Shown one piece after another: positions 1 through 64,000 of a stretch of 64,000 nucleotides of DNA (positions are counted from its first letter, which is position 1; each line of letters starts with the position of its first letter). Location: positions 4,336,001-4,400,000 of the forward strand of contig NC_091134.1 of assembly GCF_041381155.1 (NCBI RefSeq). Reading direction: 5' to 3'. The translations under genes and the position numbers were made by a program. The DNA comes from Argopecten irradians. Its lineage: Eukaryota > Mollusca > Bivalvia > Pectinida > Pectinidae. The notes below the pieces were generated by a model. The model was not told where the DNA came from. It searched no databases and saw nothing but the letters and a program-made list of their open reading frames with translations.

Positions 1-639
1 TATTAATTATTAAATGTCTATTTAATAATTAACTATGGTATTCATATGCCCTTATCAAAGGTACTCGGTGTAGGTAATCTGCCCGGAGAACAAATATATG
101 CCGCTGATAATTAAGTCATCTGTATCACTGTAGCGTTACTGCGTTTATATGAAAATTGAATATGTCATTGTTAATAATCGTGATTAAGTCAATTACTGCT
201 TGCCTTGGGCGACGGATTTTAATAAAATAATCTTAATATAGATTTGTACCTATTTTTAGCATTTCGTTATACATCACTGCTATTGCAATCTAAACAGATG
301 TGTTAATTGAAAACTTGATACAAGGGTCTAAGAAAATGTAATGAGATTTTTATTTTAAATTAACGCCACCTCATATTCTCAGAAAATTTAACCTTGACTA
401 GGATAGTCGATTCATCTCATAGTGGAGTTTTAGATCTTCTTGATAATAAGTAATCTGTTGGTTATTTGCAATATCTGCCCGATAATCATATGATCGCGAC
501 TGTTCACAAATACTTTGAAAAATGTCTATTAAGCGTCTATATCGTAGCTGATATTTTACCTTCTAGCATATTTTCTTTTGTTTTTTTTAACGTTGACGTT
601 TAACATTTAAAGGTTGTGGGATACTTGATTTTTCAGTAA

Positions 640-1165
640 AATGAGAGATCTTTCTGCCCTGCAGGTAGCGCGTTAGAATTGAACCTGCTGCCTCTGATGC
701 ATGATTGTAAAAGGCGACTAAATTTAGGATGTTATCTTTTCTCTTTTTACTGGCTCTATTCTTCCTATCATGTTTCATGCCTCCCTTAACACCGCCTCAT
801 TTTTGGCCTTTTGTTGAGCGCTCGCCCCTGTGAGGTAGGCTCTGACCCCTGGCCGAGGCACACCAAAGTGATAGTTTCTACTCCTGCTTGGCGTTCAGCA
901 TACTGAGAGTGGAACGACTGGTTCGCCCGTTGTCAGTATAATGTGACCGGGTTGGATGTGTTGCTTGGTGTCTTCGGCGGCATGCTTCAGTGATATAGCA
1001 CTATAAAAAGGACAAAAGTTCCACTATACAAGAAGACACAACACGAATTTACCGCAGTCTCCGAAAACACGCACCTCGCACTACATACACGCACTAAACT
1101 GCATACATGGGATGCCGTCCTTACATGATCCTAGCTGTTTATAAGACGTTAATTGAATCAAACAA
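640..1165 (+). repeat. Dispersed bivalve-type repeat, copy A
   Basis: A GC-richer block in AT-rich surroundings, running through 'gaacctgctgcctctgatgc', 'ctgtgaggtaggctctgacc' and 'cggcggcatgcttcagtgat' to 'tccttacatgatcctagctg'. It resembles a high-copy non-coding element I associate with bivalve genomes (recall, not a search). Its class (MITE or Helitron-like) is not decidable here. Open frames across it (for example minus 587-778) are not genes. A decayed second copy follows. Confidence 0.55.
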
Positions 1166-1186
1166 ACAAACAAAATGGCTGGTCGG

Positions 1187-1340
1187 TACCTTTAGCAGTA
1201 TGCTTGAGTGAGATAACACCTTACAGTTAAAGTGTTTCTTATATTACAAAGAAGCATATTATAAAGAACATAGCACCGACTCTAAAACACATAAACAGGA
1301 GGCCGTCCTTCAATAATCCTAGCTGTTGGATAGAACGTCA
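1187..1340 (+). repeat. Dispersed repeat, degenerate copy B
   Basis: The 3' part of copy A repeats here in decayed form: 'agcagtatgcttgagtgaga' matches 'ggcggcatgcttcagtgata', and 'ggccgtccttcaataatcct' matches 'tgccgtccttacatgatcct'. The two copies are in direct orientation. Confidence 0.5.
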
Positions 1341-3171
1341 CGCATAAATAGCTAACAAGTAAAATAATATTTTGTAAATATTACTTTATAGTTCTGCTCT
1401 GTCATCAAAACTTCAAATTCCAGCACACTAGTCTCTGATGGACACAAATATATAGTATAGCCTAATTCACTAATCACTTTATCTATATGGGTTTTGATGT
1501 TGATGATGTTATTGTAAATAATTTACACGCTAGTTTCTATTTGTTAATATATTACGTATTTGTGAGCGTAAAATCATATTTTAGAGAAACGACGTAACCT
1601 TTGGATAAAGTGTTGTAAGTAATGATTTACTAGAATGACATGAGTGAAATATGATTCACCGTCTATTAGTCCCACTTTCCGATAAATGCGACGTCATATT
1701 TCAAGTGATGTTAGTGACCTAGCAATCACTGGAGTAATCGAAGGCTAATTGTAAACACACACAATACATTAAAACACGGTTATAACGAATACTTGGAGCC
1801 AATAAAATCACTTCGTTGTAAGCATAGTTCAATATGTGCATACCACATACGTCTTATAAGAACCATGAGGGGGGATGAAAAAATACTACGTTTTAACCAT
1901 GAATTCGTTGTAAATATATTCATTATAAACGCGTTTTACTGTATAAATACCTGTCCTCAACAGCTGATAACTAAGCGACTCTTCATAACACAACACAGCA
2001 CCGTGGTGCTAGTGGATTGTTGGGCCCCTATGATTTGCCGAAAACTGCTTGATGTGCCGCCATTCATAATCTGTACTCAGGATTCTGTCTGTTTTCATTT
2101 ATGAAACCAATGTTTAGCTTTACTCATATCAATCTTCAAATTCTTGATACGCTCATATCGATATCAATCACATCTTCTTTAGGTTCTTGTCAATTCGACT
2201 TAAACTGCAGAAGAGCCAGAGAATTAATGGACAGATATAGGGCTCATTCAAAAGTAATATAGTGTTTGGTATGTCTATCAACAACCATGGTTATATCTCA
2301 GACACACTGTCCGTCTCAAAATCTGATTATTTATTTCATGTTTTCTCAAAAATGGCCCGCATGGGTTAAATATTTACCGGATATTTCTTGGTTATTATTG
2401 TTGCTCTGATCGTGAAGTTCTCGTTTTTTCAGGCGTGTGGAGTGTCTAGGTTAAATCCAACTCATGATTTCATTGGTCTTCATACCATATTAATAATCTT
2501 ACACTAACCAAGATGTGTTATCATTTTCCCACGGGTATATCGGGATACCATAATATTTGTATTCCGAGTTTATCGATACATCGCTGCAAATGGCGCAGTT
2601 GGTCTTGAACATTTTTCACACATGGATATGTGAATTAGTTATAGTTAATATCCATTTTGACCCATGAGAGTATCTACAGGTCATTATAAGGTGTTTATGA
2701 GTCTAAATAAAAAATATCACCAACCGCATTAGCGGTGTGTAGTTGTGCGTACAAAATTAAATTGAAGAAAAAGACAAAAGCATTTCAAAAACATTATATT
2801 TAATTTTGCAAAAAAACAAAACTATTCTTGTTCGAAATGAGTCAGAATTCAACTAGTAGAAGGACTTTTGTTCTAAGAGGATTCGATATCCAGAGTATCC
2901 AGGCAACCGATCGATGTTGTTGTTGTTGTTTTGTCACTACCGCTCCAGTTTTGTGTCAATATCCGTGTGTAATACAGTTGTTTGGTTGGTAAACAGACCC
3001 TTTGCTCTCATATAAACATTGTCCATTGTGAATGCAACCGGTGAAATGAAATAACTGTTCGTCTATAAAATGAAATTGCTGGGCGCTTTTGTGAGATTTG
3101 GTTGCTTTCAGTTAGTAAAACTACTTATGATTTGCTAACTATTGAATTAGCGACTGTCGTAGAGCAGGCAT
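1341..3171. other. Non-coding stretch downstream of the neuropeptide gene
   Basis: No convincing exon. It includes the probable 3' UTR of the minus-strand gene and a short GTT microsatellite (about 2916-2930). The plus-strand open frame 1793-2104 has no domain, no start context and the base use of its surroundings. Bases 1555-1600 resemble the core of the palindromic element at 31.4 kb. Confidence 0.5.
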
Positions 3172-3195
3172 TCACGCTTTGTTTTCGTCCGGACT
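3172..3195 (-). CDS. Neuropeptide precursor exon 8: C-terminus
   Basis: After an excellent acceptor (gtttgtctctccgcag) the phase-0 frame reads SPDENKA then TGA. The intron from exon 7 is 288 bp. The very short terminal exon is supported by the acceptor strength and by phase agreement. A minus-strand AATAAA near 2328-2333 or an ATTAAA near 2799 could serve as poly(A) signal. Confidence 0.7.
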   Translation of the reverse strand, partial: SPDENKA

Positions 3196-6100
3196 CTGCG
3201 GAGAGACAAACAAATAAAACATGCTTAGAAATGAAGCCTTCAACGATTGTTTTCACACCCATCCAATCACTCCTCTTACAATTCTAACCCATTGGAGAGA
3301 GAACAATAACCATATCGTTATGCTATCCAGTACCTTAAAATTTCACTTTTCATATCAAATGGCTTTGTTTAGTATGTTTAACATTGCATCCGAAAACACT
3401 TTATTATATAAGTAAGAAAGTATACAATGATCGAATCGCGACATATCTGAATCGAAACGGTTATCATAAATAACACTACTTACATCCAACACACAGAGTG
3501 TGAACGCAAATGGTTTCTTGACGTCCTGGTACTCCTGGAGACCGGAACAGCACTCACTGGCGGGGCATAACGCCATACCATTAATGGACTTGACACCAAA
3601 GTTACAACAACTTAGACCGTCTAAGACATCGGCCGGGAACCCAGCACCAGAACGCCCCAACCTCGGATAGCTAAACATCTGTGAGAAAAAATATCAAAGA
3701 TAAACAGTTGCTGCTGTTGGCATGGAACACTTTCATGCGGTGGGATAACCTCTTATAAAATTGCTGACTGCACCTTTAATCATTCTATACACTAAAACCT
3801 ATCGATATGGGCTGTTAAATGTGTGTTTTTGAAGAAAAAATTACTAGCCTGAGTTTTTTTAACTCGTGTTTAAAGTTCCTTGTTATCATAACTTCGTATG
3901 AACTAATTAGGTCTTGCGTTTTATTGTTTAATCGTCTTATTGCACAGTCACTATCATTTATGGCGTCTTGATGTTTGGAGGTGGAGGAACGCTGGAGTAC
4001 TCGGAGAAAAACTACTGGCTTACGGTCAGTACATGACAACTGTCCCTAGATAGCTTTTGAAACCACAATCTCCAGAGGACGAAGTCAATCAAAGGGAGAC
4101 AAGAAAACACGTTAACCACTCCTCACTAAAGCTTAACTATTCATAGTCTGAATCTTATTACTATCTGACCTTGGTTTGACGTCACAGGTGCCTATAAATC
4201 ACAATTAGTTATCTCTCCTTGGCAGGTATCCCTTGTATCCATAGATGGAAAGTCAACATAAGTCTGTGGTGTTTAATATTTCTTACCGCCTGCTGCGTTA
4301 AAACTGATTAGAAAAAGTCGTGAAGCAAAGCACAGTGATTGAGTACGATAAGTGTGTTTCTGTTGGTTTTACAGAATGGGATGTTCAGCCAACTGTTCGT
4401 AATAGCCATCCGTTATCCTTTTTGTAAACTGTGGCCATGGTTTCTCATCTAGATCAACAAACCAATTCCTAATCCTATCACAGATACATCAAAATCAAAC
4501 ATTTATATGATATGGATTTCTATTCAGATCCGTGTCGCGTGAATGCTTAATACAAACAACCCTCAGGATACATTAATATTATATATATCACTATTGCTAT
4601 TCCACTCAAACATCACAGCGATTTGCTTAATGTACAGCAGTTACTATTTCAATTAAGAGGACTTAATTATTTGAGATGTGGGTGCTAGATTGATGGCTTG
4701 CAAACATCGTCTGCTTGAAAACACACACTTAGTTTGTGTACAATCACCCGCAAAATCATAAAGAAATCAAAATGCACATCCGATTATTTATTCGGAAATT
4801 TCATATTGCCATTAATCGTTATCTTTCACGTGCCTGCTAAAACATTTACTCATGCACAATTTACATTGGTATAATGGCCGAAAAAAAAAGAATAAAAACA
4901 TGTCATTTGAAAGTGATCATGGCGGTGAGTAGCTCTCTAGAACGATAAAGGCGCGTTCGAGCAAACCAATGTCATTTATTACTCAGAGCTGATTGTTTAA
5001 ATGAGATTGTCTTCTTGTGTGATAGAAAGCACAGTCACTGCAATGTTTTAGCTAATATAAAGTTCTGATGCTTTTCTTTCCTAATCTTTAAGTCTAAGTA
5101 GCCTTCGTAATTGTACAGAGCTTAAATGTCAGATAGGAAATACTTCCTTGTTGATACATCTATTATCTTATCGATGTAAAGGTTTAGAGTGTAGCAATAA
5201 CATGAAATGAATACGAAAACACTAATGTATCTTACTCTTCTTTCATATTTTGAGTAACAAATGAGGAAGATGCGCAGAAAAGTAACAAATGAGGAAAAAA
5301 CGATTCCGCGCATTTTCTCTTTAACCATACACCTTATACTTTTGTAATTTTTCAAATTTCTATAAGAAGTTTTCCTACGGGATTGATTTGCAATTGACTT
5401 TAATATATTTGAAAATTGCTGTCATGCATTCGACCCACTCGATATAAATGATGATATCTATAGTTTCCGGGAAGGGGGCGAGAAATGGCATGTTGGGATG
5501 AATACTTGCCAATAAAGTATCTGGCCTTCTACAAAACGTCATTGCAATAACGGACTCTGAAGAGGGATTTGTCAGGAACTTATCGTTTATCAGTGATTTC
5601 TTCCACGCCCCGCGTCTTTCCTCCTAAACTTGAATAATATCATATATCAAACATCATCCAAATTCATTAGCTGATAAATGGAAACTGAAACTTACCGCAC
5701 GGGCGTCTCTAGAGAATGCCATTGGATTCTGTGAAATACAAACAATTGAATAAATGAAAAATGTAGTTATTAATGTCTAGTATATCACAACAAAAATAAA
5801 TTTCCTTGCTGGTATTGATAGGAAATTAAATGTAAGAGCTTCACTAAATGTTAGCGATATTTGTGATGGTTTGAATCTATCTAGAAAACAAGGTTAAATT
5901 AAAATACAATTGGGAGATTATATATGGAAATTAAAACAAGAAGTTATATTTAGAAATTAAGCAAATCATATCAAAGGCGTGAAGGACTAGTGTTTCCTTT
6001 CTAATCCTTAAAAATGTGTCGTAATCAAAATGAACAAAACATAATTGTACTCACACTGGATCTACCACCTCTGGGATATGCTAAAAAGTTCTAGAAAAAC

Positions 6101-9100
6101 AGAACAAAACAATCATTATTTCTATATAAATATATCGATGGATCCTATACATACAGCGGTGAAATATAGATAAACGTTTATAAAACATAATTAAACTGAT
6201 TGATACAGGTGCAGAAACAGAAATATATAAAACAAAATAACTGCTATCTCTGTTCTACAGGCGTCACACTACGGTATATTTGTCAGAATATTTCTCAATT
6301 CATACACTTTCACGAGTGCACTTATGTTAAAGTCAAATCACTACATCATTTACAATTATAATGTATAACTAAAAGTTGTATGGTCTATGCTGATGACATA
6401 AGATTTCAAGATGAAACAAGACGAGAAAGACAAAAGATTAGTCGTGTAAATATACCATAGTTTTCTACAAAATCCCTATTTGGAACAAAACTGTTCCTAT
6501 GAACTTATTACCTGTATTAGTTACTTAATAAGTATTTATGGAGTCAGAAAATAGATAAACAAGTGGAAAAAAAACATTTATAGTGTATGTTGTCAGCACA
6601 GAATTGTAATTATTTTTCAATTTCTGCAGTCATTAGCTATCAACTGTAGATCAAACCTATCACAACACTTGGGTTGATGTTGTACCTACTTTAAATAACC
6701 AAACTAACTATCTAACCAATTTGTATTTAAAAAGCATCATCCAGTATATCATTTGACAAGCTAGAAATAATAAAATATGGGCTTTGAATAACCTCAGACA
6801 TTGTCTGAAAAAAAACATTATCTCGACGAACTTGTGCTTTTGATGACTGGGGAAGAGTACATCAGATATAGGTATGCTACAAAGAAAGGTTTATCTATGT
6901 TCTTATTGGTGTTAAAAATAAAATTAATATATATATAACTCAAGACTAAATTATTTCTCATGTCCACAAAAAAAATCGATGTTCAGTAATTATGTGAACA
7001 AATAAATACTGATGTAAATTCTTCTACGGACTGAATTTGAAGACACAACATATGTTAACAATAGTGTAAGTATGATTTTAGTGACATTAAAGTATCGTCA
7101 GAAGAAGGAGGTTCTGAACGGGAAGAAAAGTTTGTGGAAGTCGACACAGAGATCTCTGCCTGTACCTGGAATAGAAGAAACGTTTGTGGAAGTCGACACA
7201 GAGATTTCTGTCTGTACCTGGAATAGAAGGACAGTGCAACTAAGGATGTATGGATTAACTACGCTGAGGATAGATTAACGGGTGCATTCATTCAGATAAA
7301 GAGGAACACAAACTTCAATGTGTTATTAAAATGAGAATTACAGAATTCACACGTGTCGAAGAACTAAGAAAGGCTAGAATGAGAAACGAACCAGATGACT
7401 TCGTGGCAATTCTGGTAAACAGCCTAAGTTCGCTTTATCACGCAGGGATAAAGAGATTTAAGTGAGGAGCGGAAGCCAGATAGAGGATGATTTCAAAACA
7501 AACCGTCTACTTTTGATTTTATACCAATTCTAAAATCTTTCTAACCGGTATTGCCTTTGCTGCGTTGTGGGCAAGAAGCTTCGTGCAGGAGGGATAAGCC
7601 GAAGTGGGTAGATGAAGAAATATCGTTGTAAACGCTAATAAGAATATAACTAATTCGTCGTCAGTGAGAAATATTAGGAATGTAATGTTTATGGTGAAAA
7701 AGAGGTTGGAAAAAATAAAAATTGTTTACTTATTTATTAGCTTTAAAGATTTTATCTTAGGTAAGGAAGCCGGGGGGAGAGTAAAACGAATAGTTTACCT
7801 TTCATTACAAGCCAGATAGTGTTACATCTGCAGTTTGTGGTTGAGAAGATTTAAGAAGTAGCAGAGCTTGCGCAGGAGAAAGAAGTCGAGAAGAGATGAA
7901 CTACATGATCTGAATCGCCCATGTTATATTACAAACCTGGTAGCGCTCCGGGTTGGCTTGTATTGCGGACGATAATAGATCTACAAACAGGTTAACATAC
8001 TGCTCCTTGAGGGCGGGGTCTATTTCCACAGCGTCAGGCCCACCGCCAACGCTATCGTTTGTCTGCTGGAAATGGCGCCAAACTCAAACAGTAAATGCAT
8101 TGTTAACGCCAAAGCAAGGGCCATTCGCTAAACTGATATGCGCAGATTTACATCACTTTCAACCAAAGTTAAAATGCAATTTATTTTTGTTATTTTTCCT
8201 ACTCCGACCCCGACATCATGCATTTCAATGGTTTCGGTGTTACATTAGATTCTATTGCACTGAAAGGTAATTTATTGTGTGTTTCTATGTAATAATATTA
8301 TATTGCCAACTACATTCAAATCAAAACATGATCAAATAGCACACATTAACACAAGTAATGATATAATTGAAAAAGTAAAACATGTTTCCAAAGCTAGACT
8401 AAACACTTGTAAGGGCTAATAGGTTAACATTGATTTTCTGTACATACAATAAAAATGTACATATGGACCAATAATTTTCATGTATTTCAATCTCGTTACT
8501 ATGTCATTGACAATGATTTTCTAATAGGACGTAATTTTATCTAATTAGAACGCCATAATCTATCATATACAATTAGCGACAAATTCACAATCAAATGATC
8601 TCCTTAATGCAATAGTTACGTACAATCTTATGGATAGTACATTTCTTTTAAGAGTTACAATAGGTCATGGAATCATGCATAACCAGAAAAGAGAAGACGT
8701 GGATATAGAAGAACACTTTTGAAATAGACAAGATTACTGAAAAAATCCATGCTTTTAGTTTTAAAAATAAGTATAACACGCAAAATATGGATCATAATTA
8801 TTTTGCTGTCAATTAACATTTTTGTATTAAAACATATCCGACGAATGAATAATTATTTGTTATTTTTGTATCATTGAGTCCTAGAAAAGAAGAAAGCAAG
8901 ACCATAGTTTCAGAGATAAAATAGGAAGAAAATCGATCTATTAAAAAGTTTGAATATTAATAAAAACAACACCAGGGCTTGATGTATAATTTTATTATCA
9001 CAGGGGGCATGGTAAAGAGTTTTACAGACATGTTAGTTCAATAGAAAAGTTGGACATGCCAGTAATTAATGAACGAATTACATAGGAAAAAATATACATA

Positions 9101-12100
9101 AATATACATGAATATATATATGTCGATAAAATATGATAAGCATTGACAGATGGAATGGTACATGGATAGATACACGAACGTGAGAGTGATATCGTCATGA
9201 AGTATGAAATGGGGAGGGGGAGGCATGGTAAGGCGATAATATGTACGCATTATAGAAATATATCATTCATAAAAATGGTGAAGTAGCTCTGAAGTCGATA
9301 TCGACCAGGGTGTATAAAAAGGGACGTTAATTTTGCGCTTGGGTGAACAGGACTTATTACGATTATATTGAATTCAATCACTCGTGGGTTTTCTGATGAC
9401 ATTGAGATTCGTTCTCCTCCGTCATCACATAAAGCAGTAGGGTTGGACAAAAGCAGATAATGCAGGAATGGGATAATGACGTCATTCTTATACCCAGAGT
9501 TCCGTTACTCCCGCGGAACGCTTCCGGCCTAAACGAGGGTGCTGCCATCCACGCCGCTGTAGTTCTAATAACTGAGTTTCACAAAAAAGTTTTCACATCT
9601 AATTAAGTGGATCTGTCTTAATATTATAAAAGGTATAACCTGTTTAACAGCGGGAAGAAATAACTGTCTTAACTACAAAAACCAGAATATTCGTGCTTTT
9701 GGTACGTTGCGCTGGTATGTATTCATATACCTAATACAAATACAACTTTTGTCGATTAACAATAGTTCTTTAAATATATTTATGTTTATTTTATTTTCTA
9801 ATAGATGTAACAATATTATAGTAAGGAGCAAAATCCAATGAAACAGTAACATTGCAAATATCTCCAACATTTCCTTTTAGAGAGTGCTTTATGCTATGTT
9901 TTGCACTTCACCTGGGTCTAAATCATTTTCTGATAGAATAATAATCAAGGACTCCTCCGAGGATAAACAAATCACGATTGTTTGACATTTGATATGTCGA
10001 TATTAAATTCAAACATATAAAGTTGCTTGGTTTCCCACTCTATCATCAAGGCATTAACGAAATTAAGCCATTTGCGAAAATGTCCGTCCGCATGAAAACC
10101 AGACATAGTACATGTATATTTTATAGAACAAAAGCACGAGACATTTTAAAGTAGATATTGTGTCTTGAGTATTGCACCACGTGCACTGTATAACAAGTAT
10201 TGTTAGAAGTGATTGAAGTAGCTTTTACTACAAATGAATACAAGATACACAAGTGATTAACAGATCGTAAGTAGACATAAAATGTATTGGTATTCGAATC
10301 ATCAGATGGTTAGTAGATTAGTTCATTGTCATGGGCATGTTAGAATTGATAGAAAGACGTAAGGATATCCGTACGCATGCGCACAAACGCGAACAACATT
10401 GTACATACCTCTTGCGAGCGTCTGCCTAATCTCGGATGCTGTCTTCCCTAAAGCAATAAATCAGCTAAAAACTGTATAAAATGTTTCTTAAAGTGCCCTG
10501 ACACCTGATCACCAATCGCTATTGAGTACGCTGATAGCGCACAAAATCACCGTACAAACATGCTTTAATGTGTCATTACTATCTATATGTGATACAGTGT
10601 GCCCAAATCAAACCCCATGCCAGTTGTGCTCATCATGCATGCTGAAGTAACAAATCTGTCGAACTCATCATTAAAAGTTCGCTAGAGTTCTAAACGGGAA
10701 TCTACTTCTGTATTACTACTACGCACTAAACAATCACTTTTAAAGCATCAAAATTGAATGATCTAAAAAAAAAAACTTAAGATGTTCTCTTCAACTGTTA
10801 AACAGTTGTCTTCTTTTCGCTCCTCTACAAACAAAATAACTTTGTACTATTGTGCTACTCATCCACACAACATTTAAGTAGATAGAGTTTACATATCAGT
10901 GCTTACCGGCGCTCTTTTCTGTCTGTCTATCGACACAGCCTGTAAGAAACAAAACAAAAATGTTTTTTATTAAAACATACCTACAACATACATGGAATTA
11001 TGATACCATTTATCTCCTATCTATTCAAAAGAACATCTTTACATATCCATATGTAATCGACGAAGTCGCTTCAATGAGGATAAAAAGATATATGAAACCA
11101 AGTAGAATCTCTCTTTACGTAACAATGTGAATGGAGCTGTTTTGACCAGTTTCTAGACTATTTCAGAAGCGAACTTCCAAATCCATTAGCAGTATTAGAT
11201 TGAAAACATATACTTAAAAATAAATGTGTAGTTATTTTTGGGATTTAGATATCGAGGAAGATCTATCAATACTGTTAGTGTAATTGATTTTGTTTCTATT
11301 AATCAATCATGGCCTCTAGGCGGGTGCGAAATGGTAACTAAAAATACACTGAATGAAAACCCATGCTTGCAATGACTATAATCCAACAAAAGAATAGTGT
11401 TCAATATTTCATTTGTTGATTTAAACACGCCATCAATGGGCAAGAATTTCTACCTTAATTACCTAACATAATTATGGAACAATTAGTGACTTAATTAGAG
11501 AGGAAGCTGTAAAATCAGGTAAAAGATAATAGGAGACCAAGTAGCAGTGCGTTCGAAAGACTCATTCCGCAGTGCGCAAGCTTGTTGTGCCTGAAATATA
11601 ATTTTTTTCTTTATGCATCCTCCATCTTGTCACATAAACAACAACAAAACAGATATGTGTGAAATGGCCACCGGATGGTGACATTTAATATTACACGAAA
11701 GATATAAACAAACAAATAAAATGTAAAACCGACGAAGACATACTAAGTATTATACATATCATACAAAGCATATTATACAAAGGAGACAATTTGTAAAAAA
11801 AAAAAAATAAAAAAAATAAAAAAAGCACGAGTGAGGGTTACTAAAACTCTATATATAAAATTATTTATAGTCGAAAATGATTGAGAACAAACGAAAATAT
11901 CCAGGAAATGTATTATCAACAAATAAAGATATAATGAAAAGAAGCTGCATTACTGTCCATCATTCCGCGTATTTGAAATCTAGCCAGTTTCTAAAGAAAA
12001 GAAAAAAGCACGTATCACCAGTCTAGTCGCTGATCGTTTAATATGCATGTCACACAAGTGAGCTTCAGTCAGATTTTCACGACACGTATTTACTAAATGT

Positions 12101-15100
12101 TTTACGGTCTAACAAAGGATGCATTGTTTTCGATGTTTATGTGACATATATCGTTGTGAGGGGCTTCTTTTATAATGTAATCAAAAGTGCTTCCGCGCTT
12201 TACTCGACTATTGCTTCGAAAAGGAAGTGGGTTAAACTTTTAATATGATTATTTCATCACTCATTGTTGTTAAGTATAGAAATGTATAATTGCTTGCCAA
12301 ACGCTTTTCATGCCATAGCAATGGCCAATAAGATTGTATTTGACATTAATATTACGGCCTATTTCACAGATTAATTGAACGGTTGAATTGATATATTATA
12401 ATTACAAATAGCATATTTAACTCAAAGTTAGTTTGGTGGTCCTGACCACATCGTTCGCTTTACTCGAATGCTTGAACAATTTCACTGTTGTCCCATCGAC
12501 CTTCTAATTAACGACGATTTAGTGTAAGATATGACAAAAAGAAAAGTTATATGACTTTTGATCGAAACGTAAGCGTTTAAACTCGACAATTAAAGCTAGA
12601 TCTGAAACATATTAGTTGGATCACATGACACATCTGTGATTTTAGAAATTTATTTAAACGTTAATTTTGATGACGAAAGAATCAGCATATACAAAGCCAA
12701 TAATGATGTAAAATTGATTATTTAATTGAACACATGCAAATCACATGCTTTTTTCCCTCTCAAGGAGTATTCTCAATTCAAACTACTTGCACAAATCTTT
12801 TCCTCGGACGTTTCTGGTAATTTTGCCTCCATTCCATAGCCAAACTATTTGCAACAAAATTAATATTCTAAAAATACGACGGCTGGGTCACGCTTTGGCT
12901 TTCAGTATGACTGTCGTATCATTTGTTATGTTAATTAGTTTTATCCAATACCAGTTAACCACGGTCATTCACAAAATGTATTACCAGATACCGGACAAGT
13001 TCCTCGGGGCAGTCTTGTCAGTCGGAAAATGTCTTAGAGAGTTGCCAAGTAGTTCCGAAATTCTTCCATTGTCAAACAACGAAGTTGGCAAAATGAGAGA
13101 GATTACTTGAAGTGTAACTATGTCCATTCAACTCATGCTCATCAGATATTCGGGAGGGATACTTAAGTGGGAGAGGTCAAAGTTGATGAAGTCTGGCATC
13201 CCACTAACTCTGTAAGGCCAGCTTTTGACGGGTGTTTGAGGGTTTATTAGCCGGGTTTTTACTCGATAATTTGAGCTTTACTTGATTGGAATTCTGGCAC
13301 GGTTACAATATTCGGACTGTTTGGAACAATGCAGTATGATAAGTGAATTATTAAATAATTACAATATCCATTTAAACAGATAAAGAACATATTCATGTCG
13401 ATCCTTGTACGACATTTTAAATAAAATTTACAAACAATTAACAAACAATCCTTTTGCGAAAACATGCATTATAGCAAAGGTCACCAAGGAAAGTAAAAGC
13501 TAATATACGTACCCGACCTACTCTGCCTTCCGGCCGGATGCGATATGTGTACTACTAGTGCACTGCCGCAGTGAATTACTTGTTGTGGGAAATTTTCTAT
13601 GCTTTTTATTTATTTCCAGTTATTTCATGCTCATGAATGCATATATGTAATTCTTCCGCAAAACTAACTTAACAATTTCTATCATACCGTTTACAACCAG
13701 TATCATTGTTGTACATTTTTCCTTAGAATTAACTGCCGTGTTCATAAGCCAAGGATATCTGACCGTTAATATGTATTACGTTGCCTGGTAGGTAAATCAC
13801 ACAAAACTAGCTGAATAAGATGTAAACAAAGGTGTAAATAGCTGGTTATTATTATCATTATATCTTGCTGCACTAACAGTAATGGACACCAGTTGTAGCT
13901 CTAAAGACGACACCATTATCTGTCTAACAATCATTTGAGCTACAATGTTTCAGCTATAATGAAACTTTACGTTATCAGCAAAACAAATTAACTGCCTTCA
14001 TAACGTCGAATTGTTACAACAAAACTTTCTATTGTCACATGATTTCTGCGGATACTACCGGCGTTCAATAGAATATAATATAACAAATATTATGTGTCTA
14101 CTTCATGACGTCGTTATGAATAAAAACTTACCTATCAGTTCATATTTTGCTTTTTATATGTTTTCTTCTCCTAAAACAACAAAGATTGGTTTCATTGTGA
14201 ACGAATCAAGGAGTCTAATAACGGTGTTGTACAAAGAAATTTAACTATTTACGGTCGCTAGACTTGTAGAAGGTGCTGATTTCCACTTCCGTCGGAAGAA
14301 ATCGATCGCAAACAAAACACCGGAAGTAATAAATTTGTAGGGTTAATAACAAGATTTTCAAGGATATTTTTTAATGTTATTGATCGTGTAACCTATCTTA
14401 ACAAGCGATTGTGTCACATGGTGAGAACAAGCTTAGACGATTGGTTATAAACAATATTAAACCTTGTTACCATTCAATCCTAACACAGATTTCACATTGT
14501 TTTAAGGAGAAATTGGCTCGAGTAGATTAACAATAACCGGCCACAGCCGATAGACGTGCTTCTTACTTTGGGAACTTAAGTAGTCATATATTATATACAT
14601 TGGCCTCGAGATCGCTTGGGAAGTGCGTTATCATTAATAAATGACTTCGATTTATTCCAGACATGTGTTTTGCAGGCCTTTCTGAATCACACTGCGGCTA
14701 TGTGTGTGCACTGGATGTCAATCTGATCACTCACGCACTTTAAGCATGTCCACCGAGCATCAATTCCTTTCAAAAATTACATTTTCTTCGAACCTTTTAT
14801 ATGATTATTGAAAAAATATTGCCGAATTAGGCAGCAAATTTGGTTAATCTCAAGAAATGGTGGAGACTTTCCACGAGAAAATACCGACACACTATTCTGT
14901 GGCATGGCAAGAAAGCCAGAACAACAGAAACATTATTTCAGTATACTCGAGTGTTATGTAGCTCTTTATTAGGGCCGTAATGAAGGATAACGAAATTGAT
15001 ACTTCAAATGAACCGATTCGTCTTTCTTTCTAAGTCTTTTCCATGTTGCTATAATACTTCGTGCCAAAACTGTAAAATATGTAACCGATTTTGACGTTTG

Positions 15101-18100
15101 CGGTAACAGATTTGACTATCCTACTATAAGTGGAAGAATCGTAACATCTCATATCGTTAATAGGCTAACCTGAAATAACTATTGATTATCAAAGGGAAAG
15201 TTAAAAAGTACGTATTTTGCAACATTTGCTGATTAAGTAAATGTATAACACGCAATGATAAATACATAAATATAAATATATAGCTTCCAGTTGTCAATCT
15301 AACTACAGATGACGTCAGCTGCCGTTCATGACATCTTTAGTTGGGTTACATCGATGCAATATATCAACTTCACCCAAGTGTGACGTCATTTGAAACAATG
15401 AGAAAAAAATATGAAAGTATTCAGATTATTCATTTAGCGGTTTTTATCGAGAAAATATCATTTTAGATACAAATATTCCTGATGAGAGCAGTGACTATAT
15501 GGACAAGGTGCAAAAAACAGATTCCCATAATCTTAAAAAATAATGTTTTATGACTTGAGGAATTTGATAATGAACTAATTTCATCGTAAAAAGTATAATT
15601 ATATTCCCTTGTCACGGATTATAATTAAATTTACCGAGCTGAAAGCTGAAAAAGAGGGAATAAAAAATTAATGTGCCTTTTCCTTTTAATCATTCTTAAA
15701 AGAGTTTTGCTGTATAAAATGTCTCGTTGTTTTCTCTCTGTACTCCCTAATTCGGACTGAGCTAAGGTGATTACGTATAAAATGCCATCCAAGTGGATGC
15801 ATTTGTCAAATTATAACCAAAACCGTGTTTTGCGTTTAAACGGTAATATTATCAATTGCTCGGGACTGAAACTATAAAGCTTTACCAAACAAAAAGGGAA
15901 TTTGTGAAATAATAATTCTCCTATACCTTCCGTTGGTGTAATGATATGTAGAACATGTTTCGTGACGTCGCGCGTTATTCAATTCGCCTGCAATCCTGGG
16001 AGAATTATAGGGCAATATATCCCCTGGGAGAATTATAGGGCCATAAATTCCCTAAGAAGGCAGTTTGATGATGAAATCGTTCTTAATAGCAAACCATTAA
16101 TTCGAGTTTTCCATATTCCATAGCGGTATGTTTGCAATCATAATGTGATAATAATCCTCATTGAATTACAAGCGTTAAATGCCTTATAATTAAATTTAAT
16201 TAATTTACAGTTTCATATAACTACAATGAATTTATTTACACTTTCATTTACCTCTTTGTGTTTTTAAGTTTGGAAATTACCTAACACACTATGCTATATG
16301 CATACAATCCTTTTATCAGTCTGTATTGTGATATGACATTAACGGTAACATCATAGTGAAGGCAATGATATGACGTTAATATCTAAAGATTGCTGAAGGA
16401 AAAATTGTTTCTGTTCATACTTGCAATGCATCTGTAAAATCTTGATTTAAATATATGTGTGATTTATAATATTTCTCATTCACAGTAAATACATAAGATA
16501 CTTTATTTAGCTCTTCGAGTCAATTTTAATTACAACTTTCATGTAATGTGTAGTCATTTATTATCCTATCTGGATTCCTATCACTCTACGCTTGGCAATG
16601 TGGCAGTGTCTACTTATCCGTCTATAAAACTAAACTAATTTCCTATGTCTATACTAGTCATATCTGAGGCACCATATTTTTCCTTTTTGTGACGACAATT
16701 AATCATGGATTGACGTATTATTGATACAGATCAGTAGGCAGACTCTAGTCGGTGGTAGATAAGTATCCACAACCGACACTAGGCGCGTCCCCAAACCTTA
16801 GCGGATCAGCCACAGACTTATGGCATTTAGTGCCTGCCTATTAAGTAAATACTGGCCATTCTGTTTGGTTCGTAACACCTTCTATCTGATTTAGACACAT
16901 CACGACCACTCCCTAAATCCTATCTGATTTAGACACATCTCGACCACCTCCTAAATCCTATCTCAGAAACCGCCCCGTAACATCTCGTGGTACTGGACAG
17001 GTTTGCTCAAAAAATGGAAATTGTTAAAGTGCAGTAGATGTCGGGGTTTGACCGACTTGATTATATATAATATATATATTATCTTTAGACTGTTTACTTC
17101 ATTACTACTGACAAATTTTACAAATAATGTAGTTGTACAACAGAGAATAATAGAAAACAGTACTTATGCACGTATATATTTGTGAATTTGCTCTATCAGA
17201 TGGTTTCATGTCAATTGGTTTTGGTCCTGAACAAAAAAGGAATTGAACATATTTCGCAAGGAGTAAAACATAACGACTGAACATCCAAATCGCTTTCTTA
17301 AGCATTTGAAATTATATGAAAAAAAAATCTTAAGTACAACATATGATTTACTAAATAAAAGACACCCCGTCAGAGAAAACAATTAATGAGATTGAAATCA
17401 ATTTTCTGACATGCTAACATCGTTTTATGGAGATGAACACACACAAATCAATCCCGATTTCTATAGAGTCATTATATCTAAAGATTAAATGGTAATTGAA
17501 ATAGATATGTTGTTGTATCCATCCTTTGACTTTTGGGGTAAAATCAAGGTTAATCATCTAGTGGAATGGTCATAATAGACATCCCGTAATTTGAACTAAT
17601 TAACTCCATACAAACATCAATATAAACAACGCGAAACGACGATGTGCGTGCACAAATAGACATTACTGATGATTTACCATGTATGCAGCTTATTATAATT
17701 CATCCGATCTCGTATTGCATGCCACATGTAGTTATTTCGAAATTGATGTCGTTTACCCTACTCTGACCTTAACTCAAAGATCTAAGTTACCAAATAACGT
17801 TTTCTGTAGGATCTAAAGTATTTTAAGATCACATTTGAATGTGTGAATATGTCATGTCTTGTCATTTCATATCAAAACTGAATCTTATGAATCCAAAGTG
17901 CAATTCTTTTCCAGAATTTGCTTTCTCTCTTCTTATGTTGACTCATACTCTCTAACAAAAAGACCTTAAACGAAAAGAAAACGAACTCTTACACACACAA
18001 GAAGGCGTTAGATTACTCCTGTCACTGGATCTTTTTGTTTGGTACTGAAGGTATCAACATAAAAAAGTAAAACGTGTCAAGGAAGGCAGATTGTGCCCAC

Positions 18101-21100
18101 GTAATTAACTAATAGTGTATATGCTGATAACATGTTTGACATAGAGATAGTTGTCAAAAAGAACACGTTTTGTATCTTGTACTGTGAAGCATATTTTATG
18201 TGACTACTAACAACTCATGGTAATGTGACATTAACAGTCTACAATACAGACGATAGATAACACTGATTTCATGTCTGGAAGCATTGCCAATTAAAAAGAA
18301 AGAGTGGAAGAAATGAGTGTAGGAAATAAATGTATTGCAATCGATTAGCTGTATAAAAATCGTGACTTATGATAAAATATCTCCAATCAGATATCGTGAT
18401 ATTCTGTTAAGAGGACGATTTTGCTATTCTACAAACACATATGAAATTTATGTCTTAATACACGGAAAGAAAATGGCATATTGTGTCTATTATTGTCAGA
18501 GGTGCGTCGATCATATGACGCTGGTGTAATATTGTATTCGGCGACGTATGTGGTGTTAATGTAATTGTGTTCTGTTGATTATATACAGACAGTTGCAGGC
18601 AAATGTATGCATTGTATTAGCAGTTACACAATTCTATTACAATCAGAGGTTATGTGGCTATTGTGTAGACGTCTTTCAAACCCCTGTCGTGGTAATACTG
18701 TATGTACAGACATGACAAATGATGGAGACTTCCACTCTGAAGTACCCCGCGTGGGGGTTTAGTTATACTGTATCTATCATTTTATCGCCATCCCAGAAAA
18801 TGATGCATTTACACTTGACATCTATAGTAATATATATGTTACCAGACTTTATTGTTTTACAGTATATGTCCGAGTTTCAGTTTACAATGTTGATTAATGA
18901 GGGACATCCAATTGACAAAAATGAAAAAATCATTCATAGAATGAAGTCACATTTATATCGATTGCATGACAACCTGTCCTGAAAATTAAATGGAAGATGC
19001 AATGATTGAAAGCATGCATAATTTACTACTTTCGTTCAATGTTACGTTACTTTGACAAACACAAAGCTATCCAGTATTAAATTGATATAGAATGGATATA
19101 GTTTTGTAGGTCGAAGCTGCCCGACCCTGCTTGACGTGACCTTTACTCTCGTAAATTCGTATGGAAATTATATCTGCCAAAGTTAAGGTTTCATATCAGA
19201 CATCATAGGTAAGGACATTTTAGCTTACGACACCGAACGGGATCAGCAACGTCATAAAGGTATCTAATGTTTAAGTTTACATTATAAACTGTAAATGTCA
19301 GAGTATGGCTGCATCTGTAGTTATATTTTAATCATGTTAAAATCACTTATCGCCATACCTCAGCGCAGTTATTTTCACTTTATCGAGTTAAAAGGAAAGT
19401 GATAAGAGCCGTTTACTAAAGGTCGAGTTAAACAGACACAATATACAGGAGTTTGCTAAACTTCGATACATTTTCTAAATTATCGAAAATCATCAATTCC
19501 AAACATTTTTATTGATACACTAACGCCTGATGGTGCTTTGTCTCATAATTTACCTGCTTTTATGTACCCAAATCCCGTTTACGGTGCATTATTTCCATAG
19601 TAATAAAATGCTTTGTCTATTTTTCCGCAATAGAAGCAAAATGTTATCTAGTGTCTTTAGACGTTGATTTATAATTCTTAATGGCGGTGCGAGTAATGAT
19701 TTGTCTTGTTGACAAGTGCTAAATTGGTAATGGTGAAAACGACAGTTTAATTCGTTAGGTTGCCATATGTAACATCCAAGAGAAACTTCAGATTTTGAAA
19801 ATGTCAGCCAGAACACTTCTAATGTTCCACCTGCGTCAAAAAGCAAGTCAACATTTTCCGCCCAGAAACATTTAAATCCGCGTTTGTTTGTTTGATTACG
19901 TCTAATAGATACTTTAACCATTCCATAGTATTACACAAACAGTTAATGACCTGGTAATTTGGTGTCGGATACAAACTTGTACTTTAATACATTAGTTTGT
20001 TAACCCAGTACTCTATGGCTGAATTAACAAATGTCATTCGGAACTATAGCTTGTCTAAAAGCAAGGGATTCGAACATCAGGCATGTTTTTTCAATGAATG
20101 TTTTGAAAAGTCAGCTGCGGTTAATGATACGTGCTTCTGTTATATAATACATACTACAATTAGCTTCGACATACGTACGTTTGCATTGATTGGTTATTCA
20201 ATAAAACATTAAAATATTCTATTAAATGGGTAATCACTCTTTATTCAAAGTTTAATTTAATTACAAAATCACTTCCGTTTCGACTAGGGTATGCAGACAG
20301 TAAAAAATCTAATTGTTCTTCAATCTCGATGATATCATTTTAATTCAGTAATGTTTTATCGTATTGCTTTTATCGAATACGATTTACAGTTTGAATTTCA
20401 AGCTTTTTTGTTTTGAACTTTGCGATTTTCTACTATCATTCACAAGCAGATTCTAACATATATTGTTACAGTAAGACGAACATACCTGATACGAAATTAT
20501 TCTTATTAGATATAAGTTCAAGTCCTTTGTTTTGGCTTCTCTTTTTTATACTTCTTTTAGAACGTATTAAGAAATTGTTTATAACGAATTATCTTTGGTA
20601 ATAAATGATGTTGAGATTCAATCAAGTCCATATTTGCTCTATGATGATTTTTTTCGGAACTTCTTTCTGAAAGAGCTGAATGTAGTCTTGTTTTAAAGTC
20701 ATCTTTGGCCAAAGAGGGGAAGCAATTGAAATAAAATCAAATAAGATCAAACAACTATACAATGTATTGTCGATAACGGACAATCTCTTAGCGAAAACGT
20801 TGTTTCTAACTTTACAATTGAAGAGTAAACTTATAGTTCCTATGTTGATCATAGGTGTAAACAGCCTATGACGTTAATTTACTTATGTTTTCGGAAACTC
20901 TATAGCTTTTCTCCTTGTCCCATGTGATTCGTTATAGTAAAAGTATTTAAATCTCTAATAGATTGAACGGCTGGGGGTACAAAAAGGCTATATTGAAATC
21001 ATTATTACTTTGTACTATGTCTATGTCAGTATAGCAGAAGAAGCGAATGTCCTGGAGAAAACTGACATTGTATTTATGGTCGTCGTTATAGTCAGAAATT

Positions 21101-23579
21101 TGGTATTGTGAATTATTTCGTTTTCATTAAAACTAATTAATTAATTGAACAAGGGATCGATTATTAATCATTTCAACTATCCCATTACAACTCTCTATAA
21201 TTACATGTGGCACAAATATCATGGTGTCAGATAGACCAACAATGAGAGAAGTATCCGAGAGATCATAGAGAGTACTTTTCAAAATTAGCGATTGTTACGT
21301 CTTATCTCCATAATAGCACTAGCAAGAACGACTAAATGTTAATTCATAAGTAATTGGTAAAAACCATATCAAGATGCACTGATTTTTGCAGTCATTCATA
21401 ATCAATCAGAAAAGGAATTTATTTTTATCGAACAATTAAATAGTGTGCTACCAATTCAGAAACCTTTGATCACTAAGGAAAGATATCAAAACAATTTGCC
21501 ATTACTTAATGTGTTATTGATATTTTTGGTAATTCAAACATCTCTATGGATCAAATATTAACTTTAAAGAACTTTAAAAAACAGATTTACTCTAATTACT
21601 AGTCACAGATGCCATGGAACACACTATAGGCAACGTGACAACTAAACCTTATAAAACAAAGCATACCCACCCTAATTCGTAAAAGCTGGTTTTTTCGGAT
21701 ATTAAGCATTTCTGAATTTTGAGATATTATTAATAGAAGATGATAATCTGTGAAGAAGATGATATTTTTGAAAATGTAAACTATTATTGATTAACATATC
21801 TCGCTGGCGTCAGTTACTGGGCAATGATATCGATATTGGTAATTGATATGTATGTTTGTTAATGCTGAAATTTAACCATCGTTTTGCCAAGCTCGTTGAT
21901 ACAATATTCCAGATAAAATTTGTATCTAATAGTGATGCACTGTGATTTACAGTCGGATTACAATTTAATCCAGATTGGTTTTCCAGTTGGTGGAGACGAT
22001 CAGCTGATAACCAAATTTATAATAGCGGGTGAGGCTCTCCTGGGTTTTCTACAGTGTGCATATGTACGGGTTATTAGTTTTAATATTTCATGGTGAACTG
22101 CAGATGATCTCATATAATACTGCTCTAAAATGCGAGAAACAGTCCATAAAGTTTGATGAATATTTGGGTATTGGAATCTTGTTTGCATGATCAAATTGAT
22201 TTTTTTAACAATAATAAATATGAAAGGTAATGCTATTGACAACTATTAGTTGATATCGTGTTGGAAAAAATAGTTCCACAAAACCTTAAATCTCAATAAG
22301 ATAATGCAATCATATGCTTCTAATGAAATTTATTCAGTCTATGCCAATTACTTAAAGACCCACTGTATTATCGAAACAAAAGTTTAAGGATAATTACTAA
22401 GCTAGATTTTCTGTAACTATAGTTTATAATGAACTTGAAACCCGAATAGATGCAGGAACCCTGCTTAAATCTATTGCTTACAACGAAGGTTCCCTGTCTT
22501 GTGTAGCGTAGTCACTGTTTCCAACCGGATGTGGGTAACTGTAGATACGCTCCATAAACATGGTACTGGTAATCAACTACGTGTACTGTGCGGTATTTAG
22601 CGGATGCCAGGAAACGTAGAAGACCCGCGTTATGAAAATTAGCATTTCTGTATCTAAAGTTGTCCAGAGGTGCTTAAGTGAAAAAATTAATAACTTTTCC
22701 GACTCTACAAAAATATCAAACTCGTTTTAGAGTTGAAATTAAAAATCAAAATCCGTTTCGGAAACATAAATTAAAACGAATCTTTAAGCATTCATGTATT
22801 TCTGCAAAGTTTCGACCGAAACAGCTGTATGCCATCAGGACAATGTAATCGTCAGCGTGAAGATGTTGAAAAACGTGTAAAATAATGACAGTTGTGTTCA
22901 CTTGCTTTAAATCGATGGATAAAAAAGCGTTAATTTGCATAATAAACCAAATGTAGCTGTGCATTGGCGTCTTAAGAATGAAAAATTAGCAAAATTAAAA
23001 ATAGGATTTTTTTTTTATTAACATTATTGCAATCATACCTTGATAAGTTGTCGAAAGCACACAATTACATAATAACATTAACGCGTATAGGCGTAATTCG
23101 TTATGGGATCGAACTTTTTTCCTTAGATACAGTTAATTATAACTACTGACGATCGTAAATCGAACTTCATTTACATTAATGATTTTTCCCAACTAAAGAG
23201 TGCTCGTTTTACTACGATCTGATAGCAGATCTTTATCGTTTTCTTTACACACTACCCAATGATAATTGTTAAGATAATGTTGGTTTTTTTTTGTAAGCCT
23301 TACTTAATTACAAGTTAAGATAATCTAGCAATCAGGAACATAAAATTGGAGCAAAACATTTTTTTTCATATATTGTCCGCGAATTTTGTCTTTTAATTCA
23401 TTAAACATATTGAATTTGCAAAAATAATGATTGTATACAATTGACAAAAACATCATCATAGTAAGATCAATAATATATGTAAGTTAGATATATGTACGTT
23501 TAAAAGCACTCACCTTTCCTTCCGTGTATAGTGAGAAAGCTACAAGTAACACACAGCCTGAGAGAAGTCCTGAAACCAT
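3172..23579 (-). CDS. sCAP/SCP-like PRXamide neuropeptide precursor, 8 coding exons (whole gene)
   Basis: Joined exons give a 184-residue secreted precursor. Residues 1-22 are a hydrophobic signal peptide. K30-R31 precedes APGRQHPRL (32-40), followed by the amide donor G41 and R42-R43. An acidic linker (44-87) follows. Then come YQNFLAYPRG (88-97, donor G98, R99), a degenerate SSNPMAFSRDAR with no amide donor, and AMFSYPRL (112-119, donor G120, R121). The C-terminal domain has six cysteines (136, 137, 150, 155, 156, 174). Every exon is bounded by a consensus acceptor and a GT donor, and all seven introns are phase 0, which is unlikely by chance. The FLAYPR/FSYPRLG-R motifs and APG...PRL resemble molluscan small cardioactive peptides, which act on heart and gut muscle; I name that family from memory of its motifs, without a search. 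Another PRXamide family is the main alternative. Intron 1 is about 12.6 kb; the others are 0.29-2.3 kb. Confidence 0.82.
3484..3678 (-). CDS. Neuropeptide precursor exon 7: FSYPRLG-R peptide plus Cys-rich domain
   Basis: The exon has 65 codons in phase 0-0. It opens MFSYPRLGRSG after a strong acceptor (ttttttctcacag), giving AMFSYPRL-amide with Ala from exon 6. The rest is a compact domain with cysteines arranged CC-x12-C-x4-CC-x17-C, including CPASECC. The donor after VLD is a perfect GTAAGT. An open frame continues through the donor, but it loses cysteines and becomes low-quality sequence, so I end the exon at the donor. The first ATG codes an internal Met, not a start. Confidence 0.85.
5696..5728 (-). 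CDS. Neuropeptide precursor exon 6: degenerate peptide copy
   Basis: The exon has 33 nt in phase 0-0 and encodes NPMAFSRDARA. The acceptor is gtatttcacag and the donor GTAAGT. Aligned with exon 5 it keeps the A-aromatic core (MAF) but reads SRDAR where the pattern is PRxGR, so both the proline and the amide-donor glycine are lost. It probably yields a non-amidated spacer fragment. Confidence 0.75.
6055..6090 (-). CDS. Neuropeptide precursor exon 5: NFLAYPRG-G-R peptide
   Basis: The exon has 36 nt in phase 0-0 and encodes NFLAYPRGGRSS. The acceptor is tgtttttctag and the donor GTGAGT. It is the copy closest to the SCP pattern (N-aromatic-LA-aromatic-PR-x-G-R). The residue before the amide donor is Gly, where Met or Leu is expected. 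Predicted product: YQNFLAYPRG-amide, with YQ from exon 4, released at single Arg residues. Confidence 0.8.
7126..7230 (+). repeat. 52-bp tandem duplication
   Basis: The block 'gtttgtggaagtcgacacag' through 'tgtacctggaatagaag' occurs twice (starts 7130 and 7182) with about three differences. It lies in intron 4 of the neuropeptide gene. Nearby open frame 7331-7465 (44 codons) is GC-richer and could be decayed retroelement sequence, but I cannot assign it. Confidence 0.8.
7937..8065 (-). CDS. Neuropeptide precursor exon 4: acidic linker
   Basis: The exon has 43 codons in phase 0-0 and runs from QTNDSVGGG to ANPERYQ. The acceptor is gccatttccag and the donor GTTTGT. The segment is Gly-rich then acidic and amphipathic (around EQYVNLFVDLLSSAIQ), with no dibasic site. 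It acts as a spacer between the first peptide and the peptide cluster. Its single Arg before YQ is the only nearby basic residue that could release the N-terminus of the exon-5 peptide. Confidence 0.78.
10409..10447 (-). CDS. Neuropeptide precursor exon 3: QHPRL-G-RR peptide
   Basis: The exon has 39 nt in phase 0-0 and encodes GRQHPRLGRRSQE. The acceptor is attgctttag and the donor GTATGT. PRLG followed by RR is a canonical amidation-plus-dibasic cleavage motif. With AP from exon 2 the predicted product is APGRQHPRL-amide. An internal GR leaves a possible alternative product QHPRL-amide, whose N-terminal Gln could cyclise. Confidence 0.8.
10907..10939 (-). CDS. Neuropeptide precursor exon 2: propeptide ending in KR site
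   Basis: The exon has 33 nt in phase 0-0 and encodes AVSIDRQKRAP. The acceptor is pyrimidine-rich (gtttcttacag) and the donor is GTAAGC. The KR pair is a prohormone-convertase site, so the last two residues, AP, open the first mature peptide, which continues in exon 3. The mature peptide is therefore split across an intron. Confidence 0.8.
13513..13551 (-). pseudogene. Decayed copy of neuropeptide exon 3 (or poorly supported extra exon)
   Basis: The stretch shares TCTGCCT...CGGATGC (plus-strand spelling) with exon 3, with one base more between the two blocks. It ends in a good GTACGT donor. Read from a TAG acceptor it is 39 nt, phase 0 and open (YTYRIRPEGRVGR), but in that frame the HPRLGR motif is lost, and the acceptor has no pyrimidine tract. 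It lies inside intron 1. A relic of exon duplication is more likely than a used exon. Confidence 0.35.
15995..16050 (+). repeat. 28-bp tandem duplication
   Basis: The sequence 'cctgggagaattatagggc' occurs at 15995 and 16023 with similar AT-rich spacers. Confidence 0.8.
16882..16963 (+). repeat. 38-bp tandem duplication
   Basis: The sequence 'ctatctgatttagacacatc' followed by 'cgaccac' and 'cctaaatc' occurs at 16882 and 16920. A truncated third start is at 16958. Confidence 0.8.
23514..23579 (-). CDS. Neuropeptide precursor exon 1: signal peptide
   Basis: The exon has 22 codons starting at the ATG (23579-23577), reading MVSGLLSGCVLLVAFSLYTE then GK. A hydrophobic core (residues 9-17, CVLLVAFSL) follows a short neutral N-terminus, typical of a secretory signal. 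The exon ends GGAAAG with a strong GTGAGT donor in phase 0. Signal cleavage probably falls just after the core, near S16-G21. I see no earlier in-frame start close by. The upstream sequence carries two CACGTG boxes and an ETS-like motif (separate entry). Confidence 0.85.
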
Positions 23580-23663
23580 GATGCCTAATTTAAATGTTCT
23601 CCCTTTCTTCCTTTGCTGCAGCAGTTATGGGCGAAAACCGAAAATCTTTCTCTATGAGCAGGA

Positions 23664-23750
23664 CACGTGCTTTGCTTGATATAGGCTGGCAACACCCACT
23701 TTTGTCAACTTCTTCTCGACGTCAGCAGCTATGGGTCACGTGACATCCGG
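23664..23750 (-). promoter_or_regulatory. Candidate promoter region of the neuropeptide gene
   Basis: Within 175 bp upstream of the exon 1 start are two CACGTG E-boxes (23664-23669, 23737-23742), a GACGTC half-CRE (23718-23723) and an ETS-like CCGGATGT on the minus strand (23743-23750). There is no clear TATA box. The motifs are seen; their activity is inferred from position. Confidence 0.4.
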
Positions 23751-25452
23751 TCGATTCCGAGATTACTGCGTGTCCGTTATATTATTATAACTCTTAGGTA
23801 AATGGGTAAGGTTTAGTTATTAATTATTGATAGGAAATGTATGATGTCAAACACAATTGATGATTTAACAAGCGGGCACGTATTTGTCAAATGTATGGAT
23901 TCGGATACGGGGACGAGTTTATCTGTTAATTCACAAGAAAAGCGAGTCTGAATAGCATAAAACATTACATCAGGTGTTGGCTATCCAGTACTGTATTGGT
24001 ATTTGTCACAAACTAGAGTGTTTAATGCGTAGTCGGTTCCCTGTAATTACTTATAACTTAATCCAAAGTGATAATTGTACACGTCTGTATAGCTGGTTAG
24101 TAAGTGAAAATAGAACACAACGTTTTGTATATGCGACAAATGAGCATTTACACACATAAGCGAAGATTTCTGAAATAAACAATCTCTCGGCTATAAGCTT
24201 AGGCTACGATATCATTAGTTATCTAAATCATTCCACGGACTCTCAACCTGAACGCTGCTGGTTTGACCATTAAGAAGGGCGACACGGGAAGCATTGTTTT
24301 TATTGTTTTGGTAAATTTGGTTCGGTCATGGATTTAATTTTGTGGATAAATTTGAAGAACATGTCATGATTTGTAGGCTCTTCAGAATATCATAAAAATA
24401 AATTACTTCCATTCCTACAACTCACGATAGTTTGATAGAAAGTGTGCCAAGCACCTTGAAAGCTCGCTCACCACATCCCTATTGTCGGCACATTTTTAAA
24501 TGAGGTTTCAGGTGAACGTGAACTTTAACAGTTGTAAGATTGATCGCACAATGGTGAACAGTTCATTTCAGAGGGACTTACAAATCAACTGTTTCATTAC
24601 ATTTCACTCGTGTACATTGCTTTATATTTTTTCTTCTTCTAAATAATAAGTAATATTATTTTAAGAGAATCGGTAATTGATTAAAAACTGATTACATCCG
24701 ATTTCATATTACAACCAACATATCAAGTCTCACTATTTAGCATTTATTTAAAAAAAACCCATATCAATGCATCCTAAAATGACAACACAAATCCGGAACA
24801 TATCATGGATTTGCAATTATGTATTATGAAACCACAAAAACAAAATAACATCAAGCGCGAAACCACTTTAAAAGACCATTGTTAACATTTGTAAGTTAAG
24901 GTGTATAAACGTGAAAATGTTAGTACATATCCCTTTTACGCCAATCAGTTTATCGCATACATATGTTATTTCTCTCTGCAACATAGCTCTTAGACTCCGA
25001 ACGTTCCCATGTAAATGATTGGATAAATGTGTCAAATTATATTAGAACTGAACATAATAAGGATCGCAGAAGTTCAACATTTCACATTAACTTGTAACTC
25101 AATAATCGAAATGGTGTTCACTCAAATCGTTTTAAGCATGTTATTATAGGAAAAAGATAATATTTTGCCCTCAATGTATCCAATCTTCAAAGACCCTATC
25201 TTCAATATAACCCTACATGAAAGTCATGCATTCCGAGAAAAAGACAATTATACATTGATATGGTATGTAGTGAATTGAATACTGTGTTTATTTATTTAAT
25301 GAAAAAATAAGTAATTAAGTGATACACTGTACTGATGCAGGCAGGTACAAGAATTATAATAAAAAAGACAAGTTTGTATTGCTTTGAAAAAAAACTATGG
25401 TCATTTTACTCCATAATTTATTAACATTCACACAGTTTGGACTCTGCTTAAG

Positions 25453-25552
25453 TGTTTACCATAACGAGTATTATTCGAAATTTGATGTTTACAATAACGA
25501 GTATGTCATGGAAATTAATTGTTTACAATAACGAGTATGTCATGGAAATTTG
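25453..25552 (+). repeat. 33-34-bp tandem triplication
   Basis: Three copies of 'tgtttacaataacgagtatg' with 'tcatggaaattaat'-like tails begin at 25453, 25486 and 25520. The first is the most diverged. Confidence 0.8.
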
Positions 25553-26573
25553 AAAGTTGTTTGCAGAAACTCCCGACAGTTTTGCCCCTATCATAATACA
25601 ACTATCATTGTGTCACTGTTAAATTACTCAGTGTATATTGAGTTAGCCAACCTTGATACAAAACTTAGATGAAGTTTCAATGTTAATAAGTCCAGACCAG
25701 AAGTAGCGTGTGTTATCCTTATGAGAAATCAACTACATTAACTGGCTGTCGAAATAACGTAAATAAAATAATATAGATTATGACATAAAATATGGATTCA
25801 TATTCTTTTTTTGTTGGTAGGTTTTCAAGTATATTGTTTTATCGTAAGAGATATTGTGACAAATTATATCAATAGCTGAACAAAAATGAAAACATGCATC
25901 GCTAGCTGTGTCACAAACTATAAATCTACTTAGCGCATGTTAAGCATTTGTACAACAAATTGTTGACATGCCTCTATATTAAGTGGAGGAAACCTAAGAA
26001 ATGGATGGAGGAAACCGCACAGAGGAAAGCTGCCATGTCATTGAGCAGTCAACAGTTCATCCTTACAACATTTGTGGAGAATACGAACTGTGATAAAGGT
26101 CAAAAAGGTTAAATTCAGAACCAACAAACTGAAGGTGACTGTGTTCTCCTTGTTCTAAAAACATTAAGATACGAAAATAAAACAAAACACTGATTTTATT
26201 TAATCATTTCATTCAAAACGTATAGGGTAACTAGTTTTTTTCGAATGTTCTCTCATGCCGTTCTTGTACTGAATCATGTTTCCCCTTACATAATCTTCTG
26301 ATCCGAAGCTAGACAGATCTGTTAGTAAATCATTAAAACTCAATTAGCAAAATATATCAAATGTGTAAAACAATAGCTATATGTATCACGTGATATTGAT
26401 AAACACACAGATTACCGGCACTCTAGAGAACAATGGGATGGCATTCATTTGACCTTGTATTGCAAGTGTGTAATTAAACACTATAATTAATTCATGAATG
26501 TTTGATACCCGATTATTTAAGATCCAAGCAGACAATACGGTTTCTGCTGCTAACAGACATACCATGATATGAA

Positions 26574-26587
26574 CACTAGATGGCGTG
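26574..26587 (+). promoter_or_regulatory. Candidate CTCF-type site
   Basis: The bases 'cactagatggcgtg' match the conserved CTCF core CCASYAGRKGGCR except for the first base. The site lies 3 kb upstream of the neuropeptide gene, between it and the next promoter-like block. A single motif match is weak evidence. Confidence 0.3.
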
Positions 26588-26931
26588 TCTGTACAGGTAG
26601 CCTATATCATATTATGGTCAAAACAACATCGCAGCGGATGTTTTGTCATCGTATTATCTAGTTACACTGTCTTTGTTTTACAAATAATGAACTTATATAC
26701 TAATGTATATTGCTACATTATGTAAATTTGATGACAAAGGTTGTTCTCTTTGAATTATTGAATCCATATTGCACTACATATAGGTGTCAAATATCGACAT
26801 CTTCAAATTTATATGAAATCAACTTTTCATGAATTCATGGTATTCAAGAAACCTATCCAATGATGAATTGAATACATTTTGAAGTTTAAACACTTATAGT
26901 TAAATAGTGTTCATGAATTAAACGCATTCGA

Positions 26932-27597
26932 GGAAACCTTTCCAAGGAAATTCTCATGTTTGTTTCCACATCCCAATTGGCAAGAAAAGTTTACTTTGGC
27001 GGTCGACACAATATCCTCGTCGACCACTAGTCCGTATCTATTTGTTACATTAATTTAAGTGTATTTCTTTGTTTATCTGTATGGCTAGTAGTTGACAGTA
27101 CTAAGAGCGTACTGTTTTGGCTGTATGTAACCATTGACATTTACTTATTTTGTAGTAAATCTTTGAAATAAACTAATTGTATATCCAGTGTTATCTCGAG
27201 CGAAAATCCCTATGATTTTGTCTTTTATGAGAAAACGAACGAAACAATATATTGCGAATTCGCTCAAAGAGTATTATAACATACCCAAAATAAAACGCGA
27301 CCAAAACAACTGAACATTGGGTATTTCAAGAAACCTTTTTAAGGAATTCCTCATTATTGTTCCAATCCCACTTTATAAGTAGGTAAGTAACCATGGAGAT
27401 ATTTCCTTTGTCCTGAATTACCACATTTAATGTAAATAGATTATATGGCCAGTTATTTTCGAGCCAAAATTCCCAGGCTTTTGTTTTATGAGAAAACCCA
27501 ATTTTAACAAAATATGATATCGCGATATATTTACTCAAAGAGTGTTATAACATACCCATCATTAAATATTTTTGCAAATTAAAACGTGACCAAAACA
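26932..27597 (+). repeat. Diverged tandem duplication (~270-375-bp units)
   Basis: Unit 1 (about 26932-27306) and unit 2 (about 27331-27597) share, in order, 'gaaacctttccaaggaa', a 'tttccacatccca' block, a 'cgagcgaaaatccc' block, 'tttatgagaaaac', and 'ctcaaagagtattataacat' with 'acgcgaccaaaac'. Length differs by internal indels. A shorter relic of the first block lies near 26840. Confidence 0.6.
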
Positions 27598-28686
27598 TTT
27601 TAATTTCGAGAAAGAACGGAAGCCATATTCATTTGGAAAGTCGTGATAAAGAATATTAGAAATGGTGTGATAAAGTGACGGTTAACATCGAACAACGCTC
27701 ATGATGTTTAGCAGTTGATGCAAAATCTCGACAAATCTTCAAGGGTATTTGATATTACAGATAGAACAGTGTTAAAAATTCAATTATATCAAGCTATTCG
27801 TTGTCAAAATCTCATATTAACTAAAACCACGCAATGCAAACACAACCTCTGTTTTCAATGTTGATCGTGTTGTAGATAATGACAGTAAACGCCAATGATA
27901 TTATTTACGAGGACAATAGTATCATTAAAAGTGCCTATGTTATGTCTGATATGGAAAAGATAGGCACCCCCGCTCTTCTAAGGAAAGTAACATAAATAAT
28001 TATATGGAATGTCAAAAGCATTCTTTGAATTCCTTTCCTTGAAATAGCACATCATTATTATAACTCCGTAATGTCGTATCTGTTCCATTCACAACGTTTA
28101 TTTATAGCTTTCTTTGATGTTGCTCTTTCTAACACACCGAGACTGGAATATCACAAGTCTGTAGCTCTCTTCCTATTCCGATATCATCAGTCAGACGAAA
28201 ACACAGAGGCTTTTGCCAAAGTTTCTGTCCCATAATATTCGGCTAAGTGTCACGCGATTGAGTCTTTCAAACAGCTAGATCGTGTCAGTTCTAATTCCAC
28301 GTCTCTATCACAATCTCCCCAACTTTATTACAAGAACAAAAAGACCACAGTTAAATCCCAAAGGGTTTGATTGTGTCAGCTTCAATGCTTGGCGACTCGC
28401 GGGCCGTTAAGTTCTAACAGAATCTCTATTGACACGGTGAAACAGTGTAGTTATTACGCTGACATTCAAGAACACCTATATCCGGTCTTGTACATTTTGC
28501 AAAATCGTAAAATGGCGAACCGGAAACACTAGATCACTGATCAAACCGTTAGATTCGTAACAGAGAGAATGTTTCCACTACAACTTAACTAGCGTTTTGT
28601 ACACGTGTCACCTTGTTGATACGATTCCTTGTCAATGGGACCACTATAGAGAATGTACAAGTGCTGCCGTGTCTTAAAGAGAGCAC

Positions 28687-28779
28687 CTACAATTGATTAA
28701 TATGTCTCGAATCCAGCTGTGGTAGTAATTCCTGTAGTACATCTGGCCCAATGGCTCCATCCGGTCCTTCTTCGTACAT
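28687..28779 (-). CDS. Possible short coding segment, unrecognised
   Basis: Thirty codons from ATG to TAG begin MYEEGPDGAIGPDVL and end RHINQL. Composition is protein-like and GC-richer than the surroundings. The frame stays open only a few codons upstream of the ATG, with no good acceptor, and there is no donor before the stop. It could be a terminal exon relic or chance. I do not recognise it. Confidence 0.2.
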   Translation of the reverse strand: MYEEGPDGAIGPDVLQELLPQLDSRHINQL

Positions 28780-29062
28780 TGTCAACACAAATAGTCTACA
28801 TTAACTTTTCGCAGCGAAAGCCATCACCGTTGTAGGAAAAGTGCGTTAGGTTGTGTTTCTTGTTCTTACTGATAAAGAGTTGTTTGATGATGTGGCAGGT
28901 TTTTTTGTGGTAAATGAAAGACCAGTACACCAGAAATCTACCTTTAACCTCCCTTAGATGAATCTCTTAGAAATAACTCAAAACAAGAGTGTTAATCTTT
29001 CCTTTCACTTGAAGCACTCAGCCTAGAGTAATGTTGGCAGTATGTCATTTTAATTACTATTG

Positions 29063-29124
29063 TGACGTCACTTTTACATGACGTCATTTAACCATTGCGC
29101 TGAATCTAGACATCAATATGGCGG
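29063..29124 (+). promoter_or_regulatory. Double CRE plus YY1-type promoter block
   Basis: Two consensus CREs (tgacgtca 29063-29070; atgacgtcat 29078-29087) precede 'aatatggcgg' (29115-29124), a YY1-like motif that overlaps an ATG. CREs followed by a YY1 motif over the first codons is a common animal promoter layout. No downstream exon is confirmed. Confidence 0.4.
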
Positions 29125-29210
29125 ACAGGCAGTTATGTACGTCAAAGGAAACAAATGTTGCTTTTCTGCAGATGCAAAAGACAGTTAGTTGGTTTTCGTT
29201 TGAAAATTAA
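29118..29210 (+). CDS. Possible first exon starting MADRQL, unrecognised
   Basis: The ATG inside the YY1-like motif opens a 30-codon frame (MADRQLCTSKETNVAFL and on to a TAA). A GTACGT donor-like site after MADRQL could end a short first exon in phase 1. No later exon was found. The case rests on the promoter context. Confidence 0.25.
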   Translation: MADRQLCTSKETNVAFLQMQKTVSWFSFEN

Positions 29211-29384
29211 CTGAAATTGATGTGTTGTACTTAAAATGTAAACGGTATGATATGGAAATGAAAATAGCGTTTTGGGGTGTGGTTTGATGTGTTTCTGTCA
29301 AGGTTAAAGAAGATAATAAAAATATACTAAACCCATTTATGCCTGATTGAGAGAGCGCATGGTAATATTACCTCATAGTATTAC

Positions 29385-29431
29385 CTTGTGTGCGATAGTG
29401 TCTTCCCCTGCGGCTCGGGTACTGCTGCCTT
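29385..29431 (-). pseudogene. Exon 3-like relic upstream of the neuropeptide gene
   Basis: One frame reads RQQYPSRRGRHYRTQ, followed by GTAATA. Bases line up with exon 3 over GAAG-CAGCA, CCGAG, AGG, AGAC and TCGCA up to the donor. The block lies about 5.8 kb upstream of the signal-peptide exon, so it cannot belong to that transcript as assembled. The matching frame is not phase 0. It may be a remnant of a duplicated precursor gene; chance similarity is possible. Confidence 0.25.
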
Positions 29432-30458
29432 CTTTGACAATACTATAAGTCAATTATGCTTTTCAACCAGGACATAAAGGATAAATATATGCCGATTATA
29501 ATAATTCACAAAATAACTTTGTAGTACTTTTATTAACCTTCTGGATGTTACCGTCGTATTTATGCATGTGTCGATCTACGAAATCAGTGTCATACCATAA
29601 AAGTTAAATATTGATATATTTTTAGTTGTTTGTATTTGTGATGCGGGTTTTAAGCATTAAATTGTAATCTCTTTTTCTCGCATATTTTTAAGGAAATTGT
29701 CTATTTTACTACAAGTTTTGAAAAGACAATTTTCTCTGAAAATCGCGATTTAATCCCATAGCTAATACAATAATAGGTCTAATTTTATTATGTCGACCAT
29801 CTGTCGACCGTTTTTGAAGCTGTATCATGATAAATACTTATATTGATATATAGCGTGTACGACAAAGGTATTGGGACCTCTGACCATACTTAAATATATA
29901 ATTTAATTTGGCTGTGAAGCGGTCAATATATCTTCATTCACATGAGAAGCTTATGTGTACTGCTAGAGTCACCAATTGCTTATAATCGAAGGTATACGTT
30001 ATTAGGGCACCAGATACATCTCCCTAGAGATCGTCATGTACAGCGGAATGGTAGCATTATACATACTTAGATATTCGACCTGGAATGTATATGATATGCA
30101 TTTATTGATAAATTGATCGACTGAATGATTAATTGATTACCATATTCATTTATTCATTAATTTATTCATTAATGCATTTACTATATTTACTTCCATCTTT
30201 TGAATCTAAATCTGAAGCTAAATGAAAATTTGTTTATGACAAACTCAATGCAAATAATCTACTTAGTATCAATCGAAGCATAAGTGATAAATACTGCATA
30301 TACACTATATCGTCAAGTTGGAAACAAAAAATATGAAGATGATGTATGCTAATTATTTTACCTATGGATAAATATTGAGGTGATTTTAAATAATCAATTA
30401 GAAATAAAGGTTTATTTATGAATTCGGAAAATTTACTACCAAGTGCTTACACGCTTAC

Positions 30459-30545
30459 CCCTTTTGTGAGTTGAAAATCGCCCGCTGCTATTCCTCGTTT
30501 TTGCGCAGCTACGAATGCTCGCCCGATCGGGAACCGTCGAGACAT
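30459..30545 (-). CDS. Possible first exon starting MSRRFPIGRAF, unrecognised
   Basis: A GC-rich 29-codon frame in AT-rich surroundings runs from ATG to a GTAAGC donor in phase 0. It contains QKRG, which recalls the QKR of neuropeptide exon 2, but nucleotide similarity is weak. No hydrophobic signal is present and no partner exon was found. Confidence 0.22.
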
Positions 30546-31388
30546 TGCGCACACGTGGTGATGTGTTTATTTGTGGGTTTCAAACAAATTAAAGAAAATG
30601 AAATATATTTTAATAACTTATACCCCGAATTTCTTGGTAAATAACTTTTGACATTGCTGGGGGGGGGGGTATAATTTTTTTTTTCACATTCCTTTTCCGG
30701 TAAGTGAATATGAGCGCAACTTTATGCAGGAACTCATCTTTTAATATTTGATTATAATCCGACATTTATCAAATAAGCGTATATGATCAATGAAAGTGTA
30801 TACATATTTTAGTATATTTATTGAAATCAGAAGAAAATTTTCTTAGTGTGATGATTTTGGGAGGTTTTAAATCTTATGATAGACGGAGTATTTAGGGCGG
30901 AAGCGGTTTCCTGTAGCTACACTCTAACGTTTTAACTCAATGGCAGGACAGCAAAATGTTCCTCTTTCCCTCGACAACACCGACAATATAAAACCTCCCC
31001 TGGTAATAAACAATGACAGAAGAAATGTGAAATCCAGACTGTTTTGTTATGCTTATGGAGAGTACTGTACGTGCAAGCAGATAAATGTATCAGACTGTTC
31101 AGCGTCGACCGAGCGAACCCAGACGATTGTTGGTCGCTATTTATCTACTCTTTCTGGCTATGAGAATCTGTGGCCGTACGTACGATTTACAATACGACCA
31201 CTGCGAGCTCGGCATGGACATGTCAACGTTAACAATAGATTGTGTACATTTCGAAGTATACTCCTTTGACTGTTACGTTATACAGACAAGCAAATACCAT
31301 TTAAAACATTCGGTCTTCAGTGTCTGACACGTGGAATGTATTCGGATTGGTCGAAATGTCACTATTCAGTCAGGCATATTTCAGAGTT

Positions 31389-31520
31389 ATCTGTCCTTTT
31401 GGGTAGGTATTGATTGTGATGTCATGTGTTTGCGAGCGTAACGTCATACTTTTCGGTGAAAACGGCGTGAGTTTCACAAAACAAATCACGTCACAATCAA
31501 TACCTACCCACAAGGGAGAT
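31389..31520 (+). mobile_element. Small palindromic (MITE-like) element
   Basis: Inverted arms 'gggtaggtattgattgtga' (from 31401) and 'tcacaatcaatacctaccc' (to 31509) match over 19 bp, with looser pairing outwards to 31389 and 31520. The centre is CRE-like (aacgtcat) and CpG-containing. No target duplication is clear. An open frame on the minus strand (31370-31720) crosses it and is discounted. Confidence 0.6.
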
Positions 31521-31863
31521 AAGCAAAGCGCAGCTCTCTGCGTATAGCGAAGGTCTACTAACCAGGACACGTGTGTGAGCATATAGAATCCAATACATTC
31601 CAGTACCCCTTGGACTTTGAAATCGTGTCCCACGGGAAAAGTCTTGCGCCTCCATGCAGGCTGCCATGTTTTAATTCTCGTTATCAGCACGACGAGATTT
31701 GAAATTTTCTCTGTAGACAAAACGTGTCATCAGGATACACTTTGAAATTACTGTTATTAGTTTTATATAACTACACAAAGACAAGAACGGCACAATTAAT
31801 GTACTGGTCAAAATGATATAATTTGTGTCAAGCGCTCGGCACCGACAACCGTGACGTCAGGAC

Positions 31864-31883
31864 ATCTTTGGTGCCAAAGATGA
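31864..31883 (+). repeat. Short perfect hairpin
   Basis: The sequence 'catctttggtgccaaagatg' is a 9-bp stem with a 2-base loop, next to a GACGTCA motif. Function unknown. Confidence 0.5.
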
Positions 31884-32099
31884 CGGCACATAATCCCGCG
31901 CTTTTATACATGACATGTTGCCAAGTTTTTCCCCTTTGAGAGAAACAAGATCGAAAGGATAAACTATTCCAGTTGAATATTTCTTTCTGACCTGTATGTG
32001 ACGACTGTCAATGTATTGTTAGACACAAAGCATCCATCAATAGTGTTGAGAGATAGCATTTAATAAAACAGTTTTAGTCTCGTTCTGAGTTTATAATTC

Positions 32100-35000
32100 T
32101 AATTATATTTACATTTCTTACATGTACAAAATGTAGCTGCGCTCTTCTGAGGCTTTGCCTTAAATTCATATTATTGTATTTTGAAAAGACTTAATAGCCT
32201 ACAGTCGTCAGTAGATTTTGTCGACGTGATATACTATTCATATTCTAAAATGCATATCCCCTAGCTGTTGTGATTTAACATGTTAAAAGACTTTTTTGTT
32301 CTAGACGCTATTGTCAATAAATTTCCATAGGAATATTAATTCAACCTGTAATGCATTGTAAATTTAGATTTGCATTACAACTGTAATTAAATCTGAGGAC
32401 GAGTACAGCTTTTTCTGATTAGTCTAGTACCAAGACGTAGTACGTCCTAATCTTACATTGGGTACATGCAAATTAAAACAAAACTCAAAAGTGTAATTAT
32501 ATCAATGTTATAGGAATTTCGAGATAATCCGACACTTGTAAACTTGCTGAGTTTTTTTCTGCATCAGCTGATGATTTGTATCAATTCATTTCTATGCGGT
32601 GAACAAATCAATCATTTTAGTGTAATTCAGTGGCGAATCTAGGCGTTACATGTCCCTACTGACCTTGATATCGTCTAAATAATATATGAGACGTGGAAAA
32701 CATATCATCCAAATATGAATACCTAAACGTAGAATTCCCGACAGGGCTTGTCATGTGTCGCCTTCCTAAGGCTTGTTGACGAGAATTGCTCCTGATCTGA
32801 TACAGTGCTGACCACTGCAACAGAACAAATAAGCAGCAGCGTTTGAAGATATTTATCATCAACTTTTACAAATAATAGTCTCATATGATATTTTCCCAGT
32901 TTCAAATAGAAAATAGAATGTAAATTGTGGTATCAACAATTAATTGCAACATTCAACATATTTTGAAGGTATCGAATACTTTTAGTGATTATTTTAGTTT
33001 GAAAATCACAAAAATATTGTCAACACATGTCAGGTTATGGTAGAGGTATTGCTACAAATCACAGACATGATAACAAAACCATCAAAAATTATATTTTAAA
33101 AAAAAAACTAAGAAAAATAGTTCAATGTATAATTATTTCAACGCTGTTGAAAACGCGGATATATGGAGTGTTCATTTCATCAATAATCAATTCATTAAAA
33201 TATCGTAAACCGAAACAAGTGTTTCGAAATATGTTTTACATGTAGTTTATCTCAGTGAAGAAAAACGGTGCTAAATACCGATCTTGATATAATATCCCCA
33301 TGTCAGAGTGAAATGACGCCAAAACTGAGGCTTGTTAAGGACGATGAATGAGTCCGAATGAAAGAAAAGTCGTAAAGGAAATCTAAATTTACAAACTACA
33401 TGCATACTTTACGGTTACGTATTGGTTAATCCATGTATGACTCAACATGGATGCCACATTTCTACATATTAAACGTCCATACAGTATTAATAACAATTTA
33501 TGTATTTTTAACGAATTGGCAAAACTTTTGGCACACACAATTCACAATGCTAGAATATTGGTTGTACGATCAATTAATGTGTATAATTATGTTTAATTAA
33601 TCTTAAATATTGAAGCATTTACTTTTCCAAAGCAAAGGATGTGATCTAGTGAATAAATTACGACTTGTGGATAAGTGATGCACTATTTTTGTTTTCATAA
33701 AGAATCAAGTTTAGATGAATGGTACAAAACCATTCTCTTCCTTGTTTTATCTAAGGAAAATATATTTGATTCACGTTCCGGTCCTCGTGAAATTATCCCG
33801 TTGTATATTCATAAGTTCTGTATGAATGCCAAACACATGATAAAATCAATTATAAATATGTACTGGAATTGATTCCGAGATCATTATTACAAGATAGTTT
33901 TGGTAGATTACGTATATACATCATCGTAGCAAGTGGTTGTAGTCGGCTTGCCAGCAGCCTTTCATGGTAACAAAAGTACAGATGTATATGGATATTTCGA
34001 TGTACCGATGTCCTGTAGGTGCAAACTTCTGTGGATAGTTAGCTATCTACGGAAGCCCAGTACAAGTAAATGGATACAGACATTCTCTGAATATACTGGA
34101 ATCCGAATGGTCAGCCTAGATTTAATTTGAAAGCAATTTTAGAAATTATGTTTAGAGATGAAGAATACCGCTTTGAATATAGGAATATGTGCAATTCTTA
34201 AGTCATCCGATATAGATGTGCGCAGTAATATCCGATATTTCATATTTGAAATCAAATATATTTTGAACATATTTAACAATTTTTAAGCATCCGAAAATCA
34301 ATTATGGAAGATTAATATTGACATTTAGAAAAAAGTTCATGCAAATACAAGATAAATGATAAACTAAACCAAATAGGAGATGCCATACATCATTGTGAAA
34401 ATATGAAATTACATGTAAATGACCCGTAAAATCCTCCTAAGTTTCCGTAGCATCGTGATCAGATAACTAGTACAGTACCACCTATGTGGTAGATCGCAAC
34501 CAAATGCTTAAGCAATTGTTTTCTGTTTCTCGTAAGTCGTGTAGATATTCAATAAAGAAGCTAAAAAAAGGTTCCGGTCCAAGTTTCATCCATGTAATCC
34601 AGAACGTAAAAATTATGACAGAAAAGCATTAGGAAACTTCTTCCTGTTATGCTTTCCAGAGAGGAATTTCAAGTTAGGTAATGTCTTAGGGCTATGGAAT
34701 GCTTGAAAACATACGACATAGCTCCAAAAGGCAAGTTTATTGTCGAACGTTTAGAAGTACTCATTTTAGAAGTCATATAGTCAAAACATTCCGAACTATG
34801 TACCTTACCGATGTTCCACATAAGTTTCAGTATCGTGTTCCTGATGTGGAGGACTAGTTGTTAAATTTCAGATACTTTAACATCACTCCACCACCGTGAC
34901 CCCACGACCCCACGACCCCGCGACCCATACGCACCTGTGAACCAACAAACAAATCAGAAGATCTGTTATTACATGCATCACACACAGGATGTTTTGTAAT

Positions 35001-35700
35001 TGACTATGACGATTGAAATAGCGCACTGTCAATTCCCTCAATTCCCTAAAGATTATGTCAATCGAGCGCCCTTTGCTCAGCTCAATAGATGGTAAATAAT
35101 ATATGATCCATTTTGTCAGCAGCAGATTGCGTATAGCCGCGGGCATCATAGATGGCCCACTGAATGGGTATGCATTAATGATGACGAGCACTGCAGATCC
35201 TTGTTCGATAAATGTCTCCAGGTACAGAACAGGATTGGCAGTGGTGTCATGGTATTATGTCCGACGACCTTCTCCATAGGGTCGCACAGTCCTGTAGTGA
35301 TTAAATCAGTGCTCCACATCATGGTCAAGGTAACAGAGGTTAAATTGTTTGATATTTCGTCTCTAATATTCACTATTTAGTAGCGATGACCAATTTTGAC
35401 CTTTCACCAGCTTCCCCCACACCATGACGACCGTAAGAGTTAACCGCCATCTCCCCACCCATCGGTTGCAGATGCCAAGTAGTCTAGATGTACGAAATTC
35501 TTCATCTAACCATCTAACTCTTTTTGTGTGAAGTCGAATGTTTGATCATCAATAAATGAAGAAAGATAATTCATGAATTCAATTGAACGGTTATGCTTGA
35601 AAATAATTCCATGTACCTCTAAGGTCTGTATGTTTAAATTATTGGATTGTTCTGTCTTATTTTGTTGCATTTTTACAATGATTATTATTTTGAATATCTC
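32100..35700. other. Non-coding stretch, no gene supported
   Basis: AT-rich sequence with scattered short open frames. The segment near 34883-35373 is somewhat richer in GC and has overlapping minus-strand frames (one includes LYLETFIEQGSAVLVIINAY), which could be a decayed exon. No splice sites frame it convincingly. A short 'ccacgacccc' repeat lies at about 34900-34920. Confidence 0.4.
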
Positions 35701-35724
35701 AAGCAACGTAAAATAAAGATTTTA

Positions 35725-36970
35725 ATACCATGTATACATGTTGAAGGTTTCTCATCACAATTTGTTATGATACTATGTATGTATCATAAGATATCTAGTC
35801 CCTACTCAATATTAACTAACAGATGGAGGTCGAAAGGTTACGAAGGTGAAAGGTCATGTACACTAATTTTATTATATAAAGATAACGCACTATCTACACA
35901 GGCCAGCTACTGCAATAGTTAACAGATTTGATATGGACACAAGTCAATGTCAGTAATTTGTACCTTTGCTTTGGAATTGAAGCTGTTTGTTTTCTTAATG
36001 GATTCTATCGGGGAAAAAGGGGAAGTCGAGTACCCGATCTCCCTTAAATGTCTTGTCCATCTGGGTGGGTTATGGTTATTTATAATTAGAAATCATTGTG
36101 GCGGTTTTGTATCACCCATTTGTTTATTGTTTTGAAATATTAACTTGCGAACAGAAAGTCTATTCTAAATGGTCATTTAATTAATAAACGGACAATTTCA
36201 ATTCAATCACACTCGTCTGTGTTTGTCCTTTGGTGCAACAAGCTTGTCCTGTCCCGAAGTCACGTATAATAAATAATCAAAATGCATTTTATTATAATCT
36301 TTACATGCTGAAGGTTTCTCATCACAATATTGTATGATACTTTGTATGTACCGTAAGATATAGTCCCTACTCAATGTTAACTAATAGATGGTGGGAGCGG
36401 GGATACGGAGAAAACGTCATGCGTACTTATATGATGTTATATAAAGAAAGTGCACAGGCCAGCCAATGTAACAGGTGTCAGGTTTGATATGGACACAAAA
36501 GTCAAGGTCAGTAATTTGTACTTTGATCTTAAATTTAAGTTGCCCACCTCCTCCCCAACATGCTCTTTTTACTTGAGTTGAGATTTTAATGGGGTATTAT
36601 TTAATAATGTTTTTAATTATTGATATAAATGTTACATATAATAACACATTTCGTTTATACCAGTTCATAACCTTGTTTGTGCGGTGTGATTTCTGAAGAC
36701 CTTTGATTTTATACATCTTAATATTTTTACTTATTGGTGTTTTTGTACAACTCTATGGAACATATATTTATACTTTTGTGTGGCGGTTTTGTATCTCCAC
36801 CTTGTACCAGACGTTTATATCATACCTTTGTCCATTGATTTGAAATATCAACGTGCGAACAACAAGTCTATTTCAATTGTCATTTAGTCAATAAACGGCC
36901 AATTTCAATTCAATCACATTTGACTGTTTTTTTTGTTTTTTTTTTGTTTTTTTTGTTTTTGTTGTTGTTT

Positions 36971-37018
<48 letters not shown>

Positions 37019-37065
37019 TTTTTTCCCCTTTGTTACAACGAGCACGACTTGTCCGAAGCCATGTA
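35725..37065 (+). repeat. ~575-bp tandem duplication
   Basis: Copy 1 (about 35725-36260) and copy 2 (about 36300-37065) share 'gaaggtttctcatcacaat', 'gtccctactcaat', 'gatatggacacaa', 'cgaacaacaagtctatt'-like, and 'aataaacggacaatttcaat' in the same order. Copy 2 carries a large T/TTG microsatellite where copy 1 has a short 'ctgtgtttgtccttt'. Copies differ at roughly one base in five to eight, so the event is old. Confidence 0.75.
36926..37024 (+). repeat. T-run and (TTG)n microsatellite
   Basis: Runs of T broken by single G, then about 18 TTG triplets, then T again. It sits inside copy 2 of the 575-bp duplication. Confidence 0.95.
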
Positions 37066-37079
37066 GAGTCGCTTAGAAT

Positions 37080-39700
37080 CCTGATCAGATTGTTTCACCC
37101 ATATAACAGTATGTGTTTATTAATCTTTTGAATATCATTCATTCATTTTATATTTTCAAAGTCTATAAAATGGATGTCCCGGATGCCATCCTGAGGTAGT
37201 TATATAATGTGTATCCAGAAACGGATTTTGTTTAACTGCAAACATTTCATAAAGATATTACGATTCATTAAAAAGGCAGTCGATTTCCAGGGACTAAATA
37301 GTTTATCAGATTATCAATTTCAAGATAATAATTATTATGTAGGTGGATATCTAAACATTTTTGTTATAATATAAATCACTGTTAATAATAATCTTTATTT
37401 CAAATCCACTGCATGTTTACAATTTTCCACGCCTTGTTGTATTGCCAAATGAAAAATAATAAAGATTTGAAAATGTACATTTGGATAAAACATGTAAATA
37501 TTTGTTAAAAAACAGTCATCAATGGAGTATACAAATTGCTATAGACACATTGTAATTTATCAGTCCCGCGACGACATACGTAATCTGAGTTTAGCTGATA
37601 TTTGTCACTGATACTGACACTTTACACACTAGAATAGCCGCATGGACACACAGCACGCCTTAAACAAGCAATGTAGCCAGTTCCTGTCGTAAACCAGCGT
37701 ATCCTTTGTTCGCCTGATACCTGACCAACCTAAGCTTTTCAATGATAGCCATCACATCCTAGTCTAGAGAATCACAACAACACGACAAACATGCTCTCGT
37801 TAGATTAGTTTCACTTTAAATGGAGTTTTGGGTTAGGATAAAAAGCTAGAATAATGTTACGATGGGAAACTAATTATTATAGATAATTTACGAGAGTATT
37901 TACAGGCTGTCCAGCTATCATTGAATTAATATAGACTCATTAACGGAAGCCAATTATAGCCTCGTTATGAACAACTGTTGACAGTGGTTTGAGTACTTCC
38001 GGGTAGTGGTATTGTGTGCCCGGATGTAAGCGTGGCCGGAAAAAAGAAATTATGAAATTATTTTTAAACCCTCGACAACACACGAAACCGGACTTAACAA
38101 AAGGAGGTTTGACTGCTGTCCAAATTGTTCTACAGAAAGTTTAAAAAATTGTTACGATAGATTGAACAATTATTTTGACGAAATTGATAAACCATAAATT
38201 ATTTGATATCCTAAAAATACACATACACAACACAGCAATGTCATTGGAAAGATTGGTCATCGGGCAGTTTACAATGTGTTCTAAAAAGCAACTACTGCGT
38301 GTACACCCGACGAAAGTATAACTCCTAATGACTTCATACGAATTAGATCTCTATCTAAGACGTCATGACTATATCAAATACAACTATTTGACACATTAAA
38401 TCAATATTTTTGTGAAAGAATTGTGTTATACTTGCCACGAACGAAGAATACAAATTTATAAAACAAAGGTCTATTAGGTTTCTGTTAACATTGTTCTCAG
38501 TTTTTTTTATCCACGAAGCGATGTGAAGACTTGAAACACTAAAGAACGTATCCTACAACATTTCATGTTATAGCGCATTATATGAAATTTGATTTAGACA
38601 TTTTCGCAGATATCCTAGGAATCAAATGTTATATATATATACCGAAAGACATTAGCTGGGAATGTCAAATAGTATTCTATCAAATTAGCAGACAGACTTA
38701 CTATTTGCGGATGTAAAATAGTCATACATTTATATCACATTAGTATACTTAATCATCCCTAAAAGCTACAAAATACATATTTACCTACTTGTATCTGATA
38801 ACTGCAAATGTAAAGTGTAATGAAACATTCTGAAGTGAGTTATTGGGTGTGAGTGGTATGGACCATGGTGCCAAACTAGCCATCTGTGATCGCAGCAGAG
38901 ACCGTTCCCAGGTTACTTGGAGAATTAGGGTGACAAATGACGGTGATTGTTCTCATTAATAGATACCTGACACTAAGTTAACACAATTTCTTTAATATCA
39001 CGCACCTGTCTGCACAGTTTATGATAAAATGATTTGATAAAACCCTACATATTTTTGGTTGAATCTTATATTTCAGAATTGTCGCTATTACAGTATTCCG
39101 CTGAGAAAGGTATCCGCGTTATGAATAATTTCTATTCTGTTTTTGGTAGGTAAATACGATCCACAACCTCAATTATTTATTTACTATCATGCTACGATAA
39201 ATGTTTGGGTGCATACAATGTTGTATGGTTGCAGTATTTTTGAGGTAAATGGCAGGCTTTGTAATCATTGGCAGCGTTTGTCGCCATTTCAGCTCCATGA
39301 CCAGACCCTCGTCTGTTCCCTCCGGCACCGTATTCCATTACAACTAAACCAATCTGTACAGTGATTAGTTATACGCTTCTCGGGCCTTAATTGTATAAAA
39401 CTCTCGACATTTGTGTTGAGTGGGCTAAGCGAGGCCTGGAGTAGCTAGTTATCCACAGGTCAGAGGAGTGGGCGACAGAGGGAGCCATTGCATCGCTTTA
39501 TAGAGAGCTATATTCTATTATATGGTGTTACTCCTGATGGTATTATACCGTCTGTAATCCATTATACTCCATATACTTCCTTAGCTGATGGTGATATGTA
39601 CGTCCTTCAATCGGTAATCCATTATGCCATTTTGATGTTTCCACGTGATAACTTGGTCCGTCTATTTGTCCGCCGTACATTAAATCATACAAACCTCCTG
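37080..39700. other. Non-coding stretch, no gene supported
   Basis: No splice-framed coding segment and no repeat that I can define. The plus-strand frame 39143-39364 has no recognisable feature. Confidence 0.4.
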
Positions 39701-39727
39701 ATGGTGTTATGTCTGTTTCATCGTATG

Positions 39728-40057
39728 TTAGTGATGTCCATCTAGATAGCTTTTGGTATGATAGAAAGTTATGACGTTCCGAATAAAGTATAAAATATAC
39801 ACAGTGTCTGCAGTAGCTGGAATTGAAGCTGTAGCTTTTCCGTTTGTCATATTGTTGCTGCACGTGCAAATACGGGTCTCGTTTAACGAAGGTCTTGTTT
39901 CTATTAATACTGTTGTTGCTCCTTGCGCTCCCTCTGATGCTGCTCTTGTTATTGCTATTGTCGTAATTGTTTCTGATTTTATTGTTACCACTGATAGAGC
40001 ATATACGATATTCATCATTTGAACAATAATTATTGGTGTTAATTCATATATATGCAT
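39728..40057 (-). CDS. Possible Thr/Ser-rich exon next to the 66-bp repeat, unrecognised
   Basis: An open minus-strand frame contains VTIKSETITTIAITRAASE, GATTVLIETRPSLNETR and NGKATASIPATADT. This Thr/Ser-rich, short-repeat-like composition matches that of the 22-residue repeat lying upstream on the same strand. A plausible acceptor (atgctctatcag) precedes VTIKSE. The plus-strand frame over the same bases is also open. It may be a 3' exon of the same mucin-like gene; unproven. Confidence 0.3.
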   Translation of the reverse strand: MHIYELTPIIIVQMMNIVYALSVVTIKSETITTIAITRAASEGAQGATTVLIETRPSLNETRICTCSNNMTNGKATASIPATADTVYILYFIRNVITFYHTKSYLDGHH

Positions 40058-40221
40058 GTCTAATTAACACAAAAATATGAAATATAAAAAAAAGTTTTTG
40101 TGAATGCGCAATCAGTACTTCAGTCCATAGTGGTGGTAATGGTGCAAGATAAATAACTTTTGTAACTGATGAAAAATACTAATTCGTCTGCTCCTATTTT
40201 GACAGAGACAAAATACCATTC

Positions 40222-40225
<4 letters not shown>

Positions 40226-40275
<50 letters not shown>

Positions 40276-40276
40276 A
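40226..40276 (+). repeat. C-run followed by A-run
   Basis: Sixteen C then about 34 A interrupted by one G. Runs like this are prone to sequencing and assembly error. Confidence 0.95.
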
Positions 40277-40424
40277 TGACCGACCTTTATTTATTACCCC
40301 GACACTATTTTTTTCCACTTTACTAGGAAAAAAATTAAAGACCGGATTTCGATCTCAGATTCCAGTTTCGGACATTATTTTAGAGTGAAAAGAACTGAAA
40401 AAAAATCTGGTACTGTTACTAATA

Positions 40425-43400
40425 TTATTCTGCTATAATTACATTTTCTACAGCTGTTTCTGTTATTGGTGTAGTTGGTGTTATAACTGAGTATGTTGTT
40501 TGTGATTTTGTACTTGTTGCTGTTTCTAGAATTGGTTTAGTAGGTGCTTTGACCGAGTATGTTGTTGATAATTTGTACTTGTTGTTGTTTCTATTATTGG
40601 TGTAGTTGGTGCTTTGACTGAGTATGTTGTTGATGATTTTGTACTTGTTGTTGTTGTTTCTATTATTTGGTGCTTTGTAGTGGTGCTTGACTGAGTATGT
40701 TGTTGATGATTTTGTACTTGTTGTTGTTTCTATTATTGGTGTAGTTGGTGCTTTGACTGAGTATGTTGTTGATGTGATTTTGTACTTGTTGTTGTTTCTA
40801 TTATTGGTGTAGTTGGTGCTTTGACTGAGTATGTTGTTGTTTTTGTACTTGTTGTTGTTTTCTATTATTGGTGTAGTTGGTGCTTTGACTGAGTATGTTG
40901 TTGTGATTTTGTACTTGTTGTTGTTTCTATTATTGGTGTAGTTGGTGCTTTGACTGAGTATGTTGTTTGTGATTTTGTACTTGTTGTTGTTTCTATTATT
41001 GGTGTAGTTGGTGCTTTGACTGAGTATGTTGTTTGTGATTTTGTACTTGTTGTTGTTTCTATTATTGGTGTAGTTGGTGCTTTGACTGAGTATGTTGTTG
41101 ATGATTTTGTACTTGTTGTTGTTTCTATTATTGGTGTAGTTGGTGCTTTGACTGAGTATGTTGTTGATGATTTTGTACTTGTTGTTGTTTCTATTATTGG
41201 TGTAGTTGGTGCTTTGACTGAGTATTTGTGTTGATGATTTTGTACTTGTTGTTGTTTCTATTATTGGTGTATTGTTGGTGCTTTGACTGAGTATGTTGTT
41301 TGATGATTTTGTACTTGTTGTTGTTTCTATTATTGGTGTAGTTGGTGCTTTGACTGAGTATGTTGTTTGTGATTTTGTACTTGTTGTTGTTTCTATTATT
41401 GGTGTAGTTGGTGCTTTGACTGAGTATGTTGTTTGTGATTTTGTACTTGTTGTTGTTGTTTCTATTATTGGTGTAGTTGGTGCTTTGACTGAGTATGTTT
41501 TTGATGATTTTGTACTTGTTGTTGTTTCTATTATTGTGTGTAGTTGGTGCTTTGACTGAGTATGTTGTTGATGATTTTGTACTTGTTGTTGTTTCTATTA
41601 TTGGTGTAGTTGGTGCTTTGACTGGTATGTTGTTTGTGATTTTGTACTTGTTGTTGTTTCTATTATTGGTGTAGTTGGTGCTTTGACTGAGTATGTTGTT
41701 TGTGATTTTGTACTTGTTGTTGTTTCTATTATTGGTGTAGTTGGTGCTTTGACTGAGTATGTTGTTGATGATTTTGTACTTGTTGTTGTTTCTATTATTG
41801 GTGTAGTTGGTGCTTTGACTGAGTATGTTGTTGATGATTTTGTACTTGTTGTTGTTTCTATTATTGGTGTAGTTGGTGCTTTGACTGAGTATGTTGTTGA
41901 TGATTTTGTACTTGTTGTTGTTTCTATTATTGGTGTAGTTGGTGCTTTGACTGAGTATGTTGTTGATGATTTTGTACTTGTTGTTGTTTCTATTATTGGT
42001 GTAGTTGGTGCTTTGACTGAGTATGTTGTTGATGATTTTGTACTTGTTGTTGTTTCTATTATTGGTGTAGTTGGTGCTTTGACTGAGTATGTTTGTGATT
42101 ATATTGTACTTGTTGTTGTTTCTATTATTGGTGTAGTTGGTGCTTTGACTGAGTATTGTGATGATTTGTTTGTGATTTTGTACTTGTTGTTGTTTCTATT
42201 ATTGGTGTAGTTGGTGCTTTGACTGAGTATGTTGTTTGTGATTTTGTACTTGTTGTTGTTTCTATTATTGGTGTAGTTGGTGCTTTGACTGAGTATGTTG
42301 TTGATGATTTTGTACTTGTTGTTGTTTCTATTATTGGTGTAGTTGGTGCTTTGACTGAGTATGTTGTTTGATGATTTTGTACTTGTTGTTGTTTCTATTA
42401 TTGGTGTAGTTGGTGCTTTGACTGAGTATGTGTGTGTTGATGATTTGTACTTGTTGTTGTTTCTATTATTGGTGTAGTTTGGTGCTTTGACTGAGTATGT
42501 TGTTGATGATTTTGTACTTGTTGTTGTTTCTATTATTGGTGTAGTTGGTGCTTTGACTGAGTATGTTGTTTGTGATTTTGTACTTGTTGTTGTTTCTATT
42601 ATTGGTGTAGTTGGTGCTTTGACTGAGTATGTTGTTGTTGATGATTTTGTACTTGTTGTTGTTTCTATTATTGGTGTAGTTGGTGCTTTGACTGAGTATG
42701 TTGTTTGATGATTTTGTACTTGTTGTTGTTTCTATTATTGGTGTGTAGTTGGTGCTTTGACTGAGTATGTTGTTTTGTGATTTTGTACTTGTTGTTGTTT
42801 CTATTATTGGTGTAGTTGGTGCTTTGACTGAGTATGTTGTTGATGATTTTGTACTTGTTGTTGTTTCTATTATTGGTGTAGTTGGTGCTTTGACTGAGTA
42901 TGTTGTTTGTGATTTTGTACTTGTTGTTGTTTCTATTATTGGTGTAGTTGGTGCTTTGACTGAGTATGTTGTTTGTGATTTTGTACTTGTTGTTGTTTCT
43001 ATTATTGGTGTAGTTGGTGCTTTGACTGAGTATGTTGTTGTTGATGATTTTGTACTTGTTGTTGTTTCTATTATTGGTGTAGTTGGTGCTTTTGACTGAG
43101 TATGTTTTTGATGATTTTGTACTTGTTGTTGTTTCTATTATTGGTGTAGTTGGTGCTTTGACTGAGTATGTTGTTTGTGATTTTGTACTTGTTGTTGTTT
43201 CTATTATTGATGTAGTTGGTGCTTTGACTGAGTATGTTGTTGATGATTTTGTACTTGTTGTTGTTTCTATTATTGGTGTAGTTGGTGCTTTGACTGAGTA
43301 TGTTGTTGATGATTTTGTACTTGTTGTTGTTTCTATTATTGGTGTAGTTGGTGCTTTGACTGAGTATGTTGTTTGTGATTTTGTACTTGTTGTTGTTTCT

Positions 43401-43490
43401 TTTATTGTTGTAGTTTGTGCTTTAACTGAGTAAGTTGTTGACGATTTTTTACGTGTTGTTTCTACTGCTGTTGATGTTGATACCGCTGCT
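40425..43490 (-). CDS. Frameshifted Thr/Ser/Pro-rich tandem-repeat (mucin-like) coding region
   Basis: On the minus strand the 66-bp unit encodes a 22-residue repeat, TTYSVKAPTTPIIE followed by TTTSTKSS (variant TTTSTKSQ). Entry sequence in the same frame (about 43490-43440: AAVSTSTAVETTRKKSS) and exit sequence (TPTTPITETAVENVIIAE then TAA at 40427-40425) keep the composition although they are outside the regular array, which argues for real coding. Mucin-like repeats of this kind carry O-glycans on secreted or surface proteins. Against it, one- and two-base indels break the frame in many units, so this is either a pseudogene, a non-coding minisatellite or a region with consensus errors. The plus strand is also open in one frame (hydrophobic FVLVVVSIIGVVGALTEYVV), which I regard as the shadow. 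Confidence 0.4.
40455..43445 (+). repeat. 66-bp minisatellite, ~45 units
   Basis: The unit is 'ttgtacttgttgttgtttct', 'attattggtgtagttggtgc', then 'tttgactgagtatgttgtt' and a variable 'gatgatt' or 'tgtgatt' junction. Most units are exactly 66 bp, a multiple of three. Edge units are the most diverged (around 40455-40600 and 43390-43445) and the centre is homogeneous, as expected for an array refreshed by unequal exchange. Confidence 0.97.
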
Positions 43491-43499
43491 TCTAAGAAT

Positions 43500-46400
43500 G
43501 CGTTGTTTCGTAATCAATCTATCAGCTACACTGTGTTTATATTATTTATAATGATTAACTAGATTAGCTTTCAGAAAACCTTGGGCAACCATTATTTCAC
43601 AATTCACACTTACTTCCAATCTAGGTCCTTGTATATTTAGAAACTAATTCGACACAGTTACAGTTTCACTTAGAACAATAGCAAAACTTGTGAATATTGA
43701 TTAAACTTTAAGGACACCACTGCCACATCATCATTGAGTTTAAATTAATAAAACTAATGAAATTGAAAAGTACTGCGAACTGGTGAAAAGGCGCATTTTA
43801 ATGTAGATTTATTAAATGGTTTTCCCATCCTACATTCAAAGAAAGTACTGTACTTTATATATTCATAATTGTAAAATGATAAGCCTACATCGAATTTTGA
43901 AAATTACGTCTTCTGATTTGTCACTATGTTTCGATTTAACTATTAGCCTTGGTCTTAAGTAGGCGCACTTGTTTTGTTTGCATGTTTGTTTGTTTGTTTG
44001 TTTTTTTTTTTTTTGCTTTTCTGCTGTCTTACTTTCAATTTTTCAAATTTGCAGAATAATGGAAACCCGAACGTATTGGCCGCCTCGATTTTCATTGAAG
44101 CTAGTTCAATCGATCATACAAGTCCAAATATACAAAACTGATTTGTTTTCTCTCTTATGATTATGGTACATCCTTAATTAAACACTAGACAATCAATGTA
44201 AGGAAGAAAGCACGAGACACAAAGCTGAATATCAGATTACGCATAACAGACGCTGATTAAAAACAACACTACTTGTGATTACTTCGTTAAAGAAATAGAA
44301 ATATTTCATTCCATAATGAAATTTCTTAAACATTTTCTAGAAAGAAGTTGTAGAAATACATCATATTACTGTCACGGTTGATGAAGGTTTCAGCTGTGTA
44401 CCACATGGAAAATGCAATAAATACATCACGAAACACAACATTGGAAAATCATATTTTTATCAACAACGCTCGATGCTGGCGATCTAATGATCTTCTTTGC
44501 ATACTTATGACGATTTATTTCTGAATACTTTTACAAATAATATAGGAAATAAAGAAAGTAATACAATGTAACATGTTAATACAAATAAAATATGAAAACG
44601 CAGATTAATATGCTGGTAAACTGGATAGGTGGCTACCAAAATCCACAAAAGTGCAAATATGGATGAAATATAAGGTGTAATACAGAGACACCTGAACCAT
44701 AAGATACAGACTCAAAAGCGTTCTGGATTTTATGGATGATACTATCATACCCTCGTGAGTTTCCAATTATGTATGTCTAAATTTCAATTAGAGCTATGAT
44801 TAATTAAAGTAAAATGCTAAAACACGTGATAATGGTTCATAAAACAATTGGTGATCACAAGGATATTCGAGGAATATCGATGTTGGGGACTTAATGTAAA
44901 ATGTTATTCACTATAACATAATTAACTTATATTATTATATTAGTACGCTGTACATGTATCTCGATATTTGGTGACTAAAATATACCAATATCTCCTCTAT
45001 CGCTGGTTGAAAGACTATAATGTCCACTTCGGTGGTAAGTTAAGGAAATGAAATATGAGTCTTTGTTACATATATCTAACAACATTTTCTCATACAGACA
45101 CTTAATTTCGATTTCTCTTTTTGCTGTGCATCAAAGCGAATATTACAAAAACAAAAGGTGGGAAATAAAACTACTTGATAATATCATTATCATTCCTTGA
45201 ATATAAATGCTGGTACTAGCATAGGTTGATAATAAATCATCTGTCGGAAAACAACCCTAAGCCACGCTATTTCTAAAGGTTAATGGAAATTTTAACATTG
45301 CTGCTACAAATCCAATACAAGTATTTAATTACAAAAGAAATATATTATTGCCTATTTCGTCAATATCGACAACCTGGTATGATATTTACAATCAGCTACC
45401 CTTTATGAAATAGATTAGGAACTATTGCTCAATAAGGGTACGACATTTAAAAATTTTAATTAATAAATCATTTCGATTTTATATTTTTGATATTTAATAT
45501 ACCTACAAACTGGCTCAAGTGATTACCGTTAAAGCATAAATGACAAATATCTTCGTGTAAAGACAAGTTAATACATGCCGTGTGGTGTCATTTAAGACCT
45601 TCGAAATAACACAGTAGATATAACGGCAGGAAAATCAACGTGGAAAAAGATGCGTGCTGACAACAAAACCACACCCTTTCTGAAAGCACGTGTCCATCTC
45701 ATTCGTTTACATCCAGTAACTATACCTATGTTAAACTGAGTGGGAGTAGATTCATAAAAGATATAAATGGAAGTTGTTAAAATATACAAAAATTCAATCA
45801 CTTTTGTAATAAACGTTTAAGTGCCAATAGTCAATGTTTAAAGCAACTATACTGCTAATTGTGTAATGGTCATCATACTGTAAGTAATTTACATGAGTTG
45901 GACTAAGTATTGTTAGTTTGATAAGTATCAGAAAATAAAAAAATGCATATAGTTGTGAAGAAAACTGTTAATAAAATTGTTGAATTATCTAAATAAGCAT
46001 TGAATTGCTACCAAAGTAGTTTTCAAATGCATGTCGAAGTTGCTTTTTGAAGATATCAATTTTATATGAACTACATACATCAAGTCCAATATGAACCAAC
46101 ACATGGTTGTTTTCAAACTTACAGAAATCAACCCAGGAAATGAGCAAGCAAGATTCGTCTGATAGATTATATTATCACATGACTAATACATTTGCTTATC
46201 CAGAATCACCATTTTCACTTATAATATCAATCGCATAGAGAATCACTTCCCATGGTCTGCAGACTTTCATCTTTAAAGCAATTATCTTAAAAAACGTAAT
46301 TTGAATAGTTATCGCATGTAGACAAATTCAATGAACTGGTGCCACTTTTTCTCAAATAAGAACTGCCTTCAATAATATTGCTATAAATTAGTTTCGCAAC

Positions 46401-46700
46401 GAATGAATAGGATGGTGTTAGTCTGTAAATCATCAATTTTAGAAGGTGTTGGCAAATATTTGTGTCGTTTTAATTAAAGATACTGCTGATGGTGAACGTC
46501 CGCTAATGCGTTGTCATTAAAAACAGTTTATGTACTAAAAATAGATATTTTATGTAAAACATTATTTAGTTTATCGACCCTTAACGGTATGTATGTAGAT
46601 AGATTCTCTTGTGAGAAAACCATCCGTAGTCTATGTTATTAGGTCTGAATGACTTTATTATGGCTGTAGCTTTAAAGAAAAACTAAATGTCATTTTTATC
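43500..46700. other. Non-coding stretch, no gene supported
   Basis: AT-rich. A GTTT/T microsatellite lies at about 43984-44014. Open frames such as 43969-44160 (+) and 45592-45801 (-) have no supporting features. Confidence 0.4.
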
Positions 46701-46734
46701 GAAGGCAAATGTTTCTGTTTTTCTTTTATTTCCA

Positions 46735-47665
46735 TTATTTATACTTCCTTTACGCATTTATTGATTATTTAACCCTTTTATAGATTTTTTTATAACTTAA
46801 CTCCCTTTCATAATTAACCTCCAATCATTACATATGTTTTTATAATCTATCCCCCCTTATGCATCTTTTTTTATAATTCAACTCCCTTTATTCATCTCCC
46901 TTTACGCATCTTTTATTGTAATATATCTCCCTTTATATATCTTTTCTTTATACATAAACGTTATTTATTTTACATCGATTAAGAAACAAGTTATTATACA
47001 ATTTACACAAATCACTTTCGATGGCCAAAATGAAAGTGCGCGACGGGTCTTAGAATGGGAGGAAACCGGAGTGCCCGGAGAAAACCCATTTGATCGAGTA
47101 AGTGACCTCTGACCTTTTCAAGTCTGTGCCGGGGATCGAACCCCGGCCGGCTAGGTGAAAGGTGAGTGGCTTAAACACTACACCACCCGATCACGATGCA
47201 TCTTTTTATAATTTATCTCCCCACACACTTTTTAATAATTTATCTCACCTTATACATCTTTTTTATAATTTATCTCCCCTTATACATCTTTTTTTTAATG
47301 TATCTCCCTCTACAGATTTTTTTATAAAATTTATCTCCCTTTAGACACTTTTTTATCATTCATCTGCCTTTACTTATCTTTCTTATAATTCATCTTACTA
47401 ATACATCTTTTTATAATCCATCTCTCATTATAAAACTTTTTAAAATTTATCTCCCTTTACAATTTTTTATTATGTTTTATCTCCCTTTATACATATTTTT
47501 GGAAATTTTCTCCATTTGTACATCTTTTTATAATTTATCTCCCTTTACACATCATTTTTATCATTTATCTCCTGTAACACATCGTTTTTTATCATAATTT
47601 CCCTTTAGACACTTTTTTATAATCTATCTCCCCCTTTCATATTTTTATAATTTAACTCCCTTTAC
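46735..47665 (+). repeat. Degenerate ~30-bp T-rich tandem repeat field
   Basis: The consensus 'tttataatttatctcccttt' plus 'acacatctt' recurs roughly every 29-31 bases with many changes, on both sides of an inserted SINE. The plus-strand open frame 47162-47344 is a product of this repeat. Confidence 0.8.
46980..47194 (-). mobile_element. tRNA-derived SINE
   Basis: On the minus strand the element begins with a tRNA-like head: A-box region 'tggtgtagtgtttaagcc' (47185-47168) and B-box 'ggttcgatccc' (47142-47132). A GC-rich conserved body follows, 'gggttttctccgggcactcc' continuing 'ggtttcctccc' (47087-47057), a central domain I recall from SINEs of marine invertebrates. The 3' end is uncertain. 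It is not a tRNA gene: the fold ends after the TPsiC-like arm and a long unrelated tail follows. Confidence 0.75.
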
Positions 47666-47699
47666 ACGCCATTTTATTTTGCAAATGGTTTATGGTATA

Positions 47700-48210
47700 G
47701 CTGGTCAGGCAAAGGAAATGAAAACGGAGTATATTGATGACCATAATGAAAATATAACAACAAAATGCGAACAATAAAGTCCTGGATCAAAACTACGTTT
47801 ACCTAAACTGAAGCATTCGTGAAAGGTTGTCGGCTTTGTAATATGTCAAAGCTTTTCAAAATCTATGTTAGTATTCGCCAAAGTAAAAAGCTTCAAACTT
47901 GTATAAAGCCACTGATTTCTTCACACCATATCTCTGCGTCAACTATGTCTAAACCAAACAAATTTTCTCGCGGAATTTCATTACAGGAAAAGCAATTATA
48001 TAGTGTAGTTTTATTAGCGTTATGCAATTTATGCGGAAAAAATAACAAACTAGAATATCTATTTTTTATATGTTCATATTGTCCACATCAGTGTGAACAC
48101 TTAAGTGAAATCAAAGCTGGTACATATTTAGATTAGTCAGTTTTACTACGGATATAAATTCAATAGAAAAATTCTAACTAGATAATTGTAAAGTGTGACT
48201 TTAAAAATGT
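47700..48210. other. Spacer between repeat fields
   Basis: About 500 bases of unique sequence. The open frame 47819-48136 (+) has no known domain and no Kozak or splice support; two CxxC pairs late in it are not enough to call a gene. Confidence 0.35.
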
Positions 48211-48217
48211 ATCATCT

Positions 48218-51200
48218 GGGGCAGTATTGAATTAGAACCGTTGTGTTAATGGGCAGTATTGAATTAGAACAGTTGTGTTAATGGGCAGTATTGAATTAGA
48301 ACAGTTGTGTTAATGGGCAGTATTGAATTAGAACAGTTGTGTTAATGGGCAGTATTGAATTAGAACAGTTGTGTTAATGGGCAGTATTGAATTAGAACAG
48401 TTGTGTTAATGGGAAGTATTGAATTAGAACAGTTGTGTTAATGGGCAGTATTGAATTAGAACAGTTGTGTTAATGGGCAGTATTGAATTAGAACAGTTGT
48501 GTTAATGGGCAGTATTGAATTTGAACAGTTGTGTTAATGGGCAGTATTGAATTAAAACCGTTGTGTTAATGGGCAGTATTGAATTAGAACAGTTGTGTTA
48601 ATGGGCAGTATTGAATTAGAACAGTTGTGTTAATGGGCAGTATTGAATTAGAACCGTTGTTTTAATGGGCAGTATTGAATTGGAACCATTATGTTAAAGG
48701 GCAGTATTGAATTTGACCATTATGTTAAAGGGCAGTATTGAATTTGACCATTGTGTTAAAGGGCAGTATTGAATTAGAATCATTATGTTCAAGGTCAGTA
48801 TTGAATTAGAACCATTATGGTAAAGGGCAGTATTGAATTGGAACCAGTATGTTTAAGGGCAGTATTGAATTGGAACCTTTGTGTTAAAGGGCGGTATTGA
48901 ATTTGAACATTGTGTTAAAGAGAAGTATTGAATTTGACCATTGTGTTAAAGGGCAGTATTGAATTGGAACCATTATGTTAAAGGGCAGTATTGAATTAGA
49001 ACCATTGTGTTAAAGGGCAGTATTGAATTAGAACCATTGTGTTAAAGGTCAGTATTGAATTAGAACCATGTATGAATTGGAACCATTATGTTAAAGGGCA
49101 GTATTGAATTTGAAACATTGTGTTAAAGGGCGGTATTGAATTGGAACCATTATGTTAAAGGGTAGTATTGAATTAGAACCATTGTGTTAAAGGGCAGTAT
49201 TGAATTTGAAACATTGTGATAAAGGTCAGCATTAAATTAGGAACCATTATGTTAAAGGGCAGTATTGAATTAGAACCATTGTGTTAAAGGACATTTTTGA
49301 ATTAGAACCATTATGTTAAAGGGCAGGATTGAATTGGAACCTTTGTGTTAAAGGGCAGTATTGAATTGGAACCATTGTGTTAAAGGGCATTATTGAATTA
49401 GAACCATTGTGTTAAAGGGCAGTATTGAATTAGAACCATTATGTTAAAGGGCAGTATTGAATTAGAACCATTATGTTAAAGGGCAGTATTGAATTAGAAC
49501 CATTATGTTAAAGGGCAGTATTGAATTAGAACCATTGTGTTAAAGGGCAGTATTGAATTAGAACCATTGTGTTAAAGGGCAGTATTGAATTAGAACCATT
49601 GTGTTAAAGGGCAGTATTGAATTGGAACCATTATGTTAAAGGGCAGTATTGAATTAGAACCATTGTGTTAAAGGGCAGTATTGAATTAGAACCATTATGT
49701 TAAAGGGCAGTATTGAATTAGAACCATTGTGTTAAAGGGCAGTATTGAATTGGAACCATTGTATTAAAGGGCAGTATTGAATTGGAACCATTATGTTAAA
49801 GGGCAGTATTGAATTAGAACCATTATGTTAAAGGGCAGTATTGAATTGGAACCATTGTGTTAAAGGGCAGTATTGAATTTGAAACATTGTGTTAAAGGGC
49901 AGTATTGAATTGGAACCATTATGTTAAAGGGCAGTATTGAATTAGAACCATTGTTTTAAAGGGCAGTATTGAATTAGAACCCTTGTGTTAAAGGGCAGTA
50001 TTGAATTGGAACCATTATGTTAAAGTGCAGTATTGAATTGAAACCATTATGTTAAAGGGCAGTATTGAATTGGAACTATTGTGTTAAAGGGCAGGATTGA
50101 ATTAAAACTATTGTGTTAAAGGGCAGTATTGAATTGGAACTATTGTGTTAAAGGGCAGTATTGAATTGGAACTATTGTGTTAAAGGGCAGTATTGAATTA
50201 GAACCATTGTGTTAAAGGGCAGTATTGAATTGGAACTATTGTGTTAAAGGGCAGTATTGAATTAGAACCATTGTGTTAAAGGGCAGTATTGAATTAGAAC
50301 CATTATGTTAAAGGGCAGTATTGAATTAAAACCATTATGTTAAAGGGCAGTATTGAATTGGAACCATTGTGTTAAAGGGCAGTATTGAATTAGAACCATT
50401 GTGTTAAAGGGCAGTATTGAATTAGAACCATTGTGTTAAAGGGCAGTATTGAATTAGAACCATTGTGTTAAAGGGCAGTATTGAATTAGAACCATTGTGT
50501 TAAAGGGCAGTATTGAATTGGAACCATTGTGTTAAAGGTCAGTATTGAATTGGAACCATTGTGTTAAAGGGCAGTATTGAATTAGAACCATTATGTTAAA
50601 GGGCAGTATTGAATTAGAACCATTGTGTTAAAGGGCAGTATTGAATTAGAACCATTGTGTTAAAGGTCAGTATTGAATTGGAACCATTATGTTAAAGGGC
50701 AGTATTGAATTAGAACCATTATGTTAAAGGGCAGTATTGAATTAGAACCATTGTGTTAAAGGGCAGTATTGAATTAGAACCATTGTGTTAAAGGGCAGTA
50801 TTGAATTGGAACCATTATGTTAAAGGGCAGTATTGAAAAGGGCAGTATTGAATTTGGAACCATTGTGTTAAAGGGCAGTATTGAATTGGAACCATTGTGT
50901 TAAAGGGCAGTATTGAATTAGAACCATTGTGTTAAAGGGCAGTATTGAATTAGAACCATTGTGTTAAAGGGCAGTATTGAATTGGAACCATTGTGTTAAA
51001 GGGCAGTGAGTATTGAATTGGAACCATTATGTTAAAGGGCAGTATTGAATTAGAACCATTATGTTAAAGGGCAGTATTGAATTGGAACCATTGTGTTAAA
51101 GGGCATTATTGAATTAGAACCATTGTGTTAAAGGGCAGTATTGAATTTGAAACATTGTGTTAAAGGGCAGTATTGAATTGGAACCATTGTGTTAAAGGGC

Positions 51201-54200
51201 AGTATTGAATTAGAACCATTGTTTTAAAGGGCAGTATTGAATTAGAACCATTGTGTTAAAGGGCAGTATTGAATTGGAACCATTATGTTAAAGGGCAGTA
51301 TTGAATTGGAACCATTATGTTAAAGGGCAGTATTGAATTGGAACCATTGTTAAAGGGCAGTATTGAATTGGAACCATTATGTTAAAGGGCAGTATTATTG
51401 AACATTGTTAAAGGGCAGTATTGAATTAGAACCATTGTGTTAAAGGGCAGTATTGAATTTAGAACCATTGTGTTAAAGGGCAGTATTGAATTGAACCATT
51501 GTGTTAAAGGGCAGTATTGAATTGGAACCATTGTGTTAAAGGGAATTGAATTGTTTAAGCAGTATTGAATTAGAACCATTGTGTTAAAGGGCAGGATTGA
51601 ATTAGAACCATTGTGTTAAAGGGCAGTATTGAATTAGAACCATTGTGTTAAAGGGCAGTATTGAATTAGAACCATTGTGTTAAAGGGCAGTATTGAATTG
51701 GAACCATTATGTTAAAGGGCAGTATTGAATTAGAACCATTGTGTTAAAGGGCAGTATTGAATTAGAACCATTGTGTTAAAGGGCAGTATTGAATTAGAAC
51801 CATTGTGTTAAAGGGCAGTATTGAATTAGAACCATTATGTTAAAGGGCAGTATTGAATTGGAACCATTGTGTTAAAGGGCAGTATTGAATTGGAACCATT
51901 ATGTTAAAGGGCAGTATTGAATTAGAACCATTGTGTTAAAGGGCAGTATTGAATTAGAACCATTGTGTTAAAGGGCAGTATTGAATTAGAACCATTGTGT
52001 TAAAGGGCAGTATTGAATTAGAACCATTGTGTTAAAGGGCAGTATTGAATTGGAACCATTGTGTTAAAGGGCAGTATTGAATTAGAACCATTGTGTTAAA
52101 GGGCAGTATTGAATTAGAACCATTATGTTAAAGGGCAGTATTGAATTGGAACCATTGTGTTAAAGGGCAGTATTGAATTAGAACCATTGTGTTAAAGGGC
52201 AGTATTGAATTAGAACCATTGTGTTAAAGGGCAGTATTGAATTAGAACCATTGTGTTAAAGGGCAGTATTGAATTGGAACCATTGTGTTAAAGGGCAGTA
52301 TTGAATTGGAACCATTGTGTTAAAGGGCAGTATTGAATTGGAACCATTATGTTAAAGGGCAGTATTGAATTAGAACCATTGTGTTAAAGGGCAGTATTGA
52401 ATTAGAACCATTGTGTTAAAGGGCAGTATTGAATTTGAAACATTGTGTAAAAGGTCAGTATTGAATTGGAACCATTGTGTTAAAGGTCAGTATTGAATTG
52501 GAACCATTGTGTTAAAGGGCAGGATTGAATTAGAACTATTATGTTAAAGGTCAGTATTGAATTAGAACCATTGTGTTAAAGGGCAGTATTGAATTAGAAC
52601 CATTGTGTTAAAGGGCAGTATTAAATTGGAACCATTATGTTAAAGGGCAGTATTGAATTAGAACCATTATGTTAAAGGGCAGTATTGAATTGAACCATTG
52701 TGTTAAAGGGCAGTATTGAATTAACCATTGTGTTAAAGGGCAGTATTGAATTAGAACCATTGTGTTAAAGGTCAGCATTAAATTGGAACCATTGTGTTAA
52801 AGGGCAGTATTGAATTAGAACCATTGTGTTAAAGGGCAGTATTGAATTAGAACCATTATGTTAAAGGTCAGTATTGAATTGGAACCATTATGTGTTAAAG
52901 GGCAGTATTGAATTAGAACCATTGTGTTAAAGGGCAGTATTGAATTAGAACCATTGTGTTAAAGGGCAGTATTGAATTGGAACCATTATGTTAAAGGGCA
53001 GTATTGAATTAGAACCATTTGTTAAAGGCAGTATTGAATTGGAACCATTGTGTTAAAGGGCAGTATTGAATTGGAACCATTGTGTTAAAGGGCAGTATTG
53101 AATTGAACTTGTTAAGCAATTGTGTAAAGGCAGTATTGAATTGAACCATTGTGTTAAAGGGCAGTATTGAATTAGAACATTTGTTAAAGGCAGTATTGAA
53201 TTGGAACCATTGTGTTAAAGGGCAGTATTGAATTAGAACCATTGTGTTAAAGGGCAGTATTGAATTAGAACCATTGTGTTAAAGGGCAGTATTGAATTGG
53301 AACCATTATGTTAAAGGGCAGTATTGAATTAGAACCATTGTGTTAAAGGGCAGTATTGAATTAGAACCATTGTGTTAAAGGGCAGTATTGAATTGGAACC
53401 ATTGTGTTAAAGGGCAGTATTGAATTAGAACCATTGTGTTAAAGGGCAGTATTGAATTAGAACCATTGTGTTAAAGGGCAGTATTGAATTAGAACCATTG
53501 TGTTAAAGGGCAGTATTGAATTGGAACCATTGTGTTAAAGGGCAGTATTGAATTAGAACCATTGTGTTAAAGGGCAGTATTGAATTGAACCATTGTGTTA
53601 AAGGGCAGTATTGAATTAGAACCATTGTGTTAAAGGGCAGTATTGAATTAGAACCATTGTGTTAAAGGGCAGTATTGAATTGGAACCATTGTGTTAAAGG
53701 GCAGTATTGAATTAGAACCATTGTGTTAAAGGGCAGTATTGAATTAGAACCATTGTGTTAAAGGGCAGTATTGAATTGGAACTATTATGTTAAAGGGCAG
53801 TATTGAATTAGAACCATTGTGTTAAAAGGGCAGTATTGAATTAGAACCATTGTGTTAAAGGGCAGTATTGAATTGGAACCATTGTGTTAAAGGGCAGTAT
53901 TGAATTGGAACCATTGTGTTAAAGGGCAGTATTGAATTAGAACCATTGTGTTAAAGGGCAGTATTGAATTAGAACTATTGTGTTAAAGGGCAGTATTGAA
54001 TTAGAACTATTGTGTTAAAGGGGCAGTATTGAATTGGAACTATTGTGTTAAAGGGCAGTATTGAATTAGAACGATATTGTGTTAAAGGGCAGTATTGAAT
54101 TGGAACTATTGTGTTAAAGGGCAGTATTGAATTGAACCATTGTGTTAAAGGGCAGTATTGAATTGGAACCATTATGTTAAAGGGCAGTATTGAATTGGAA

Positions 54201-55834
54201 CCATTATGTTAAAGGGCAGTATTGAATTGGAACCATTGTGTTAAAGGGCAGTATTGAATTGAACCATTATGTTAAAGGGCAGTATTGAATTGGAACCATT
54301 ATGTTAAAGGGCAGTATTGAATTGGAACCATTGTGTTAAAGGGCGATTGAATTAGAACCATTGTGTTAAAGGGCAGATGAATTGAACCATGTTAAAGGGC
54401 AGTATTGAATTGAACCATTGTGTTAAAGGGCAGTATTGAATTAGAACCATTGTGTTAAAGGGCAGTATTGAATTGGAACATTGTGTTAAAGGTCAGCATT
54501 AAATTGGAACCATTATGTTAAAGGGCAGTATTGAATAAGAACTATTGTGTTAAAGGTCAGTATTGAATTAGAACCATTATGTTAAAGGGCAGTATTGAAT
54601 TGGAACCATTGTGTTAAAGGGCAGTATTGAATTGGAACCATTGTGTTAAAGGGCAGTATTGAATTTGAACCATTGTGTTAAAGGGCAGTATTGAATTGGA
54701 ACCATTGTGTTAAAGGGCAGTATTGAATTAGAACCATTATGTTAAAGGGCAGTATTGAATTAGAACCATTGTGTTAAAGGGCAGTATTGAATTAGAACCA
54801 TTGTGTTAAAGGGCAGTATTGAATTAGAACCATTATGTTAAAGGGCAGTATTGAATTAGAACCATTGTGTTAAAGGGCAGTATTGAATTAGAACCATTGT
54901 GTTAAAGGGCATTATTGAATTAGAACCATTGTGTTAAAGGGCAGTATTGAATTTGAAACATTGTGTTAAAGGGCAGTATTGAATTGGAACCATTGTTTTA
55001 AAGGGCAGTATTGAATTAGAACCATTGTGTTAAAGGGCAGTATTGAATTGGAACCATTGTGTTAAAGGGCAGTATTGAATTGGAACCATTGTGTTAAAGG
55101 GCAGTATTGAATTAGAACTATTGTGTTAAAGGGCAGTATTGAATTAGAACTATTGTGTTAAAGGGCAGTATTGAATTGGAACTATTGTTTTAAAGGGCAG
55201 TATTGAATTGGAACTATTGTGTTAAAGGGCAGTATTGAATTAGAACCATTGTGTTAAAGGGCAGTATTGAATTAGAACTATTGTGTTAAAGGGCAGTATT
55301 GAATTAGAACTATTGTTTTAAAGGGCAGTATTGAATTAGAACCATTGTGTTAAAGGGCAGTATTGAATTAGAACTATTGTGTTAAAGGGCAGTATTGAAT
55401 TAGAACCATTGTGTTAAAGGGCAGTATTGAATTGGAACAATTGTGTTAAAGGGCAGTATTGAATTAGAACCATTGTGTTAAAGGGCAGTATTGAATTGGA
55501 ACCATTGTGTTAAAGGGCAGTATTGAATTGGAACCATTATGTTAAAGGGCAGTATTGAATTAGAACCATTGTGTTAAAGGGCAGGATTGAATTAGAACCA
55601 TTGTGTTAAAGGGCAGGATTGAATTAGAACCATTGTGTTAAAGGGCAGGATTGAATTAGAACTATTGTGTTTAAGGACAGGATTGAATAAGAACTTTTGA
55701 GTTAAAGGGCAGGATTGAATTAGAACCATTGTGTTAAAGGGCAGGATTGAATTAGAACCATTGTGTTAAAGGGCAGGATTGAATTGGAACTATTGTGTTT
55801 AAGGGCAGTATTGAATTGGAACCATTGTGTTTAA
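48218..55834 (+). repeat. 32-bp minisatellite array, ~238 units (7.6 kb)
   Basis: The unit is 'gggcagtattgaattrgaac' then 'cattrtgttaaa', with two common variable sites (A/G after gaatt, A/G in attRtg). Three zones are visible: a uniform block with 'cagttgtgttaatggg' (48218 to about 48665), the long central zone, and an end block with 'caggattgaatt' (about 55575-55780). Truncated units cluster near 51340-51560, 52680-52740, 53010-53190 and 54340-54480. Minus-strand open frames (QYCPLTQWFQFNTAF-type) arise because 3 x 32 bases gives a 32-codon period; they are not genes. Confidence 0.98.
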
Positions 55835-56023
55835 GTATTAAACAAAAGTTACATTAACCAGCCATACCTTTATCTGGAGTTTGTGTAAAATCTCCGATAC
55901 ATTGAACGATTAATTTATTGTACTGTGCTGTATCTGCATAAACCGACCATCATTTCCTTCGGGCCTTTTAAACTATCTCCATGCATGTTGATTATCATGT
56001 GTGCGTTAGTCATCGTCATAATT

Positions 56024-56110
56024 ATGTACGAATACGCCATTTCATTCTGTAGATACGTCACCATTGTGTACGAATACGCCATTTCATTCTGTAGATATGT
56101 CACCATTATG
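56024..56110 (+). repeat. 42-bp tandem duplication
   Basis: The sequence 'tgtacgaatacgccatttca' followed by 'ttctgtagatacgtcaccatt' occurs twice with two differences. Confidence 0.9.
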
Positions 56111-57013
56111 TATTAGAATGAGAAAGTGTCAATATGTTTATAACAAAGCTATTGGATCTCTAAGAATTGAATTTCCCCATCACTCCTCTTTGTTTTTGTA
56201 TCATTTAGACCAATGACACATTGTCATCGTCCGTGGGCAAATAAGATAGTGTCTGCGTTTAAAAATACTTTGTCGAAAGTTAACGCAAAACAAAAATACT
56301 AACAAAAATTTTAGAAAATATTCGTGCTGTTATGTTTTCCCTTCTTTTTACCAGTCTTTGGATGGAAACATGTATTTTCAAGATTGTAAAGACGAATTGG
56401 GGATAAAAAGGAAAGTGGTACATATATATGTAAATTAAAAACTTGAGGAACTGTCCAAGTATATTGTTAGCTTCGCGTTCTGTATCCTTCATGGACAACA
56501 CACTGGTCTCAGGCTAGACCTGAATTAGAATCATAATACAGTGCATGGCATTTGAAGTTACTCGGAGAGATAATTGCAGCAGAGTTCATTATGGAGCTAT
56601 AATTTAGAGCTTCATTCACTTATAAACCATACAATGTTTTCGTCATCATACTCTGATTTTGCAATGACACAGAAATACTAACATTATATGTATAGCTTAG
56701 TCACAGGGAATAAAAGAGAAAGTTAATATTAAACTCTTATGTATCACACTGATATTACTAATAGCATATTATTTATTATTAATAATAATGAATTATTATT
56801 ATAAATGAAGTATATGCCAATATGAAGAAATAAAAAAGTAAAAATTGACAGAAGAACCACTAACATAGTCTATAGAGGTATAAAATTAATGTTAAGTTAT
56901 AAAACTTTAAAAAAAAAACAATTAAATAAATGTGTTTAACCATGTGACTACAACGGATTTGTGACTATAACTTAAAGGAAAGGAGTCAAAGAGAGACAAC
57001 ACAACTGGTAAGG

Positions 57014-57174
57014 TTAGTTACATATGGTACATGTTATGTATACACTAACAGATTCGGAACGTCCCGTAGTTACCACTAGTCTAAGATCGTTCGACAAGCT
57101 GTTCCACGCCTGGGATGCAACATACTTAAAAGATCTTTTCCCATATGTTGAGGTGTTCAACTTTGGAATCTTAA
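57014..57174 (-). pseudogene. LINE reverse-transcriptase ORF, C-terminal end
   Basis: The minus-strand frame KIPKLNTSTYGKRSFKYVAS followed by QAWNSLSNDLR has the signature of the C-terminal end of LINE ORF2 proteins (TxYGxxSF...A...WNSLP-like), and it ends ITCTICN, recalling the terminal CxxC-type motif of several families. The fragment is cut at 57174 by the foldback element, and its continuation is found at 60556-60586. Confidence 0.75.
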
Positions 57175-58062
57175 TAGGCCATGGGCTAGGAGGGTCCCAC
57201 ATGCACCCCCCCCCCAAACCTCCGAACCAATATTTTTCTTAACCCTTATGACCCACTGATTACAAATCAAAATGTTAACATTGCATAAGTTGGGATGAAC
57301 TTCCTGTTATGACGTCATCAAGATGGCCGCCATCTCGAATTTCACTAAAAAATGAAAAATAGTCATAACATTGACATTTTTTCAACCGAAGTAGACAAAA
57401 GAGGTATCAAAATGACCACAATAGAGCAATAAAAACATATCAGGACCAAATAATCAAATATATGTTGTGAATTTTACGCAAGAAGTGAAAAATAGGATTT
57501 TAAGCTCAAAAATGGAAATTTTTCAGCAAATTTTTCATATTTGTCTTCACGCAGCAAAAATGTTTCCCAACAGCAAACTATTATTTCTAATTAGTTTTTT
57601 GTCCACTTATAAATCATTTTAAACAAAAACAAAAAAAAAAAAACAATATTAACATTGTATAAGTTCCGGTAATGACGTCATTAAGATGGCCGCCATCACG
57701 AATTTCACTAAAAATGAAAAATATTCATAACATTGACATTTTTCAACTGAAGTAGACAAATAAGGTATCAAAATGACCACAATAGAACAACAAGTACATA
57801 TCAGGACCAAATAATCCAATATATGTAGCGATTTGTACGTAGGAAATGAAAAAAATAAGAATTTAAGCTCAAAAATGGTAATTTTTCAGCAAATTTTTCA
57901 TATTTGTCTTCACGCAGCAAAAATGTTTCCCAACAACAAATTATTATTCGTAATCAGTTTTTTGGTCTCTTATCAATCAATAAATCAATAAAAACACAAA
58001 CAAAAACAAAAATATATAGAAATGCAAAAGATATACTTTCATTAGTTTTACAAAACATCACC
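57175..58062 (+). repeat. Left inverted arm of the foldback element
   Basis: Two subrepeats begin near 57267 ('aatgttaacattgcataagt') and 57643 ('aatattaacattgtataagt'). Each carries a TGACGTCA followed by 'aagatggccgcc', then 'aggaccaaataat' and 'gctcaaaaatgg' blocks. A C-run at 57206-57215 lies near the tip. Confidence 0.9.
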
Positions 58063-59670
58063 ACGTGCGTATAATGCACATATTCTATTTTTCGAACTCC
58101 AAACCGCTGACGCTGACCAGCGTTTCAAAAATAATTATTACAGCACAACACCTACTGATAGAGTAACAAATATAACCTAAGCCTGTGTTTCCGTTTATAT
58201 CATTTTCCAGAACGTTTGTGTCTTTGAAAATGAGAACATTCATTGTTTGTTTCCTTTGCATAGCATAGACAAAATGTTAGATGGTTACTGCAGTGTGACA
58301 TATTTCTTTCACTGGTTCTAAATGATAACCATTATCATTTTGCGTGCTTTCTCGCCTCACTGCTCCATCCACTGAAGAGACTCGGCATGTCTGGTAGCTG
58401 GTAGTCCAAATCATCAGAATAATCGAGATATCAGTATCAAATTTGTCGAAAGCCAGAGCGTCGTCTTCAATGTCGATGAGCTGATGTGACAATACATTAC
58501 CAGTGTTGTTCTAGCCTGTCATCTTTCATAACCAATCCTTGGCCAGAGTTCATATCAGGAACAACAGGTTCAGAGATGTGGGATCTCCCTCAGATTCTAA
58601 CATATCGTATATGCTGTTTCAGACTTGTTCGGCAGAATGGAAACTACACCAGATCCACATTCTCCGATTTGTGGAATTGGTTCTCCGTAGCCAATAGCTC
58701 CATAATTTGTATGAAGTACCATTCATTAATCTCGTGAACCCTCGTGCGACAATAAATGGTACAGGTGATATCATCGAGGTCATTAATGAGGCCATTAATG
58801 TTAAATGTTTTTCATTGGTCTGACTTTTCCCACTCCCTTGAAGGTGATGGTTTTGTCACATCTGGTGTATGCGTAAAGAGACCATTGAAGACTCTCCAGA
58901 AAAAAAGTTTTGTACAGTGCTTTCCAGACTTGGCAAATAGTGGAACTTCACTGCAGACCTCATTTATGACCTCAAAGAATCCACCTGTGCCATTTATGGT
59001 CACTGAAGGTTCACAAGAATGAGGAATTATGCTTCATACGAATTAAGGAGAAACAGCTCAAACCTTCGCAGAATGTGGATCTGATAGTCTGGAACATCAT
59101 ATACGATATGTGAATCACTAGGTTGGAAACAGGAAGAGCTCCTACATCCATGAAACTGATGTTTCTTATGTTAACTATGGCCATGGACGGTTGACAAGCT
59201 ACAACCACGATGGCAGCCCGGTTATGTAATGTCACATCAGCTCATCAGCTCATCGCCATCGAAGACAAAGAACTAGTGAAAGAAATTTGTGACACTGTTA
59301 AGTAACCATCTGACATTTCCTTACGTTATACACAGGAAATAACACTGGATGTGCTCATTTTAAAAGGCACAAAACGTTTAGGAAAGTGTTATGGTATTTA
59401 CGGAATGACAGAATTACCTCAGTTTTAATTTGATACCATATAACTATTAGTTGGCGTTTTTGCTGTAATAATTAAGTTTAAGACGCTACTAGTGTACAAC
59501 ATTTCGAACATGAAAGTGCCACTTAGATATTCAGCCAACCTAAAATTCAAATTTGTTAAGATAGCAATTTCAATAGCCACTGTTATATTCAGGAAATTCT
59601 AAGACATCAGGAAACTGTAGTGTCGGCGGTTTGGGAAAAATACACAATCATATGCCCTGTATAAGCAAAC
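58063..59670 (-). pseudogene. Broken internal region of the foldback element
   Basis: The interior contains short minus-strand frames (58277-58492, 58812-59003, 59011-59235) of protein-like composition that could be fragments of one decayed protein, for example FFEVINEVCSEVPLFAKSGK and SQLIDIEDDALAFDKF-like text. Overlapping plus-strand frames also exist. I do not recognise a transposase catalytic motif. Confidence 0.3.
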
Positions 59671-60555
59671 GGTGATGTTTTGTAAACCAAATGATGGTAT
59701 AACAATAATTCTCTTTTGCATTTCTATATATTTTGTTGTTGTTTTTACTGATTGACAAGAGATCAAATAACTGATTACGATCAATAATAAATGTTGGGAA
59801 ACATTTTTGCTGCGTGAAGACATGAAAAATTTGCTGAAAAATTACCATTTTTGAGCTTAAAATCTTATTTTTTCCTTTCCTACTTACAAATCGCTACATA
59901 TAATGGATTATTTGGTCCTGTTATGTATTTGTTGTTCTATTGTGGTTATTTTGATACCTCATTTATCTCTTTCAGTTGAAAAATGTCAATGTTTTGAAAT
60001 ATTTTTTTTCATTTTTTTAGTGAAATTCGTGATGGCGGCCATCTTGATGACGTCATAACCGGAACTTACACAATGTTAACATTGGTGGGGTTTTTTTGGT
60101 TGTTTTTTTTTTGTTTAAACTGATTTATTAGTGGACAAAAAACTAATTAGAAATAATAGTTTGCTGTTGGAAAACATTTTTGTTGCGTCAAGCAAAATAT
60201 GAAAAATTTACTAAAAAAAAACCATTTTTGAGCTTAAAATCCTATTTTTTCACTTCTTGCGTAAAATCCACTACATATATTTGATTATTTGGTCCTGATA
60301 TGTTTTTATTGTTCTATTGTGGTCACTTTGATACCTCATTTGTTTAGGTTGAAAAATGTCAATGTTATGACCATTTTTCATTTCTTCGTGAAATTCGAGA
60401 TGGTGGCCATTTTGATGACGTCATAACCGGAAGTTCATCCCAACTTATGCAATGTTAACATTTTGATTTGTGATCAGTGGGTCATAAGGGTTAAGAAAAA
60501 TATTGGTTCGGAGGTTTGGGGGGGTGCATGTGGGACCCTCCTAGCCCATGGCCTA
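59671..60555 (-). repeat. Right inverted arm of the foldback element
   Basis: Inverted copy of the left arm with the same two-subrepeat layout. It has small indels and substitutions relative to the left arm. The outer YY1-like motif is degenerate (ggtggccatttt). Confidence 0.9.
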
Positions 60556-60586
60556 TAACAGTATTATCCTTCCTGAGATTATCAAA
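60556..60586 (-). pseudogene. LINE ORF fragment continuing the piece at 57.0 kb
   Basis: The minus strand reads LFDNLRKDNTV and, after removal of the foldback element with one TAA copy, runs in frame into KIPKLNTSTYG. NLR...V.P..NTSTYG is the usual spacing for this LINE region. Upstream it is cut again by the next element. Confidence 0.7.
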
Positions 60587-61783
60587 CAAGAGGCCCAGAG
60601 GGCCAGTATTGCTCACCTGTTTTTGTTTTGTTTTTTTTTTTGTCGTCGTCGTTGGGTTTTTTTTTTGAGTAATTCTCTAATGCTCTAGATACCATACGAA
60701 TATGCTATCCAATACATAGTTTCAGAGAGGAAGTAATTTATATGAAAAAAAGTAGCCTAATTAACCTTTTTGGCCCCGTCTTTAAGGCCCCCTGGGGGTC
60801 AGCCCCATCATTTGTACAACTTTAATCCCTACCCTATAAGGATTCTACCATTGCATTATGGAAATAGCCAAATTGGCCCCTTTGACCCCACCCCTCAGGC
60901 CCCCTGGGATTCAGCCCCATCATTTGTATAATTTTGAATCCCCACCCTATAAGGATGCTACCATTGCATTATGAGTGCAATCCCGTGCTTAGTTTCAAAG
61001 AAGTCGTTTATATGGAAACAGTCAAATTGACCCCTTTTGGCCCCGCCCCTCAGGCCCCTTGGGGGTCAGCCCCATCAATTGTACAATTTTCAGTCAATAT
61101 CCCATAATGATGCTACCAGTCAAATTTTGTTGAATTCCGACCAGTGGTTATAGAGAAGAAGTCGATTGTTGACCGACGGACGGACGATGGACGCTAGCTG
61201 CAATATTGTAGCTCAGAAGACTTTTTGACAGAAAATGGTGTCGTCTTTAGAGCTACAATTGGTGCCTATTACTGCTAATGGAGCAAAGTAATGATTATGC
61301 AAACCATTATAAAACGTTTGTTTGTATTTTTATCGTACTTGTTTGATATCGCTTACCTACTAGGCAATAAAACTGAACCACATAAAATATCGAATTCTCA
61401 TCGAGGAATTATTATTTAACATATTACATATGAAGGTCTTTCTGAAGGGAATTTATACGGCAAGTCCACAAATTGTGAATTTGACGTCTTGTGAGCGGTA
61501 CGGTAGATATAAAGAATGGTAGTTATGTTTGTTTTGGACAAAAATAATATGTAAATGCATGTATACGCATAAAAAAATTGGAAACCTACAAAAAAGTATA
61601 GAAAACTATGCCCGAGTGATTTTCGGAGGCAGTGCTCCACTACGACACATAGGGACCAATTCGTACCCGGCCGAAAGGTATAGTAGGCCGGGTACGCATA
61701 TTCGTTCTAGATGGACGCCGGACGCCGGACGCCATGGTATTGCTTAAGCTCACCTTGGTCCTTTGGACCAGGAGAGCTAAAAA
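60586..61783 (+). mobile_element. Non-autonomous bivalve element ('acaagaggcccagagggcc' family)
   Basis: The left end is 'acaagaggcccagagggcc' followed by 'gctcacctg'. The right end is a 'gctcaccttggtcctttgga' hairpin closing in 'gagctaaaaa'. Inside are about three 120-150-bp repeats of 'ggccccctgggggtcagccc' with 'catcatttgta' and 'ccctataaggatgctaccat' (60765-61120), then 'gacggacggacgatggacgc'. A second 'gatggacgccggacgcc' near 61709 suggests a nested or duplicated 3' part. I recall this family as abundant in bivalves. Target duplication not resolved. Confidence 0.7.
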
Positions 61784-61789
61784 GATAGA

Positions 61790-63890
61790 GAGATGTAATT
61801 CAAAATCTTGAAATCTGCAGCAGCCACACATTTTACTTAAGTTACATGACAAAAATTAAGTTTGTAAGCGTGAAGTAGTTGCAGATGATGGGCCAATGCA
61901 AAAAATACATGAGTTGCAATTAAAACTATGGAAGCTACATTTTGATTACTTGTTTTTGTTACACGTTACAACAATACGTGGTAGTACTGAAATAAGACTA
62001 TTTTTATAGTGATATCAGTAAAAACTCGAAATTCGCAGTAAAACAAAGTTTTGAGAAGCAAAGTTTGCCGCATAACTACGTACGTTCAAGTCTAACTGCC
62101 CTGCATCCAAATGGAACTCGGCAATGAAGAATACCTAAATTGCGATTAACACAGTAGAACGTCGTGTCGCTGAATTCTAAACATATATTAAAAGAATATA
62201 GATATAAGAAAATTGGCACGAATAAAAGCAACATTTGTTTGATTTTCCAAAGACAAATTCACTTCTATTTCAGCGTACGCGTGTAGCAAGAGAGTGGGGC
62301 GGCGTTTCAAGAAAGACAACTCTTGCATATTCGATGAAACCGATAATAATGAAAATGGATATCAATAAAGAGACAAGGACATCATTTCAAATATCAGTTC
62401 TATATCCATAAATGAATTATCAGTTCTATTTATAATGCGTTAATGGATATCCTTATTTTTATTATGCATGCATGACGCGCACATCGATATATATCTCGTT
62501 ATTAACTTACCCGTTACACGTGTCATTACTTTCTGGGAAATAAATAAAATGAACATAAACGCGGGTCGGTTTCCCGCCAGTCAGTATTTAACAATTTTAT
62601 AAACGGCCAGCGGTAACATCAGAACAAAATACAACAGAAGAACTGTATAGTGCTATGCTTGCGAAAATAGAGAGGAGATTAATATAGAATTTTTTGAATT
62701 TTGATATAGCAAGAACACTTACTATAGTATAAAGCATTTATATTTGTTTTACAAATATGTTCAGGCATGCAAGAAATCGTAGCTCGTGGCCAAGAAAACA
62801 CGTTTTAATCGGTTCCAGTGGTGAATACTAAAGTAGTATGATGTGATATGAAATGGATATGGATGAATTAGTTCATTTCGCATACTGTGTTGTCAGCATG
62901 CACAAAACGACACTGTTTTATCATATGGTCAGAAACGTAAAATGAAACAAAGTTAAACTGTTTGTATAGTGAATCGTCTTGACTGAGCATTCTGAGTTGG
63001 TTTTTTTTATAATAACTAAAAATCATACAACCATAAAAGAAACGAGTGTTTAAGTATCGCATATTTTGCCCGCATGAGTCCCGGCCTGTTGTACTTAACG
63101 TGTTTCGAAAGTATTGAATAAAAAAAGCAAAAAAGATTTGGACTTTATGCGGTCTATACTGGATCGGTTATGACTTAGTGACATCTCTCAGATATATAGA
63201 TATATAAACTAGAACTTTTAAAAGACGTTTTGCATCAGTAGATATTAAAAATATCAACACGGTACGTTTTCCTTTTCGCTATATATGGGTCAAGGAAGTA
63301 ACATATTATGTTTCTGTTGATATATTCTTTATTTGTTAATTGGTCTGTTTTTCAACATTTCATAATATGTAACAAACAAAACGCAATACCGATCAATATG
63401 TTACGTACGTGTATCTACATTTGTACATGTACAATTGTATGTATACTAATTAATTAATTAAGTCCCAGACATGTCATTGTCCGCAGATTATCCGGAATAT
63501 ATTTTAATATTACTTAATACATACAATCGATATTATTAGGAAAGAAAGAAGAAGGAAAAATAGTATAGCTGAGACGTAGATGATTATCAAGGACGTATAT
63601 GAGACTTATAAATCCTTGATGATTATAAACCCTTGCCAGTATTATTGATAATTATCATGTACATTATAATTACATGTACAGAAAGTGTAACTTTGAAATG
63701 TTTCTGGGTTTACATTAACGCAGTTATTTATAGACCTATGTCAATCAAATAATTCTTAAAATAAACCGACAAATGCTCTCTAAAAATAGAACATTCAATG
63801 TATACTATAAAGTCGCGGTACCGTCGACGCACCTCTACATTTGCAGGAGAAATAAGACTGGTGTAGCTTCCGGAGCGATTTATATAGGCC
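61790..63890. other. Non-coding stretch, no gene supported
   Basis: AT-rich sequence without splice-framed coding segments. The open frame 62868-63062 (-) has no supporting feature. Confidence 0.4.
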
Positions 63891-63918
63891 TACTAAAAAT
63901 AAGTTATTACATCAGTTC

Positions 63919-63928
63919 GCGCATGCGC
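63919..63928 (+). promoter_or_regulatory. NRF1-type palindrome in CpG-rich patch
   Basis: The palindrome 'gcgcatgcgc' is the core of NRF1 binding sites, which cluster at TATA-less animal promoters. The last 170 bases of the window are richer in CpG than the preceding 2 kb. A transcription start just beyond or at the window edge is possible. Confidence 0.35.
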
Positions 63929-64000
63929 AGTTGGCAATTTCCGTTGGAGTTTCAAGACCATTTGATAAAACACCCCGGAAATCGAAATCCAGAAAGGTAC

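Follow-up and report, generated by a model that had tools for sequence, protein, structure and literature searches.

In molluscs, the modulation of feeding and heartbeat by small cardioactive peptides (sCAPs) is textbook knowledge. In the Yesso scallop P. yessoensis, APNFLAYPRG-amide and AMFSYPRL-amide were confirmed by mass spectrometry (MS), and the available text of that study describes a precursor with a 21-residue signal peptide and six cysteines, with no mention of exon structure, cassette exons or HPRL peptides (PMC5996578). The oyster sCAP gene similarly yields two PRXamide peptides, APKYFYFPRM-amide and SAFYFPRM-amide, of which the first starts with AP as at the locus described here; the oyster endings are FPRM-amide rather than YPRG- or YPRL-amide, and the available portion of the report mentions no cassette (PMC4200219). 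Skippable exons, or separate exons for the several peptides of a single gene, are described for Lymnaea FMRFamide and Aplysia luqin (PMC4208409), and splice variants of mammalian tachykinin are a further precedent (PMC6880623). According to the accessible text, the Lymnaea gene joins one signal-peptide exon to alternative peptide-coding exons, which resembles what is proposed here, but it belongs to the FMRFamide family and its mRNAs share only exon 1, whereas the flanking sCAP exons would be common to both products at the present locus (PMC4208409).

The window analyzed here is a 64,000-nucleotide stretch of Argopecten irradians DNA (NC_091134.1, positions 4,336,001 to 4,400,000). Judged by its predicted peptides, the minus-strand gene at 23579-3172 is an sCAP gene, a known molluscan neuropeptide kind, and it occupies only one locus in its own genome. 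A first-pass annotation had proposed eight minus-strand exons forming an SCP/sCAP neuropeptide gene with one-module microexons. All eight were confirmed at those positions with AG/GT borders, and the peptides that they could encode match the P. yessoensis sCAPs, as far as these are given in the available text; a phase-0 exon between exons 3 and 4 (exon 3b), however, had been overlooked. The exons are listed below, with a slash marking the predicted cleavage or processing point.

Exon 1, 23579-23514, 66 nt, minus strand: start codon and predicted signal peptide MVSGLLSGCVLLVAFSLYTEG(K); donor gtgagt.
Exon 2, 10939-10907, 33 nt, minus strand: AVSIDRQKR/AP; convertase site and Ala-Pro cap, putative common adapter.
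Exon 3, 10447-10409, 39 nt, minus strand: GRQHPRLGRRSQE; candidate optional cassette.
Exon 3b, 9556-9509, 48 nt, minus strand: RRGWQHPRLGRKRSAG; predicted GWQHPRL-amide; phase 0.
Exon 4, 8062-7937, 126 nt, minus strand: TNDSVGGGPD...NPERYQ; candidate optional cassette, spacer-like, without PRXamide.
Exon 5, 6090-6055, 36 nt, minus strand: NFLAYPRGGRSS; body of the first sCAP peptide.
Exon 6, 5728-5696, 33 nt, minus strand: NPMAFSRDARA; spacer, cleavage site and first residue of the next peptide.
Exon 7, 3678-3484, 195 nt, minus strand: second sCAP peptide MFSYPRL/GR; C-terminal region with six cysteines.
Exon 8, 3195-3172, 24 nt, minus strand: SPDENKA and stop.

An alternative acceptor would extend exon 3b to 9571-9509, adding LLELQ. 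The phase-0 regularity noted earlier for exons 2-6 proved wider, as it holds for all seven introns, those after exons 1 and 7 included, and skipping keeps the frame. When joined, the eight exons translate to 183 aa plus a stop, instead of the 184 residues given previously. Ranking by splice weights placed the exon 1 donor among the best 0.1% of GT sites, the exon 2 acceptor and donor in the top 0.1% and 0.2%, and the exon 8 acceptor in the top 0.1%. The motif [YH]PR[LG]G[RKG][RKS] occurs four times on the minus strand and never on the plus strand (mean 0.0 when the minus strand was resampled 60 times at first order). Three of these four motifs also pass a crude splice test; exon 7 falls outside the three, with a donor past the 90-nt reach of the test. 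A minus-strand scan from 24.0 to 6.1 kb for exons that start with an ATG, look signal-like and end in a phase-0 donor picked out exon 1 alone under the criteria used. On this basis, and within those thresholds, the idea of an independent gene lying inside the intron was rejected.

The usual mRNA is most likely 1-2-5-6-7-8, which would encode an ordinary compact sCAP precursor of 128 aa. The join of exon 2 to exon 5 was taken as the default because the MS-confirmed APNFLAYPRG requires exon 2 (...KR/AP) to be connected directly to exon 5 (NFLAYPRG), without exons 3 and 4, while AMFSYPRL crosses the exon 6/7 join, combining the final A of exon 6 with exon 7. Both junction peptides agree with the P. 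yessoensis pair at every residue (10/10 for exon 2/5 and 8/8 for exon 6/7), and we infer the two joins by analogy with these peptides, as reported in the available text (PMC5996578). The 128-aa product contains two amidated PRX peptides (APNFLAYPRG-G-R and AMFSYPRL-G-R) and six cysteines in its C-terminal region (positions 80, 81, 94, 99, 100 and 118); exon 1 is hydrophobic (10-residue mean hydropathy 2.7) and of a length that fits the 21-residue P. yessoensis signal peptide, so that peptides, signal peptide and cysteine number all suit the described precursor. The endings AYPRG and SYPRL depart from the strict -AFPRM/L-amide family ending as that paper writes it; the sCAP assignment was retained because the paper's available text files these identical two peptides as sCAP despite the formula (PMC5996578). 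Consequences follow for the first-pass model, whose eight-exon join as main product cannot give the APN junction confirmed in the scallop, and whose predicted YQNFLAYPRG-amide differs from the scallop MS peptide APNFLAYPRG-amide, obtained here only from the exon 2-exon 5 join. Its view that the layout is unusual beside compact SCP precursors applies to the skipped exons 3, 3b and 4, where the departure lies; the product documented in the available text is itself compact. Pfam returned no family at E<=10 for either of two products of the gene, nor any for 10 other open frames of the window, taken from a list of those of 75 aa or longer. A PDB search gave no matches, Rfam found none over the whole window, and none of the 8 and 53 pattern matches to relatives in viral and genome contig collections was confirmed by tblastn.

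The skipped block of exons 3, 3b and 4 still looks coding. GC contents are 0.56, 0.69 and 0.53, respectively, well above those of the introns. The predicted QHPRLGR core common to exons 3 and 3b is under constraint: its two versions differ by 6 nucleotides in 7 codons, with 6/6 differences synonymous, and synonymous-only divergence arose by chance in 94, 148 and 173 per 1,000,000 cases in three simulations. A genome-wide pattern for QHPRLG followed by two basic residues gave five matches, of which only those in exons 3 and 3b, 897 bp apart, encode it; the other three read QHPSLGH, QHPRFGK and QHPRFGK and are surrounded by stops. An origin of exons 3 and 3b by recent local duplication was unsupported, as blastn of the two exons with 500-nt flanks gave one 16-nt and one 11-nt match besides the stretch where the flanks overlap. 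Exon 4 was found at a single place in the genome, by protein and by DNA; its candidacy as an NPY-like peptide, judged by eye only, was dropped. Splice-site strength varies across the block, from exon 3 (acceptor top 8.2%, donor top 0.6%) and exon 4 (acceptor top 3.0%, donor top 2.6% of GT sites) to the weak sites of exon 3b (acceptor top 20.8%, donor top 16.9%). With score thresholds taken from the tested exons themselves, phase-0 open exons of 120-240 nt scoring at least as well as exon 4 numbered two (exons 4 and 7) against a mean of 0.02 in 100 resamplings, and those of 30-60 nt scoring at least as well as exon 3 numbered three (exons 2, 3 and 6) against 0.07. For 45-63 nt and the exon 3b scores, seven rows were observed against a mean of 5.35, and splice strength by itself therefore gives exon 3b no support.

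Joining exon 2 to exon 3 is predicted to create APGRQHPRL-amide, and both QHPRL-G-RR and QHPRL-G-RK fit, by sequence only, a C-terminal PRX-amide after convertase cleavage. The locust periviscerokinin-gene peptide TSSLFPHPRLamide, a PRXamide-family member, carries the same HPRL-amide end, but it derives from an insect gene and has FP before HPRL instead of RQ or WQ (PMC4237046, available text). Slug NmU/PRXamide peptides from the sCAP, pleurin and myomodulin genes share the C-terminal PRX-amide with the peptides predicted here, and none of those listed in the accessible part of the report ends in HPRL-amide (PMC7749107). No molluscan description of the pair APGRQHPRL-amide and GWQHPRL-amide was found in the literature searched.

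A documented 2-to-5 product with two coding-looking exons in between implies alternative splicing, loss, or a separate transcript. The reading we prefer, and regard as probable, is an sCAP gene that has kept an in-frame cassette; exon 2 would serve as an adapter, and splicing would pick either the sCAP or the cassette block. Exon 2 ends in KR/AP, and whichever exon comes next would provide the body of the first peptide. In the default mRNA this would be exon 5, and cuts behind KR and behind a single R, with Gly as the amide donor, would release APNFLAYPRG-amide and AMFSYPRL-amide. Between exon 2 and exon 5 come exons 3, 3b and 4, all in phase 0; their insertion would keep the frame, swap APNFLAYPRG-amide for APGRQHPRL-amide plus GWQHPRL-amide, possibly also yield YQNFLAYPRG-amide via a weak monobasic site, and leave AMFSYPRL-amide the same. 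The chance is roughly even that the PRXamide body behind the Ala-Pro cap, the sCAP or an HPRL-amide pair that is probably tissue- or stage-restricted, is selected by a splicing switch at exon 2, giving one locus two peptide signals. Inclusion of the cassette, its use by particular cells and an action of its peptides on PRXamide-type receptors are what we infer. Against inclusion counts the single Arg that would precede YQNFLAYPRG after exon 4, a poor cleavage site; the weak exon 3b splice sites also count against the cassette reading. In the P. yessoensis study, whose available text states that only the longest isoform of each gene was retained, the form described is nevertheless the one with APNFLAYPRG; in adult ganglia of that species the cassette form would therefore be scarce, missing or left out of the assembly (PMC5996578). 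Among the titles and abstract starts searched, no report of sCAP exon skipping was found.

The poor cleavage site would be sidestepped if exons 1-2-3-3b-4 formed a separate short transcript ending in or after exon 4, with the cassette never placed before exon 5. Read-through beyond the exon 4 donor yields ...NPERYQVCNITWAIQIM ahead of a stop, with an AATAAA at 7738, and the Lymnaea FMRFamide gene, with two mRNAs that have only the first exon in common, offers a precedent in its available description (PMC4208409). However, the exon 4 donor is usable (top 2.6% of GT sites), exon 4 is phase 0 at its 3' end when a terminal exon would not need a phase, and AATAAA would be expected often by chance in DNA of 34% GC; such a transcript seems unlikely. 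A slightly smaller likelihood attaches to the cassette being a relic of ancestral exons that are now always skipped and decaying. Weak exon 3b splice sites and the silence of the scallop paper's available text about a cassette (PMC5996578) would suit decay, but the three exons keep open phase-0 frames and undamaged cleavage and amidation signals, QHPRLGR has been preserved through synonymous-only changes, GC remains well above that of the introns and the exon 3 donor is strong.

Since the splice sites of exons 3 and 4 lie within the range of the other exons (exon 4, 3.0%/2.6%; exon 3 donor, 0.6%), the cassette might be constitutive in its own species, with the eight-exon precursor, with or without 3b, as main product and the paper's scallop differing. 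This is very improbable, as the AP at the end of exon 2 and the N at the start of exon 5 make exactly the APN junction confirmed by MS in the available account, and inclusion would strip the KR site from before APNFLAYPRG. Hardly credible is the notion that the open frames of exons 3, 3b and 4 arose by chance within an intron: splice pairs like that of 3b are indeed frequent by chance (5.35 expected), but the QHPRLGR differences are synonymous only, exons 3 and 4 exceed the shuffled expectation, and of the five genome matches the only two with QHPRLG followed by basic residues both lie here.

Under the preferred reading of a retained cassette, one sCAP gene may give two different peptide mixtures, a one-exon splicing choice altering the first peptide while the second stays. 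Inventories of neuropeptide precursors rest mainly on transcriptomes of adult ganglia, with only the longest isoform of each gene taken in the scallop study according to its available text; should the cassette be in use, these inventories would overlook peptides in skipped exons. Should it never be used, this would be an sCAP gene of the ordinary kind that carries relic exons. Elsewhere in the literature, QHPRL was met only inside unrelated proteins, among those examined, and the papers with the other 'hprl-nh' matches, to judge from their titles or the opening of their abstracts, dealt almost entirely with antimicrobial or therapeutic peptides such as nisin, apidaecins and apamin. One possible further microexon, without an amidation site, lies at 6846-6793 (SSKAQVRRDNVFFQTMSE).

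The gene under study, which encodes a small cardioactive peptide (sCAP) precursor, is readable as nine exons in phase 0. All eight exons described in the first-pass annotation were recovered on the minus strand as phase-0 exons, confirming that observation as sound, and one further exon (3b) was added.

23579-3172, minus strand: sCAP neuropeptide gene, readable as nine exons
9556-9509, minus strand: exon 3b, additional to the original eight

In the nine-exon reading, the introns measure, in order, 12574, 459, 852, 1446, 1846, 326, 2017 and 288 nt. Joining all nine exons yields a product of 199 aa, the original eight yield 183 aa plus stop, and exons 1-2-5-6-7-8 yield 128 aa. One signal-like start exon was found on the minus strand from 24.0 to 6.1 kb. 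As expected of an sCAP precursor, the gene encodes two PRXamide peptides and six cysteines in addition to a signal peptide; the -AFPRM/L-amide ending used to word the family in the accessible text of PMC5996578 is absent, and the peptides match ones that the same text calls sCAP. The genome (845,758,899 bases, 1508 contigs; match counts can be lower bounds) was searched twice for the gene, giving at least two matches each time, every one of them inside the window, which places sCAP at one locus.

Two peptides confirmed by mass spectrometry in the scallop Patinopecten yessoensis (PMC5996578), APNFLAYPRG-amide and AMFSYPRL-amide, were used to assess how these exons are joined. Exon 2 ends in AP directly after KR and exon 5 starts with NFLAYPRG, and the A of AMFSYPRL is the last residue of exon 6, with exon 7 starting at MFSYPRL. 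Each of the two peptides thus matches a junction between exons at every residue. The residues ahead of the N of NFLAYPRG would be YQ with exon 4 included and SQE or SAG with exon 3 or 3b alone, and APN is produced solely by the 2-to-5 join. From the peptides of this relative, we infer that join in A. irradians. Oyster sCAP likewise starts with AP, according to the accessible part of PMC4200219. As far as its accessible text goes, the scallop study describes the short form, and that it did so despite retaining the longest isoform per gene counts against the skipped exons being real. The eight-exon precursor of the first-pass annotation stands in its exons and as a product is probably a minor form or unmade.

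The skipped block (exons 3, 3b and 4) is the interesting part of the gene. Exon 4, which is spacer-like, has a chance expectation of 0.02 together with its splice sites, and exon 3 one of 0.07; exon 3b has weak splice sites, and chance alone often yields pairs like its own (7 rows observed vs 5.35 expected, several of the seven being nested or overlapping). GC is 0.56, 0.69 and 0.53 for exons 3, 3b and 4, values reached by 1.49%, 0.02% and 0.30%, respectively, of same-length windows across the gene span. The stretch QHPRLGR common to exons 3 and 3b differs at 6 of 21 nucleotide positions with no amino-acid change, and six randomly placed changes spared it in 94, 148 or 173 per 1,000,000 trials in three simulations, figures that are not strict p-values, the stretch having been picked after inspection. 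Immediately flanking it, the changes between exons 3 and 3b do alter residues (R to W before, R to K after). When the genome was searched with a pattern that takes in all possible codons of QHPRLG followed by two basic residues, five sites matched (control pattern, 0 matches). Exons 3 and 3b, separated by 897 bp, account for two of them; at the remaining three the translation is QHPSLGH, QHPRFGK and QHPRFGK, with stops interrupting the surrounding sequence. For the DNA around exon 4, at least one genome match was obtained, namely exon 4 itself. Elsewhere on the minus strand, at 6793-6846, SSKAQVRRDNVFFQTMSE is open in phase 0 and resembles a microexon; its splice scores are fair and it contains an RR site, but it lacks an amidation signal. 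The intron that separates exon 4 from exon 5 contains a 52-bp tandem duplication (7122-7229).

How the gene probably works can be read from exon 2, which contains a convertase site and an Ala-Pro cap; because it ends in phase 0 with this cap, whichever exon is chosen next would supply the body of the first peptide. Exon 5 in that position would give APNFLAYPRG-amide, and exon 3 would give APGRQHPRL-amide, or QHPRL-amide if cut at the inner Arg. Inclusion of exon 3b would add GWQHPRL-amide after RR, with exons 5-8 downstream continuing unchanged in the same frame. Were exon 4 included, only a single Arg would precede the first sCAP. Inclusion of the cassette would mean that the first sCAP is lost or altered, or else that the cassette ends in a transcript of its own, an outcome we consider improbable.

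In the accessible portions of PMC4208409, alternative exons for different peptides follow a shared first exon in Lymnaea FMRFamide, and exon skipping is known for Aplysia luqin. An HPRL-amide ending, TSSLFPHPRLamide, occurs in a locust periviscerokinin gene (PMC4237046, accessible text). Neither an sCAP gene with skipped PRXamide exons nor a molluscan HPRL-amide was found in the open-licence papers searched, mostly by title and opening of the abstract. sCAP itself is already known; the two HPRL-amide modules offer a clear, testable lead.

Several repeats were also observed in the window. A 66-bp minisatellite of ~45 copies (40455-43460) carries long open frames on both strands encoding a 22-residue repeat, and one piece of it (42671-43513, minus strand) had no match in Pfam. 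A 7.6-kb tandem array (48219-55835) has a 32-bp unit, also readable as 96 bp, and a 363-bp unit forms a tandem pair at 57301-58009.
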